A DNA stretch of 64,000 bases, taken from positions 12,395,475-12,459,474 of the forward strand of contig CP092872.1 of the NCBI GenBank assembly GCA_030710605.1, in the 5' to 3' direction. A program made the translations under genes and the position numbers. Source of the DNA: Cordylochernes scorpioides (Eukaryota > Arthropoda > Arachnida > Pseudoscorpiones > Chernetidae). Shown here piece after piece: positions 1 through 64,000 of this stretch (its first letter is position 1; every line of letters starts with the position of its first letter). The notes under the pieces are model-generated. The model ran no database searches, was not told the DNA's origin, and saw only the letters and a list, made by a program, of their open reading frames with translations.

Positions 1-1110
1 AAGAAAATTTCACCAAGAGAGCAAAGGTCTATGGTGCGGCGCCTAGCGTGTCAGTAACGACGCTCCGCTGGTCATCTCCCGATCGTCTGTAGAGATCATG
101 GTTCTAGGCTGCACTGGGAAATCAAAATTCAGCCCAAGAACGACATATCCTGGTCCTGCTCGAAACTGCTATAACGAGGTGGTCTCCCTACACCCGCGGT
201 CTCTCTTTCGTCGGCCGGGCCAGACCCGCCAACTCCTTGGTTCTCTCCTCGGTGGTCCATCACATCCACGGCTACCTGCCTACCGACCGTACCATCCACA
301 AGATCCAGGCCCGTCTTGTGCGGTTCATCTGGGTGCCGGAGCGAATCGCCATGCTGCCTGGAAGCGTCCTAGCGAGGCCTGGAGATCTCTAGGAGGATTC
401 GGACTAATTTATCTCAAGTTCCAGGTTCAATTGCCATGCTTCAAGGGCGTGCAGCGTGGCAACCGCAGCGCCTATTGTTGGCTGGTCGAGAGCGGCGCGT
501 GGATCTATCCTCCTTCATCCGGGTCCTGGCTCCTGCCGCGGCATCTCCGGATTCTTAAGATCAGAGAGTCGATCGCTGACATCCTTGCTCTGAAACACCG
601 CGCGCTTACAACGCCTCAGCTCTTAAACCTCCCCATCATTGGTGATTGCCGTCTTCTACGGCCACCCGACCTTTTGGCTTCTTCGTGATGGGTTGGCGCC
701 TGCGTTGGAGACTTTGTGGATCCTGCCGCTCCCCTCACTCGCCCAACGCGCTGTGCCCTGGCGGACGCAAATTCTTTTATCCAACTTCTGCCGGCGTTTT
801 GAGGACGAGAGCTTTCGCGGGATCTTCCGCGTTGGCACCATCCTGGAGGCTGTGGTGCTTCGCGGGACGAGGGTGTATCACCACCCGCACTGCCCGCCGA
901 TTGCTGGAACACCTGCTCCTGGCTGCCCTGCCCATCACCCAGTTTCCCAGAAAGTGGGAGAAACATATGAATCTCCCCATCAACATAGATTGGTCGTCGC
1001 TCCGTACCTGCGCCTTCTCCGGGCACAGCGCGGACATGACTGAGGCTGGCAATGCACGCCTTGTCCCATCCTGCCTCGGCCTGAGAGTCCTGAGTCACCT
1101 GTGGGTCCTA
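1..1110 (+). pseudogene. Non-LTR retrotransposon RT C-terminal fragment, copy A
   Basis: Relic of the region downstream of the reverse transcriptase active site of a LINE. Translated pieces in different frames read like the RT thumb and C-terminal part: a GRA.xANSLVLSSVVHHIHGYL stretch near 210-290 (compare the typical GR..V.NALILSKL..Y), then a segment with QLLNLPIIGDCRLL near 610-660. No single frame runs through it, so it is broken by frameshifts. The duplicate at 14571 extends further upstream and contains the YADD box. The LINE clade is not assigned. Confidence 0.6.
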
Positions 1111-1588
1111 TAGACTGATCCGATAGACTAATCTATCCGATAGGTTTATCTTTCCTATAGACTGGTTTATTCAATACACTGATTTATCCAAAAGAGAGGT
1201 CGAACAAATAGAATTACCTGGTAGATATATAATTTTACCAGCCCTGCCCGAGATGACAGATAGAGGAACAGATAGGGTGGTTAGCTGACAATATCTAATA
1301 AGAGCAGTCCAATAGCAATCAACAGTCAGTGTGGTGAGCTAGTCTGTGGTGGGACTTGTAAAAAGCCACAAAAATTCAATGCCAAAATTGGGTGGATGAT
1401 AAATTATGTGTCACCACTAAGGTAAGCACTGCCAACCATAATCTGAACCCATGTCGAAGTCAGCGGCCAAGATCCTATCTGTAGGTAAGTCAGACTGCCA
1501 CAGTATGTCCTTCAAATTCCTGGAATTAACAGCACACATAGATTCACCCATCATTAGCTTGCCTTGTTGGGCTCTTAGTCGAGGAAAA
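1111..1588 (+). other. LINE 3' flank, noncoding (copy A)
   Basis: No coding potential. It matches 15641-16228 of copy B and contains short direct repeats of a CCTATAGACTG / CCGATAG type (about 1106-1175), so it is probably the 3' untranslated part of the LINE plus older sequence. Confidence 0.4.
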
Positions 1589-1729
1589 TACACTCAGGGA
1601 CAAAATATCAAGTAAGTGGAAAGTCTAGCTATCACTGGTTTTCTGTTTTTTTTTTTTTTTTTTTTTGAAGGAGTCAGAGATATTTTGTTCATACTTGGTT
1701 ATCTCGTGTGTCTTTAATAAAGGTCACTT

Positions 1730-2190
1730 TAATATCTTTCAGAGTTATTGTCGTAATCCCGATATACATGCTGAAAGGTACAACTTCCTTAAGTTTTATC
1801 CATGAGTGTATCTTTCAGAGTTATTGTCTGAATCCTGATATACATGCTGAAAGGTACAACTTCCTTAAGTTTTGTCTATGAATGTATCTTTCAGAGTTAT
1901 TGTCTGAATCCTGATATACATGCTAAAAAGTACAACTTACTTAAGTTTTGTCCATGAATGTATCTTTCAGAGTTTTTGTCTGAATCGCAATATACATGCT
2001 AAAAGGTACAACTTCCTTAAGTTTTATCCATGAGTGTATATTTTAGAGTTATTGTCTGAATCCCGATATACATACTGAAAAGTACAACTTCCTTAAGTTT
2101 TGTCCATGAGTGTATCTTTCAGAGTTATTGTCTGAATCCCGATATACATACTCAAAAGTACAACTTCCTGAAGTTTTATCCATGAGTGTA
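1730..2190 (-). repeat. 71-76 bp tandem units, left arm
   Basis: About six units with the core AGAGTTATTGTCTGAATC then TACATGCTGAAAGGTACAAC and CTTAAGTTTTGTCCATGAGTG. They are the reverse complement of the units in 3397-5846. Confidence 0.85.
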
Positions 2191-2364
2191 TAACACAAAC
2201 AGAACAATAAGTTCTCCTGTCAACTATATCCCAAAGCGGCGCAATCATTTAAAGTTTAATAAAATTTCAATAATTAAATTAGGAGCAATATTAACCTGAG
2301 CAAAGAAGGTGATCTTTCATTGAATGTTGGAACATGTCGATCACATCTTTATTATTTTGAGAAA

Positions 2365-2715
2365 TAGGTCATCTCCTAATCGTGCAACTAAAAGTTACTG
2401 ATGGCTTGCGCCATCTATCGGATGGCTATGATATTTTTGATGTACCTTTAGAGATATTTTTTACCATTTATACCTACTAAGGATAGAAGTCCTATGAAGG
2501 TCTAGTGTCCAATGGTTGCTATGATATTTATGTTGTACCTTTACTGATATTTGACCATTTGTACCTTACATAGTATAGTGGTCTTTTATATAGATTCAGT
2601 GTACAATTATTTCTATGGTATTTATGATATCCTTTCGAGATATTTGAGCCATACCATTTTTATTCCAATAAATGGATTAACCAATCAGTAACTTTTAGTT
2701 GCATAATCAGGAGAT
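2365..2715. mobile_element. Foldback element with GCGCCATCTATCGG arms (copy A)
   Basis: Left arm 2365-2425 (CTCCTAATCGTGCAACTAAA then GTTACTGATGGCTTGCGCC) is matched in inverted orientation at 2680-2715. The copy B version at 17085-17215 is a short, nearly perfect palindrome, whereas this one carries about 250 bp of extra centre. That centre has two degenerate direct repeats around GATATTTxxTGTACCTTTA. Confidence 0.6.
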
Positions 2716-3040
2716 GTTCTTTTTCTCAATTTATCCCCCTGATCCAAGTACAAATTCACTTTTGTACTATTTTTCTTTATTTTTGTTTAAAAGGTTCTCT
2801 CTCAGTAAGATCGCCGGTCAGATATGAGACAGGTACAATGCTCTATATACTTGGGATAGATAGAGCGGGTTGGAACTTACCCTACTGTACTGGAAAAAAG
2901 ACGACCCTGTCTAAATGTTTACTCTCCGCCTTCCATATTTGTCCACATTAGAATGACTCAGCTGTGGTGACAATGTCCTCCACTTGGTCTCACCTCTCTC
3001 CCAGCTACTTGGAGATGAGATTTAGAGACCAACATCCTCA
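2716..3040. other. Unidentified spacer conserved between copies A and B
   Basis: Matches 17225-17534 closely. No open frame and no recognised motif. Confidence 0.4.
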
Positions 3041-3246
3041 CATAGGTTTTATATTGTTGGAATGTCCATTTACATAGGTTTTACATTGTTGTAATGTCCA
3101 TTTACATAGGTTTTACATTGTTGGAATGTCCATTTACATAGGTTTTACATTGTTGGAATGTCCATTTACATAGGTTTTACATTGTTGGAATGTCCATTTA
3201 CATAGGTTTTACATTGTTGGAATGTCCATTTACATAGGTTTTACAT
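3041..3246 (+). repeat. 32-bp tandem repeat (copy A)
   Basis: About six units of 32 bp with the core CATAGGTTTTACATTGTTGG followed by AATGTCCATTTA. In copy B (17535-18030) the same array has about 15 units. Confidence 0.9.
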
Positions 3247-3249
3247 ATT

Positions 3250-3390
3250 AAAGAAATTGAAACAATCCACCACGATATTTTCTTCTTTCAAATAAAGCAA
3301 CCTTTCCTACTCTCCTTAATGCTATGGAAAAAATATTGGGAAGGTCTGGCTCATCAGTGATGAACCTTCCCAGCGGTTTCGTCAGGTTCC
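3250..3390 (-). mobile_element. CTGATGAG-hairpin foldback element
   Basis: On the minus strand this shows the family order: GAAACCGCTGGGAAGG, a loop containing CACTGATGAGCC, then CCTTCCC, then an AGTAAGG-type arm. The inverted words flanking the loop make a strong hairpin. It abuts the 71-76 bp array. Confidence 0.65.
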
Positions 3391-3396
3391 TAACAA

Positions 3397-5846
3397 CACT
3401 CATAGACAAAAGGAAGTTGTACCTTTTAACATGTATATCAGGAATCAGACAATAACTCCGAAAGATACACTCATGGACAAAACTTAAGAAAGTTGTACCT
3501 TTTAACATGTATATCAGGAATCAGACAATAACTCCGAAAGATACACTCATGGACAAAACTTAAGAAAGTTGTACCTTTTAACATGTATATCAGGAATCAG
3601 ACAATAACTCCGAAAGATACACTCATAGACAAAAGGAAGTTGTACCTTTTAACATGTATATCAGGAATCAGACAATAACTCCGAAAGATACACTCATGGA
3701 CAAAACTTAAGAAAGTTGTACCTTTTAACATGTATATCAGGAATCAGACAATAACTCCGAAAGATACACTCATAGACAAAAGGAAGTTGTACCTTTTAAC
3801 ATGTATATCAGGAATCAGACAATAACTCTGAAAGATACACTCATAGACAAAAGGAAGTTGTACCTTTTAACATGTATATCAGGATTCAGACAATAACTCT
3901 GAAAGATACACTCATAGACAAAAGGAAGTTGTACCTTTTAACATGTATATCAGGATTCAGACAATAACTCTGAAAGATACACTCATGGACAAAACTTAAG
4001 GAAGTTGTACCTTTTAGCATGTATATCGGGATTCAGACAATAACTCTGAAAGATACACTCATGGACAAACCTTAAGGAACTTGTACCTTTTAGCATGTAT
4101 ATCGGGATTCAGACAATAACTCTGAAAGATACACTCATGGACAAAACTTAAGGAAGTTGTACCTTTTAACATGTATATCAGGATTCAGACAATAACTCTG
4201 AAAGATACACTCATGGACAAAACTTAAGGAAGTTATACCTTTTAACATGTATATCAGGATTCAGACAATAACTCTGAAAGATACACTCATTGACAAAACT
4301 TAAGGAAGTTGTACCTTTTAACATGTATATCAGGATTCAGACAATAACTCTGAAAGATACACTCATAGACAAAAGGAAGTTGTACCTTTTAACATGTATA
4401 TCAGGATTCAGACAATAACTCTGAAAGATACACTCATAGACAAAAGGAAGTTGTACCTTTTAACATGTATATCAGGATTCAGACAATAACTCTGAAAGAT
4501 ACACTCATGGACAGAACTTAAGAAAGTTGTACCTTTTAACATGTATATCAGGAATCAGACAATAACTCTGAAAGATACACTCATAGACAAAAGGAAGTTG
4601 TACCTTTTAACATGTATATCAGGATTCAGACAATAACTCTGAAAGATACACTCATAGACAAAAGGAAGTTGTACCTTTTAACATGTATATCAGGATTCAG
4701 ACAATAACTCTGAAAGATACACTCATGGACAAAACTTAAGGAAGTTGTACCTTTTAGCATGTATATCGGGATTCAGACAATAACTCTGAAAGATACACTC
4801 ATGGACAAACCTTAAGGAACTTGTACCTTTTAGCATGTATATCGGGATTCAGACAATAACTCTGAAAGATACACTCATGGACAAAACTTAAGGAAGTTGT
4901 ACCTTTTAACATGTATATCAGGATTCAGACAATAACTCTGAAAGATACACTCATGGACAAAACTTAAGGAAGTTATACCTTTTAACATGTATATCAGGAT
5001 TCAGACAATAACTCTGAAAGATACACTCATTGACAAAACTTAAGGAAGTTGTACCTTTTAACATGTATATCAGGATTCAGACAATAACTCTGAAAGATAC
5101 ACTCATAGACAAAAGGAAGTTGTACCTTTTAACATGTATATCAGGATTCAGACAATAACTCTGAAAGATACACTCATAGACAAAAGGAAGTTGTACCTTT
5201 TAACATGTATATCAGGATTCAGACAATAACTCTGAAAGATACACTCATGGACAAAACTTAAGGAAGTTGTACCTTTTAGCATGTATATCGGGATTCAGAC
5301 AATAACTCTGAAAGATACACTCATGGACAAACCTTAAGGAACTTGTACCTTTTAGCATGTATATCGGGATTCAGACAATAACTCTGAAAGATACACTCAT
5401 GGACAAAACTTAAGGAAGTTGTACCTTTTAACATGTATATCAGGATTCAGACAATAACTCTGAAAGATACACTCATGGACAAAACTTAAGGAAGTTATAC
5501 CTTTTAACATGTATATCAGGATTCAGACAATAACTCTGAAAGATACACTCATTGACAAAACTTAAGGAAGTTGTACCTTTTAACATGTATATCGGGATTC
5601 AGACAATAACTCTGAAAGATACACTCATGGACAAAACTTAAGGAATTTGTACCTTTTAACATGTATATCAGGATTCAGACAATAACTCTGAAAGATACAC
5701 TCATGGACAAAACTTAAGGAAGTTGTACCTTTTAACATGTATATCAGGATTCAGACAATAACTCTGAAAGATACACTCATTGACAAAACTTAAGGAAGTT
5801 GTACCTTTTAACATGTATATCAAGATTCAGACAATAACTCTGAAAT
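3397..5846 (+). repeat. 71/76-bp satellite with higher-order structure
   Basis: About 33 head-to-tail units derived from the Tc1-like terminal repeat. Two lengths alternate: a 76-bp form with GACAAAACTTAAGGAAG and a 71-bp form with GACAAAAGGAAG. A block marked by CTTTTAGCATG, then ACCTTAAGGAACTTG, then GAAGTTATACC, then CATTGACAAAAC recurs starting near 4011, 4751 and 5273. The spacing (740 and 522 bp) differs by about three units, as expected from unequal exchange. Copy B has only one unit at the equivalent place. Confidence 0.9.
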
Positions 5847-5974
5847 ATATTACAGTGACCTTTTTTGAACGAGATAACCAAGTGTAAACAAAATTGCATC
5901 TGTCTCCTTTAAAATAAAACGGACAACCAGTGATATCAAAGACTTTTAACTTCCTTAAGTTTTGTCCATGAGTG

Positions 5975-6342
5975 CATATTATAGACAAGATATGTATTCA
6001 CATATAAAAATTAATCAGATTGTGTGTTAAATGAGGAATAACAAATTTAAAAAACAAAATAAGAATAAACGTGAAGCACAAGGATTAGCAATGAGTATAA
6101 AAAGCTAAATACGGATAGTTCTTACTAGAATTCTAAGTTTCCATATAACTCGTACCTGATCCCATAGTACACAGTTTCACTTTTCTACTATTTCAAAGTA
6201 TTAGAACTGTTTTCAAATTATATGTCTCTTTTTGGGATTGGAATTAAATGGTAGCGAAGAAATAATTTATATTTTATTATTTAATTATTCAATGAAAATA
6301 TTTAAAAACAGATTTATTATTTTATATTTGTAAAATTATCAT
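5975..6342. other. No feature seen
   Basis: AT-rich sequence matching 18290-18562 and 18963-19010 in copy B. The empty target site for the copy B hairpin element is at about 6279-6292. Confidence 0.5.
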
Positions 6343-6575
6343 TTATGTTTCTTCAAATTAAAGAAATTTCGGCCAGTAAATCTTTTTATTGTCTCGACGT
6401 TTCGACAAAAATATTTTGTTCTCGTCAGGAGCGAACAAAATTTAAAACATTTGGCAAAGCGTTAGAAATTATTCTAAGGCTGCAAGGGCGTTCTCACGCG
6501 ATATTCGAAATTTTGTACAACATCTAAAGCACGAGTCAAAAAAAAAAAACAAATATTTAACTCACAAAAGACTAT
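6343..6575 (-). mobile_element. Hammerhead-bearing insert, only in copy A
   Basis: A stretch of about 230 bp absent from copy B (compare 19000-19030). On the minus strand it carries a complete hammerhead core. A run of A at 6539-6550 lies near one edge. It may be a fragment of a Penelope-like or retrozyme-like element, or copy B may have lost it. Confidence 0.45.
6388..6436 (-). ncRNA. Hammerhead ribozyme motif (type I, short stem III)
   Basis: Read on the minus strand: CUGACGA core (6428-6422), stem II of seven pairs with one bulged A and a UAU loop (6421-6404), GAAA (6403-6400), then CGUC with cleavage expected after C at 6396. Stem III would be the self-complementary ACGU, as in minimal hammerheads that act as dimers. 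Stem I has three clear pairs (CUC with GAG, 6431-6429 and 6395-6393). All conserved core bases are present. Activity is inferred, not shown. Confidence 0.7.
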
Positions 6576-6964
6576 GATTTTTTAAATAAATCATTCAATA
6601 TTCTCTAGCTGTAGATAGTATTGTTGATAATTGTCGACTAGTCGTGCTGACGTTATCAATAAATACGCTTATATCTCAAGATATTCCAAGACTTGATTTC
6701 TAAGCTACAATATTATTAACAAATCTTTATCAGATGAATTTTTCAACTAATTTCATAATCAATTGAAATAAATGTCACATCTCTGCACAAACGCAATTAA
6801 ACTGTAGAAAGCTTTCGTGATAGAAATCCATATTAGATAGAAGTAAATTATTTTCTTCTTCTTTTATTCTTACAATTTATACTTGAGAACTTTGATTTTG
6901 GTATCATTGAAAACAACAACAATAAGAAAAGATCAAATATATTAAATAAACTCTGAGAGAAAAC

Positions 6965-7206
6965 TGACAAAAACTATAACATGGCTTAGAACAAAACACT
7001 ATAAAGGAATGGCAATAATCCAGATGGCACAAGAACCTATAGAGCATGCAACAGCTGTCCTGGTGTGGACACCTACTCACATATTCTCATGCCCAGCAAT
7101 GGCCGCAGCCTTGCAGAAAATTGACTTAGACCCAGAGCAGCAGCTTTACACACCCAAGATAGTGGATATTGCTGCTGCTGTGATGGAGATGCATGGAGAC
7201 ATCTGA
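6965..7206 (+). pseudogene. LINE C-terminal fragment (RNase H / zinc-finger tail), copy A
   Basis: The translation contains THIFSCPAMAAALQKID and a tail with PKIVDIAAAVMEMHGDI, typical of the last ~80 residues of arthropod I/Jockey-type LINE ORF2. The copy B version (19395-19652) preserves more: a RLRTKHYKGM start and a C-N-N-C then H-x4-C pattern. Here a deletion removed the C-x2-C part. The stop is followed by an ACAACAACAACAAC tract near 7227. 5'-truncated and nonfunctional. Confidence 0.65.
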
Positions 7207-7269
7207 GACTCTTCTTTGGACACGACAACAACAACAACATTGGAAGCAACGTTTTTTAGCTGTTCCCTA

Positions 7270-7997
7270 TGTTAGTCATTATTATTATTTTATTTCCAAA
7301 GCGCTATATCCCGCAAGGGATACATGCGCCAAACAAGTAGAAAAGTTTATTTACATAAGTTATTTACATTATTCAACACATGAAGAACACTAGAGATACA
7401 GATTTTGTAGAAAGTTTAGAATGTATTTACAAAATAAATTAAGCTTTAAATATGATTTTATCGGAAATCAAATCGTTAAGTTCACAAAAAAAAATAGTTC
7501 ATTCTTCCTTCTATAATCTTGAAATGCTGGGCATTCGATCAGTAGATGTCTTGAGGTTTGTTGAAATATCCATAGTTTATATCATCCAACAAGATTCTTC
7601 AGTTCATTCTTATAAAAAAACAGGCAGAAGACTAAAGTAATCTATTATTAATAGTAAAAAGAAATGAGTCTTAGAACTAGTTAATATTGGCTATTCCACG
7701 AAAAATATTCTGACTTGTTGTACCTGAAAATCTTGTCAGAAAATCAAATTGTTCAACCCATTATTAATGATGTTTACGAAAGTTTGTTTTTTGCCCCAAA
7801 ATTCCGTAGATCTCTTGGCAATAATGGCGGAATTCTCCGTTAATTTGCTCTCCCTGCATAGTTTACATATTGATCAACTTTGTGGTTTGGAGAGTTACAG
7901 TTCCTTCTCTAGCTTGGATGGATAATTCTACCGAGCTACGTAACTACATGAGTTTAGTATGTCGGAAATGTAGATAAATGTATGTCTAATTGTGTTA
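7270..7997 (-). pseudogene. Second LINE 3' end, inverted, plus noncoding flank
   Basis: The minus strand reads into GGATATAGCGCTTTGGAAAT and then an (AAT)n-like tail at 7278-7300, the form of a LINE 3' end. It lies tail-to-tail with the plus-strand LINE end just upstream. The rest, to 7997, has no recognisable coding sequence and is shared with 19720-20455. Confidence 0.4.
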
Positions 7998-8475
7998 TTG
8001 TATAAATGTTCATTTACATTGGTTTACATTATTATAATATTCATTTAAACAGATTTTACATTGTTGGAATGTCAATTTACATAGGTTTTACATTGTTAGA
8101 ATGACCATTTACATAGGTTTTACATTGTTGGAATGACCATTTACATAGGGTTTACATTGTTGGAATGACCATTTACATAGGTTTTCCATTGTTGGAATGA
8201 CCATTTACATAGGTTTTACATTGTTGGAATGACCATTTACATAGGTTTTAGATTGTTGGAATTCCATTTATATAAGTTCTATATTGTTGCAAATCCATTT
8301 ACATAGGTTTTATATTGGTTAAATGTTCATTTATTTAGGTTTTACATTGATTGAATGTCCATTCACCTTGGTTTTACATTAGGTAAATGTCCATATACAT
8401 AGGTTTTGCATTGTTTTCATTCCATTTACATAGGTTTTACATTTTTTAAATGTTCATTTACATAGGTTTTACATA
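7998..8475 (+). repeat. Degenerate 32-bp tandem repeat, second array (copy A)
   Basis: About 14 diverged units of the CATTTACATAGGTTTTACAT family, related to 3041-3246 but with ATGACCATTTA instead of ATGTCCATTTA in many units. Matches 20456-21065. Confidence 0.85.
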
Positions 8476-8640
8476 CTAACGCTGTGAGGGTTCACCACTG
8501 ATGAGCCATGCCCTCCCATTAAAATTTCCATTGCAATAAAGACAGTAGAAATTGTTTAATTTTCAAAAGAACCATATGAGTCTATAATAGTTTCGAATTT
8601 TGATAAAGTGTCAGTTGTTTACCAGTTAATATGAGTATAC
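8476..8640 (+). mobile_element. CTGATGAG-hairpin foldback element
   Basis: Contains GAGGGTTCACCACTGATGAG, then CCCTCCC, then the arm AGACAGTAGAAATTGTTT and TTTCGAATTTTGATAAAG. The same element is at 21066-21230 in copy B, so it predates the duplication. The 5' part (GGCGAAACC) is lost. Confidence 0.65.
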
Positions 8641-8668
8641 ATGGTGTTCAAATTGACTAATTTTACTA

Positions 8669-9108
8669 CAGTTAAACCTGTCTATAGCGCTCCCTCTTGG
8701 GACTCACCAAAATAGAGTGCTATAGAAAGGAAGGCGCTATTTAGAGGGGCGCTATAGACAGTTCACTTTTAATGTAAAATGTTTGCATTTTGATGTTTAA
8801 AATCGGGCGCTATAGAGAGGAAGGTGCTATAGAAAGGAAGGCGCTATTTAGAGGGGCGCTATAGACAGGTCACTTTTAATGTAAAATGTTTGCATTTTGA
8901 TGTGTAAAATCGGGCGCTATAGAGAGGAAGGTGCTAGAGAAAGGAAGGTGCTGTAGAAAGGAAGGCGCTATTTAGAGGGGCGCTATAGATAGGTCACTTT
9001 TAATGTAAAATGTTTACATTTTAATGTTTAAAATCGGGCGCTATAGAGAGGAAGGTGTTTTAGAAAGAAAGGCACTATTTAGAGGGGCGATATAGACAGG
9101 TTTAACTG
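8669..9108. mobile_element. Pogo/Tigger-like MITE with satellite interior (copy A)
   Basis: Termini CAGTTAAACCTGTCTATAGC and the inverted match ending GGTTTAACTG are flanked by TA on both sides (8667-8668, 9109-9110). The interior is about 4-5 copies of a 91-bp unit (GCGCTATAGAGAGGAAGG ... CACTTTTAATGTAAAATG), itself made of terminal-repeat-like words. No coding sequence. Copy B (21264-22778) has about 16 units between the same ends. Confidence 0.75.
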
Positions 9109-9110
9109 TA

Positions 9111-9517
9111 TTAGAGAATTAGTTAACAGATAGAAATAAGTTCTCCCATCTCTCTCTATATAAATACTGGAAGCCTATCCATCTAATTACACTTTTTCTT
9201 TACGACAGGGTCGCTAGGATGTCCTCAAATGTGGGCCATAGTTTATGTTTTTTTGGCTTTTTTAAGTTTGGAGGAGATTTTTATGACACTTTTTACGATG
9301 GAACTTGCTTTCTGAAATTGTAAAAGTGCCAGTACTAATAAAAATTTAGGTTTTTTTTATCACTATATAACTGTATTTAGCATATGTTGTACATGATGAG
9401 TGTATCTATACAAGGTGTGTATTCCATGGCCCGGTTGTATATTGAGAGAGTGTGACAATCACACTGGGTCAATGGTAGAAACTGACCGCTTTGTAGGGAT
9501 AAGGTAGAAAATGAAAG
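9111..9517. other. Unidentified sequence shared with copy B
   Basis: Matches 22781-23182. Includes a T-rich stretch near 9245 and an ATTCCATGGCCCGG segment near 9420. No gene seen. Confidence 0.4.
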
Positions 9518-9530
9518 TAAATTGATATTA

Positions 9531-9765
9531 CAATACAATATAATGCGGCTTGTGATTGTAAAACGACATTTAAAAATTACCCCTCATGTGTTTCTTTTCA
9601 ACAAAAAATCAAAATTAATTTTAAGGAGAAATAACGATTATTTCTAACCTTAGGGATGAGGTATGAAAGGATGAATTGTGCCCTGGACACTTTATTTTTT
9701 CCGTTTATCATTACTCTTCACAATTCATCCTTTCATTATTCATCCCTAAGGTTCAAATGTCGTTT
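9531..9765. mobile_element. Foldback element, internally shortened, with 13-bp target duplication
   Basis: Arms around AATCATTAT-type ATAACGATTATTTC / GGGATGA(A)GTATGAAAGG face each other. The 13-bp word TAAATTGATATTA flanks it at 9518-9530 and 9766-9778. The fuller copy is 23565-23880. Confidence 0.7.
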
Positions 9766-9880
9766 TAAATTGATATTATAGCGTAGAAATCAAGTCTTGG
9801 AATATCTGAAGATGTAAAAGTATTTATTGATCGCATCAGTAAGACTAGTCGACAATTATCAACAAAACCAACAAAACTAT

Positions 9881-10220
9881 TTCTAATACAATATAATGCG
9901 GCTTATGATTGTACAACGACGTTTGACAAATTTTATAACAAATGTTTCTTTTAAACGAAAAATCGTAATTTATTTTGAAGAGAAATAACGATTATTTCTA
10001 TCCTTAGGGATGAAGTATAAAAGGATGAATTGTGAATAGTAATGATAAACGTGAATTCCCATCCCTGGACACTTTATTTTTCCGTTCATCATTACTCTTC
10101 ACACTTCATACTTTCATACTTCATCTCTGAGGATAGAAATAGTCGTTATTTCTCATTAAATTGAGATTTTTTTGTTCAAAAGAAACATTTGTGATAAAAA
10201 TTGTCAAACGTTGTTTTACA
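9881..10220. mobile_element. Foldback element, ~340 bp, with ~12-bp target duplication
   Basis: Arms of about 150 bp (AATATAATGCGGCTTATG, GAGAAATAACGATTATTTC, TGAAGTATAAAAGGATG) are mirrored on the right. CAACAAAACTAT flanks both sides (about 9869-9880 and 10219-10230). It sits inside the right arm of the large inverted-repeat element. Confidence 0.75.
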
Positions 10221-10246
10221 ACAAAACTATCTACAGCTAGAGAATC

Positions 10247-10500
10247 TTGAACAAGCAAGCTAAGGAATGTTTATTTGTACAATTTGTATTATAGATTAGA
10301 AACACAAGATAATAATACTAAATCACACAAATATACAGCTTTATTGAGACCACCGGTCTTACACAGATTCATTACAGGACGGAAGCATAGATGGAGCTCC
10401 TATACTCCAGGCAGCGCAGAACCCAACAGCCTCCAGGTCTGACATATGTCCAGTGGTCACAGAATCCATCGTCAATAAGTTAGAATATCACTGAAAAGAA
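10247..10500 (-). other. LINE-like 3' end (copy A)
   Basis: Contains ACAGCTTTATTGAGACCACC and a run reading like a 3' untranslated region on the minus strand. A similar ACAGCTTTATTAGGACATG word stands at 29193 beside a LINE C-terminus. Shared with 24440-24600. Confidence 0.35.
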
Positions 10501-10514
10501 GTAATAAGACTAAA

Positions 10515-10625
10515 TCCAAATAGTGTGTGACGTTTCGGTAACAGCGTTGGTATACCATCATTCAGTACTTTTTTTCTGATGATGAAAACAATGAAATGTC
10601 ACACACTATTTATTTATTTGGATAT
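10515..10625. ncRNA. Palindrome holding two opposed hammerhead-like cores (copy A)
   Basis: Outer arms AAATAGTGTGTGAC and GTCACACACTATTT are perfect inverted repeats. On the minus strand: CUGAAUGA, GGUA...UACC, GAAA, CGUC then ACACAC; the core has one extra base relative to CUGANGA. On the plus strand: CTGATGA (10576-10582), GAAA, TGTC then ACACAC, with a weak stem II. Each would use the outer arm as stem I. Probably degenerate. Confidence 0.55.
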
Positions 10626-10796
10626 GATCCTTGTGTTTTAATGGAAGTGAGTTTTGAAACATGATGTATATATAACCGCTCCATCTATATTTATAAAGTA
10701 AAACTAATTAACGTGAACATATTTTAAAAAGAAATGAGTAAAGAAAAAAATATTTACAACAATCTACTTCGAAAAGAAAAAATATTGTAAGGGTTT

Positions 10797-10896
10797 NNNN
10801 NNNNNNNNNNNNNNNNNNNNNNNNNNNNNNNNNNNNNNNNNNNNNNNNNNNNNNNNNNNNNNNNNNNNNNNNNNNNNNNNNNNNNNNNNNNNNNNN
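10797..10896. other. Assembly gap of 100 N
   Basis: Exactly 100 N, the usual placeholder for a gap of unknown size. It falls where copy A of the duplication would be expected to continue. Confidence 0.98.
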
Positions 10897-11325
10897 GTCT
10901 GTTATAAATTATTGAAGAGTTCTTCTGCGAAGTATTGTACGTGACGTTCGGCTGTTGATTTATTTACTTCACTATGGCGTCTGCTTTCTCTCTAATTTGA
11001 CAAATATTTCGTCTGGTTTGGATTTAAAATATATAGGATGTTTAATTATTTTATCTATTTTCTCACCTATAAAACGAGTTTTTAAAATCTCTGTGAAAAA
11101 ATTATTAATATCTCCACGCTAAATATTTTTTTCCCGCCTAAAATAATTATAAATATAAAATTTCGTTATTAGATTATCAAAGTTTTGAATATTTTTTATT
11201 ACATTTATGAAACTATGTATATATATATAATAATATATTTTTTATAACTCTTTTAAAATTTTAATGAATTTTTTTAAAACACATTCTCTAATAATAAAAT
11301 AGAGCAACCATAAATAAATCTTTAA
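10897..11325. other. No feature seen
   Basis: AT-rich, with no homology to the duplicated segment and no open frame of note. Confidence 0.5.
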
Positions 11326-11425
11326 ATAAAAAGGCATATATTGGATCAAAATATTATTTATTATCATTTATTATTGGTAAAATAAATTATATTTTGATCC
11401 AATATATGCCTTTTTATTTAAAAAT
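11326..11425. mobile_element. Short palindrome, AAAAAGGCATATATTGGATC family
   Basis: Arms AAAAAGGCATATATTGGATC and GATCCAATATATGCCTTTTT are perfect mirror images around an AT-rich centre. Upstream lies AGAGCAACCATAAATAAATC (11302). Relatives with the same arms are at 42745-42885 and 50455-50545, half of one at 36890-36925, and a diverged one at 51695. Confidence 0.7.
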
Positions 11426-11685
11426 TCTCTAATATGTGTATTCTTGAAATTCTCAATGTCCATTTGAAGAAATTATACTTCATATTAAAACTTCAATTTT
11501 TAAAGTTTTACACAAAAATTAATAAGGAGAGCGCTTTACGAAGTTTCAGATTATATTATTATAAAATACGTAAAGTTTCTAATGCATCAAATCCGTTTAT
11601 GTATTTCAAACCAAAAAGGTTGAGGTTTTAGAGCATATCATTGATCAAAATTCCAATACAATATAAAATTCAATAAATAAATGTT

Positions 11686-11880
11686 ATAATACAATATAAT
11701 GTGACTTATGATTGTAGAACGACATTTGAAAATTATCCCGCATGTGTTTATTTTGAACGAAAAATAGAAATTTATTTTAAGGAGAAATAACGATTATTTC
11801 TAACCTTGAAGTATGAAAGGATGAATTGTGAAGGGTAATGATAAACGGAAAAATTAAGTATTCAGGGATGGGAACTTGCA
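11686..11880 (+). mobile_element. Single arm of the ~340-bp foldback family
   Basis: Begins AATACAATATAATGTGACTT and continues through GGAGAAATAACGATTATTTC to TGATAAACGGAAAAAT, then stops at the centre. It is a half copy. Confidence 0.65.
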
Positions 11881-12584
11881 TTTGAATTTGCATATATATA
11901 TTTTGAAAATATGAATATAAAATAGAGTTTAAACATTTACATGCAAATATCTATATAGGATATAGCGTGTGTTTTGTAATAAATAAATCAAAAGAGAATC
12001 AACGTAATATATTTTCCTCAATTTGATGTTATTTTGTAGCTATGAATAGATTACAAAGTTCTATCAAATGGAATTTCAATGGTTCAGGATTCTAGCGAAT
12101 AGAGCAGGTTAGTTTTACTCCATAATGTATTCGCATTTTTACTGTTTTCATTTTTAAACTTCTATATTTAGAATTTTAGAGACATTTTGTAGCATAAGAA
12201 CTACACACACTTCTATATTTTCTATATAGGTGGATAGTATTTGTCAACTTTGTAAAACTTTCTTCGCACTAAATATATTGAAAACAAATTTTGCGTGCAA
12301 TGTAATGCATTAAATAAAGTAACTTTCTCAATATACTTTGTTAATAGTGAAAAAAAACTTCGAAGGAATTTATCCGTGAAAAATTCACGGGAAGAGAAAA
12401 ATTCATAGAAAATTACAGAGTGAGGAAAACATTTACTTTCGCATAAATCTTCTTTTGAAGCAGATGATGGATTAGAATCGGGGACACTGTTCCGCCATGT
12501 TGGATCGCCGACTGCCCCTCCTGGTGGCGGCTTCTCGAACTATTTCCCGGCTAGGCAACCTCTGCACTGATAGTGAGTATATAT
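11881..12584. other. AT-rich spacer with a short GC-rich segment
   Basis: Mostly featureless. A ~100-bp GC-rich segment at 12478-12575 (GGGACACTGTTCCGCCATGT..) can be read as a 23-residue peptide and stands out from its surroundings. It could be an exon end, promoter fragment or TE piece; no assignment. Confidence 0.3.
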
Positions 12585-13100
12585 ATATAGTGGGGGTATA
12601 TGTAAATATTGCAGGTATATGTAAATATTGCGGGTTTATGCAAATATTGTGGGTATATGCAAATATTGTGGGTATATGCAAATATTGTGGGTATATGTAT
12701 AAATGATTGGTATATGTCACTATTATGGGTATATACAAATATTGTGGGCATATGTAAATATAATGGTATATGTAAATATTGTGTGTATATAATAACGAAT
12801 AGATTAAAAAAGGATAAGTTTCTTTATTTTTTATAGAGCAGAATTATATTGTATAATACATTGTGTGTATATGAAAATATTATAGGTATATGTAAATATT
12901 GCGAGGTATTAACTATTGCGGGTATATGCAAATATTGTGGGTATATGTAAACATTATGGGTATATGTAAAAATAATATGTATATGTAAATATTTTGGGTA
13001 TGTGCAAATATTGTGAGTATCTGTAAATATTGTGATAAATATTTAAATAGTGCGGGTATAAGTAAGAATTATGGGTATGTGCACATATTGCAACATATAT
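12585..13100 (+). repeat. 19-bp minisatellite
   Basis: Units of the form GGGTATATGCAAATATTGT, tight at 12620-12690 and degenerate elsewhere, interrupted at about 12785-12870. Open frames across it are repeat artefacts. Confidence 0.85.
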
Positions 13101-13440
13101 GCGTGCATTTCGAGTTCTGACAGCCAGTGATATACACTCAAAACGTTAAACCCATCAAACTTCTGTTTTTATTTGAACCAAAGTCTTGATGACTCACTTT
13201 CCCCATTTTCAAGGTGACAAAGTTCCAATGTTCTGATAAGCCGGATAATTCAAATAAAAGATTAATGAGTTCCTGCTATCGAGTTTATGCAATCCTATCC
13301 TATGGAAATAATTTTTTCTATAGCCATTGATCTTCTGCAATCAATATTAAGTTTCTTTCTCATAGAATTATTGTTCTTGCGCGATGTTGAAGTCCCGGCA
13401 AAGAGAAAATTACTGAATTAATAATATATATAGTGAAAAT
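13101..13440. other. No feature seen
   Basis: AT-rich, with no coding signal. Confidence 0.5.
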
Positions 13441-13590
13441 TCGAAACTATTATAGACGCGCATGGTTCTTTTACAAATTAAACAATTTCTACTGTCCTTA
13501 CTGTAATGGAAAAAATTAATGGGAGGGCCTGTCTCATCAGTGGTGAACCTTCCCATCGGTTTCGCCAGTTAAATTTACCATACCGCTGTT
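13441..13590 (-). mobile_element. CTGATGAG-hairpin foldback element
   Basis: Plus strand: GAAACTATTATAGACGCG arm, TTCTACTGTCCTTACTG, TGGGAGGGCCTG, TCATCAGTGGTGAACC, TTCCCATCGGTTTCGCC. This is the reverse complement of the family order. Downstream, ATGAACTATGGACATAAGC (13659) is a further word of the longer family member at 18563. Confidence 0.65.
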
Positions 13591-14177
13591 ATATTGCATT
13601 TTTGGAACTTCCTTTTATAGTGATACTGTTGCTAGACTCTTGTAATAGGTATTTTAGATGAACTATGGACATAAGCTTTGAGGACAGCAGAATTACAGCA
13701 GTATAATGCATCATAATATATAGGGGCTATTAAAGAATCAAATATAAATATCCAGAAAGAGTGCTTCGGGCATGGCCTGGATGATGATGCCCTGGAGTCT
13801 ACCAAGACACACATCTATAAGTACTTCCTCGGTGTGGAACTGAGGAGTGTACAAGAATATCTTGTCTGGAGGAGGACCCTCTCAAGGTGGGAAAACCTCC
13901 CTTACTGAAGAAATTTAAACATATACAACTATATATATTTTTCTACATTTTATTTATCCTTTTTTTATATAAATACAAAGCAATAACGAGCCATGATGAC
14001 ATTAAGACGCGAATGTTTCTTTTCACAAATAAATCAAACTTCTACTGTCCTTACTGCGATAAAATAAAATATTATATGTACCCTCTTAATTTTATCCTAA
14101 CTATTTTCTGTGACAATTGATTAGAAGAATCAATTATATTGTTTGAATTTTCAATTGTCAAGAAAAAGTGCTTCAGG
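13591..14177. other. Mixed remnants
   Basis: Includes the CTATGGACATAAGC family word, a GC-richer stretch 13755-13915 that can be read in one frame (..THIYKYFLGVELRSV..) and may be a LINE remnant, and a second TTTCTTTTCACAAATAAATC / CTGTCCTTACTG arm at 14017-14060. No intact gene. Confidence 0.3.
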
Positions 14178-14570
14178 TGTCGGTGAGGTATAAACTGTTG
14201 ATTTTCAACAACCTCGACCCAGGAACGAATCCCGACTTGTCAACTTTATTTACTAAAGACATTTGCTTCAAAGATCCCCGTTTATTTCAGAAGTCCAATC
14301 TCAACTATCCTCTTGTTCTCTTCATCTTTCTTATCCCCACTCTATCACAAATAGAATATCGAGTTTGTTGAACCTTTGATGGTTTCAGCTGGGGATCAAT
14401 GGATGAGCTAATGCAGAACCCAAACAGTAAGTGCAAATAACCAAACGGGGCTCTGACATACTTCTAATTACAAATGTCGAATTGCCTTCAGTATGTATAG
14501 ACATGTGGTGTGTACTTGTAGTAATGATTACCGTGATTCCCATGACCTCTGTACCACGGGTAGTTTGTAT
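14178..14570 (+). mobile_element. tRNA-headed SINE, full length
   Basis: The head 14178-14245 resembles a tRNA: an A-box-like region before GTTGATTTTC and a B-box-like GGAACGAATCCC. The body matches, in the same orientation relative to the head, the reverse complement of the SINEs at 30383-30652, 32815-33025 and 33985-34292 (AACCAAACGGGG.TCTG, TAGACATGTGGTG, CATGA..CTGTACCACG). It directly abuts the LINE fragment at 14571. Confidence 0.6.
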
Positions 14571-15640
14571 AGGTGCTACGCGGACGATATCGTCCTGTTC
14601 ATCCGCAGTGAGGAGCAGTTCAGGGTAGCGATCTCCATCTTCGGCGCGCCTCGGGTATAAAGGGAAATTTCACCAAGAGAGCAAAGGTATGGTGCGGCGT
14701 CTACGGTGCCAGAAACGAGGCTCCGCTGGTCATCTCCCGATCATCGGTAGAGCCCAAGGTTCTAGGCTGCACTGGGAAATCAAAATTCAACCCAAGAACG
14801 ACATATCCTGGTCCTGCTCGAAGCTGCTATAACGAGGTGGTCTCCCTACACCCGCGGCCTCTCTCTCGTCGGCCGGGCCAGAGCGGCCAACTCCTTGGTT
14901 CTCTCCTCGGTGGTCCATCACATCCACGGCTACCTGCCTACCGACCGTACCATCCACAAGATCCAGGCACGTCTTGCGCGGTTCATCTGGAAGCCGGGAG
15001 CAAATCGTCATGTTGCCTGGAAGCGTCCTGGCGAGGCCTGGAGGTCTCTAGAAGGATTCGAACTAATTTATCTCAGGTCCCAGCTCCGATTTTCATGCTT
15101 CAAGGGCGTGCAGCGTGGCAACCGCAGCGCCTATTGTTGGCTTGTCGAGAGCGGCGCGTGGATCTATCCTCCTCCATCCGGGTGCTGGCTCCTGCCTCGA
15201 CGTCTCCGGATTCTTAAGATCAGAGAGTCGATCGCTGATATCCTTGTGATAGACTACTGCGCGCTTATACTGCTTCAGCTCTTAAACCTCCCCATCATTG
15301 GTGATTGCCGTCTTCTCCGGCTGCTCTACCTTCTGCTCCTTCGCGATGGGTTGACGCCTTTGGAGAATTTGTGGATCCTGCCGCTCCCCTCACTCGCCCA
15401 ACGTGCTGTGCCCTGGCGGACGCAACCTCTTTGTCCAGCTTCTGCCGGCGTTTTTCGGATGAGAGCTTTCGCGGAATCTTCCGCGTTGGCACCATCGTGG
15501 AGGCTGTGGTGCTTCGCGGGACGAGGGTGTATCACCACCCGCACTGCCCGCCGATTGCTGGAGCACCTGGCTGCCCTGCCCATCATCCAGTTTCCCAGAA
15601 AGTGATAAGAACATATGAATCTCCTCACTAACATAGGTTG
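14571..15640 (+). pseudogene. Non-LTR RT fragment with YADD box, copy B
   Basis: Starts in a frame reading CYADDIVLFIRSEEQFRVAI from 14574. YADD at 14577-14588 is the metal-binding RT motif C of non-LTR elements. Further on, LVLSSVVHHIHGYLPTDRTI begins at about 14890, followed by ARLARFIW, then QLLNLPIIGDCRLL near 15270-15320. Frames shift several times, so it is dead. The catalytic palm upstream of YADD is missing because the fragment begins at the SINE border. Its 3' part is duplicated at 1-1110. Confidence 0.7.
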
Positions 15641-16228
15641 GTCGTCGCTCCGGAGCTGCGCCTTCTCCGGGCACAGCGCGGACATGGCTTAGGCTGGCTA
15701 TACATGCCTTGTCCCATCCTGCCTCGGCGCGACAGTCCTGAGTCACCTGTGAGTCCTATAGACTGATCGACTGATCTATCCGATAGGCTTATCTTTCCTA
15801 TAGACTGATTTCTGTTAAATAGACATATAGCCAATAGAGAGACCTAGCAAATAGAATTGCCTGGTAGAGAACTGAATCCTACCAATGGTCTCTTAAATGA
15901 CAAATAGAGGAACAATCATCAGATAGGGTAACAATATCTAATAAGTACAACAGCAATAAACAGTCAGTGTGGTGAGCTAGTCTGTGGTGGGACTTGTATA
16001 AAGCCACAAAAATTCAATGCCAATATCGAGTGGATGACAAATTATGTGTCACCACTAAGGTAAGCACTCCAACCAAAATCTGAACCCATGTCGAAGTCAG
16101 CGGCTAAGATCTCATCTGTAGGTAAGTCGGACTAACACAGTATGTACATCAGATTCCTGTAATCAACAGCAGACATAGATTTACCTATCATGAAGTTCGC
16201 CTTATTGGACTCTTAGCCGAGGAAAATA
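15641..16228 (+). other. LINE 3' flank, noncoding (copy B)
   Basis: Matches 1050-1588, including the CCTATAGACTG repeats. No coding potential. Confidence 0.4.
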
Positions 16229-16674
16229 CACTCGTGGAGGAAAATTACGAGAGTGGAAAGTCTAGTTTTCGTTGGTCATCTTTTTTTATTTGATGAAGTG
16301 AAAAAAAAAAGGTTTTTCCTTTTTATATATTATTGAAGTAATGAAAGAGAGAGAGCTTTCGAAAAAAATATCTCTTTTACAGGAAAATAATAAACATTAT
16401 CTTTTTGTTAATAGCTTTTGACATATCTTTATTTCCTTTTAGAAACCCATATTTTCTCACGAAAGCTTGGTTTAATTTAAAAATAAAAATATCTATCAAC
16501 GTTTAATTCAACAATAATTTGTTCTCATCTTAACATAGACTAATGGAAAAAATTTAGGGAAGTGGAAAGTCTTTGATGTCGTCTGTTTTCTAATTATTTT
16601 GAAAGAGACAGAGGTAACTTTGTTCATAGTTGGTGATCTCGTGTGTCTTCAATAAAGGTCACTGTAATATCTTT

Positions 16675-16898
16675 CATAGTTATCGTCTAAATCCCGATAA
16701 ACATACTGAAAAGTACAACTTCCTTAAGTTTTGTCCATGAGTGTATCTTTCAGAGTTATTGTCTGAATACCGATATACATCTTAAAAGGTACAACTTCCT
16801 TAAGTTTTGTCCATGAGTGTATCTTTCAGAGTTATTGTCTGAATACCGATATACATCTTAAAAGGTACAACTTCCTTAAGTTTAATCCATGAGTGTAT
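16675..16898 (-). repeat. 71-76 bp units, three copies
   Basis: Same unit as 1730-2190 in the same orientation. Confidence 0.8.
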
Positions 16899-17084
16899 AA
16901 CACAAACAGAACAATAACTTCTCCTGTCGACTATATCCCAAAGCGGCGCAATCATTTAAAGCTTCATAAAATTTCAATAATTGAATTAGGGGCAATACTG
17001 ACCTGAGCAAAGAAGGTGATCTTTCATTGAATGTTGGACCATGCCGATCAAATCTTTATTATTTCGAGAGAAAGGACATCTCCT

Positions 17085-17215
17085 AATCGTGTAACTAAAA
17101 TTTACTGATGGCTTGCGCCATCTATCGGAATAAAAAATCAACGATTAGTTGATATTTATTCCGATAGATGGCGCAAGCGATCAGTAACTTTTAATTGCAC
17201 GATCAGATGTCCTTT
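17085..17215. mobile_element. Short foldback palindrome with GCGCCATCTATCGG arms (copy B)
   Basis: Arms of about 60 bp meet almost without spacer around ATCAACGATTAGTTGAT: TTGCGCCATCTATCGGAATA and TATTCCGATAGATGGCGCAA are exact mirrors. Contrast the longer copy A form at 2365-2715. Confidence 0.75.
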
Positions 17216-17534
17216 TTTCTCAGTTTATCCATCTGATCCAAGTACAAATTCACTTTTGTTCTCTTTTTTATTTTATTTTTCCGTTTCAAAAGTTCTCTTT
17301 CAGTAATATCGCCGATCAGATATGAGACAGGTACAATGCTCTATATACTTGGGATAGATAGAGCGGGTTGTAACTTACCCTACTGTACTGGAAAAAGACG
17401 ACCCTGTCTAAATGTTTACACTCCGCCGTCCATATTTGTCCACATTAGAATGACTCAGCTGTGGTGACAATGTCTTCCACTTGGTCTCACCTCTCTCCAA
17501 GCTACTTAGAGATGAGATTTAGAGAACAGTATCC

Positions 17535-18030
17535 TCACATAGGTTTTACATTGTTGGAATGTCCATTTAAATAGGTTTTACATTGTTGGAATGTCCATTT
17601 ACATAGGTTTTACATTGTTGGAATGTCCATTTACATAGGTTTTACATTGTTGGAATGTCCATTTACATAGGTTTTACATTGTTGGAATGTCCATTTACAT
17701 AGGTTTTACATTGTTGGAATGTCCATTTAAATAGGTTTTACATTGTTCGAATGTCCATTTACATAGGTTTTACATTGTTGGAATGTCCATTTACATAGGT
17801 TTTACATTGTTGGAATGTCCATTTACATAGGTTTTACATTGTTGGAATGTCCATTTACATAGGTTTTACATTGTTGGAATGTCCATTTACATAGGTTTAC
17901 ATTGTTGGAATGTCCATTTACATAGGTTTTACATTGTTGTAATGTCCATTTACATAAGTTTTACATTGTTGGAATGTCCATTTACATCGGTTTTACATTG
18001 TTGGAATGTCCATTTACATAGGTTTTACAT
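17535..18030 (+). repeat. 32-bp tandem repeat (copy B)
   Basis: About 15 units, very homogeneous. Expanded relative to 3041-3246. Confidence 0.9.
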
Positions 18031-18059
18031 ATGTGGATACACTATATTAAAGAAAATGA

Positions 18060-18190
18060 AACAATCCAACACGATATTTTTCTTCTTTCTAATAAAGCAA
18101 CCTTTCTTACTCTCCTTAATGCTATGGAAAAAATATTGGGAGGGCCTGGCTCATCAGTGATGAACCCTCCTAGCGGTTTCGCCAGGTTAC
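18060..18190 (-). mobile_element. CTGATGAG-hairpin foldback element
   Basis: Equivalent of 3250-3390: TGGGAGGGCCTGGCTCATCA then GTGATGAACCCTCC, AGCGGTTTCGCCAGG. Confidence 0.65.
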
Positions 18191-18562
18191 TAGCAACACT
18201 CATAGACAAAAGGAAGTTATGCCTTTTAACATGTATATCGGGATTCAGACAATAACTTTGAAAGATATTACAGTGACCTTTATTGAACGAGAAAATGTGT
18301 GTTAAATGAGGAATAACAAATTTAAAAACAAACTAAGAATAAATGGAAAGCACAAGGATTAGCAATGAGTATAAAAAGCTAAATACGGATAGTTCTTAGT
18401 AGAATTTTAGTTTCAATAAAACTACCTGATTCCATAGTACAGAGTTTCACTTTTGTAGTATTTCAAAGTATTAGAACTGCTTTCAAATTATATGTCTCTT
18501 TTTGGGATTAGAATTATATTGTAGCGAAGAATTAATTTATATTTTATTATTTAATTATTCAA

Positions 18563-18948
18563 ATTTCACACAAATAAATTTACTGGCAATGCGTTTCTTT
18601 TAAATATCATCAAATATTATGCCCGATGCAATACCTTGAAATTATATGTATGTACCTCTACAGACCTATAAGCTTATGTCCATAGTTCACTAAACACCCC
18701 TAAGCTGCCTTCCATAGAAAATACAGAGTATACTCCAAACCAATCCAATACAATAGTAGAGCGGTCTAGAGATTAATTTGGCGAAACCGCTGAGAGGGTT
18801 CACTACTGATGAGCCAAGCCCTCTCATTCAATAACTCATATCATTGCAGTAAGATCTGTAGAGATAATATTTGATGATATTTAAAAGAAGCACATTGCCA
18901 GTAAATTTATTTGTGTAAAATTTTAACGATAGATGGCAATACAATTTA
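18563..18948 (+). mobile_element. Hairpin element with long inverted ends and 14-bp target duplication
   Basis: The ends AAATAAATTTACTGGCAATG and CATTGCCAGTAAATTTATTT are mirror images, continuing through ATATCATCAAATATT. The centre holds AGCGGTC, GGCGAAACCGCT, GAGAGGG, CACTACTGATGAGCC and CCCTCTC. The 14-bp word ATTTAATTATTCAA flanks it (18549-18562, 18949-18962), and copy A has a single, uninterrupted copy of that word at about 6279-6292. So this inserted after the duplication. Confidence 0.8.
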
Positions 18949-19394
18949 ATTTAATTATTCAATGAAAATATTTAAAACATATTTATTATTTTATATTTGT
19001 GAAATCATCATTTAGTTGCCTAGCTTTCTTGTTCAATATTCTCTAGCTGTAGATAGTTTGGTTGATAGTTGTCGTCTGGTCGTGATGACGTCATCAATAA
19101 ATACTTTTTACATCTTAAGATATTCCAAGACTTGATTTTCTACGTTACAATATAAATTAGAAATCTTTATCAGATGAATTTTTCAACTAATTTCATAATC
19201 AATTGAAATAAATGTCACATCTCTACACAAACGCAATTAAACTGTAGAAAGCTTTCGTGATAGAAATCCATATTAGATAAAAGTAAATTATTTTCTTCTT
19301 CTTTTATTCTTACAATTTTTACTTGTGAACTTTGATTTTGGTATCATTGAAAACAACAACAATAAGAAAAGATCAAATATATGAAATAAACTCT

Positions 19395-19652
19395 GAGATA
19401 AAACTGACAAAAACTATAACAAGACTTAGAACAAAACACTATAAAGGAATGACAATACATCCAGATGGCACAAGAACTTATAGAGCATGCAACAACTGTC
19501 CTGGTGTTGAACTAACATCTACCCACATATTCTCATGCCCAGCAATGGCCGCAGCCTTGCAGAAAATTGACTTAGACCCAGAGCAGCATTTTTACACACC
19601 CAAGATAGTGGATATTGCTGCTGCTGTGATGGAGATGCATGGAGACATTTGA
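19395..19652 (+). pseudogene. LINE C-terminal fragment, copy B
   Basis: Reads TRLRTKHYKGMTIHPDGT then a C-x2-C, then THIFSCPAMAAALQKID, then IVDIAAAVMEMHGDI and stop. The cysteine/histidine pattern matches the zinc-finger tail after the RNase H domain in arthropod LINE ORF2 proteins. 5'-truncated, about 80 residues of an expected >1000. Better preserved than copy A. A CAA-repeat tail follows at 19672. Confidence 0.7.
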
Positions 19653-19699
19653 GACTCTTCTTTGGACACGACAACAACAACAACATTGGAAGCAACGTT

Positions 19700-20455
19700 T
19701 TTTAGCTGTTCCCTATGTTAGTCATTATTATTATTATTATTTTATTTCCAAAGCGCTATATTCCGCAAGGGATACTTGCGCCAAACAAGGAGAAAAGTTT
19801 ATTTACATAAGTTTATTTACAATATTCAACACATGAAAAACATTAGAGATCCAGATTTTGTAGAAAGTTTAGAATGTATTTACAAAATGAATTAAACTTT
19901 AAATATGAGATATTTTTTATCGGAAATCAAATCTTTAAGTTCACAAACAACTAGTTCTTTCTTCCTTCTATAATATTGAAATGCTGGGCATTCGATTTGT
20001 AGATGTCTTGAGGTTAGTTGAAATATCCAATAGTTTATATCATCCAACAAGATTCTTCAGTTCATTCTTATAAAAATACAGGCAGAAGACTAAAGTAATT
20101 TATTATTAATAGTAAAAAATCATTCTTGGAATTAGTTAATATTGGCTATTCCACGATAAAAATGATCTGACTTGTTGTACCTGAAAATCTTGTCAGAAAA
20201 TCAAATTGTTCAACCCATTATTAATGATGTTTACGAAAGTTTGTTTTTGCCCGAAATTCCGTAGATCTCTTGGCAATAATGGCGGAATTCTCCGTTAATT
20301 TGCTCTCCGCCTGCATAGTTTACATATTGATCAACTTTGTGGTTTGGAGAGTTACAGTTCCTTCTCTAGCTTGGATGGATAATTCTACCGAGCTACGTAA
20401 CTACATTATTTTAGAAAGTCGGAAATGTAGATAAATGTATGTCTAATTGTGTTAT
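19700..20455 (-). pseudogene. Second LINE 3' end, inverted (copy B)
   Basis: As 7270-7997: (AAT)n tail at 19724-19742, then TTTCCAAAGCGCTATATTCC on the plus strand. No coding part recognised. Confidence 0.4.
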
Positions 20456-21065
20456 TGTATAAATGTTCATTTACATTGGTTTACATTATTATAATATTCA
20501 TTTAAACAGGTTTTACATTGTTGGAATGTCAATTTACATAGGTTTTACATTGTTAGAATGACCATTTACGTAGGTTTTACATTGTTGGAATGACCATTTA
20601 CATAGGTTTTACATTGTTAGAATGACCATTTACGTAGGTTTTACATTGTTGGAATGACCATTTACATAGGGTTTACATTGTTGGAATGACCATTTACATA
20701 GGTTTACATTGTTGGATTGTTGGAATGACCATTTACATAGGTTTTACATTGTTGGAATGACCATTTACATAGGTTTTACATTGTTGGAATTCCATTTATA
20801 TAAGTTCTATATATTGTTGTAAATCCATTTACATAGGTTTTATATTGGTTAAATGTTCATTTATTTAGGTTTTACATTGATGGAATGTCCATTCACTTTG
20901 ATTTTACATTGGTTAAATGTCCATTTATATAGGTTAAACATTGTTGGAATACCATTTACATAGGTTTTACCTAGGTAAAATGTTCATTTACATGGGTTTT
21001 ATAATGTTTAAAAGTTAATCTACATAGGTTTTACATTTTTTAAATGTTCATTTACATAGGTTTTA
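20456..21065 (+). repeat. Degenerate 32-bp tandem repeat, second array (copy B)
   Basis: About 18 diverged units. Matches 7998-8475 with a few extra units. Confidence 0.85.
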
Positions 21066-21230
21066 CATTACAACCGCTGTGAGGGTTCACCACTTATGAG
21101 CCATGCCCTCCCATTAAAATTTCCATTGCAGTAAAGCCAGTAGAAATTGTTTAATTTTCAAAAGAACCATACGAGTCTATAATAGTTTCGAATTTTGATA
21201 AAGTGTCAGTTGTTTACCAGTTAATATGAG
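21066..21230 (+). mobile_element. CTGATGAG-hairpin foldback element
   Basis: Equivalent of 8476-8640. The loop here reads CACTTATGAG, so the core word is mutated. Confidence 0.6.
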
Positions 21231-21263
21231 TATACATGGTGTTCAAATTGACTAATTTAACTA

Positions 21264-22778
21264 CAGTTAAACCTGTCTATAACGCTCCCTCTTGGGACTC
21301 ACCAAAATAGGGTGCTATAGGGAGGGGGTGCTATAGACAGGTCACTTGTTTAAAATCGAGCGCTATAGAGAGGAAGGTGCTATTTAGAGGGGGCGCTATA
21401 GACAGGTCACTTTTAATGTAAAATGTTTGCATTTTGATATTTAAAATCGGGCGCTATAGAGAGGAAGGTGCTATTTAGAGGGGGCGCTATAGACAGGTCA
21501 CTTTTAATGTAAAATGTTTGCATTTTGATATTTAAAATCGGGCGCTATAGAGAGGAAGGTGCTATTTAGAGGAGGCTCTATAAACAGGTCACTTTTAATG
21601 TTAAATGTTTACATTTTAATGTTTAAAATCGGGCGCTATAGAGAGGAAGGTGCTATTTAGAGGGGGCGCTATAGGCAGGTCGCTTTTAATTTAAAATGTT
21701 TACATTTTAATGTTTAAAATCGAGCGCTATAGAGAGGAAGGTGCTATTTAGAGGAGGCGCTGAAGACAGGTCGCTTTTAATTTAAAATGTTTACATTTTA
21801 ATGTTTAAAATCGAGCGCTATAGAGAGGAAGGTGCTATTTAGAGGGGGCGCTATAGACAGGTCACTTTTAATGTGAAATGTTTACATTTTAATGTTAAAA
21901 ATCAGACGCTATAAAGAGGAAGGTGCTATTTAGAGGGGGCTCTGAAGACAGGTCACTTTTATTGTAAAATGTTTACATTTTAATGTTTAAAATCGGGCGC
22001 TTTAGAGAGAACGGTGCTATTTAGAGAGGGGGCTATAGACAGGTCACTTTTAATGTGAAATGTTTACATTTTAATGTTTAAAATCGGGCGCTATATAGAG
22101 GAAGGTGCTATTTAGAGGGGGCGCTATAGACAGGTCACTTTTAATGTAAAATGTTTACATTTTAATGTTTAAAATCGAGCGCTATAGAGAGAAAGGTGCT
22201 ATTTAGAGGGGGCGCTGAAGACAGGTCACTTTTAATGTAAAATGTTTACATTTTAATGTTTAAAATCGAGCGCTATAGAGAGGAAGGTGCTATTTAGAGG
22301 GGGCGCTATAGGCAGGTCACCTTTAGTGTAAAATGTTTACATTTTAATGTTTAAAATCGAGCGCTATAGAGAGGAAGGTGCTATTTAGAGGGGGTGCTAT
22401 AGGCAGGTCACTTTTAATGTAAAATGTTTACATTTTAATGTTTAAAATCGAGCGCTATAGAGAGAAAGGAGCTATTTAGAGGGGGCGCTGAAGACAGGTC
22501 ACTTTTAATGTAAAATGTTTACATTTTAATGTTTAAAATCGAGCGCTATAGAGAGGAAGGTGCTATTTAGAGGGGGTGCTATAGGCAGGTCACTTTTAAT
22601 GTAAAATGTTTACATTTTAATGTTTAAAATCGAGCGCTATAGAGATGAAGGTGCTATTTAGAGGGGGCGCTATATGCAGGTCACTTTTAATGTAAAATGT
22701 TTACATTTTAATGTTTAAAATCGAGCGCTATAGAGAGGAAGGTGCCTTTTAGAGGGAGCGATATAGACAGGTTTACTG
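21264..22778. mobile_element. Pogo-like MITE expanded into a 91-bp satellite (copy B)
   Basis: Ends CAGTTAAACCTGTCTATAAC and ..GACAGGTTTACTG with flanking TA. Interior about 16 units of 91 bp: GCGCTATAGAGAGGAAGG, TGCTATTTAGAGGGGGCG, CTATAGACAGGTCACTTTTA, AAAATGTTTACATTTTAATG. Each unit holds the terminal word in both orientations, so every unit can fold on itself. Confidence 0.85.
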
Positions 22779-22780
22779 TA

Positions 22781-23182
22781 TTAGAGAATTAGTTACAACA
22801 GAAAGAAATAAGTTTCCCCCCATCTCTACATATAATGGAAGCTATTCATCTAATTACACTTTTTCTTTACGACAGGGTCGCTAGGATATCCCCAAATGTG
22901 GGTCATAGTTTATGTTTTTTTGGCTTTTTTTTAAAGTTTGGAGGAGATTTTTATGACACTTTTTACGATGGAACTTGCTTTCTGAAATTGTAAAAGTACC
23001 CAGTACTAATAAAATTTAGGTTTTTTTATCACTATACAACTGTATTTAGCATATGTTGTACATGGTGGGTGTATCTATACACGGTGCGTATTCCATGGCC
23101 CGGGTGTATATTGAGAGAAGTGTGACAATCACACTGGGGCAATGATAGAAACGTGACTGACCGCTTTGTAACAATAGGGATT
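22781..23182. other. Unidentified sequence shared with copy A
   Basis: Equivalent of 9111-9517. No gene seen. Confidence 0.4.
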
Positions 23183-23193
23183 AGGTAGAAAAT

Positions 23194-23535
23194 CTCCCTC
23201 GACGAGAATGGGTGCTTCTAAACCGCTTTAGGACAGGTCAGGGAAGGTGTGCTGAGCTGATGAAGTTATGGGGCTACACCAAAGATCCAAATTGTGCCTG
23301 CAACGTCCCACAATCAATGTCCCATATACTAGATGACTGCCCGCTGTACAAATTCAATGGAGGAATCTCCAATCTCCATTCTTTCACCCCGGAAGCCCTG
23401 AACTGGCTGAAGGCCTTGCCTCTCAGACTTTAATGACCGATATGTCCTCACTTCTTTTTTCTAGATTTTATTCATTTTGTCTTCTCTCTAATTGTAAATA
23501 CGCTGCTGTATCACCTCATAAGCATAAATAAATAA
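23194..23535 (+). pseudogene. 5'-truncated LINE insertion with 11-bp target duplication
   Basis: Encodes the last ~75 residues of a LINE ORF2, read from about 23200: EWVLLNRFRTGQGRCAELMK, then C-x-C in NCACN, then MSHILDDCPLYKFNGG and a natural C-terminus LKALPLRL at 23433. The CxC...H-x4-C pattern and FRTGQGRC are typical of arthropod RTE/Jockey-like LINE tails. The 3' end is (AAATA)n-like. AGGTAGAAAAT flanks it (23183-23193, 23536-23546), and copy A has the empty site near 9503. A retrotransposition after the duplication. Confidence 0.8.
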
Positions 23536-23564
23536 AGGTAGAAAATAAAAGTAAATTGGTATTA

Positions 23565-23880
23565 CAATACAATATAATGCGGCTTGTGATTGTAAAACGA
23601 CATTTGAAAATTATCCCACATGTGTTTCTTTTCAACGAAAAATCAAAATTTATTTTAAGGAGAAATAACGATTATTTCTAACCTTAGGGATGAAGTATGA
23701 AAGGATGATTTATGAAAAGTCCCTGGACATTTTTATTTTTCCGTTTATCATTTCTCTTCACAATCCATCCTTCCATACTTCATCCCTAAGGTTAGAAATA
23801 ATCGTTATTTCTACTTAAAAATAAATTTTGATTTTTCGTTGAAAAGAAACACATGCAGGATAATTTTTAAATGTCGTTTC
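23565..23880. mobile_element. Foldback element, fuller copy
   Basis: Equivalent of 9531-9765 but with both arms nearly complete (about 140 bp each, AAGGAGAAATAACGATTATT and inverse). Confidence 0.7.
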
Positions 23881-23999
23881 AAATTGATATTGTAGTGTAG
23901 AAATCAAATCTTAGAATATCTGAAGATGTAAAAGTATTTATTGATGACGTCAGTACGACTAGTCAACAATTATCATCAAAACCAACAAAACCATTTATA

Positions 24000-24340
24000 G
24001 TACAATATAATGCGACTTATGATTGTACAACGACGTTTGACAAATTTTATCGCCAATGTTTCTTTTGGACGAAAAATCGTAATTTATTTAAAGGAGAAAT
24101 AACGTCTATTTCTATCTTTAGGGATGAAGTATGAAAGGATGAATTGTGAATAGTAATGATAAACGTGAATTCCCATCCTTGGACACTTTTATTTTTCCGT
24201 TTATCATTACTTTTCACACTTCATCCTTTCATACTTCATCCTTAAGGATAGAAATAGTCGTTATTTCTCCATAAAGTAAATTACGATTTTTCGTTCAAAA
24301 GAAACATTTGCGATAAAACTTGTTAAACGTTGTTTTACAA
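24000..24340. mobile_element. Foldback element, equivalent of 9881-10220
   Basis: Arms with ACAATATAATGCGACTTATG, GAGAAATAACGTCTATTTC, and the inverse. Flanking CAACAAAAC-type words as in copy A. Confidence 0.7.
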
Positions 24341-24362
24341 CAAAACTATCTACAGCTAGAGA

Positions 24363-24640
24363 ATCTTGAACAAGCAAGCTAAGGAATGTTTATTTGTACA
24401 ATTTGTATTATAGATTAGAAACACAAGATAATAATACTAAAGTACACAAACATACAGCTTTATTAAGACCACCGGTCTTAGAGGATTCACCAGAGGACGG
24501 AAGGAAGCATAGATGGAACTCCTATACTCAAGGCAGCACAGAACCCAACAGCCTCCAGGTCTGACGAATGTCCAGTGGTCACAGAATCCATCGTGAATAA
24601 GTTATCATATCACTGAAAAGAATTAATAAGACTAAATCCA
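24363..24640 (-). other. LINE-like 3' end (copy B)
   Basis: Equivalent of 10247-10500. Confidence 0.35.
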
Positions 24641-24644
24641 AATA

Positions 24645-24745
24645 GTGTGTGACGTTTCGGTAACAGCGTTGGTACCATCATTCAGTACTATTTTCGGATG
24701 ATGGTAACAATGAAATGTCACACACTATTTATTTATTTGGGTATG
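24645..24745. ncRNA. Palindrome holding two opposed hammerhead-like cores (copy B)
   Basis: Equivalent of 10515-10625. The minus-strand half reads CUGAAUGAUGGUACC...GGUUACC-like stem, GAAA, CGUC. The plus-strand half has CGGATGA in place of CTGATGA, so that core is damaged here. Confidence 0.5.
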
Positions 24746-24849
24746 ATCCTTGTGTTTTAATGGAAATGAGTTTTGAAACATGATGTATATATAACCGCTC
24801 CATCTATATTTTGAAAGTAAAACTAATTAACGCGAACATTTAAAAAGGA

Positions 24850-25104
24850 TTAAGCTTATGTCCATAGTTTACTTGAAAACGATTTCTAAGATTCCATCCT
24901 TCAGTGTAGCATATAAAAGCAGAATGATCCAATACAGTATTAGAGCTCTGAGAAGCGGTCTGGTTGATTAAATTGGCGAAACCGCTGGGAGGGTTCACCA
25001 CTGATGAGCCAAGCCCTCCCAATATATTTTTTCATCGCAGTAAGGACAGTAAAAGTTCGTTTTATGTATAAAAGAAACATTCTCGCTTTTAAATCCTTTT
25101 ATTT
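24850..25104 (+). mobile_element. 5'-truncated hairpin element with 13-bp target duplication
   Basis: Starts at the internal family word AAGCTTATGTCCATAG (which in the 18563 element lies well inside), then GCGGTC, GGCGAAACCGCTGGGAGGG, CACCACTGATGAGCC, CCCTCCC and the AGTAAGGACAGTAAAAG arm. CATTTAAAAAGGA flanks it (24837-24849, 25105-25117). Copy A lacks the element at about 10710. Missing its 5' end yet flanked by a target duplication, it looks reverse-transcribed. Confidence 0.75.
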
Positions 25105-25182
25105 CATTTAAAAAGGAAATGAGTAAAGAAAAAAATCTTCACAAAAACTCCTTCGAGGAAGAAAAAAATATTGTAAGAGTTT

Positions 25183-25384
25183 TATTCATCAGTGTAGTGA
25201 ACTCTCAGCGGTTTCGCCAGTTTATTCTATCATAATTTTGTTATAAATAAATTTACTGGCAATGTGTTTCTTATCAATATTACCATCAAATATTTTATCT
25301 CTACAGACCTTACTGTAATGATTTAAGTTATTGAATAAGTAGTGCTTGTGAGCAGTAAGGTCTGTAGAGATAATATTTGATGAT
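25183..25384. mobile_element. Hairpin-family palindrome
   Basis: TTCATCAGTG...CAGCGGTTTCGCCAG, then AAATTTACTGGCAATG, ATCTCTACAGACCTTACTG and its mirror CAGTAAGGTCTGTAGAGAT. The matching end CCAGTAGATTTATTTG lies at 25846-25912, after a 460-bp interruption. Confidence 0.6.
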
Positions 25385-25845
25385 ATTGTAATATGGATGA
25401 CAAGATTCCAGAGTAAAGTTGGGGAAAGAGGGGTGGACTCCAGTTGCCATGTGTGAGGCGCCAAAAACGGTATTGCTATGTAGGGGAGTACAGGGTCTGG
25501 TTACATCTGCGACAAGGTGAAGACGTGGCGACTTGCCTCCGGGCGTGTGAATGATCCTGCAAGGCGGTGCCAGGAGAGCCTGACATCGGAGCGGTCTACA
25601 AGACGGTGTAGTCCAGGCTGGACGTGTATAGTGTGGAGCGGAACGTTTCACAAGAGGACATCCACAGCGCCAAGGATCCCGGGGAGGTTGAAGGCAAGTT
25701 CATCTCATTGTATTCCTTCTATTAAGTGAGAGACAACAAAGCGCCAACTTTAGCTGCAATCCCTTCGAACTCACATGTGTATCTTTGTGGCATCCTGCGT
25801 AGACAAAGTACACGAACAACGTCTGGGTACGACGTAACAATATTA
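25385..25845. other. Unidentified GC-rich island
   Basis: Clearly richer in G+C than all neighbours, and it interrupts the hairpin element. Several short frames are open (e.g. 25517-25729 plus, 25328-25651 minus), none with a motif I recognise. One frame on the plus strand reads a 34-residue run (DVYSVERNVSQEDIHS...) before a stop. It could be a captured host exon or a fragment of an unknown element. Confidence 0.3.
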
Positions 25846-25912
25846 TTAAATTTCCAGTAGATTTATTTGTTACAAATTTATCGTTAGATGACAATTGAAT
25901 TTATAAATATAT

Positions 25913-26516
25913 TCTACCATTCTGATATGATATTGTATTGAGACATATAATGCTTATATAATCGACTATTTAGAGTAATTATTGTGGTTAAGGTATTTAT
26001 AAAAATAATAATATAAGTTTTGAGGACAATAAATAATTGTATTTAGAAATGTGTGTATTTGTGCAGAAGCGTAGCTCGTGCTGACGGTTTACGGTAAGGT
26101 ACTGCTTCAGGTGCTGATTGGTTAGTGTGACGCATGCGCGAACTACAAGTATTTTAAACAGAAATAGGTTGTGATGTGTGCAAGTTATATTCAAACAAAT
26201 ATTTTAAATCTAACCATAGCCAAGTGTCATTAATAAAGCCAATATATTATAAACCATTTTTAAAAGTATGAATTGGAAAACCTGCGAATTATTATTATTA
26301 TTTTTAAATAAACTCAATTTTTGTTACTAACCCATGTGCGACAGGTAAATACACTTGTCATTATATTATACTCATTTTCCCTCGCTGATTGGTTTTCTAC
26401 TGTCACATGATCATAATTAACCAATCAGTATTGAAATCGTCATACTATCTTTATGCAATGTTTTTTAACACAGTAGTTACTTGAGGCATTGAGGTAGACA
26501 TATTATATGAAATATA
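25913..26516. other. No feature seen
   Basis: AT-rich. Contains CAATCAG / CTGATTGG words but no gene or repeat. Confidence 0.5.
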
Positions 26517-26905
26517 CACCCATAGACTTTAGGAATTTATACCTACTAGCATGTATATCAGGATTCAGACAATTAGTCTGAAGGATATTTGTTACAAAGT
26601 GACTATTATTGAAGACACACGAGATAACCAAGTGTGAACAAAATTACCTCTGTCTCCTTCAAAAAAAGACTGGCAATATAAAATTTATGAAAATACAATT
26701 TTGTTCACACTTTGTTATCTCGTGTGTCTTCAATAAAGGTCACAGCAATATATTTCCGAGTTATTGTCTGAATCCCAATATTATACATGCTAAAAGGTAC
26801 AACTCTTCCTTAAGTTTTGTCCATAAGTGTATCTTTCAGAGTTATTATCTGAATCCCAATATACATCCTAAAAGGTACAAATTCTTTAAGTTTAATCCAT
26901 GAATG
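26517..26905. mobile_element. Tc1-like MITE, ~390 bp
   Basis: Inverted ends of about 150 bp: CACCCATAGACTTTAGGAA, then GTATATCAGGATTCAGACAA, then GAAGACACACGAGATAACCA on the left; the mirror image from 26700. TA on both sides. The right arm has an extra terminal unit (26835-26905), an early stage of the tandem growth seen at 3397-5846. Confidence 0.75.
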
Positions 26906-27164
26906 TAATTATACATTTTCCTATATAATTTTTCTCTCAAATTTTTATCATTAATAATACTTTTTCTGTAAACGTTGATTAAAAGTCAATACCACGGTAT
27001 AAATAGTGAATGTATGAGGCACTGCAGTGGAGAACCAGGAGCACAAAGAAGCGGAGGATCAATCCAAAATAGATTAATCAAGAGGTCTGTGTAGGACAGG
27101 TATGGAACATAGGGCTGGTGGGACTTTTTCCTGCGATCTCACATACTCTCTCTGTGTTGTTGCT
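26906..27164. other. No feature seen
   Basis: AT-rich to mixed sequence preceding the satellite. Confidence 0.4.
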
Positions 27165-28900
27165 TCTTTTGATCCTTTCACAAATATCTACATCAAATTG
27201 TGTATATGTGTTGATCTTCTTATCTGAACTTGGGTCTTCGCCAAAAATGTTTTCTTGAGAAACCTCTTGATTTTTATGTAAAATGCGATAACTGAAGAGT
27301 GTAAATATGTAATTTTAATGTTGCTCCTTTGATCCTTTCACAAATATCTACATTAAATTGTATATATGTGTTAATCTTCTTATCTGAACTTGGGTCTTTG
27401 CCAAATTATTTTTTTAAATTTCTTGATTTTTATGTAAAATGTGTTAACTGAAGAGTGTAAATATGTTAATATAATGTTGTTAATTTTGATCGTTTCACAA
27501 ATGTGCGCATCATATTATGTGTGTTAATGATATCTGAACTTGGGCTTTCGCCAAAAAATGTTTTCGTGAGTAGTTACCTTCATTTATACTTAAAATGTGG
27601 TAACTTTAGTGTGCAAATATGTATATAAATAGTGTGTGTCTCCTTTTGATCGTTCCAAAAATGTGTACATAAAATTTTATGTGTGTTGATAGTCTTATCT
27701 GAATTTGTGCCTTCACCAAAAATGTTGTGTATTGAGGAATTAACTTTATTTGTACGTAAAATGTGATAACACTAGTGTGAAAATATGGAAATATATATTA
27801 TATTGCTTCTTTTTGACGTTTCAAAATGTGCACATCAAATTGTACGTGTATATCAATCTCTGAACTTGGATCTTCGCCAAAAATGTTTTCTTAAGGAGTT
27901 TTCTCCAATCTCGCAAATATGATACCTCCTGCGTGTAAATATGTAAATATAATGTTGCTCCTTTGATCGTTTCACATATGTGCACATTAAATTGTTTGTG
28001 TTAATTTTATATTAACTTGTGCCTTCGCCCAAAATATTTCTTTCAAGAAACTTCTTCATTATCATGTAAAATGTGATAATTCCTGTGTGTAAATATGAAA
28101 ATATATATTGTGTTGCTTCTTTTAATCGTTCCAAAAATGTGCACATCAAATTTTATGTGTGTTGATCCTCTTATTTAAACTTGGGCCTTCGCCAAAATAT
28201 TTTTGATAAACTTCCTTTTTTTAATGTAAAATGTGATAACCCTAGTATGTAAATATATATTGTATTGCTTCCTTTTATCGTTTCAATATGTGCATATCAA
28301 ATTTTATGTGTGTTAATCTTCATATCTGAACTTGGGCCTTCGCCAAAAATGTTTTCTTGATAAGCTTCCTTCCTTTGCCTGTGAAATATGTGAATTGTAA
28401 ATGTGTAAATATATATTTAGCTGATTCTATTGATATTTTCAAAAGTGTGCACATCTAGCTGTAGTCTGCTATATTTTCATTTCTTCAATTAGGCTTTTGT
28501 CAAGAAGTATTTGATGCAGATCTACCTTAATTTTACGTAAAATATGCAAACTGTAGAGTGTAATTATGCAAATATAGATTGTGTGTTGATCTCTGTGCTC
28601 GTTTAAAATGTGCGCATCACAAACTGTATTGACGAATTTTAAATTGAACTTTTATATATGAATTTGGGCTATTGCCAAGAAGTTTTTCGTGAGAGCTACT
28701 TTCCTTTTCACAAAAAAAAGGTACGAACTGTAGTATGTAAATATATATTGTATTTGTTCTGTGTGTGTGGTGATCGTTACAAAAATTTCCCACTTAAAAT
28801 GTGTATTAGAGAAAGAGTCTGTTAATCTTTCATTTCTGAACTGGAGCCTTCGCCATAAGGATTTTTTCTTGCAAAACTATCTTCCTTGTTAATTGTTACT
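27165..28900 (+). repeat. Degenerate ~155-bp satellite, about 11 units
   Basis: Units share TTTCACAAATGTGCACATCA, CTGAACTTGGGCCTTCGCC, AAAAATGTTTTCTTGAG and TGTAAATATGTAAATATA. The marker CTTCGCC-type word recurs near 27234, 27394, 27544, 27710, 27868, 28021, 28184, 28336, 28667 and 28845, i.e. every 150-180 bp. Not seen elsewhere in the window. Confidence 0.8.
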
Positions 28901-29179
28901 TCATCCTAGTATACTGGTAGTTTTTGGTTCGATAAGGAAATTTTGGCTTCGGTTTCTATTTCTACATTTCTTTATATTACTGCATGTCCTTTCACCCATC
29001 AAAAATATGTTTGAAGACCGTTTTGTGTAAAGATAATGCTTTACTAGTTGGATATCTCGGTGTTGATTTCAAATAGATTTAATGAGTGATTTACTGTCCA
29101 ATGGTACAGACTACTAAAGAAAATAGAAGATTCACAAGAACTAAATAGAACCCACTTTGTTTAATTTATCTTTGATTTT

Positions 29180-29700
29180 TGTACAACAACAACAGCTTTA
29201 TTAGGACATGTCCGTCCTGTAAGGACTCGCCATAAATTATTTTTGTGGAGAAAAGGAAAAAGAAACATAAACAAAGGAGAGAAGGGAAAATGAAAGGAAA
29301 TCAAAGTATTCAACATAACTATACAAATTAACTTTGGATGGAAATTGTTCGGTAATTTTAGTTCTTAGAGATTACCTTGTTCTCTAACTCTGAAAGTTAA
29401 ACAACTCTATCGCTTATATTTTTTCTCGGACATTATTCTGATTAGCTGAACTGGGTTCACGTAGACTTGGATAATGTTCTTTAAGATCTTATTCCGTTCC
29501 TCGTTAACAATAGTGCATTCAGAGATGTAGTGGGTCATTTCTTCTATGCTTTCAGTTTTGCAGAATTTACAAATGACATCTTCCTTTTTAATTATTTGAA
29601 TGTCACTTTCTCTTAGTAGAGTCGAAGTGATTCTTGTTTGGGTAATGTAACCTTTTTTATGTCTAATGATAGGTGATTTTTGTAACAATTGACTAAGAGA
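29180..29700 (-). pseudogene. LINE C-terminal fragment with zinc finger
   Basis: Minus strand from 29688: LQKSPIIRHKKGYITQTRIT, then VICKFCKTESIEEMTHYISEC (C-x2-C-x12-H-x4-C with a shared terminal Cys), ending near 29407. This is the CCHC-type finger at the end of many LINE ORF2 proteins. The 3' end runs to an ACAACAACAACAGC word at 29184 and contains CAGCTTTATTAGGACATG. Confidence 0.65.
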
Positions 29701-29734
29701 GTATCAATAAAATATATTTCGAATTGTCAATAGA

Positions 29735-29845
29735 AACCAACAATTTTAGCAAGATTAAGAAGTGGACATAGTAAATCCTTAAAATTACAAAATGGACGAA
29801 AACTTATAAAACCTGTACGAAGTAAAATGCCATAGAAACTTCCCC
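29735..29845 (+). pseudogene. Small LINE RNase H/C-terminal fragment
   Basis: One frame reads PTILARLRSGHSKSLKLQNG followed by RKLIKPV, like the RLRSGH segment of arthropod LINE ORF2. Broken soon after. Confidence 0.45.
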
Positions 29846-29939
29846 AGATCCAATTCTGTCAGAATTAAAACCACAGAGGACCATAACTACCATATCAAAG
29901 CTAGAGAAGATTTCTAGACATGGTATAAGGAGCTAGATA

Positions 29940-30382
29940 CCACCACTAGTTTTTTTTTACTTATCTCTAGTACACGTGGTACAGGCCATGATAATCATTA
30001 TCTTATTCTTCTTTCTTATCTTCACTCAATCATATTAGGGTATCAAGTTGTGGCCCTTGATGGTGTCTGTTTGACAATCATCATGATTGGGTGAAGTAGA
30101 ATGCGTCTGCCTTTGCCATTAAGACTGGGAGCACTACTCAGTGGCAGGTCGACTTAGCTCCAAAAGAAATGACCACCTCTGACATGAGGAACAGACGCCA
30201 TGTGCAGCCGCTCCTAACATGGAGTACAAACGCTGCTCATCCTGTATCCCTGGAGTCCTTACAGGGTACTATCAGCCAGGCCAGCTGAACCCAGATTTTT
30301 TAGTGAGCTTGTTACTGCTCTCCCTCCTCCTTTTTCATCTTTTCATTCTTTTCATCCGAGCTTGGGAACGGCAAAGGCAGAG
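29940..30382. other. SINE-related and unassigned sequence
   Basis: 29966-30000 (TAGTACACGTGGTACAGGCC, ATGATAATCAT) is the SINE distal end. 30005-30110 resembles the middle of the SINE at 14310-14410. 30110-30382 is unassigned. Confidence 0.4.
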
Positions 30383-30652
30383 TTATGATAATCATGGTGG
30401 GTAGAAGTAGGAGATTGCTTTTACTGTAAGTGCACCACATGTCTACACATGTGAAAATCAGTTCGACTTTTCACTTACAAATATGCCAGAAACCCGTTTG
30501 CTTACTTCCACTCGCTGGTGGGGTTGTACTTTTGCAAGAATCGGGGGCCATTGAAGATTTTTTTAATTAGAAAAAAGTTCCCAATGTGGGATTAGATCCC
30601 GGGTCGTAGCGATCGAAAACCAACGGTTTAGACCATCCTTCCACCGACCCCC
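30383..30652 (-). mobile_element. tRNA-headed SINE
   Basis: On the minus strand the head at 30652-30585 starts GGGGTCGGTGGAAGGATGG and has the B-box-like GGGATCTAATCCC. The body continues with AACCCCACCAGCGAGTGG and TAGACATGTGGTGCACTTAC to CATGATTATCAT. About 270 bp. Confidence 0.65.
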
Positions 30653-30754
30653 ATATTACTGTAAATACCATTAACTGTAAAATCTAGAAAAGGTTCAAGT
30701 ATTACAAGTATGTGTGTGTGTTTTAGGATAAACGTGTTTTACCTACCGCGCCAT

Positions 30755-30910
30755 CTGTTATAGAAAATTGAAACTATTTTTGACTCGTAAACTTCTTTTT
30801 TAAATAAAACAAATTTATACTGCACCTTACTGCAATGATGAAATAATGGGAGGGCCTAGCTCATCAGTGTTGAACCCTCAAAGCGGTTTCGCCAGTTTAA
30901 CCTACCATTT
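30755..30910 (-). mobile_element. CTGATGAG-hairpin foldback element
   Basis: TTGAAACTATTTTTGACTCG arm, CACCTTACTGCAATGATG, GGGAGGGCCTAGCTCATCA, GCGGTTTCGCCAGTTTAACC. Confidence 0.65.
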
Positions 30911-30917
30911 TATTTAA

Positions 30918-31117
30918 AATTGAAACTATTTTTGACGCGTATGCTTCTTTTCAAACTAAAAATATATATATATTCTAGTGCCCTTTGCTGCAATGAAAAA
31001 AATGGAAGGGTTCACCACTGATGAGCCAAGCCCTTCCATTATTATTTCATTGCTGAAAGGGGCAGTAGAAAATTATTTTGAAAAGAATCATATGCCTCAA
31101 AATAGTTTCAAATTATT
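30918..31117. mobile_element. Fully palindromic copy of the hairpin family
   Basis: AATTGAAACTATTTTTGACG ... TTTGCTGCAATGAAAAAAA and its mirror ... TTTCATTGCTGAAAGGGGCA ... AATAGTTTCAAATT, with the loop GGAAGGGTTCACCACTGATG / AGCCAAGCCCTTCC at the centre. Shows that the unit is a symmetrical foldback of about 200 bp. Confidence 0.7.
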
Positions 31118-31124
31118 ATGACAT

Positions 31125-31215
31125 AATAGGTCAAACTGGCGAAACCGCTGGGAGGGTTCACCACAGATGAGTCAGGGCATCATTGCAGTAAGGGGCAGTA
31201 TAAAATTATTTTCTT
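31125..31215 (+). mobile_element. CTGATGAG-hairpin element, damaged
   Basis: GGCGAAACCGCTGGGAGGG then CACCACAGATGAGTCAGGGC; CTGATGAG is mutated to CAGATGAG. Third family member in 460 bp. Confidence 0.6.
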
Positions 31216-32148
31216 ATTATTTTTTAAAATTTTAAAATTTTTTTTTTTTCAAATATAATTATATTTATTCTGAATATAGAGCAATCCATAATATATGTAT
31301 ATTTCAAAAATAAGGATTATTTTTTAAATTATATTCATATATAAATATTTTAAATGATTTTTGAAAATGAATTATTTTAAAAAAATTATATAGGGAAAAT
31401 TATTTTTAATTTCTTATAAATTCATTTGCCTATGAGCATTAAAAAAACATGTGAATAAAAGAAATATTGGAATTGAAGATTTTTTTCAAGTTTTCGGTTT
31501 TTTTTGTGTGTTTATGAACATAAACAAAAACAACACAAGCATTAGATATATCATCTTTGATATAGTAAAGATATAATGAATATTTGTAGAAAATGATATT
31601 TAGTGCCATCTATGGGTGAAAATATAAATTAAAATCATTATTAAAGATATTTATTTATGTATTACCAGTTGAACAAATAAGACACGCTATATCCTATCTG
31701 GATAATTGCGGGTGAATAATTCATATTGTAGTAGAGTAGATGTAACAGAATTATCAAAAAGAAAATACACAATTAAGAAACAGAGAATTAAATAAACATA
31801 TTTACATATTAGACAAACGTTACTACTTTTGCGGGTTAACACACAAAAATGGAATAGACTGGGGCCTACAGTAAGAGTGACTTAAACACAGAAAAAGGTA
31901 CACTCAAAAGTATAACACTAACAACAAAAAGGGGGGAAATAAAAAAAAACACGATTTGTTAAATAAAATAAAAACAATACGTATCTTTTATTTGCAGCGT
32001 TGATAAGGAGCCGACCGGGGTTTCACAGTTATGCGAGGAGGTAACCAGAAAAGCTCACAGAGAACGCTTTAAGCATCTCCACTCGAAAACCACTCCACGA
32101 CTCTGTATTTCGTGTTATATTTAAAAGACAAATTTATAAAACCCACAT
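31216..32148. other. No feature seen
   Basis: AT-rich with homopolymer runs. GAATATAGAGCAATCCAT (31272) is the outer word of the AAAAAGGCATATATTGGATC palindrome family. Confidence 0.5.
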
Positions 32149-32183
32149 TAGATCCCGTGTGGATCTCATGGAATAAAGTCCGC

Positions 32184-32227
32184 CCTAGACTGAAGAGGGC
32201 CATTAGCCAGAAACCATGGTCTCTAGG
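32184..32227 (+). ncRNA. Hammerhead ribozyme 1 of the tandem pair
   Basis: CTGAAGA core at 32190-32196, stem II 32197-32209 with loop CAUUA, GAAA at 32210-32213, CCATGG as a minimal self-complementary stem III, then UC; cleavage after C32221. Stem I has six Watson-Crick pairs (32184-32189 with 32222-32227). One flaw: A at 32209 faces G10.1 where the second copy has C. Confidence 0.8.
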
Positions 32228-32503
32228 TGGACGCTTCTCAGCTTGACAAAACTGGTGTTGTGGATTTGTCACCGACCCGAGGCCGCTAGTTTGCGGTGAC
32301 GGTCAATAGATGGCGTCAGATTCTGACGTTTATTTTGACGGGAGAAGCGCCCATTGCTTCTATAGATTAATTTTCTCCCGGCAAATTTTCCATCTATGTT
32401 TTGCCAATAGATTTGGCCCAGCCAAATTGCCAGCAAAACACCTCTTTGGTAGATTGTGAGGATTCCATTAGATCCTGTGTGGATCTCATGGAATAAAGTC
32501 CAC

Positions 32504-32547
32504 CCTAGACTGACGAGGGCCATTAGCCCGAAACCATGGTCTTTAGG
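32504..32547 (+). ncRNA. Hammerhead ribozyme 2 of the tandem pair
   Basis: CTGACGA core at 32510-32516, stem II GGGC/GCCC (32517-32520, 32526-32529) with loop CAUUA, GAAA at 32530-32533, stem III CC-AU-GG, then UC; cleavage after C32541. Stem I of six pairs including one G-U (32504-32509 with 32542-32547). All conserved bases are canonical. Confidence 0.85.
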
Positions 32548-32814
32548 TGGATGCTTCTCAGTTTGCCAAAGCTGTTGTTGTGGCTTTGTCACCGACCTGC
32601 TAGTTTGCGGCGACGGTCAATAGATGGCGTCTAGCTTTGACGTATATTTTGACGGGAGAGGTTACCTTTGTCTTTGTAGATCAATAGTCTCCCGGCAAAA
32701 TTTCCATCTATATGAATATATCATTCTATAATTATAAAGTAATAACTCGACATCTCTTTATAGGAAATCAAAACATTAAAGCACTAATGTTTCTTTTACT
32801 ATTTCCTTTTTTTA

Positions 32815-33025
32815 TTATCCCTAGTACACGTGGTACAGGCCATGATAATCATGGTGGGTAGTTATCAACTGCTTTTACTGTAAGTTCACCACATGTCTAC
32901 ACATGTGAAAAGCAATTCGAATTTGCACTTACAAATGTGTCAGAGTCCCATTTGGTTACTTGCACTCGCTGGTGGTGTTGGACTTTTGAAAGAATCGGGG
33001 GCCATTGAAGATTTTTTTTTCTTTT
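32815..33025 (-). mobile_element. SINE, head missing
   Basis: Body matches the other SINE copies (TAGTACACGTGGTACAGGCC, CACCACATGTCTACACATG, ACTCGCTGGTGG, AATCGGGGGCCATTGAAG) but stops at a T-run before the tRNA-like head. Confidence 0.6.
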
Positions 33026-33430
33026 AATAGTAAAAGAAACACATTCGTACTTTAATGTGCTTTTTTATATCATATTTTAGTGTTTGTAGAAATTTGTATT
33101 CAACACAAAAATGGTCCTAGTAATGATGATAATATCATATGTTTTCAAAGATAATCCTTTTGAGAATATGATCGGTACACACAATAGTATATGAAAAAAC
33201 GAAAGAAAAGAATAAAAGATTAAAAGATCAGGTGCTGAAATCAAAAATAAAAATGGCATATCCTGACCAGGAGCACATGTGCTTTACAGAAGGCAGAGCG
33301 CCATCTGGTGGAACAGAAATCAACTAAACATTGATTTAGCCTGTTCCCTGATATTTGGCCAATACAATACTATATAGAAAATCATTACTAAATACTAGCC
33401 ATTATGTAAATAGAAATTTTATGTAAATTT
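33026..33430. other. No feature seen
   Basis: AT-rich, with a small GC-rich patch at 33265-33310 that includes GCGCCATCTGGTGG. Confidence 0.45.
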
Positions 33431-33600
33431 GCAGTAAACCCTTGATAAGTGACCACACACCTAACCGATCCCACTTTAGGAAAATCGAAAAATGACCTAA
33501 ACAGATTAATCCAACCTCCAATAAGAGACAACCTCCAGGAGAGACCAGTAGCTATGTTTTAAGCGGTGGTCGCTCATGGGAGGTTCTTGTTTTAATACTT
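33431..33600. mobile_element. Pogo-like MITE relic
   Basis: CAGTAAACCCTTGATAAGTG then GACCACACACCTAACCGATCC, and, in the inverse sense, GCGGTGGTCGCTCATGGGAG, resemble the terminal repeats of pogo/Tigger-type MITEs. The right end is unclear. Confidence 0.4.
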
Positions 33601-33820
33601 GCTTTAAGATTCATAACACATTAATAATTTATATATTTTATTCAATTAAGATTAAAATTACATAAGCATAACATTTAAATATATATATCCTGCCTAACAA
33701 TTCTCTATACTAACCATATAACATTAAGTGATCTATTTACAGTCTTTTTTTGGTCACTGGTCCAATATTTTTATTTTCATAGACCAAATTATGAGATTAA
33801 TTCACAGATGAAAAATATGC

Positions 33821-33972
33821 AAAACAACTGAACAAATATATACATCAATTTAATATTTATTTAAAACAAATGAACAACTATATACATCAATTTAATATTT
33901 ATTTAAAACAAATGAACAACTATATACATCAATTTAATATTTATTTAAAACAAATGAACAACTATATACATC
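33821..33972 (+). repeat. 42-bp tandem repeat, ~3.5 units
   Basis: Unit: AACAAATGAACAACTATATA then CATCAATTTAATATTTATTT. Near-identical units, so recent. The repeated frame is an artefact. Confidence 0.9.
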
Positions 33973-33984
33973 AGTTCTGGTGGT

Positions 33985-34292
33985 GGAGATACTTATCCCA
34001 AGCGCGCCATGATAATCATGATGTGGTAGTAATCAAGTGCTTCTACTGTAAATACACCTCATTTCTACACATGTAGAAAACAGTTCGACTTTTGCATTCA
34101 CAAGAAGCATGCCATAACCCCGTTTGGTTACTTGTACTCGTTGGTGGGTTTGGTGGATTTTTGCTAAAATCCGGGTGGAGGCATTGAAGTAATTTTTTAA
34201 AGAAAAAAGTGTCCATTATGGGATTCGATCCTGAGTCCTAGGTATCTAAAATCAACGACTTTTATCACTCCTTCAACAACCCTCGGAGCCTC
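33985..34292 (-). mobile_element. tRNA-headed SINE
   Basis: Minus-strand head from 34292: GAGGGTTGTTGAAGGAG, GTCGTTGATTTTAG, B-box-like GGATCGAATCCC, followed by the body with AACCAAACGGGG and TAGAAATGAGGTG to ATCATGATTATCATGG. Confidence 0.6.
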
Positions 34293-34355
34293 TAATGTAT
34301 ATGTATATTATATAATCTAAAATTCAAATATTTTATTTTTTTAAAACATGTACAC

Positions 34356-34612
34356 CCATACCTCGCTTTGCGTCGGGGTTACGTTCCAAAAAAATACGAC
34401 TCAAATTGAAACGACGCAAAGTGAAAATATGTAAAGGCGCAATAAAAAAAAGTATTGCCATATTTTAGGGAAAAAAAAAATTAGAGACTCGAATCCAAAA
34501 CAACGCAACTTCGAAAATCTAAAGACGCACAGTGAAAATCAGTAAAAATTAAGCAGCGACGCAACTTCGAAAAAAACGCAAAACGAAACGACGCAAAGAG
34601 AGGTATTGGTAA
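34356..34612. mobile_element. Pogo/Tigger-like MITE, ~255 bp
   Basis: Ends CATACCTCGCTTTGCGTCG and CGACGCAAAGAGAGGTATTG are inverted repeats, with GACGCAAAGTGAAAAT / ACGCAACTTCGAAAA subterminal repeats. No coding sequence. Confidence 0.65.
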
Positions 34613-34865
34613 TTTTATTTTCATCATTGAGATTATTCTTTTATTTTTAAACATAGATTTAGAATACTTTGAAAATTGTTGTAAATATGTATAGTTAACC
34701 TACCTATTTTTAAATTCACGAATATAGGATTCATTTTAAAAATTCTATATTACTGTGAAAAATAATTTCAAGCGTAATTTGCTTCAATAAAATTACTTGA
34801 AAACTTTCTCCATAGATTGTATAAACGATAAAGAAGAGTAAGGAGAAAAGATTTTTATTCAATTA

Positions 34866-34910
34866 AACTTGTGACAAGCTTTCGGGCAGTCACGCCCTTC
34901 AACAGGTAAT
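34866..34910 (-). ncRNA. Hammerhead-like core in left Penelope arm
   Basis: Minus strand: CUGUUGA, A, GGGC-GUGACU-GCCC, GAAA, GCUUGUC, then ACAAG. Stem II and GAAA are sound. The first core reads CUGUUGA where CUGANGA is expected. Confidence 0.5.
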
Positions 34911-35033
34911 AAAAAGAACAATTGACTATTAAAATAGGAAACAAACTGAGCTTTAAACAAAAATGATACAACTGCAGCCTGGCCGCGAGAAAACGTGAAT
35001 TCGGGAAAGTAATGTGAGGTGGGGGGGGGGGGT

Positions 35034-35288
35034 TTATCCGGTTTTTAAGTTAATACATATATCATGATATTGGTTAGGTAAATCTATATGTCGATTAATA
35101 CTGTCATTAGAAATGGATAAAATGGCCTCTATGATTAATCTCTGGTGTTTACTGGGAATGTTATTGTACAAGGTGGTGGGAGAATCTAAATTGAAAGAAT
35201 GGCCAGTATTATGGTTGTGGTTGTATATGAAGGATCTGCGGTCTTTATTATTGATGCACCTACCATGTTCGATCATCCTGATGGCCAC
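35034..35288 (-). pseudogene. GIY-YIG endonuclease C-terminal part (left arm)
   Basis: 84-codon frame, AIRMIEHGRCINNKD ... GHSFNLDSPTTLYNN ... YHDICINLKTG. Nearly identical to the last half of the right-arm copy but lacking the VYS and YIG motifs, because about 210 bp are deleted at the palindrome centre. Confidence 0.75.
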
Positions 35289-35326
35289 GGATCTACAGGT
35301 ATTTCTATGGGCTGTAACCCCTACAG

Positions 35327-35833
35327 TTGAAACCCCTTACAGCCCATAGAAATACCTGTATTTTGCCTTTTTCATCACAATCCGCTACCATATCCCGCAT
35401 GCTTAAATCCCACGGTATCAATACTTATTTTAAAAATAATAGAAGTCTGGTCACCATTCTTAGACATCCCATTACCCGCATACAGAGACCTACCACTATT
35501 CGATCTTCTGGTGGCGCGGTCTATTCAGTCTCATGTAACGATTGTAGTGCAACCTACATAGGTGAGACAGGTAGATCCGTGGCCATCAGGATGATCGAAC
35601 ATGGTAGGTGCATCAATAATAAAGACGGCAGATCCTTCATATACAACCACACCCATAATACTGGCCATTCTTTCAATTTAGATTCTCCCACCACCTTGTA
35701 CAATAACATTCCCAGTAAACACCAGAGATTAATCATAGAGGCCATTTTATCCATTTCTAATGACAGTATTAATCGACATATAGATTTACCTAACCAATAT
35801 CATGATATATGTATTAACTTAAAAACCGGATAA
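35327..35833 (+). pseudogene. Penelope-like GIY-YIG endonuclease domain (right arm)
   Basis: 168-codon frame. VYS at residues 65-67 and YIG at 77-79 are the paired motifs of GIY-YIG nucleases; C70/C73 fit the CxxC finger typical of Penelope endonucleases; R83, R88 and E91-H92 follow, then GHSFN near the usual H-x-F region. In Penelope-like elements this domain follows the RT and nicks the target. Here RT is absent and the first ~20 residues come from the palindrome centre, so the frame is a truncated end, not a whole gene. The TAA at 35831-35833 is the same stop as in the left arm. Confidence 0.8.
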
Positions 35834-35959
35834 ACCCCCTCCCCCCCCCCCCACCTCACATTACTTTCCCGAATTCACGTTTTCTCGCGGCCAGGCTGCA
35901 GTTGTATCATTTTTGTTTAAAGCTCAGTTTGTTTCCTATTTTAATAGTCAATTGTTCTT

Positions 35960-36008
35960 TTTATTACCTGTTGAAGGGCGTGACTGCCCGAAAGCTTGTC
36001 ACAAGTTT
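35960..36008 (+). ncRNA. Hammerhead-like core in right Penelope arm
   Basis: CTGTTGA at 35968-35974, A, GGGC, loop GTGACT, GCCC, GAAA at 35990-35993, GCTTGTC, then ACAAG. Cleavage would be after C36000. Position 6 is U rather than A. Hammerheads in the pLTRs of Penelope-like elements are established. Confidence 0.55.
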
Positions 36009-36176
36009 AATTGAATAAAAATATTTTCTCCTTATACTTCTTTATCGTAATTTGCTTCAAGTTATTCAAAATAAAAACTACTTGATGGGTAAATAATTAT
36101 ATTTCTTTTTTCACGACTGCACCTTCAATTTTCTATATTTTTCAACAACAAAACAAAATATACATAACATGTATAT

Positions 36177-36382
36177 ACTCATGGACAAAACTTAAGGATG
36201 TGGAAAGTTTTTGATATCGCCATTCATCTGTTTTTTTTTTTTTTTTTGGAAAAGACAGAGGCTTTACACTTGGTTATCTCAAGTGTCTTCAATAAAGGTC
36301 ACTGTAATATCTTTTAGAGTTATTGTTTGAAACCCTATATACATGCTAAAAGGTACACCTTCCTTACGTTTATCTATGAGTG
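36177..36382. mobile_element. Tc1-like MITE, ~205 bp
   Basis: CTCATGGACAAAACTTAAGG at the left; CTTCCTTACG..TATCTATGAGTG at the right; inside, a long T-run (36230-36247), GACAGAGG and GTGTCTTCAATAAAGGTCAC. Matches the left half of the 1591 element. Confidence 0.65.
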
Positions 36383-36589
36383 TAGTTGATTCTCTTTATT
36401 ATTTTTCTCTAATGAGTTTGAAAAGATGGTATGATTCATATTTATTATGCAAATATATAAATTCAAAATATATATGTATACAGCCGTGATGCAATAGCGC
36501 TCTATTTTTGCTTAAAAATGTAAACTATTTAAAACGCGCCTATTTAGTAAAAAATTTTAACGACTGTAATAATCTTCTCGGTAATATTT

Positions 36590-36745
36590 AGACGACAAGA
36601 CGAAATAAAAGAAGAAGAGTTTGTTTAATAGACATATATCGATGCAAGCTTTCGGGCGAAAAAGCCTTCTACAGGCGTCATTACGGCGACAAACGATATA
36701 GGTCTATTATAGAAACTCTTCTTCTTTTATTTTGTCTTGTCGTCT
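36590..36745 (-). ncRNA. Hammerhead-like core closed by 52-bp arms
   Basis: The arms 36590-36641 and 36694-36745 are mirror images with few mismatches (AGACGACAAGACGAAATAAA...). The 52-nt centre, on the minus strand, reads GCCUGUAGAAGGC, UUUUUCG, CCCGAAAGCUUGCAU. That is stem II plus GAAA plus a short stem III, with the long arms acting as stem I. Position 6 of the core is U (CUGUAGA). Same CUGUxGA..CCCGAAAGCUUG form as in the Penelope arms. Confidence 0.55.
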
Positions 36746-36884
36746 AAAAAATTTTAAATTTATTTAATACATAAATATTGATTTTTTTAAATTAATAAAA
36801 TGATTTTTACTTTTCTTACTGGAATTATTTCTCGTTGCAGTAAGGTCATAGGAAATTGAGTAAATAAAATCAATATACAAAGTT

Positions 36885-36919
36885 ATTTATATTTTGATAT
36901 TTTGATCCAATATATGCCT

Positions 36920-36950
<31 letters not shown>
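36885..36950. repeat. Half palindrome and (TA)n
   Basis: TTTTGATCCAATATATGCCTTTTTAA is one arm of the family at 11326 (here split: TTTTGATCCAATATATGCC, TTTTTAATTA), followed by about ten TA dinucleotides. Confidence 0.65.
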
Positions 36951-36951
<1 letters not shown>

Positions 36952-37157
36952 GTCACATTCTGCTTATAAATTATTTGTAGATGTAAATTTTACACTGTTA
37001 GGATTTATGTAAATATTTGTAACTATATAAATGAGGCGCGTGATTGAAATAAATTGAGTCAGAAGCTTGCAACGTTTCTTTCTTCATTCACGCTAACAAT
37101 AAGTCCCTGCATATTGGCGTGTGCGAAACCTTAGATACGTTTCATATATATATATAT
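36951..37157. other. Possible solo LTR or LTR end
   Basis: TGTCACATTCTGCTTATAAA at the left, a TATA-like ACTATATAAATGAGGCGCG, then AATAAATTGAGTCAG and a GC-richer 3' portion. The shape is that of an LTR promoter and leader. No partner copy is seen. Confidence 0.3.
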
Positions 37158-37530
37158 TGTCACAGTAATGAAGGTGACGAGTCGTTTGGGTAGAATAAAA
37201 TAATAATTTATTAGATGACTTTAAATAGTTAATAAGTTTGAGGGATAAAAAGAAATAGAGGTAAACTAAGTTAAATGGATAAAAATAATGGTAAATTAAG
37301 GAAGTAATGTCAGAGACCCAAACGGCTGGCTTTCGGCTACACCCCTCAAGATGGCGACTATTGTTTACAAACTTTCCGCCTAGCGCGCCCGCCATCTATC
37401 GGAGCTTAAGTACATAACACTTGCCGAGCTGACAGCGCGCGCCACCTATCGGGGCTTAGGTACATAACATTCGCCAAGCTGCCGATGTATTATTTACAGT
37501 TACAAGCTATGTACATTTTTGGTTATGACA
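37158..37530 (-). repeat. Gypsy 3' LTR
   Basis: 373 bp; same sequence as 42348-42720. Contains GCCATCTATCGG and GCCACCTATCGG words. Confidence 0.92.
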
Positions 37531-37546
37531 TTACTCCCCTTTTCAA
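37531..37546 (-). promoter_or_regulatory. Polypurine tract
   Basis: AAAAGGGGAGTAA on the minus strand immediately before the LTR; primes plus-strand DNA synthesis. Confidence 0.75.
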
Positions 37547-37599
37547 AAATAAGCAGCGACCCGCTGCTTAAAAAAAAAAAAAAATTCTACACTATGTGA

Positions 37600-40500
37600 T
37601 CAGTCCTGTGTTTGTTCTTCTGGGCTTCTGTATGGTTTCATCCGCAGGACGTGGACGATGTCTTTGATATTCCGTTGTCTGGGTCTCCTCTCCAAGGCCT
37701 CTACTTCATAAGTTACTTCAGACAGTTGTCTCACAACTTTATAGGGGCCGAAGTATCTTTTAAGTAGCTTCTCCGACAGTCCTTGTTTACGCACAGGTGT
37801 GTACACCCACACAAGGTCTTCCGTGCGGTACTGGACAGGTCTATGGCTTTTGTCGTATCGAGATTTGTCTTTTTCTTGCGCCTTTAAGATGTTCAAACGG
37901 GCCAGCTGGCGTGCGTCCTCGGCATTTGTGACCAAACTCTCCACGTAGTCTTCCAGATTGGCTTCCTCTCTATACGTCAGGATGGTGTCCAATGGGGTCT
38001 CGACATCGCGTCCGTGTACAAGATAGAAAGGGCTAAACCCGGTGGTTTCCTGTTTGGCGGTGTTATAGGCAAAAGTTACGTAAGGGAGAACTGAATCCCA
38101 GTTTCTTTGGTCTACATCAACATACATAGACAGCATGTCACCAAGTGTCTTGTTGAGTCTCTCGGTCAGGCCATTTGTCTGGGGGTGGTAGGCAGAAGTA
38201 AAGCGATGTGCGGTTCCACAGAGGTTGTTAATATCCCGTATTGTGTGGGATATAAACGTTCGACCTCGGTCTGAAATCAATTCTCTGGGGGCTCCATGTT
38301 TGAGGATCACGTCTTCTACTATAAATTTTCCAACTTCTTCCGAACTTCCATTTGGTATGGCTTTGGTCATAGCATACCTTGTTAGATAGTCTGTCGCGAC
38401 CACGGTCCATTTATTGCCATCGTTCGAGGTAGGGAATCTTCCTAACAAATCTATCCCTATTTTCTCAAAAGGTCGGGATACCGGCGGAATTGGCACAAGT
38501 TGCCCTGGTGGACGTTCGGTAGAACCTTTTCGCCGTTGACATTCTCGACAATGTGCCACATATTGTCGCACAGATCTATGCAAGCCGGGCCAGAAATACT
38601 TTCTTCTAACGCGGTCGTATGTTTTGGCAAATCCCAGGTGTCCCGCCATTGGTGCATCGTGGGCTTCCCTCAAAATGTCAACCCTCATTTGTTTGGGCAC
38701 TACTAAGAGCCAAGGTTTGCCCATGGGATCGTAGTTTTTGCGGTAGAGGATGCCGTCGATTATTTTGTATCCACTTTCACTTTTGGAATCAATTTCCTGA
38801 ATTATTTTTTTGGTCTGGACATCGCTTCTTTGCTCTTTTCTTATGTCGGTAATTGAAGACAATTCTGGTATGTTATCTTCGTTGGATTGGGGGAGAGGAT
38901 TTCTTGAGAGGCAATCCGCATCTTGGTGTCTTTTACCATTCTTATACACAATAGATATGTCGAACTCTTGAAGTCGCAAGGCCCATCTGGCTAGCCTTCC
39001 CGATGGATCCTTTACATTAGCTAGCCAACACAGGGAATGATGGTCGGAGACGACGGTGAAGTGTTTTCCAAACAAATATGGTCTGAACTTGTAAATGGCC
39101 CAAACTACAGCTAGGCATTCCCTCTCCGTCGTGGAATAATTTCTTTCTGCGGCGTTAAGTGTTCTTGATGCATAGGCGATAGGCTTTTCTTTTCCTTCTA
39201 CCAGTTGGGTCAACACTGCTCCGACGCCATATCCACTCGCGTCGGTATGTACAAGTGTCTCAGCATCTTCTTTAAAATGGCCAAGCACAGGATCGGTAGT
39301 TAGGGCTGATTTTAATATTTGGAAAGATTGTTCTTGTTCGTTCGACCAAAAGAACTTCACGTTATTCCTCAGGAGGTCGTGCAACGGCTTTGCTTTATTT
39401 GCAAAATCTTTCACAAATCGCCTGTAATATGAACACAACCCCATGAAGCTTCTTACTTCAGTTGTTGTTTTTGGAGTCGGGAAATTTGTAATTGCTTCGA
39501 TTTTGTCGGGATCAGGGCGAATGCCGCTTTCTGTAACAAGATGTCCTAACACTTTGATTTCTCTTGACCCAAAACGGCACTTCTCATGATTAATACACAA
39601 GCCTGCTTGCTGGATGCATCTGAGAACTTTCCCTAGGCGTTCAATGTGTTCTTTAAAGGATGTAGCATAAACAATTATATCGTCTAAATAACAAAGACAA
39701 ATTGTCCATTTCAATCCTGCTAGTAGCTTGTCCATCATTCTTTCGAATGTTGCCGGTGCGTTGCATAAACCGAAGGGCATCACCCGGAACTCATATAAGC
39801 CATCAGGGGTGATGAAAGCTGTCTTCTCCCGATCTTCCTCGTCGATTTCTATCTGCCAGTATCCTGTACGTAGATCCATGCTGGAAAAGAATTTAGCTCC
39901 TGTTAAGCTATCCAAAACATCATCATTTCTAGGTAAAGGATACACATCCTTTTTGGTGACCTTGTTAAGCTTTCGGTAGTCTACACAAAATCTCCAGGAC
40001 CCATCTTTCTTTTTAACCAAAACTACTGGGGACGACCAAGGACTTTCGGACGGTTGTACAATTCCCATCTTCATCATTTTATCGACTTCACTTTGTATAG
40101 CTCGTCTTTCGACAGGAGACACCCGGTATGGTCGTTGTTTAATAGGACGGCTGTCTGAAGTGTCGATTTTATGTTTCACATTGGAGGTTGTACTGAATGA
40201 TTTTCTATCAAAATCAAAAACCTCTGAGTACTTTTCTAAACATTCTGCAATCATTGACTTTTGTTCTTCGTTTAATCTCTCGTCTACCAGAGATAAGATT
40301 TGTTGGCGTCTATCTTCATTCTTAATGTTTGATTGAGTTTTATCGTCTTCAGCTGTGTCAACACTGTAGATTCCGCTACTTCCAATTTTCCTCAAGTATC
40401 CTACAAGCATACCAGCTGGGATTATTTGATTCTGAGAAGTCCCATTAGTTACCCATATCTCCCCTCTGCCGTGATGGAAGTTAATTATGGATGATGGTAT

Positions 40501-41004
40501 GACCAATTCTTTTTTTAAGATGAGATCTTTGCTTCCTTCTATCATTAGATCTTTTCCACCTCGAATATCTTCGTTAATAACCGTGATTTTCTTAATTGAG
40601 CGAGCTGGAACAAAACAGTCTTCTAACGCATGTGTAGGCAGATCTTCTTCTAGGCCGTCGTTCACACTTTCCTTCAAATGTATTTCACCTCTTCCGCAAT
40701 CAATCACTGCACTTGTGGCTCGAAAGAAATCAAGACCAAGTATTATGTGATGGCTACATTCAGAGAAGACAACAAAAGTAAAATAAATCTCAAGTTCTTC
40801 AATTGACACTTTTAAGTTGCATCGTCCCAGAGTTTCGATGTGTTTCCTATTGGCGACTCTCAGTACAGGCCCTTTTTCTGCAAAGAACGGAATTTTCAAA
40901 TATCGGCGAAAACTTTCCGAGATTACGGAATAATCGGCTCCAGAATCGACTAAGGCCTCAACATTCTGTCCATTTATGGTGATAACAACGTAGTTCCGTT
41001 TCAT
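37600..41004 (-). CDS. Pol polyprotein of Gypsy element
   Basis: 1134 codons from the first ATG, but the frame is open upstream to the frameshift site at 41079-41085, so the natural product is Gag-Pol. Order protease-RT-RNase H-integrase is Ty3/Gypsy. Protease LVDSGAD (D20). RT: SMDLRTGYWQI and MPFGLCNAPATF, with YLDD at residues 439-442. RNase H: HTDASG (D588) and ERECLAVVWA. Integrase: HHCC finger starting near H782 (HDAPMAGHLG...HCRECQRRKG), then the DD35E triad D852, D912, E948. A GPY-type segment (RYFGPYKVV) lies near the C-terminus. No stop or frameshift is seen and all catalytic residues are present, so the enzyme set is probably functional. Confidence 0.93.
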   Translation of the reverse strand: MKRNYVVITINGQNVEALVDSGADYSVISESFRRYLKIPFFAEKGPVLRVANRKHIETLGRCNLKVSIEELEIYFTFVVFSECSHHIILGLDFFRATSAVIDCGRGEIHLKESVNDGLEEDLPTHALEDCFVPARSIKKITVINEDIRGGKDLMIEGSKDLILKKELVIPSSIINFHHGRGEIWVTNGTSQNQIIPAGMLVGYLRKIGSSGIYSVDTAEDDKTQSNIKNEDRRQQILSLVDERLNEEQKSMIAECLEKYSEVFDFDRKSFSTTSNVKHKIDTSDSRPIKQRPYRVSPVERRAIQSEVDKMMKMGIVQPSESPWSSPVVLVKKKDGSWRFCVDYRKLNKVTKKDVYPLPRNDDVLDSLTGAKFFSSMDLRTGYWQIEIDEEDREKTAFITPDGLYEFRVMPFGLCNAPATFERMMDKLLAGLKWTICLCYLDDIIVYATSFKEHIERLGKVLRCIQQAGLCINHEKCRFGSREIKVLGHLVTESGIRPDPDKIEAITNFPTPKTTTEVRSFMGLCSYYRRFVKDFANKAKPLHDLLRNNVKFFWSNEQEQSFQILKSALTTDPVLGHFKEDAETLVHTDASGYGVGAVLTQLVEGKEKPIAYASRTLNAAERNYSTTERECLAVVWAIYKFRPYLFGKHFTVVSDHHSLCWLANVKDPSGRLARWALRLQEFDISIVYKNGKRHQDADCLSRNPLPQSNEDNIPELSSITDIRKEQRSDVQTKKIIQEIDSKSESGYKIIDGILYRKNYDPMGKPWLLVVPKQMRVDILREAHDAPMAGHLGFAKTYDRVRRKYFWPGLHRSVRQYVAHCRECQRRKGSTERPPGQLVPIPPVSRPFEKIGIDLLGRFPTSNDGNKWTVVATDYLTRYAMTKAIPNGSSEEVGKFIVEDVILKHGAPRELISDRGRTFISHTIRDINNLCGTAHRFTSAYHPQTNGLTERLNKTLGDMLSMYVDVDQRNWDSVLPYVTFAYNTAKQETTGFSPFYLVHGRDVETPLDTILTYREEANLEDYVESLVTNAEDARQLARLNILKAQEKDKSRYDKSHRPVQYRTEDLVWVYTPVRKQGLSEKLLKRYFGPYKVVRQLSEVTYEVEALERRPRQRNIKDIVHVLRMKPYRSPEEQTQD

Positions 41005-41075
41005 GTTCGCAGTTATAATAGGGGGAGGATTTCTACTATCGTCAGCGGCCTTACCTCCAGTCTCGGTCGCTCTTC

Positions 41076-42254
41076 TTAGTTTCCCTGGCTTAGGCGGCGA
41101 GGAGATTGACTGGATCGGCGAGAGGGCGACGGCGTTGCGTTTCGTCTTGAGGGGGATCTTCCACGGCCAGGATAGGGCGACGGGTTTCGAAAGCGGCGAT
41201 CTACAAACTCAACTTCTTCGGCATTTTGATTGAACCAGGTATTGTAATTATTAGAGTAGGTCGGCCTTCTTACCCTGGCTTCCTCGAAAACACGCCTTCT
41301 GTCCCGGCAATATCGGGCTACATGTCCTGGGCGACCGCAATGGAAACATATTGGAACGTTTTCGTGTGTCCTCCATTCATCAGTTCTTCTCTGTGGTGAT
41401 GTCTGGTTGAGTACCGGTGGTCTTTGGTTCAGGAACTGCTGTCGTGGCGTCTGTTTGAATATTTGGGGTCGGTTAGAGTACTGTTGTCGTGGCATTGACC
41501 TTTGAACGGGCTGCGAAATTGCAGACAGGTTCCTTTCAACTTCCTCTCGGATAATTAGATCCAGGGAAGATGGTTTGAGAGTGGCTGGCTCGGGATTCAA
41601 TGCATGGTAGATTTCTTCTCGGACGATACGTCTAATGAGGTCCTCCATAGATTCCGATTCTGCTGGGTTGATGGCGGCAGCATTCGGCAGTCTATCAAAA
41701 ACTATCCGCGTGTTCACACGCTTCTTTTGAGATAGTTCGATTTTTCGACACCACCTTATAAACTCCTCGGTGGTGGCAATTTCAAAGGTGACAATTGCCC
41801 TGTAAATTTCCTCAGAGACCCCCTTGACTAAATGAGCAACTTTCTCGTTTTCATTCATGTTGGGGTTAATTTGCCGGCATAAATAGAGGACGTCTTGAAT
41901 ATACGCCTCACTAGACTCTCCCTTTCCTTGGGCCCTGGCTTTTAGTTTTTCTAAAACCTGGTCTTTTTCGCTGGCGTGATGTCCAAAGGCCTGAGACAAC
42001 ATTGTCTCAAAAAGTTCCCATGAGGTTATTTGTTCCTCTACATTCTCGAACCAGACTTTGGCCGTTCCTGAGAGGAAGAAGTAAACATTCGCCAGGCACA
42101 TGGAACTGTCCCAGCAGTTGAACCGAGCTACACGATGGTACTCTTTCAACCATTTCTCCGAGCTTTGGCCCGGTTCCCCCGAAAATATAGAAGGGTTTCT
42201 AATATGTTTGAAGTGGTACTCACCCTGTGGGGTCTCTCTTCCTTCGTGTTGCAT
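41076..42254 (-). CDS. Gag of Gypsy element
   Basis: 392 codons from the first ATG (42254); the same frame is open upstream to 42353 and into the LTR, so up to 33 more residues (with RRSRRIQGLNP) might be translated from a non-ATG start. The middle has a Gag capsid-like helical region (IFSGEPGQSSEKWLKEYHRV, SGTAKVWFENV, LCRQINP..NENEKVAHLVKG). A single zinc knuckle CFHCGRPGHVARYC (CCHC) near the end binds RNA. The tail is rich in R, S and P. TAA stop at 41076-41078, directly after the slippery heptamer. Confidence 0.88.
   Translation of the reverse strand: MQHEGRETPQGEYHFKHIRNPSIFSGEPGQSSEKWLKEYHRVARFNCWDSSMCLANVYFFLSGTAKVWFENVEEQITSWELFETMLSQAFGHHASEKDQVLEKLKARAQGKGESSEAYIQDVLYLCRQINPNMNENEKVAHLVKGVSEEIYRAIVTFEIATTEEFIRWCRKIELSQKKRVNTRIVFDRLPNAAAINPAESESMEDLIRRIVREEIYHALNPEPATLKPSSLDLIIREEVERNLSAISQPVQRSMPRQQYSNRPQIFKQTPRQQFLNQRPPVLNQTSPQRRTDEWRTHENVPICFHCGRPGHVARYCRDRRRVFEEARVRRPTYSNNYNTWFNQNAEEVEFVDRRFRNPSPYPGRGRSPSRRNATPSPSRRSSQSPRRLSQGN
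41079..41085 (-). promoter_or_regulatory. -1 ribosomal frameshift heptamer, gag/pol
   Basis: On the minus strand G GGA AAC is followed at once by the gag stop TAA. It fits X XXY YYZ exactly. Slipping back one base puts ribosomes in the pol frame, which is open from here through the pol ATG. A downstream stem or pseudoknot was not worked out. Confidence 0.75.
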
Positions 42255-42347
42255 CTTAGAATATTCCAATGGGTTTAATCCTTGGATTCTACGACTTCTT
42301 CTTATAGCTTGGGCAGCGAAGGGATGATCCAGCTTGTCTCCACCAGA

Positions 42348-42720
42348 TGTCACAGTAATGAAGGTGACGAGTCGTTTGGGTAGAATAAAATAATAATTTA
42401 TTAGATGACTTTAAATAGTTAATAAGTTTGAGGGATAAAAAGAAATAGAGGTAAACTAAGTTAAATGGATAAAAATAATGGTAAATTAAGGAAGTAATGT
42501 CAGAGACCCAAACGGCTGGCTTTCGGCTACACCCCTCAAGATGGCGACTATTGTTTACAAACTTTCCGCCTAGCGCGCCCGCCATCTATCGGAGCTTAAG
42601 TACATAACACTTGCCGAGCTGACAGCGCGCGCCACCTATCGGGGCTTAGGTACATAACATTCGCCAAGCTGCCGATGTATTATTTACAGTTACAAGCTAT
42701 GTACATTTTTGGTTATGACA
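42348..42720 (-). repeat. Gypsy 5' LTR
   Basis: 373 bp, same as 37158-37530. The sequence just inside on the minus strand reads TCTGGTGGAGACAAGC, where the primer-binding site should be; the tRNA is not identified. Confidence 0.92.
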
Positions 42721-42744
42721 ATATATATATATATATATATTTTT

Positions 42745-42885
42745 GGATATAGAGCAATCCATAAAAATAAATCTTTAATTAAAAAGGCATTTATTGGATT
42801 AAAAAATATAATTTATTTTATCAACTGAAATATTGGTAAAATAAATGATTTTTTTAATCCAATATATGCCTTTTTTAAATATATA
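42745..42885. mobile_element. Short palindrome, AAAAAGGCATATATTGGATC family
   Basis: GAGCAATCCATAAAAATAAA, AAAAAGGCATTTATTGGATT and the mirror AATCCAATATATGCCTTTTT. It starts right at the Gypsy insertion, so the Gypsy probably landed in or beside it; the 36885-36925 arm may be its other side. Confidence 0.65.
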
Positions 42886-43014
42886 TATCAATTATATTAC
42901 TAATATATTATATATATTTCAATATACAAGGTAGAAAGGTTTAAATTGATAATTTTAACAATCAAAAATTTAGAATATATATTTATTTCAAGATCATTAC
43001 ACTTTCTTTATATA

Positions 43015-44392
43015 TGTTGGGACACCTCGTGACCATAATGTGCCAAAGTAACCCAGAACCCCACCTAACCTAACCATATCCCACCTTTGTCCATTTAAGT
43101 TACCAACCTCTGGTGATTGCGAGGTGTTGAGATGGAGCCTGAAGCCACCTTTAGCCCTGGCAGCACTGAGCCAGAGACCGAGATCCCCTTCCTGTAATCA
43201 AGTCACCTGACCTGTGGTGGATGACCTGGCCCCACCAACACCAGGATAGTCCAAGATGGACTCAGACACCCCTTCCTGGTGGTCAAGACACCTGACCTAT
43301 GGTGGATGACCTGGCCCCACCAACACCAAGCTAGCCTGAGATGGACTCAGACACCCCTTCCTGTTAGTCGAGCCACATGTCCGATGGTGGCCGACTTGAC
43401 CACAAACCAGTCCAAGATGGACCCAGACACCCTTTCCTGTAGTCAAGCCACAGACCTATGGTGCTTGACCTGGCTCCACCATCTTCATGCAGAGCACCAG
43501 CTCCACCACGAGCCCTGAACCTTTCCCAAGCTGACCCCAAGATGCCCAGATCCTACAATATTAATTGTTTTTTTTTTTAATTCAATATTTTGGTATTTTT
43601 ATTTTATTATTTTGTGAATATTTCTTTAATAATTTTATATTTAATTTATTTTTATCATTTTTTAAGATGCCTTTTTATTTTTTTTATTTTCATAGAGAGA
43701 AAGGTGATGATAGCTTGGGGGGGTGAGTTCAGCAACACTGGGAGAAGGAAGCGGGATATTTACATTCTTGAAGATTGACAATTTTGATATTGACATTCGG
43801 ATTTTTACATTTTTTTAAACAAAAATTAGATTTTTTTTTCGAGAAGCAAAAAAGACTTGGAGTTGCGGAGGGCGAAGGCCGCTGGCTGCGGCCTTGCCTG
43901 CCCCTTTTCGAATCATGGACATGGGTGGCTAGATGACGAGGTAGGTGGGGACATAATGGGACTTTGGCATAATAGGCCTTTTTTTTTTCTTTTGTATAAA
44001 GTTTAAAACTCCTCCCTTTTAACCTTATCTGCAGTTTTTTTTTTCTTAAATATATATATTTTTAATCTTATATGCGCGTGATATTATTCAAGTATTTTTT
44101 CTTTGTAGTGCATTGAAAATTTATTTTATTAGAATAAATAAAATATGTTTAACCAAAAAATTGATTGGTTAATTTCCCCATCAACATAATTGCTAGCCGG
44201 CACAGCTTTAGGTCTCTACATGTGCCATAGATGAATAAATTTGTGGTCTGCTTTTCTGCAGCCACTGGCGCCCTAATATTTGGACATGTAGAGATCTGGA
44301 AATAGTAAAAGTATAAAATCATCATTGTTTTTAACAATGACTTTCTTCTTCCATTATACAAAAAAAATTATGAAATGCTCTCGAACTCATCA
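43015..44392 (+). repeat. 5' LTR of noncoding element
   Basis: 1378 bp. Contains an imperfect ~80-bp tandem repeat at 43189-43520 (ACCTATGGTGGATGACCTGG, AGATGGACTCAGACACCCC; about four units) and a GC-rich segment at 43850-43950. Confidence 0.85.
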
Positions 44393-44416
44393 ATGTCGCC
44401 CGCCGCGGGGCTCGAA
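44393..44416 (+). promoter_or_regulatory. Primer-binding-site candidate
   Basis: TGTCGCCCGCCGCGGGGCTC then GAA. Its reverse complement, TTCGAGCCCCGCGGCGGG then CGACA, looks like a tRNA 3' half: T-loop TTCGA, T-stem, acceptor strand and a mutated CCA. The match would extend beyond the usual 18 nt into the T-loop. The tRNA identity is not established. Confidence 0.5.
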
Positions 44417-47400
44417 TTATGTATATAATTTTCTTCTATTATATTTAAAAATATATACATAGTGAAACGCCATTAGGGCTAAGTAGAACACGATCCTGAG
44501 ATTAATTAAGAATCAATACCCAGGGAAATGAGACTAATAAAATATTTTTCAATGTACACAGAATAATTATTTTTAGGTAGATATTTATATATATAACTTG
44601 TAATTTTTTTTTCAAGCAAGTTTGTGTTTTGAATTATTTAAAGTTATAAAAATTATCCAATATCCACTCTGTAGTAAGTAAACAAATCTAATGCTTCTTC
44701 TAAAAATTGTTTTGGTGAGTAAGTTTAATATTTGTATGTTTTAATAAACATTTATTATTATATTAGACGAAATTCGAGCCATGATTGGCAGCTTAGTTTA
44801 AATTTAGGACTCGGTGCAGAAAAACAACATCTGGAGTCACCAGATGTGCTGGAACCAAATATAATTTTTGGCGCTAGAAATGGGAAACACTGACGTCAGA
44901 CAATAGTTGATTAAAATTAATTACCATTTCTTTCTTTTATACAGAGAATACACGTTTATATTTTTCAATATTATTGGAGAAATACACTAATAATAAACCT
45001 GTTTCATACATTTATTATATACAATATTTTATTTAAATTCTTTTCTGTTTGTAACATTTAGATGTTTTAAAATATATTTACTTAGAAGGAAATATGATGT
45101 TAATAATTTTTAATTTACTTTAATATGGAAACTATAACAGTGTCATAATAAACATAAACAGATGTCAATTTCAAATGACTTACCATTATGTAAGAAATTT
45201 GCAGGGAGGTTTTCCTATTATATGGTTACATATACCCAGATCTAATAATCTAATTCATGAAATACATTTCATTAAGTTAACCTTTATTTATAAACCAGTT
45301 GATAGTTTAAACCAATTAGCTCATTTATTTTTAGGCCTAAATGTCTTTTTTTTTCATCTTTATTGGTTGAAACAATTTTCTAAGGCAATTTATTGAATAA
45401 AAAGGCATGTTTTCTTTTCAAGTGTTTGAAATAACAAAAGCTATAATTATTATTATCTTAATGAGGTATTTCAGGAATATTGCATATGAGTGTATGAAAA
45501 AATTACATTTCTTGACATTCTTTTTGGTTAATAATGATTTTCACTTATAGAAGTGTTAGCATGCCAATGGTCTGCCCTTGAGGTACATGCTGACCTACAT
45601 GATTAAGCTTTTCATAGTATAAAGGAAATATTTACATGGTATGAACAGGTTAAATTTAGAGTAAAAGTTTTTTATATTTAATTTTTTTAGGGTAATTTCT
45701 AGATTTTTTGAACTTTTTTTTTGTGTGTAAATTTATCAAAATGTAAGAGCATTTGTGCATCCTTTTTTTTTTTCAAACTCAGCCTTTGTTTTTTTAGTAA
45801 TTTTATAAACTTTTATTTTAGTATAGATTTAAGACCTACTTTTATGATTAAAGAGATATCCATTTCTTCAACTAGGAGTTAAGATTTTGTGTCTCGGACA
45901 GTGAAGCACCTAAAAGACGAGATTTAGGCTCTCTTGATATCCATCACTGTGAGCAATCTTTATGAAGCAATGTTGAATTAGTTGGATAGTCAGTGTAGTA
46001 GTTTTTTTTTAATAGGATTCTAGGATTTATAATATGGTCTAATTTTGAGGATTTTTCCTTTTTTGTTGTTGTTTTCTCTTTGTCGCTTATTGTAAACACA
46101 GGACGGACGGGATACAGGCCCTCTAGATAGCTTTTACAGTAAATGATAATATTTTTTTAGGTTAAATAGATAGGATTAGATGAATATTTGAAGATAGGAT
46201 TTCTATTTTTTTTATGAACCTTGCACACTTTTTTTTTTTAATGTTAGATTACCATTTTGGGTACCGAATGACCAAATTGGTGGTAATTAGTACAAGTTTA
46301 TTTTCTTTTGTGAGTTTATGGAGGTGGACCATAACTAGATTTTCTTTGGTATAGAGCACTTGTGCTTATCTCCCTGAATTTAGTTTTTGAATAGTTGTTT
46401 TGTTTGTTTAATGTTCAGGCAGTGCTTTTGATTTCAAGTTTAGTTTGAATGCATCCGCAAATGTTTTCTTTTTTTTTTTTGTATGAATGAAGGATAGTGA
46501 ATGAGATATCAAACTTCAAGCCAACAGTATGTTAGACCTGGACAAATTAAAATATTGGTAGGATAGGATCTTGTAACTTTATATAAAATGTGTTAGGACC
46601 TTAATAGTTTGATCTACCATCAGGGATTTGTAAACTCACTGGCAATCTGATGTCTGCTTAGGCAGAGTTTCTTCACTTCATGTGGAGGTATAAATTTGAT
46701 TTCAATTTTTTTCTTTGTTTATATATGTTAGGTTTAAACTTATCTATTTTTTTTAACTGGATTTTTTTGACCCTGGATGAGATATAGGCTCTCCAGCTAA
46801 GTTTCTCTTTCTGTGAAGAAAGCACTCGTATGGTTGTGGGAAATGTCATTTGTCATGTGCTCTGGGAGCACACACTGGATGTCAAGGGAGAGAGTCCCAT
46901 GAATTTTTTCTTCTGACTGCTCTGGGAGCAGCAGTTGTGTTGACCATGTGAAGGTCTTTGTCCTCCGCCTGAAAGTCCCGAAGGTGTGAGAAGCTCTAGC
47001 TTTGGGCAGCTAGAGGACAAATGGCATAGTCCCATGTAAACTAACAAGTACCTGAGTGTCAGTTTGTGATTATAGATTTGGTCTTGAACCTTGAATACCG
47101 GTTCGAAAGAATTTTTTTTTTTAAGGTTTATTATAAAAAAGTAGGGTAATTTTTGTGTGTGTTTTAAGGTCATTAAAAAAAAAGGAGGTATATATACCTT
47201 AAGGTTAAGCTATAGGTTTGGTTTAATATTTTGTGAAGCAGGATTTTTTTTTTTAACAAAGGATGTTTTCAGTTATGTATGGCCATGCGAGGTCAATGTA
47301 CCGAATGATTTAGGTAGACAACTAGTCTAACCATGTAAAAGGTTTCAGTTCAATTTTTAATCAGAGATTCAATTGGTTTTAACCGAATGAGTTGTGTGTG

Positions 47401-47847
47401 GGATCAAAGTGTTTTAAAGTACTGATTTGAATTACCCTATTAAATATTAGTAGAAAGAAGCGCATTAGATTTGAAATTTGTCTTTTCCCCCTGATACCTT
47501 TAAGTATTTTAGGACTTTTTTTTTTTGGCTGTTACATTATGAAAAATGCATATATTGGATAATTGTTATTATTTGAAAAAGAAAATGAATTGCATTTGCA
47601 TACGTGTATACCATAATATTTTTTAAATTTGTAGATTTATGATTTTAGAATTTTTGAGTTTTTTTTTTTCTCATCACTTCACCCTAGCACCCAGGGTGGA
47701 TTTGAGTGATTAAGTAATATTTGAGTATAGATATACTATTTTTTGTAGTATATATTTTCTTTTATGTAATTTTTTTTATTTTTATTAAGTTTCCTCACTC
47801 GGTGTTGGAAATTAATTTTCTTTTTTATTTGGTAAAATTAATTTTTT
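44417..47847 (+). other. Interior of noncoding LTR element
   Basis: AT-rich with many T-runs and a GC-richer part at 46760-47060. All frames are short. A repeated CTCTGGGAGCA word occurs at 46860 and 46920, and two AGATATAGGCTCTC / GAGATTTAGGCTCTC words at 45922 and 46783. It may act only as packaged RNA. Confidence 0.6.
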
Positions 47848-47859
47848 GGCAGGGAGGAT
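47848..47859 (+). promoter_or_regulatory. Polypurine tract candidate
   Basis: GGCAGGGAGGAT directly before the 3' LTR. Confidence 0.55.
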
Positions 47860-49237
47860 TGTTGGGACACCTCGTGACCATAATGTGCCAAAGTAACCCA
47901 GAACCCCACCTAACCTAACCATATCCCACCTTTGTCCATTTAAGTTACCAACCTCTGGTGATTGCGAGGTGTTGAGATGGAGCCTGAAGCCACCTTTAGC
48001 CCTGGCAGCACTGAGCCAGAGACCGAGATCCCCTTCCTGTAATCAAGTCACCTGACCTGTGGTGGATGACCTGGCCCCACCAACACCAGGATAGTCCAAG
48101 ATGGACTCAGACACCCCTTCCTGGTGGTCAAGACACCTGACCTATGGTGGATGACCTGGCCCCACCAACACCAAGCTAGCCTGAGATGGACTCAGACACC
48201 CCTTCCTGTTAGTCGAGCCACATGTCCGATGGTGGCCGACTTGACCACAAACCAGTCCAAGATGGACCCAGACACCCCTTCCTGTAGTCAAGCCACCGAC
48301 CTATGGTGCTTGACCTGGCTCCACCATCTTCATACAGAGCACCAGCTCCACCACGAGCCCTGAACCTTTCCCAAGCTGACCCCAAGATGCCCAGATCCTA
48401 CAATATTAATTGTTTTTTTTTTAATTCAATATTTTCGTATTTTTATTTTATTTTTTTTGTGAATATTTCTTTAATAATTTTATATTTAATTTATTTTTAT
48501 CATTTTTTAAGATGCCTTTTTAATTTTTTTATTTTCATAGAGAGAAAGGTGATGATAGCTTGGGGGGGTGAGTTCAGCAACACTGGGAGAAGGAAGCGGG
48601 ATATTTACATTCTTGAAGATTGACAATTTTGATATTGACATTCGGATTTTTACATTTTTTTAAACAAAAATTAGATTTTTTTTTCGAGAAGCAAAAAAGA
48701 CTTGGAGTTGCGGAGGGCGAAGGCCGCTGGCTGCGGCCTTGCCTGCCCCTTTTCGAATCATGGACATGGGTGGCTAGATGACGAGGTAGGTGGGGACATA
48801 ATGGGACTTTGGCATAATAGGCCTTTTTTTTTTCTTTTGTATAAAGTTTAAAACTCCTCCCTTTTAACCTTATCTGCAGTTTTTTTTTTCTTAAATATAT
48901 ATATTTTTAATCTTATATGCGCGTGATATTATTCAAGTATTTTTTCTTTGTAGTGCATTGAAAATTTATTTTATTAGAATAAATAAAATATGTTTAACCA
49001 AAAAATTGATTGGTTAATTTCCCCATCAACATAATTGCTAGCCGGCACAGCTTTAGGTCTCTACATGTGCCATAGATGAATAAATTTGTGGTCTGCTTTT
49101 CTGCAGCCACTGGCGCCCTAATATTTGGACATGTAGAGATCTGGAAATAGTAAAAGTATAAAATCATCATTGTTTTTAACAATGACTTTCTTCTTCCATT
49201 ATACAAAAAAATTTATGAAATGCTCTCGAACTCATCA
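47860..49237 (+). repeat. 3' LTR of noncoding element
   Basis: 1378 bp, nearly identical to 43015-44392. Confidence 0.85.
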
Positions 49238-50039
49238 TATATAATATGCGTGCTTTTTAAATATAACTTAATGAGTATTTAAGTACGTTTTTTTAAAATA
49301 AAATATTTAATATCGCCTTATAAAATATTGAAATTATTTTTTAAAAAATATTATTTCTTTTTAATAAGAAAAACTCGGAGTTAATGAAGCATGTTTTAAA
49401 ATAAAAAATGCCATAAATTATTTTCAAATTACCTTATATAATTTTTAAATAACGTTTTTATACGGTGTGTAAATATTAGAAATAATTTAGGAAAATGATT
49501 AATATTTATTTATTTATACACACAGAGACACATTTAAACTTTCGTTAGATAAAACCAACAATTTATAGCCACTTTAATGATTCAAGATTACAAACATTGA
49601 TAAAAAGTGAACGTATATTATTCTAAAAATAGGAAACCAAACGACCATTTTAAATATACCCGGGCAACAAATTCTGTATCTGGTAAAATAATTGTTATGA
49701 GATAAAGTTGGTCCGCTAGTAATAATTGAATTATGAGCCAAACTAATATATATAGAAAAATAAGATTCTCGAAATTGTCGGCTGGTATTTAATATTGGGA
49801 AGTAATTGATGCCTAACTTAATTAAATTAGGCACATGGTTCGTTTGGCGCTTGTTTAGTTAAAGGATTTTGTTTCAAAATGCAGCCGTTTGAGACAGTTC
49901 TATCGTAGAAAGATTTAATGTTGCATTTATAAAGTCTTTTGGTGTGTATTTAGTATTGTGGAGTAGAAATATATGCAAACTTTGGTTATATACTTTATAT
50001 TCTAGTAAATATGTTATATGATTTTTTTTAATTATATTA
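49238..50039. other. No feature seen
   Basis: Very AT-rich, with no coding or repeat signal beyond short AT palindromes. Confidence 0.5.
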
Positions 50040-50289
50040 AATAGATTCACATACTCTGTTAAATCGACCGCCAGAGGTCACACTTCCCCTATAAAAACTC
50101 ATTGTTGTTGTTTCCCGATGGCCGGCTAAAACCTTTGTAATTATGTAAATAATATTTTTTCCCCTTGTTCTACTCGCCTTAAGACAGGCGGTACTTTTAT
50201 CATATTATGTGTTTTAAATATTCAATTAGTTCAATAAAAGCCATTTTTGTGTGATAACTAATTTTATTAATATTATTTAATTATTACCA
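50040..50289 (+). other. Possible LTR-type promoter and leader
   Basis: TATA-like CCCTATAAAAACTC at 50088-50101, a GC-richer transcribed-looking part, an AATAAAAGCC polyadenylation-like word at 50234, then an AT leader up to an ATG at 50290. Order and spacing resemble an LTR followed by a leader. No second copy is in the window. Confidence 0.3.
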
Positions 50290-50379
50290 TGACTGCAGAA
50301 CAATATGACATACTCATGGATTTCAAGATCAAGCAAATGCTCAACAATATTCTCTATTCTCAAAATAATCAGCATTAAG
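50290..50379 (+). CDS. 29-codon ORF, unknown
   Basis: MTAEQYDILMDFKIKQMLNN ... NQH then TAA. It begins with a good ATG downstream of a promoter-like region and could be the start of a truncated gag, but no family is recognised. Confidence 0.25.
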
Positions 50380-50454
50380 TAATAATTCTATATAACTCTA
50401 ATATTAAAAAATAAACAGAAAATATTTTTATTTATAATATATATGTATTGAAAA

Positions 50455-50545
50455 AATAGAGCAATCCATAAATAGATATTTAATTTTAAAAAGGCATATA
50501 TTGAAAAATAAATTATATTTTGAATTCAATATATGTCTTTTTAAT
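50455..50545. mobile_element. Short palindrome, AAAAAGGCATATATTG family
   Basis: GAGCAATCCATAAATAGATA, AAAAGGCATATATTGAAAAA and mirror TTCAATATATGTCTTTTTAA. Confidence 0.65.
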
Positions 50546-50900
50546 TGAAATATATATGTATATAAATACCATTTTAGTATTATATGCATATATTTATTTA
50601 TAAAATAAGCAATATTATTAGATATAATTTTATTTCAATTTATTACATTCAGATTTTCAAATAAGCTTATGAACTTTATATATTATATTTATACTTTTTA
50701 TGTTCTCTTCTACCTAATATTCAATAGGTGGCGTAGTTTGTATTAAAATAGATTGTATGCTACTGTTATATATATACTGTTATATATTTGTATAATATTA
50801 TTACAGAATTATCATAAGAACTAAAAACATGAATATTTCACGCTATATATTGATTACATCACACAACAAGTCCTTGGTCAAAACCATATATACATATTAT
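50546..50900. other. No feature seen
   Basis: AT-rich spacer. Confidence 0.5.
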
Positions 50901-50904
50901 ATAT

Positions 50905-51065
50905 TACAATACTCATGGACAAAACATAAGGAAGTTGAACCTTTTAACCATGTATATATCGGAATTCAGACAATAACTCTGAAAGATTTTACAGTAACCT
51001 TTATTGAAGACACGCGAGATAACCAAGTAGGAACAAAATTGCCTCTGTCACCTTAAAAAAAAAAA
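50905..51065 (+). mobile_element. Single terminal arm of Tc1-like MITE family
   Basis: ACTCATGGACAAAACATAAG, then GTATATATCGGAATTCAGAC, GAAGACACGCGAGATAACCA, AATTGCCTCTGTCACC. Only one arm is present. Confidence 0.65.
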
Positions 51066-51694
51066 ACAGACGACAACCTTATCAAAGAAAACATTATAAA
51101 TATTTTATTCAGGGAGACATTGCTTTGAATAAATTATACATACAAAGAATTATTCTCTTTTACAGCCATTTATATATTCATTAATATCTAACGCAACTTG
51201 ATCAATAATCGAAAAAAAGGGCAACTAGCAATAATTGTCAGAATAAACAATATTCACATAATTACCTTTTTTTATAAATGATCCCTATATAAATATATAA
51301 ACACCTAATCATTTTACACAAAAAAAATATATTTTAAAAATCTAATAAAATGTTTAATAATAAATTTGGTAGATAAAAATAAACCAATTTAATTGTTGTT
51401 AGAACATGACAATTTCATACCAAACGAAAATTTAAAAAAAAGCGCGGGAAATTTTATTTATAACCGCAGAAGTCAGGTAAGTGTTAATTACCTAACCATA
51501 CCAGTTACTGTAAACTTAATAGGTTTTTTTTGTGGTCCTTTATTATTCATTGTGAACTGTTGGTCTGCTAACGAGCTAAGGTTAGGCTCTATTCAAATTG
51601 GATGAAATAATTAATGAATTATTCAAAGGTTACCTCAAAGCTTTTTGTGTACAAGTACCAATCAATATTTATTACAGATATTTCTTTTCGAATA
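51066..51694. other. No feature seen
   Basis: AT-rich spacer with no recognisable gene. Confidence 0.5.
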
Positions 51695-51860
51695 TAGAGC
51701 GTTCCATAATATATATATTTAAAAATGAGGCTTATTTTGGATTTTAATAAGATTATTTATTAATCCAATATTTCGATGGACCAATCGTCCATCTTTTACG
51801 AGGTTTTTGTTATGAAGCACACAGCAGGTCGTGTGCTTCAGGTGAGCCACAGACGTCTTA
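51695..51860 (-). mobile_element. Palindrome-family member with degenerate hammerhead-like part
   Basis: GAATATAGAGCGTTCCATAA links it to the 11326 palindrome family. On the minus strand, AAAGATGGACGATTGGTCCA then UCGAAAUAUUGGAUU gives a 7-bp stem II (GAUGGAC/GUCCAUC), GAAA and an AUAU stem III, but the CUGANGA segment is not intact (CGUAAAAGA). Confidence 0.4.
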
Positions 51861-52364
51861 CAAGCTTGTTGGGCGATAAACCATCTAATATATACATTCT
51901 AAACAAAGTAAATATAATAAAAAAACAGTGTAATATAAATAAATAAATATCGATAATTTAGAGATTTCGAATTAATTAAAGAAATAAATACCAAATAAAA
52001 ATACCATAAAAATTGAAATAACTGTGAAATAAATATATAAATAAGAGTGATAAATAACTTAACCCACAGAGTATGTGTGTAAGATCACAGGTAAATAGGC
52101 GCTAACCGTAAAAAAAAATCTTTGTTTTAATATTAGTTTCTATTTTATATTTTGTTATCTCTCTCTTGTAAATCAATAAATGTTTGATTATAATTCATGG
52201 AATCAGTTTCATTAAAAATTATAAGCAAAGTTAACAAGACATTGTTGTTTACAACAATTATTAACAATAAAATTTATTTTCAATGATTTTTTTTTAAATT
52301 ACAGGTGTGAATATTGACTCAGTAATTTTTCATCAAAAATGTGAGAATTTTGTTAGAATTTGGT
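51861..52364. other. No feature seen
   Basis: AT-rich spacer. Confidence 0.5.
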
Positions 52365-52412
52365 TCATCAGTGGTCAATCCCAAAGTGTTTTCGCAAGTT
52401 TAATCTACCAGC
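52365..52412 (-). mobile_element. CTGATGAG-hairpin remnant
   Basis: GGTTCATCAGTGGTCAATCC, AAAGTGTTTTCGCAAGTTT, AATCTACCA: diverged core of the family. Confidence 0.45.
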
Positions 52413-52939
52413 CCTCTATGTAAATAAATGAAGTTAGTTTGTTGGGCTTCTATAGATAAATTTTGAAAGTTTATTAATTCGAATTATTATTTTTTTATTA
52501 ATTAGAACAACTTTCTAAAACAATTAATGGAAGAACTTAATTCAGTAGTTAACTTATTTAACTATATCACCATTTCTAATCGGCTATAGGTCTCTTAATT
52601 GTTATTTCTGTTAATTTTCTTTCTCTCTTTCCCAGTTATTGATTATTGAAGTGAAATTGGGTGAAAATTATTTTATATAAAAAAGATATGTAATACCTCA
52701 GAGTGTGGCTAGTAGTATATGCTGGAAACTGAATGCTACGACAACAGCTAGGGCCATACTGGCCTTATCATCATCACTACAGTTTGTTTACTTCTTCTCA
52801 CTTACCTATATACTGTAAATGTGTTCGCTACTATAACGTTCTTTTACTAAATGGATAATAAAGGTTATTATCATATAATCATCAACGTCCTCATGCCTTC
52901 ATACAAGGTGTAAGTACCTAAATCTTACAACAGTATAAT
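52413..52939. other. Unassigned, possibly LTR-derived
   Basis: 52685-52920 has a GC-richer part and AATAAAGGTTATTATC (52857), reminiscent of an LTR end. No partner. Confidence 0.25.
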
Positions 52940-52990
52940 ATGGCGAAATTGCAGAGTGGTTATACTGCTGATGAACTAGATCCTCCTAAT
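52940..52990 (+). mobile_element. CTGATGAG-hairpin remnant
   Basis: GGCGAAATTGCAGAGTGG, TACTGCTGATGAACTAG, ATCCTCC: strongly diverged family core. Confidence 0.4.
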
Positions 52991-53054
52991 ACAAGTATAT
53001 TATTATCGAAGTAAAAGAAACGTAGAAATTCCTTTATTTCAAATATAAATAATC

Positions 53055-53330
53055 GCGCCAGAATAGTTCACTATTCCACAGAGAGATGGCGCTCTACAAT
53101 ACCTTATTTTGAAGAAAATAATTGTTGAGAAAGTAAACGTTCTGAGATAACACCAGAAAATTATTTTATTTGTTTTATATTGTATTTTATTTTTATATGT
53201 AAAAGCGTTTGAATAGTTTACTTTTCCACATAGAGATGGCGCTCTACAATACATTATTTTAGAGAAAACTATTGTTGAGGAAAGTAAACATTCTTAGATG
53301 AGCACCAAAAATTATTTCATAAAGATATAT
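53055..53330 (+). repeat. ~150-bp direct duplication
   Basis: GAATAGTTCACTATTCCACA...GAGATGGCGCTCTACAATA recurs 150 bp later (53083 and 53233), with AAGTAAACGTTCT / AAGTAAACATTCT. Confidence 0.75.
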
Positions 53331-53477
53331 TCAGGAATTATAAATGTAGTGTTTGATGTTTGTCATTCGCTATTTGAGATATTTTCATCCTGGGTCAGGT
53401 GGCGCCAGCTGCGAGGTTTTTATTGTGGCCGAATTTATGTCCCCGGGGCTGGAATAACGACGTCATATCCTTTCTTA
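53331..53477. other. GC-richer left border of the minisatellite
   Basis: Single-copy-looking sequence (CAGGTGGCGCCAGCTGCGAG, CCCCGGGGCTGGAATAACG) that leads into the first repeat units and may be where the array started. Confidence 0.35.
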
Positions 53478-56400
53478 GTGTCCTGGTGGTGGTGACCTGG
53501 TAGTGCCGTGGTGGTGACTTGGTAGGACCGTGGTGGTGGCCTTATAGGACCGTGGTGGTGGCCTTATAGGACCGTGGTGGTGGCCTTATAGGACCGTGGT
53601 GGTGCCTTATAGGACCGTGGTGGTGACCTTATAGGACCGTGGTGGTGGCCTTATAGGACCGTGGTGGTGGCCTTATAGGACCGTGGTGGTGACCTTATAG
53701 GACCGTGGTGGTGGCCTTATAGGACCGTGGTGGTGACCTTATAGGACCGTGGTGGTGACTTGGTAGGACCGTGGTGGTGACCTTATAGGACCGTGGTGGT
53801 GACCTTATAGGACCGTGGTAGTGATCTAATAGGACCGTGGTGGTGATCTAATAAGACCGTGGTGGTGACCTTATAGGACCGTGGTGGTGACCTTATAGGA
53901 CCGTGGTGGTGACCTTATAGGACCGTGGTGGTGACCTTATAGGACCGTGGTGGTGATCTAATAGGACCGTGGTGGTGACCTTATAGGACCGTGGTGGTGG
54001 CCTTATAGGACCGTGGTGGTGACCTTATAGGACCGTGGTGGTGGCCTTATAGGACCGTGGTAGTGATCTAATAGGACCGTGGGGGTGACCTTATAGGACC
54101 GTGGTGGAGACCTTATAGGACCGTGGTGGTGGCCTTATAGGACCGTGGTGGTGGCCTTATAGGACCGTGGTGGTGGCCTTATAGGACCGTGGTGGTGGCC
54201 TTATAGGACCGTGGTGGTGACCTTATAGGACCGTGGTGGTGACTTGGTAGGACCGTGGTGGTGACCTTATAGGACCGTGGTGGTGATCTTATAGGACCGT
54301 GGTGGTGACCTTTAGGACCGTGGTGGTGACCTTATAGGACCGTGGTGGTGACCTTATAGGACCGTGGTGGTGACCTTATAGGACCGTGGTGGTGACCTTA
54401 TAGGACCGTGGTGGTGACCTTATAGGACCGTGGTGGTGACCTTATAGGACCGTGGTGGTGACCTTATAGGACCGTGGTGGTGATCTTATAGGACCGTGGT
54501 GGTGACCTTATAGGACCGTGGTGGTGATCTTATAGGACCGTGGTGGTGACCTTATAGGACCGTGGTGGTGACCTTATAGGACCGTGGTGGTGATCTTATA
54601 GGACCGTGGTGGTGACCTTATAGGACCGTGGTGGTGACCTTATAGGACCGTGGTGGTGACCTTATAGGACCGTGGTGGTGATCTTATAGGACCGTGGTGG
54701 TGACCTTATAGGACCGTGGTGGTGACCTTATAGGACCGTGGTGGTGACCTTATAGGACCGTGGTGGTGATCTTATAGGACCGTGGTGGTGACCTTATAGG
54801 ACCGTGGTGGTGATCTTATAGGACCGTGGTGGTGACCTTATAGGACCGTGGTGGTGACCTTATAGGACCGTGGTAGTGACCTTAAAGAACCGTGGTGGTG
54901 ACCTTATAGGACCGTGGTGGTGGCCTTATAGGACCGTGGTGGTGACCTTATAGGACCGTGTTAGTAACCTTATAGGGACCGTGGTAGTGACCTTAAAGAA
55001 TCGTGGTGGTGACCTTAAAGGACCGTGGTGGTGACCTTATAGGACCGTGGTGGTGACCTTAAAGGACCGTGGTGGTGACCTTATAGGACCGTGTTAGTAA
55101 CCTTATAGGACCGTGGTGGTGACCTTATAGGACCGTGGTGGTGACCTTAAAGGACCCGTGGTGGTGTCTTATAGGACCGTGTTAGTAACCTTATAGGACC
55201 GTGGTAGTGACCTTATAGGACCGTGGTGGTGACCTTATAGGACCGTGGTGGTGGACTTATAGGACCGTGGTGGTGACCTTATAGGACCGTGGTGGTGACC
55301 TTATAGGACCGTGGGTGGTGACCTTAAAGAACCGTGGTGGTGACCTTATAGGACCGTAGTGGTGTCCTTATAGGACCGTGTTAGTAACCTTATAGGACCG
55401 TGGTAGTGACCTTAAAGAACCGTGGTGGTGACCTTAAAGAACCGTGGTGGTGACCTTATAGGACCGTGTTAGTAACCTTATAGGACCGTGGTGGTGACCT
55501 TATAGGACCGTGGTGGTGGCCTTATAGGACCGTGGTGGTGACCTTATAGGACCGTGGTGGTGTCTTATAGGACCGTGTTAGTAACCTTATAGGACCGTGG
55601 TAGTGACCTTAAAGAACCGTGGTGGTGACCTTAAAGGACCGTGGTGGTGACCTTATAGGACCGTGGTGGTGTCTTATAGGACCGTGTTAGTAACCTTATA
55701 GGACCGTGGTAGTGACCTTAAAGAACCGTGGTGGTGACCTTAAAGGACCGTGGTGGTGACCTTATAGGACCGTGGTGGTGACCTTAAAGAACCGTGGTGG
55801 TGACCTTAAAGGACCGTGGTGGTGTCTTATAGGACCGTGGTGGTGCCCTTATAGGACCGTGGTAGTGACCTTAAAGAACCGTGGTGGTGACCTTAAAGGA
55901 CCGTGGTGGTGACCTTATAGGACCGTGGTGGTGACCTTATAGGACCGTGGTAGTGACCTTAAAGAACCGTGGTGGTGACCTTAAAGGACCGTGGTGGTGA
56001 CCTTAAAGGACCGTGGTGGTGACCTTATAGGACCGTGGTGGTGTCTTATAGGACCGTGTTAGTAACCTTATAGGACCGTGGTAGTGACCTTAAAGAACCG
56101 TGGTGGTGACCTTAAAGGACCGTGGTGGTGACCTTATAGGACCGTGGTGGTGACCTTAAAGAACCGTGGTGGTGACCTTAAAGGACCGTGGTGGTGTCTT
56201 ATAGGACCGTGGTGGTGCCCTTATAGGACCGTGGTAGTGACCTTAAAGAACCGTGGTGGTGACCTTAAAGGACCGTGGTGGTGACCTTATAGGACCGTGG
56301 TGGTGACCTTATAGGACCGTGGTGGTGACCTTAAAGGACCGTGGTGGTGACCTTAAAGGACCGTGGTGGTGACCTTATAGGACCGTGGTAGTGACCTTAT

Positions 56401-58440
56401 AGGACCGTGGTGGTGACCTTATAGGACCGTGGTGGTGACCTTATAGGACCGTGGTGGTGACCCTTAAAGGACCGTGGTGGTGACCTTAAAGGACCGTGGT
56501 GGTGACCTTATAGGACCGTGGTGGTGACCTTATAGGACCGTGGTGGTGACCTTATAGGACCGTGGTGGTGACCTTATAGGACCGTGGTGGTGACCTTAAA
56601 GGACCGTGGTGGTGACCTTATAGGACCGTGGTGGTGACCTTAAAGGACCGTGGTGGTGACCTTATAGGACCGTGGTAGTGACCTTATAGGACCGTGGTGG
56701 TGACCTTATAGGACCGTGGTGGTGACCTTATAGGACCGTGGTGGTGACCTTAAAGGACCGTGGTGGTGACCTTATAGGACCGTGGTGGTGACCTTATAGG
56801 ACCGTGGTGGTGACCTTATAGGACCGTGGTGGTGACCTTATAGGACCGTGGTGGTGACCTTAAAGGACCGTGGTGGTGACCTTATAGGACCGTGGTGGTG
56901 ACCTTATAGGACCGTGGTGGTGACCTTATAGGACCGTGGTAGTGACCTTAAAGGACCGTGGTTAGACCTTATAGGACCGTGGTGGTGACCTTATAGGACC
57001 GTGGTGGTGACCTTAAAGGACCGTGGTGGTGACCTTATAGGACCGTGGTGGTGACCTTATAGGACCGTGGTGGTGACCTTATAGGACCGTGGTAGTGACC
57101 TTAAAGGACCGTGGTGGTGACCTTATAGGACCGTGGTGGTGACCTTATAGGACCGTGGTGGTGACCTTATAGGACCGTGGTGGTGTCTTATAGGACCGTG
57201 TTAGTAACCTTATAGGACCGTGGTAGTGACCTTAAAGAACCGTGGTGGTGACCTTAAAGGACCGTGGTGGTGACCTTATAGGACCGTGGTGGTGTCTTAT
57301 AGGACCGTGTTAGTAACCTTATAGGACCGTGGTAGTGACCTTAAAGAACCGTGGTGGTGACCTTAAAGGACCGTGGTGGTGACCTTATAGGACCGTGGTG
57401 GTGACCTTAAAGGACCGTGGTAGTGACCTTATAGGACCGTGGTGGTGACCTTAAAGGACCGTGGTGGTGACCTTATAGGACCGTGGTGGTGACCTTATAG
57501 GACCGTGGTGGTGACCTTAAAGGACCGTGGTGGTGACCTTATAGGACCGTGGGTGGTGACCTTATAGGACCGTGGTGGTGACCTTAAAGGACCGTGGTGG
57601 TGACCTTATAGGACCGTGGTGGTGACCTTAAAGGACCGTGGTGGTGACCTTATAGGACCGTGGTGGTGACCTTATAGGACCGTGGTGGTGACCTTATAGG
57701 ACCGTGGTGGTGACCTTATAGGACCGTGGTGGTGACCTTATAGGACCGTGGTGGTGACCTTATAGGACCGTGGTGGTGACCTTATAGGACCGTGGTGGTG
57801 ACCTTATAGGACCGTGGTGGTGACCTTATAGGACCGTGGTGGTGACCTTATAGGACCGTGGTGGTGACCTTATAGGACCGTGGTGGTGACCTTAAAGGAC
57901 CGTGGTGGTGACCTTATAGGACCGTGGTAGTGACCTTATAGGACCGTGGTGGTGACCTTATAGGACCGTGGTGGTGACCTTATAGGACCGTGGTGGTGAC
58001 CTTAAAGGACCGTGGTGGTGACCTTATAGGACCGTGGTGGTGACCTTATAGGACCGTGGTGGTGACCTTATAGGACCGTGGTGGTGCCTTATAGGACCGT
58101 GGTGGTGACCTTATAGGACCGTGGTGGTGACTTGGTAGGACCGTGGTGGTGACCCTATAGGACCGTGGTGGTGACCTTATAGGACCGTGGTGGTGACCTT
58201 ATAGGACCGTGGTGGTGACCTTATAGGACCGTGGTGGTGACTTGGTAGGACCGTGGTGGTGACCTTATAGGACCGTGGTGGTGACCTTATAGGACCGTGG
58301 TGGTGACTTGGTAGGACCGTGGTGGTGACCTTATAGGACCGTAGTGGTGACCTTATAGGCAGTGGTGATGACCTGGTAATGCCGTGGTAGTGACTTGGTA
58401 GGACCGTGGTGGTGACCTGGTAGTGCCGTGGTGGTGACCT
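53478..58440 (+). repeat. 22-bp minisatellite, first block (~5 kb)
   Basis: About 225 units of GGACCGTGGTGGTGACCTTA+TA. Variants (GACTTGGTA, GATCTAATA, GTTAGTAACC, CTTAAAGAACC) cluster in zones; GTTAGTAACC followed by GGTAGTGACCTTAAAGAACC recurs many times between 54960 and 57350, which is higher-order structure. 22 bp is not a multiple of three and the unit puts stops in the frames, so it is noncoding. Confidence 0.97.
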
Positions 58441-58716
58441 TGTGGTGTTTAAGCAATTACACTCACATAAATAATTTCTTGCAAAATCAAGCCTTTTATT
58501 AGAATCACTACACCGCTATGGTTATTTTGTTCAGGCAACCAACAGAATGAGAGGCAGAATAACAATAATAATAATTCAATCAAATAGGAAAATATATATA
58601 TATAATTTAGACAATAAAAATTTTGCATATTTGCAACAAACAAATATGATTTTTTTAAAAACAATTAAAATTACATAACACAGAAATACCAAAGAATAAT
58701 TTACATATCCCCTACA
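58441..58716 (-). repeat. 3' LTR of deleted element
   Basis: Preceded on the minus strand by a purine tract GGAAGGGGAGTGA (58717-58730). Confidence 0.88.
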
Positions 58717-59455
58717 TCACTCCCCTTCCAGTGACGGAAGTCACGTCCAATAGACTCATTGTACCTGGAAGGAGGTTTTATCCGTCTTCCGCTGCGGGTC
58801 TCCTTTGGCACTTCGAACCGCACCTTAGGCTTAGCAGGTTGCGGTTTACTGGGAAGGCCCGATGGGATCCTCTCTGCTGGCAGGTTGATCTAGTGTTCCC
58901 AAGATGTAAGCAGGCTTTAACCGATCTATCGATATCTTCACTTCCCTGTTCTTAATTCTTAGCGTAAAAAAATTATCAGATTTTTCAAGAACTGGATAAG
59001 GTCCTTCGTAATATGGTTCTAAAGGCTTTCTAATTTTATTTATTCTCAAGAAAACTTGATCAGATTTAAATAAATCTTTATGGATAAAAATATCTTTGGT
59101 TATATTGTGATTCGTTGTTATTGGTCTAACCATGTGCATATACTCTATGAGGTTCGATATAAATAAACTGGAATCAACTCGACTTACAGGCTTCTCAAAA
59201 AATTCTCCAGGTAATTTAATGGTTTTTCCATAAACCATCTGTGATATTGAAAAACCCGTATCCTCTCGAATAGCACCGCGTAACGCTAGAAGTATTGTCG
59301 GCAAAGAATCGGTCCATTTGACTGAATTATGAGCTTTAAATGGCATTTTTTTAGTGTCCGATTAAAACGTTCAATTTTACCATTACTCTGAGGATGGTAA
59401 GGAGTAGAATGTAGCAGTTTCGTACCGCATATCGCTGCAAGATCTTGAAATCGTT
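58717..59455 (-). pseudogene. Integrase C-terminal part
   Basis: Begins at the deletion junction with FQDLAAICG, then STPYHPQSNGKIERFNRTLK (contains the third acidic residue of the DD35E triad), shifts frame near 59345, then runs 166 codons: LPTILLALRGAIREDTGFS, VYGKTIKLPGEF, and ends in a tail with RSGRRIKPPSRY after another frameshift near 58850. The two catalytic aspartates are lost with the deletion. Confidence 0.8.
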
Positions 59456-60408
59456 CAGGGTGGTCCCAAGTTTTCCTTTGTAAGGTATTAAGGAAATATC
59501 GGCTCCACTATCCACCAAGAATCGCATGCCAGTTTTTTTGTCACGTACGAATAAACGGCTATTGCGACGTAGTTTTGTCCAGCAGCAGAGTGCGTCGCAC
59601 CACTTACTGCTGGTTGGAGTTTTTCCGCATTGACCCATTCACATGGCTGTTTACATTTTCCAGGTAGGCAGTTTTTTCCATACCTATAATGGAAATAGCA
59701 AATTTTTCCTTTTGGATTATATCCGCCCTTAGATCGGGAACGGGAGCGTGCTTTATAGTGATAATCACGTGAACTTCGGTCACGAGATCTACCTTGATGC
59801 TCCATTTTCATACTTTCTATTTTCTGTTCCAGAGATTCTATTTTTTTTAATAACATTTTTGTTTCATTCTCCGGCTTAGCTGCCTCGTAGATCTCCGTCT
59901 TGGGGTTCAATTCGGCTATTCTATCAGCCATTACTGCCAATTTGTCGAGCTCTTCCTCGCTAATTATTAAAATTTGCTGAATTGCCTGTGGTAGCTTTTC
60001 GAGCCATAGCGTCTTTATAAATTTATTGGATAAGTCCCTCTGTTGCTAATGTCCTCAATTTCTGCAACAGCTGGCTAGGCTTTAGATCACCTAGTTCAAT
60101 TCCCGATAACAGTTTTCGAATTCTTTTTGATTCACCATCTTTGAATATTCTAAGAAGTCTCTCTTTTGCCTCTGAATATTTATTTATTTCTTTAGAGGTA
60201 ATTATATCCCAGAGGTTCTCGACATATTTTGGGTCCAATTGAGTGATCAAATAAATGAATTTCGTATTTTCTGTCTTTATATTGTTTATCAAGAACTGAG
60301 CCTCTACTTGATGGAACCATATATCAGGTCTTTCAATCCAGAAAGGTGGAAGTTTAATATTTACCTTATAGGTCTCAACTACTGTATTTCCGTTTCCTCA
60401 CTTTTCAT
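59456..60408 (-). pseudogene. Gag and protease remnant
   Basis: ATG at 60408 (MKSEETEIQ) then a frame break; next LPPFWIERPDIWFHQVEAQF, LITQLDPKYVENLWDII, and LLSGIELGDLKPSQLLQKLR, typical of arthropod Gypsy Gag. After a frameshift near 60030: a K/E-rich and R/S-rich stretch and a finger-like CYFHYRYGKNCLPGKC. Protease FLVDSGADISLIP near 59500 has the catalytic DSGA. The frame ends abruptly at the deletion near 59455. Confidence 0.82.
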
Positions 60409-60453
60409 TTTATCAGTTCGTCGTGCTTGTTCTTCTGTCCGGCTCACCAGTTT

Positions 60454-60734
60454 ATGTGGTGTTTAAGCAATTACACTCACATAAATAATTTCTTTCAAAA
60501 CCAAGCCTTTTATTAGAATTACTATGGCTACACCGCTATGGCTATTTTGTTCAGGCAACCAACAGAATGAGAGGCAGAATAACAATAATAATAATTCAAT
60601 CAAATAGGAAAATATATATATAATTTAGACAATAAAAATTTTGCATATTTGCAACAAACAAATATGATTTTTTTAAAACAATTAAAATTTACATAACACA
60701 GAAATACCAAAGAATAATTTACTTGTCACCTACA
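60454..60734 (-). repeat. 5' LTR of deleted element
   Basis: 281 bp. Just inside on the minus strand is ACTGGTGAGCCGGACAGAAG, at the expected primer-binding position. Confidence 0.88.
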
Positions 60735-63700
60735 ACCTTATAGGACCGTGGTGGTGACCTTATAGGACCGTGGTGGTGACTTGGTAGGACCGTGGTGGTG
60801 ACCTTATAGGACCGTGGTGGTGACCTTATAAGACCGTGGTGGTGACTTGGTAGGACCGTGGTGGTGACCTTATAGGACCGTGGTGGTGACTTGGTAGGAC
60901 CGTGGTGGTGACCTTATAGGACCGTGGTGGGTGACCTTATAAGACCGTGGTGGTGACTTGGTAGGACCGTGGTGGTGACCTTATAGGACCGTGGTGGTGA
61001 CCTTATAGGACCGTGGTGGTGACTTGGTAGGACCGTGGTGGTGACCTTATAGGACCGTGGTGGTGACCTTATAAGGACCGTGGTGGTGACTTGGTAGGAC
61101 CGTGGTGGTGACCTTATAGGACCGTGGTGGTGACCTTATAAGACCGTGGTGGTGACCTTATAGGACCGTGGTGGTGACCTTATAAGACCGTGGTGGTGAC
61201 CTTATAGGACCGTGGTGGTGACCTTATAAGACCGTGGTGGTGACCTTATAGGACCGTGGTGGTGACCTTATAGGACCGTGGTGGTGACCTTATAGGACCG
61301 TGGTGGTGACTTGGTAGGACCGTGGTTATGACCTTATAGGACCGTGGTGGTGACCTTATAAGACCGTGGTGGTGACCTTATAGGACCGTGGTGGTGACCT
61401 TATAGGACCGTGGTGGTGCCCTTATAGGACCGTGGTGGTGACTTGGTAGGACCGTGGTGGTGACCTTATAGGACCGTGGTGGTGACCTTATAGGACCGTG
61501 GTGGTGACCTTATAGGACCGTGGTGGTGACCTTATAAGACCGTGGTGGTGACCTTATAGGACCGTGGTGGTGACCTTATAGGACCGTGGTGGTGACCTTA
61601 TAGGACCGTGGTGGTGACCTTATAGGACCGTGGTGGTGACCTTATAAGACCGTGGTGGTGACCTTATAGGACCGTGGTGGTGACCTTATAGGACCGTGGT
61701 GGTGCCCTTATAGGACCGTGGTGGTGCCTTATAGGACCGTGGTAGTGACCTTGAAGGACCGTGGTGGTGACCTTATAGGATCGTGGTGGTGACCTTATAG
61801 GATCGTGGTGGTGACCTTATAGGACCGTGGTGGTGACCCTATAGGACCGTGGTGGTGACCCTATAGGACCGTGGTGGTGACCTTATAGGACCGTGGTGGT
61901 GACCTTATAGGACCGTGGTAGTGATCTTAAAGGACCGTGGTGGTGACCTTATAGGACCGTGGAGGTGACCTTATAGGACCGTGGTGGTGACCTTATAAGA
62001 CGGTGGTGGTGACCTTATAGGACCGTGGTGGTGACCTTATAGGACCGTGGTGGTGACCTTATAAGACCGTGGTGGTGACCTTATAGGACCGTGGTGGTGA
62101 CCTTATAGGACCGTGGTGGTGACCTTATAGGACCGTGGGGGTGACTTGGTAGGACCGTGGTGGTGACCTTATAGGACCGTGGTGGTGACTTGGTAGGACC
62201 GTGGTGGTGACCTTATAGGCAGTGGTGATGACCTGGTAATGCCGTGGTGGTGACTTGATAGGACCGTGGTGGTGACCTGGTAGTGCCGTGGTGGTGACTT
62301 GGTAGGACCGTGGTGGTGACCTGGTAGTGCCGTGGTGGTAACCTTATAGGACCGTGGTGGTGACTTGGTAGGACCGTGGTGGTGACTTGGTAAGACCGTG
62401 GTGGTGACCTTATAGGACCGTGGTGGTGACCTTATAGGCAGTGGTGATGACCTGGTAATGCCGTGGTGGTGACTTGGTAGGACCGTGGTGGTGCCCTGGT
62501 AGTGCCGTGGTGGTGACCTTATAGGACCGTGGTGGTGACCTTATAGGACCGTGGTGGTGACCTTATAGGACCGTGGTGGTGACCTAATAGGACCGTGGTG
62601 GTGCCTTATAGGACCGTGGTAGTGACCTTATAGGACCGTGGTGGTGACCTGGTAGTGCAATTGTGGTGACCTTATAGGACCTTGGTGGTAACCTTATAGG
62701 ACCGTGGTGGTGACCTTATAGGACCGTGGTGGTGACCTTAAAGGACCGTGGTGGTGACCTTATAGGACCGTGGTGGTGACCTTATAGGACCGTGGTGGTG
62801 CCTTATAGGACCGTGGTGGTGACCTTATAGGACCGTGGGGGTGACCTTATAGGACCGTGGTGGTGACCTAATAGGACCGTGGTGGTGCCTTATAGGACCG
62901 TGGTAGTGACCTTATAGGACCGTGGTGGTGACCTGGTAGTGCAATTGTGGTGACCTTATAGGACCTTGGTGGTAACCTTATAGGACCGTGGTGGTGACTT
63001 GGTAGGACCGTGGTGGTGACCTTATAGGACCGTGGTGGTGACCCTTATAGGACCGTGGTGGTGACCTTATAGGACCGTGGTGGTGACCTTATAGGACCGT
63101 GGTGGTGACTTGGTAGGACCGTGGTGGTGACCTTATAGGACCGTGGTGGTGACCTTATAGGACCGTGGTGGTGACCTTATAGGACCGTGGTGGTGACCTT
63201 ATAAGGACCGTGGTGGTGACCTTATAGGACCGTGGTGGTGACCTTATAGGACCGTGGTGGTGACCTTATAGGACCGTGGTGGTGACCTTATAGGACCGTG
63301 GTGGTGACCTTATAAGACCGTGGTGGTGACCTTATAGGACCGTGGTGTGACCTTATAGGACCGTGGTGGTGCCCTTATAGGACCGTGGTGGGTGCCTTAT
63401 AGGACCGTGGTAGTGACCTTAAGGACCGTGGTGGTGACCTTATAGGATCGTGGTGGTGACCTTATAGGATCGTGGTGGTGACCTTATAGGACCGTGGTGG
63501 TGACCCTATAGGACCGTGGTGGTGACCCTTAGGACCGTGGTGGTGACCTTATAGGACCGTGGTGGTGACCTATAGGACCGTGGTAGTGATCTTAAAGGAC
63601 CGTGGGTGGTGACCTTATAGGACCGTGGTGGTGACCTTATAGGACCGTGGTGGTGACCTTATAAGACGGTGGTGGTGACCTTATAGGACCGTGGTGGTGA

Positions 63701-64000
63701 CCTTATAGGACCGTGGTGGTGACTTATGACCGTGGTGGTGACCTTATAGGACCGTGGTGGTGACCTTATAGGACCGTGGTGGTGACCTTATAGACCGATG
63801 TGACTTGGTAGGACCGTGGTGTGACCTTATAGGACCGTGGTGGTGACTTGGTAGGACCGTGGTGGTGACCTTATAGGCAGTGGTGGATGACCTGGTAATG
63901 CCGTGGTGGTGACTTGATAGGACCGTGGTGGTGACCTGGTAGTGCCGTGGTGGTGCCTTGGTATGACCGTGGTGGTGACCTGGTAGTGCCGTGGTGGTAA
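60735..64000 (+). repeat. 22-bp minisatellite, second block
   Basis: About 148 units to the window end. Richer in TGGTAGTGCC, GACTTGGTA and CTTATAAGACC variants than the first block. A block containing GCAGTGGTGATGACCTGG, TAATGCCGTGG recurs at 58356, 62220, 62450 and 63880, so long-range duplication occurred here too. Confidence 0.97.

What the first reader, a model, noticed from the sequence alone, without database searches (positions are those of the whole stretch)
32149..32708. Tandem hammerhead retrozyme-like element with a 320-nt monomer
Seen: two direct copies, each with CUGANGA, a GGGC/GCCC stem II, GAAA, a self-complementary CCAUGG stem III and a six-pair stem I. Cleavage sites after 32221 and 32541 lie exactly one repeat apart. 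Known: retrozymes and related animal repeats are noncoding tandem units whose transcripts self-cleave and circularise, moving with help from other retroelements. Inference: this locus can yield a ~320-nt circular RNA. Nothing here encodes a mobilising protein, so the helper is an open question; the Penelope-like element 2 kb away is a candidate.
Basis: partly seen in the sequence, partly recalled or inferred. Interest (0 to 1): 0.88.

Follow-up and report, generated by a model that had tools for sequence, protein, structure and literature searches.

The report
Hammerhead retrozyme with Penelope-style insertion scars
A short repeat whose RNA is expected to cut itself and close into a circle has spread through this animal genome, and its insertion scars match those of Penelope-like retrotransposons, which points to the long-sought helper enzyme that copies such circles into DNA.

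Summary
The window holds two direct copies of a 320-nt unit (32146-32711), each with a type I hammerhead; cleavable bases are 32221 and 32541. A paired-stem descriptor found only these two in 64 kb and none in 161 shuffles; Rfam missed them. The unit fits metazoan retrozymes. Its genome (2.62 Gb) has 9,251 exact matches to the ribozyme core.

Other copies show how it inserts. Of 40 insertion groups, 26 are head-to-head with 3' ends outward. Those ends sit at two sites 30 nt apart. In a position-ordered sample, all 37 close end pairs used one site on one arm and the other site on the other. Both arms share template variants. Two-sided inserts usually have target duplications of about 12 nt, mostly in (AT)n; one-sided inserts, this one included, lack them.

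Penelope-like elements in this genome, one of them 2 kb away, show the same head-to-head form, paired start sites and duplications. Best reading: Penelope-type machinery copies one RNA circle from both ends of a cut. Helper family, circle and cleavage are inferred, not shown.

The parts
32146..32711 (+). retrozyme insertion, one-sided (single arm), 1.8 units, 5' end at monomer position 245 and 3' end at the T site; no target duplication found
32146..32465 (+). unit 1 (320 nt)
32466..32711 (+). unit 2, 3' part missing
32184..32227 (+). type I hammerhead of unit 1, stem II with G-A mismatch beside the core; cleavable base 32221
32504..32547 (+). type I hammerhead of unit 2, intact; cleavable base 32541; stem III read here as A-U and C-G closed by the palindromic loop CAUG
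32222..32541 (+). predicted monomer between the two cleavage sites (320 nt), strongly self-paired
32340..32379 (+). predicted hairpin GGGAGA/TCTCCC whose loop holds start site S (monomer 146, window 32367)
32368..32397 (+). 'tail' stretch between start site S (monomer 146) and start site T (monomer 176), the two places where copies elsewhere in the genome end
34788..36045 (.). Penelope-like element piece, head-to-head: '-' arm with tail (left), '+' arm without tail (right); GIY-YIG-like endonuclease fragment 35318-35833 (+); no reverse transcriptase frame of 55 aa or more recognised here, while a longer family member (L066) has one
34773..34787 (.). left target duplication of the Penelope-like insertion (15-nt match, may include 2-3 nt of microhomology)
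36046..36060 (.). right target duplication of the Penelope-like insertion
6388..6428 (-). hammerhead-like motif of a second Penelope-like family (match to that family spans 6340-6601)

Best explanation
This is a diverged, one-sided copy of a large family of non-LTR hammerhead retrozymes. Family transcripts cut themselves at the hammerhead, probably as a pair of ribozymes because stem III is very short with a palindromic loop, and the monomers of about 320 nt are closed into circles (inferred). Insertion is made by Penelope-type machinery. The endonuclease cuts both strands of AT-rich DNA about 12 nt apart (inferred from the duplications). Both 3' ends then prime reverse transcription on one RNA circle, one at site S (monomer 146) and the other at site T (monomer 176). 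Each primer can run round the circle more than once, which makes tandem units. The two cDNA arms are joined head to head at a variable point, mostly with a few bases of overlap. If only one side is primed, the result is a single arm without target duplication, as in the window. Shown from sequence: motif, copy number, two fixed 3' ends, S/T exclusivity, target duplications, shared template variants, same signature in Penelope-like elements of the same genome. Inferred: cleavage, circularity, and the enzyme that acts.
For: Ribozyme: 2 descriptor hits in the window, 0 in 161 shuffles; 9,251 exact matches in the genome to a 32-letter core pattern with one free position, 0 for the reversed control; core residues intact in 149 of 158 units. 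Fixed ends: 52 of 59 outer 3' ends fall in the S or T windows (27 of 320 positions, windows set after seeing the ends, about 5 expected), 0 of 11 outer 5' ends do. Architecture: 25 of 40 insertion groups head-to-head, 1 doubly so, 14 single-arm. S with T: 19 of 23 head-to-head groups with both ends readable; in a position-ordered sample on contig C1 (100 T places, 57 S places in the same range), 37 of 37 neighbouring end pairs within 4 kb are S with T, all outward (19 T-..S+, 18 S-..T+), and 0 of 20,000 label shuffles reach this; the other 83 ends have no partner in the lists. Genome-wide T ends at (AT)n 1,521 and S ends 1,238, reversed controls 0; one other monomer position before (AT)n 0. 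Target duplications of 10 nt or more in 20 of 23 two-sided loci, six of them in sequence that is not a plain AT run; 12 of 13 single-arm groups have 6 nt or less. One template: 142 variants fixed in all units of both arms against 4 arm-specific ones, 367 others, 25 loci. Penelope-like family of the window: reverse transcriptase by Pfam in a full-length frame (L066, RVT_1 E=1.7e-10); 24 of 24 close pairs head-to-head, exactly one tail in 13, both in 0, neither detected in 11; S with T in 11 of 13 loci, 12 fetched and the window's; target duplications of 13-18 nt in 10 of 12. A purified Penelope-like protein starts reverse transcription at two adjacent internal sites, cuts and extends both strands and prefers AT-rich DNA (PMC11167929).
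Against: No sequence similarity beyond short chance matches between the retrozyme and the Penelope-like piece in the window, so the helper family is not named. Targets differ: (AT)3 or longer in the flanks of 28 of 37 retrozyme loci but 3 of 12 loci of that Penelope-like family. In (AT)n targets a duplication cannot be told from the repeat: flanks of different loci match over a median of 10 nt there. Four of 23 readable head-to-head groups are not S+T, and two of 13 Penelope-like loci are not (L054, L056). L034 holds an inner '+-' joint. No covariation beyond shuffles in 103 rows. For 23 of 85 units the nearest relative is at another locus. The hammerhead-like motif of the Penelope-like family has U at a core position. 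No RNA data: cleavage, circles and the acting enzyme are not shown. A linear multimer of identical units could also serve as template. LINE copies of this genome were not examined.
Confidence: 0.83

Rival explanations
1. A LINE-type retrotransposon mobilises the retrozyme; the head-to-head copies are ordinary 5' inversions by twin priming.
For: Head-to-head joints with microhomology and target duplications are also made by LINE machinery (general knowledge); the literature names LINEs or PLEs as possible helpers (PMC7229834; PMC11722881, passage).
Against: Twin priming by LINEs starts the inverted arm at scattered internal sites (general knowledge), whereas here both outer ends are fixed and exclusive. 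By eye there is no constant A-rich tail at the ends. The Penelope-like family of the window shows the same pattern, and the 'tail' signature is called unique to PLEs (PMC11167929 abstract). LINE copies of this genome were not examined.
Confidence: 0.08
2. The head-to-head pairs move as DNA, for example as inverted-repeat transposons cut by a transposase.
For: The two outer ends are inverted copies of each other and carry target duplications.
Against: 27 head-to-head joints fall at 27 different pairs of monomer positions; unit number per arm varies from under one to many; single arms exist without duplications; the two ends are not equal but S and T.
Confidence: 0.03
3. Arms arise by self-priming: the cDNA end folds back and copies itself, as proposed for bdelloid Penelope elements on an antisense template.
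For: Proposed for head-to-head Penelope copies with palindromic joints (PMC3846280, passages); both arms carry the same variants here.
Against: Fold-back should give two arms with equal outer ends (inference); here the ends differ as S and T in 37 of 37 pairs, and arm lengths differ.
Confidence: 0.05
4. The repeat is a passive satellite; the hammerhead is a relic and the copies spread by recombination or DNA circles.
For: A long array exists, more than 7 kb in L021; the window copy is decayed, its two units differ by 11.7% in the segment compared.
Against: Thousands of dispersed matches with an intact core, fixed ends and target duplications.
Confidence: 0.04

Closest known systems
Metazoan non-LTR retrozymes (coral, mussel, axolotl; Cervera and de la Pena 2020, PMC7229834, parts 1-4 of 6 read)
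   Same: Tandem units of about 300 nt, type I hammerhead, GC below 50%, strongly self-paired monomer, thousands of copies; a very short stem III with a tetraloop, palindromic as in one axolotl family.
   Different: Not compared letter by letter with those retrozymes, whose sequences were not at hand. The parts read describe tandem repeats and target duplications but not head-to-head pairs, two fixed 3' ends or the S/T rule.
Penelope-like elements (Poseidon of Anolis, PMC11167929, parts 1-2 and passages; Penelope of Adineta vaga, PMC3846280, passages)
   Same: Two adjacent start sites with a 30-40 bp 'tail' between, both strands cut and extended, AT-rich targets, head-to-head copies, target duplications (8-10 bp in the bdelloid), hammerhead near the start sites.
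   Different: The retrozyme has no RT or endonuclease frame, has a hammerhead with full stems I and II, a 320-nt unit, and sits in (AT)n more often than the Penelope-like family of the window.
Plant LTR retrozymes (PMC4918200, search listing only; summary passages in PMC7761336)
   Same: Non-autonomous, hammerhead, RNA circle.
   Different: Type III hammerhead, LTR, PBS and PPT, 4-bp duplications, Gypsy-type helper; here type I and longer duplications; PBS and PPT were not searched for.
LINE/SINE pairs with 5' inversion (recalled)
   Same: Non-autonomous element uses another element's enzyme; inverted joints.
   Different: Fixed and exclusive pair of 3' ends, no constant A-rich tail by eye.

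Membership tests
Metazoan non-LTR retrozyme | type I hammerhead with intact core and stems | tested here: met
   copy 2 intact, copy 1 with one mismatch; 149 of 158 units with intact core residues; 9,251 exact core matches. Rfam did not detect it. The loop-loop contact of canonical ones was not tested.
Metazoan non-LTR retrozyme | unit of about 170-400 nt, in tandem from dimers upward | tested here: met
   320 nt, 1.8 units here; 319-nt spacing and arrays elsewhere. In the first 100 core places only 3 neighbours are one unit apart, so many insertions hold one intact core.
Metazoan non-LTR retrozyme | GC below 50% and strongly self-paired | tested here: met
   GC 0.47; fold z-score -5.8, 0 of 100 shuffles. 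No covariation support.
Metazoan non-LTR retrozyme | no coding capacity for a mobilising protein | tested here: met
   no frame of 150 aa or more over the element; longest stop-to-stop frame over it 115 aa; these short frames were not searched against families
Metazoan non-LTR retrozyme | self-cleavage and circular RNA in tissue | not testable with these tools
   no RNA data or bench
Penelope-type insertion (mechanism, not membership) | two fixed 3' start sites about 30-40 nt apart | tested here: met
   for the retrozyme; for Penelope-like elements here
Penelope-type insertion (mechanism, not membership) | head-to-head copies with target duplications at AT-rich DNA | tested here: met
Penelope-like element (membership) | RT plus GIY-YIG open frame | tested here: not met
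   no frame of that length in the unit; so it works like a PLE client, it is not a PLE
Penelope-like element, for the neighbour at 34788-36045 and its family | RT and GIY-YIG in one frame | tested here: met
   family member L066 has an 802-aa frame with RVT_1 at E=1.7e-10, above cut-off; the GIY-YIG match of the window's fragment is weak (E=0.032, below cut-off)
Plant LTR retrozyme | type III hammerhead in LTRs with 4-bp duplications | tested here: not met
   type I order of core and stems; duplications of 10 nt or more in 20 of 23 two-sided loci

The most novel reading that the evidence does not exclude
Animal retrozyme circles are clients of Penelope-like proteins. Each two-sided insertion is made on one RNA circle, and the two target strands must use different start sites, one S and one T. 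The same one-S-one-T rule holds for Penelope-like elements themselves and explains their optional 'tail'.
Probability: 0.72. Interest if true: 0.82.

Novelty: new member of a known kind. Interest (0 to 1): 0.7.

Why it matters
Which enzyme moves animal retrozymes has been open; PLEs were named as strong candidates from co-occurrence and shared features (PMC7229834). Insertion scars are direct traces of the machinery, and here they carry a pattern described as unique to PLEs (PMC11167929). The one-S-one-T rule suggests a concrete model, a paired enzyme with two adjacent starts on one RNA, that can be tested in vitro with a protein that has already been purified. It also gives a test that can be run on any genome with retrozymes.

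Tried and rejected
Rfam at gathering score and at E up to 10 found no hammerhead. A loose core pattern in the window was not significant. The core pattern found nothing in viral contigs. Target duplication at the window locus: none. Covariation over 103 rows: none beyond shuffles, and paired columns vary as much as unpaired ones. Similarity between retrozyme and the window's Penelope-like piece: only short chance matches. Search for the helper family: several Penelope-like families differ in the stem around the start sites (read by eye); none was shown to be the helper. A solved structure for the Penelope-like protein: none at E 0.01. Host species: not determined; the impression of a chelicerate-like Gypsy element is recalled and untested. 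LINE copies were not examined.

Dropped or doubled rows: L021, L041 and L033 were left out; L021 also from the within-locus counts; L041 from the summary counts; loci cut by the end of the fetched stretch were left out of end counts and. L038/L041 and L026/L033 share flanks; searches count them separately (L038 and L041 have different inner joints, which I cannot explain). L021 counts as two single-arm groups because its array was split, and one of them is a 'single-arm group'; L018 has N in one flank. The 37 fetched loci were chosen by similarity to the window; the lists show the first 100 places; one search allowed one mismatch but its list shows exact matches only, so diverged tails count as absent.

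Full report
What was claimed.

The observation. The copies are there: 132 nt at 92% identity and then 113 nt at 82%, spaced 320 and 314 nt. The insertion runs from 32146 to 32711, so the second copy lacks about 70 nt. Both copies have the type I order of parts, and the cleavable bases are 32221 and 32541. One detail is wrong: stem II of copy 1 is GGGC/GCCA, with a mismatch beside the core; only copy 2 has GGGC/GCCC. Stem III is read here as A-U and C-G closed by the palindromic loop CAUG. Axolotl ribozymes with a comparably short stem III cleave better as dimers (PMC7229834), so a dimer is likely here (inferred).

Chance. A descriptor that requires the core and the pairing of three stems found exactly these two places in 64 kb on both strands and none in 161 shuffles. 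Rfam missed them, and a loose core motif alone would not have been significant. The monomer 32222-32541 folds far better than shuffles (z -5.8, 0 of 100) and its circular fold pairs 66% of bases. The opposite strand folds as well. Among 103 rows there is no covariation beyond shuffles, so the structure rests on the fold and the motif, not on covariation.

The family. The window lies in a 2.62-Gb genome of 24 contigs. A search with the element gave 71 matches; 40 of 11,291 first-look candidates were scored. A 32-letter ribozyme core pattern with one free position has 9,251 exact matches, the reversed control none. Core residues are intact in 149 of 158 units from 38 loci.

How copies are built. 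I fetched 37 further loci and mapped them and the window on the monomer. Of 40 insertion groups 25 are head-to-head, one (L034) is doubly so and therefore holds one inner '+-' joint, and 14 are single arms, two of which are halves of the long array L021. The outward 3' ends fall at two places, S near monomer 146 and T near 176: 52 of 59 ends, with about 5 expected for windows of that width, which I set after seeing the ends; outward 5' ends are scattered, 0 of 11 in those windows. Of 23 head-to-head groups with both ends readable 19 have one S and one T end (L038 and L041 share flanks). The 27 inner joints are at 27 different pairs of positions; 23 of 27 overlap, mostly by 1-6 nt, and 4 have extra bases.

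That sample was picked by similarity, so I tested the rule on lists in order of position. T ends at (AT)n number 1,521 in the genome and S ends 1,238, with no match for the reversed controls and none for one other monomer position. On contig C1, in the range covered by both lists (100 T and 57 S places), 37 neighbouring pairs lie within 4 kb: 19 are T- then S+, 18 are S- then T+. There are no T-T pairs, S-S pairs or inward pairs, and no label shuffle of 20,000 reaches this. The other 83 ends have no partner in the lists; their partners may lie outside (AT)n, have diverged, or be absent. The first 100 core places on C1 agree: within 2 kb there are nine '-+' neighbours, three same-strand neighbours 319 apart and no '+-'; one '+-' lies at 2,683 nt.

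Targets. Two-sided loci carry target duplications of 10 nt or more in 20 of 23 cases. Most lie in (AT)n, where flanks of different loci also match over a median of 10 nt, so these prove little; six lie in other sequence with 12-14 nt (L020, L024, L027, L038, L039, L043). Outside (AT)n, flanks of different loci match over a median of 5 nt, at most 8. Twelve of 13 single-arm groups have 6 nt or less, the window among them. Flanks contain (AT)3 or longer in 28 of 37 loci, against 9.5% of background stretches.

One template per insertion. In a 160-nt segment, units of one arm, and units of the two arms of one locus, differ by a median of zero, while different loci differ by 3.8%. Over full, distinct units the medians are 1.3% and 4.1%; for 62 of 85 units the nearest relative is in the same locus, and for 23 it is not, mostly in more diverged loci whose units resemble young copies. 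In 25 two-armed loci 142 variants are fixed in all units of both arms, 4 are arm-specific and 367 are other. This fits one RNA copied several times from both sides. A circle is the simplest way to copy one unit many times; a uniform linear multimer is not excluded.

The Penelope-like comparison. The piece at 34788-36045 is a truncated, head-to-head insertion with a GIY-YIG-like fragment (E=0.032, below Pfam's cut-off). A longer member of the same family, L066, has an 802-aa frame with a reverse transcriptase above Pfam's cut-off (E=1.7e-10) ahead of that fragment. The left arm of the window's piece carries a tail of about 36-39 nt, its right arm does not, and a 15-nt match flanks it. A 36-letter stretch of this family, which includes a hammerhead-like motif, has 795 exact matches. 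In the first 100 places all 24 close pairs are head-to-head; 13 have exactly one tail, none has two, and in 11 no exact tail was found, which can be divergence. Of 13 loci read 11 are S with T, the exceptions being L054 and L056, and 10 of 12 have duplications of 13-18 nt. The motif has U in place of A at one core position, so its activity is doubtful. Other Penelope-like families are present.

Literature. In PMC11167929 (parts 1 and 2 of 4, plus passages) a purified Penelope-like protein starts reverse transcription at two adjacent internal sites, cuts and extends both strands and prefers AT-rich DNA; the stretch between the starts is the 'tail' of genomic copies. It reports no difference in start site between top and bottom strands; here either strand can use either site, but the two strands of one event differ. 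PMC3846280 (passages only) describes head-to-head Penelope copies, short target duplications and a tail on one arm, and proposes self-priming. PMC7229834 (parts 1-4 of 6) names PLEs as strong candidates for moving retrozymes. Searches of the held library showed, in their listings, no paper on retrozyme insertion ends; only four of the listed papers on retrozymes or PLEs besides PMC7229834 were opened, and papers outside that library were not searched.

Mechanism and what is shown. Shown: motif, copy number, fixed ends, exclusivity, duplications, shared template, same pattern in Penelope-like elements. Inferred: cleavage, circle, enzyme. The exclusivity suggests that two enzyme subunits sit on one RNA and each starts at its own site. 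The retrozyme hairpin GGGAGA/UCUCCC with S in its loop and T about 15 nt after it resembles the hairpin of the Penelope-like family in layout, not in sequence; this likeness was read by eye and is weak evidence.

Verdict. The element is a new member of the metazoan retrozymes; the copy in the window is an ordinary, diverged, one-sided member. The interest lies in the insertion scars, which tie the family to Penelope-type machinery and make the helper question testable.

Noticed in passing
window 37385-42671: A Ty3/Gypsy-type LTR element on the - strand with long open frames (pol 37600-41208, gag 41076-42410) between two copies of a 97-nt stretch 5,190 nt apart.
   Followed up: partly
window 43185-43481 and 48030-48326: An array of an 85-nt unit occurs twice, 4,845 nt apart, perhaps the ends of another element.
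   Followed up: no
window 53486-63998: A minisatellite of a 22-nt unit over 10.5 kb, with open frames at 58846-60045 that look retroelement-like to me but matched no Pfam family at E 0.001.
   Followed up: no
window 32773-33058: An inverted repeat (arms 25 nt, 236 nt apart) just downstream of the retrozyme, perhaps a small DNA transposon; similar short peptide strings occur near 29918 and 34000 (by eye).
   Followed up: no
window 6340-6601: Fragment of a second Penelope-like family (92% to L059) with a hammerhead-like motif that keeps the usual core letters.
   Followed up: partly
L061 positions 245-328 (contig C20): A near-perfect palindrome of 84 nt, perhaps from the 3' part of a third Penelope-like family.
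   Followed up: no
L021 (contig C5, 71.47 Mb): A long one-direction retrozyme array of more than 7 kb that reaches the end of the fetched stretch.
   Followed up: no
L038 and L041 (contig C11, 52.57 and 52.50 Mb): Two retrozyme insertions with the same flanks and target duplication but different inner joints, as if one site were duplicated and then rearranged, or hit twice.
   Followed up: no
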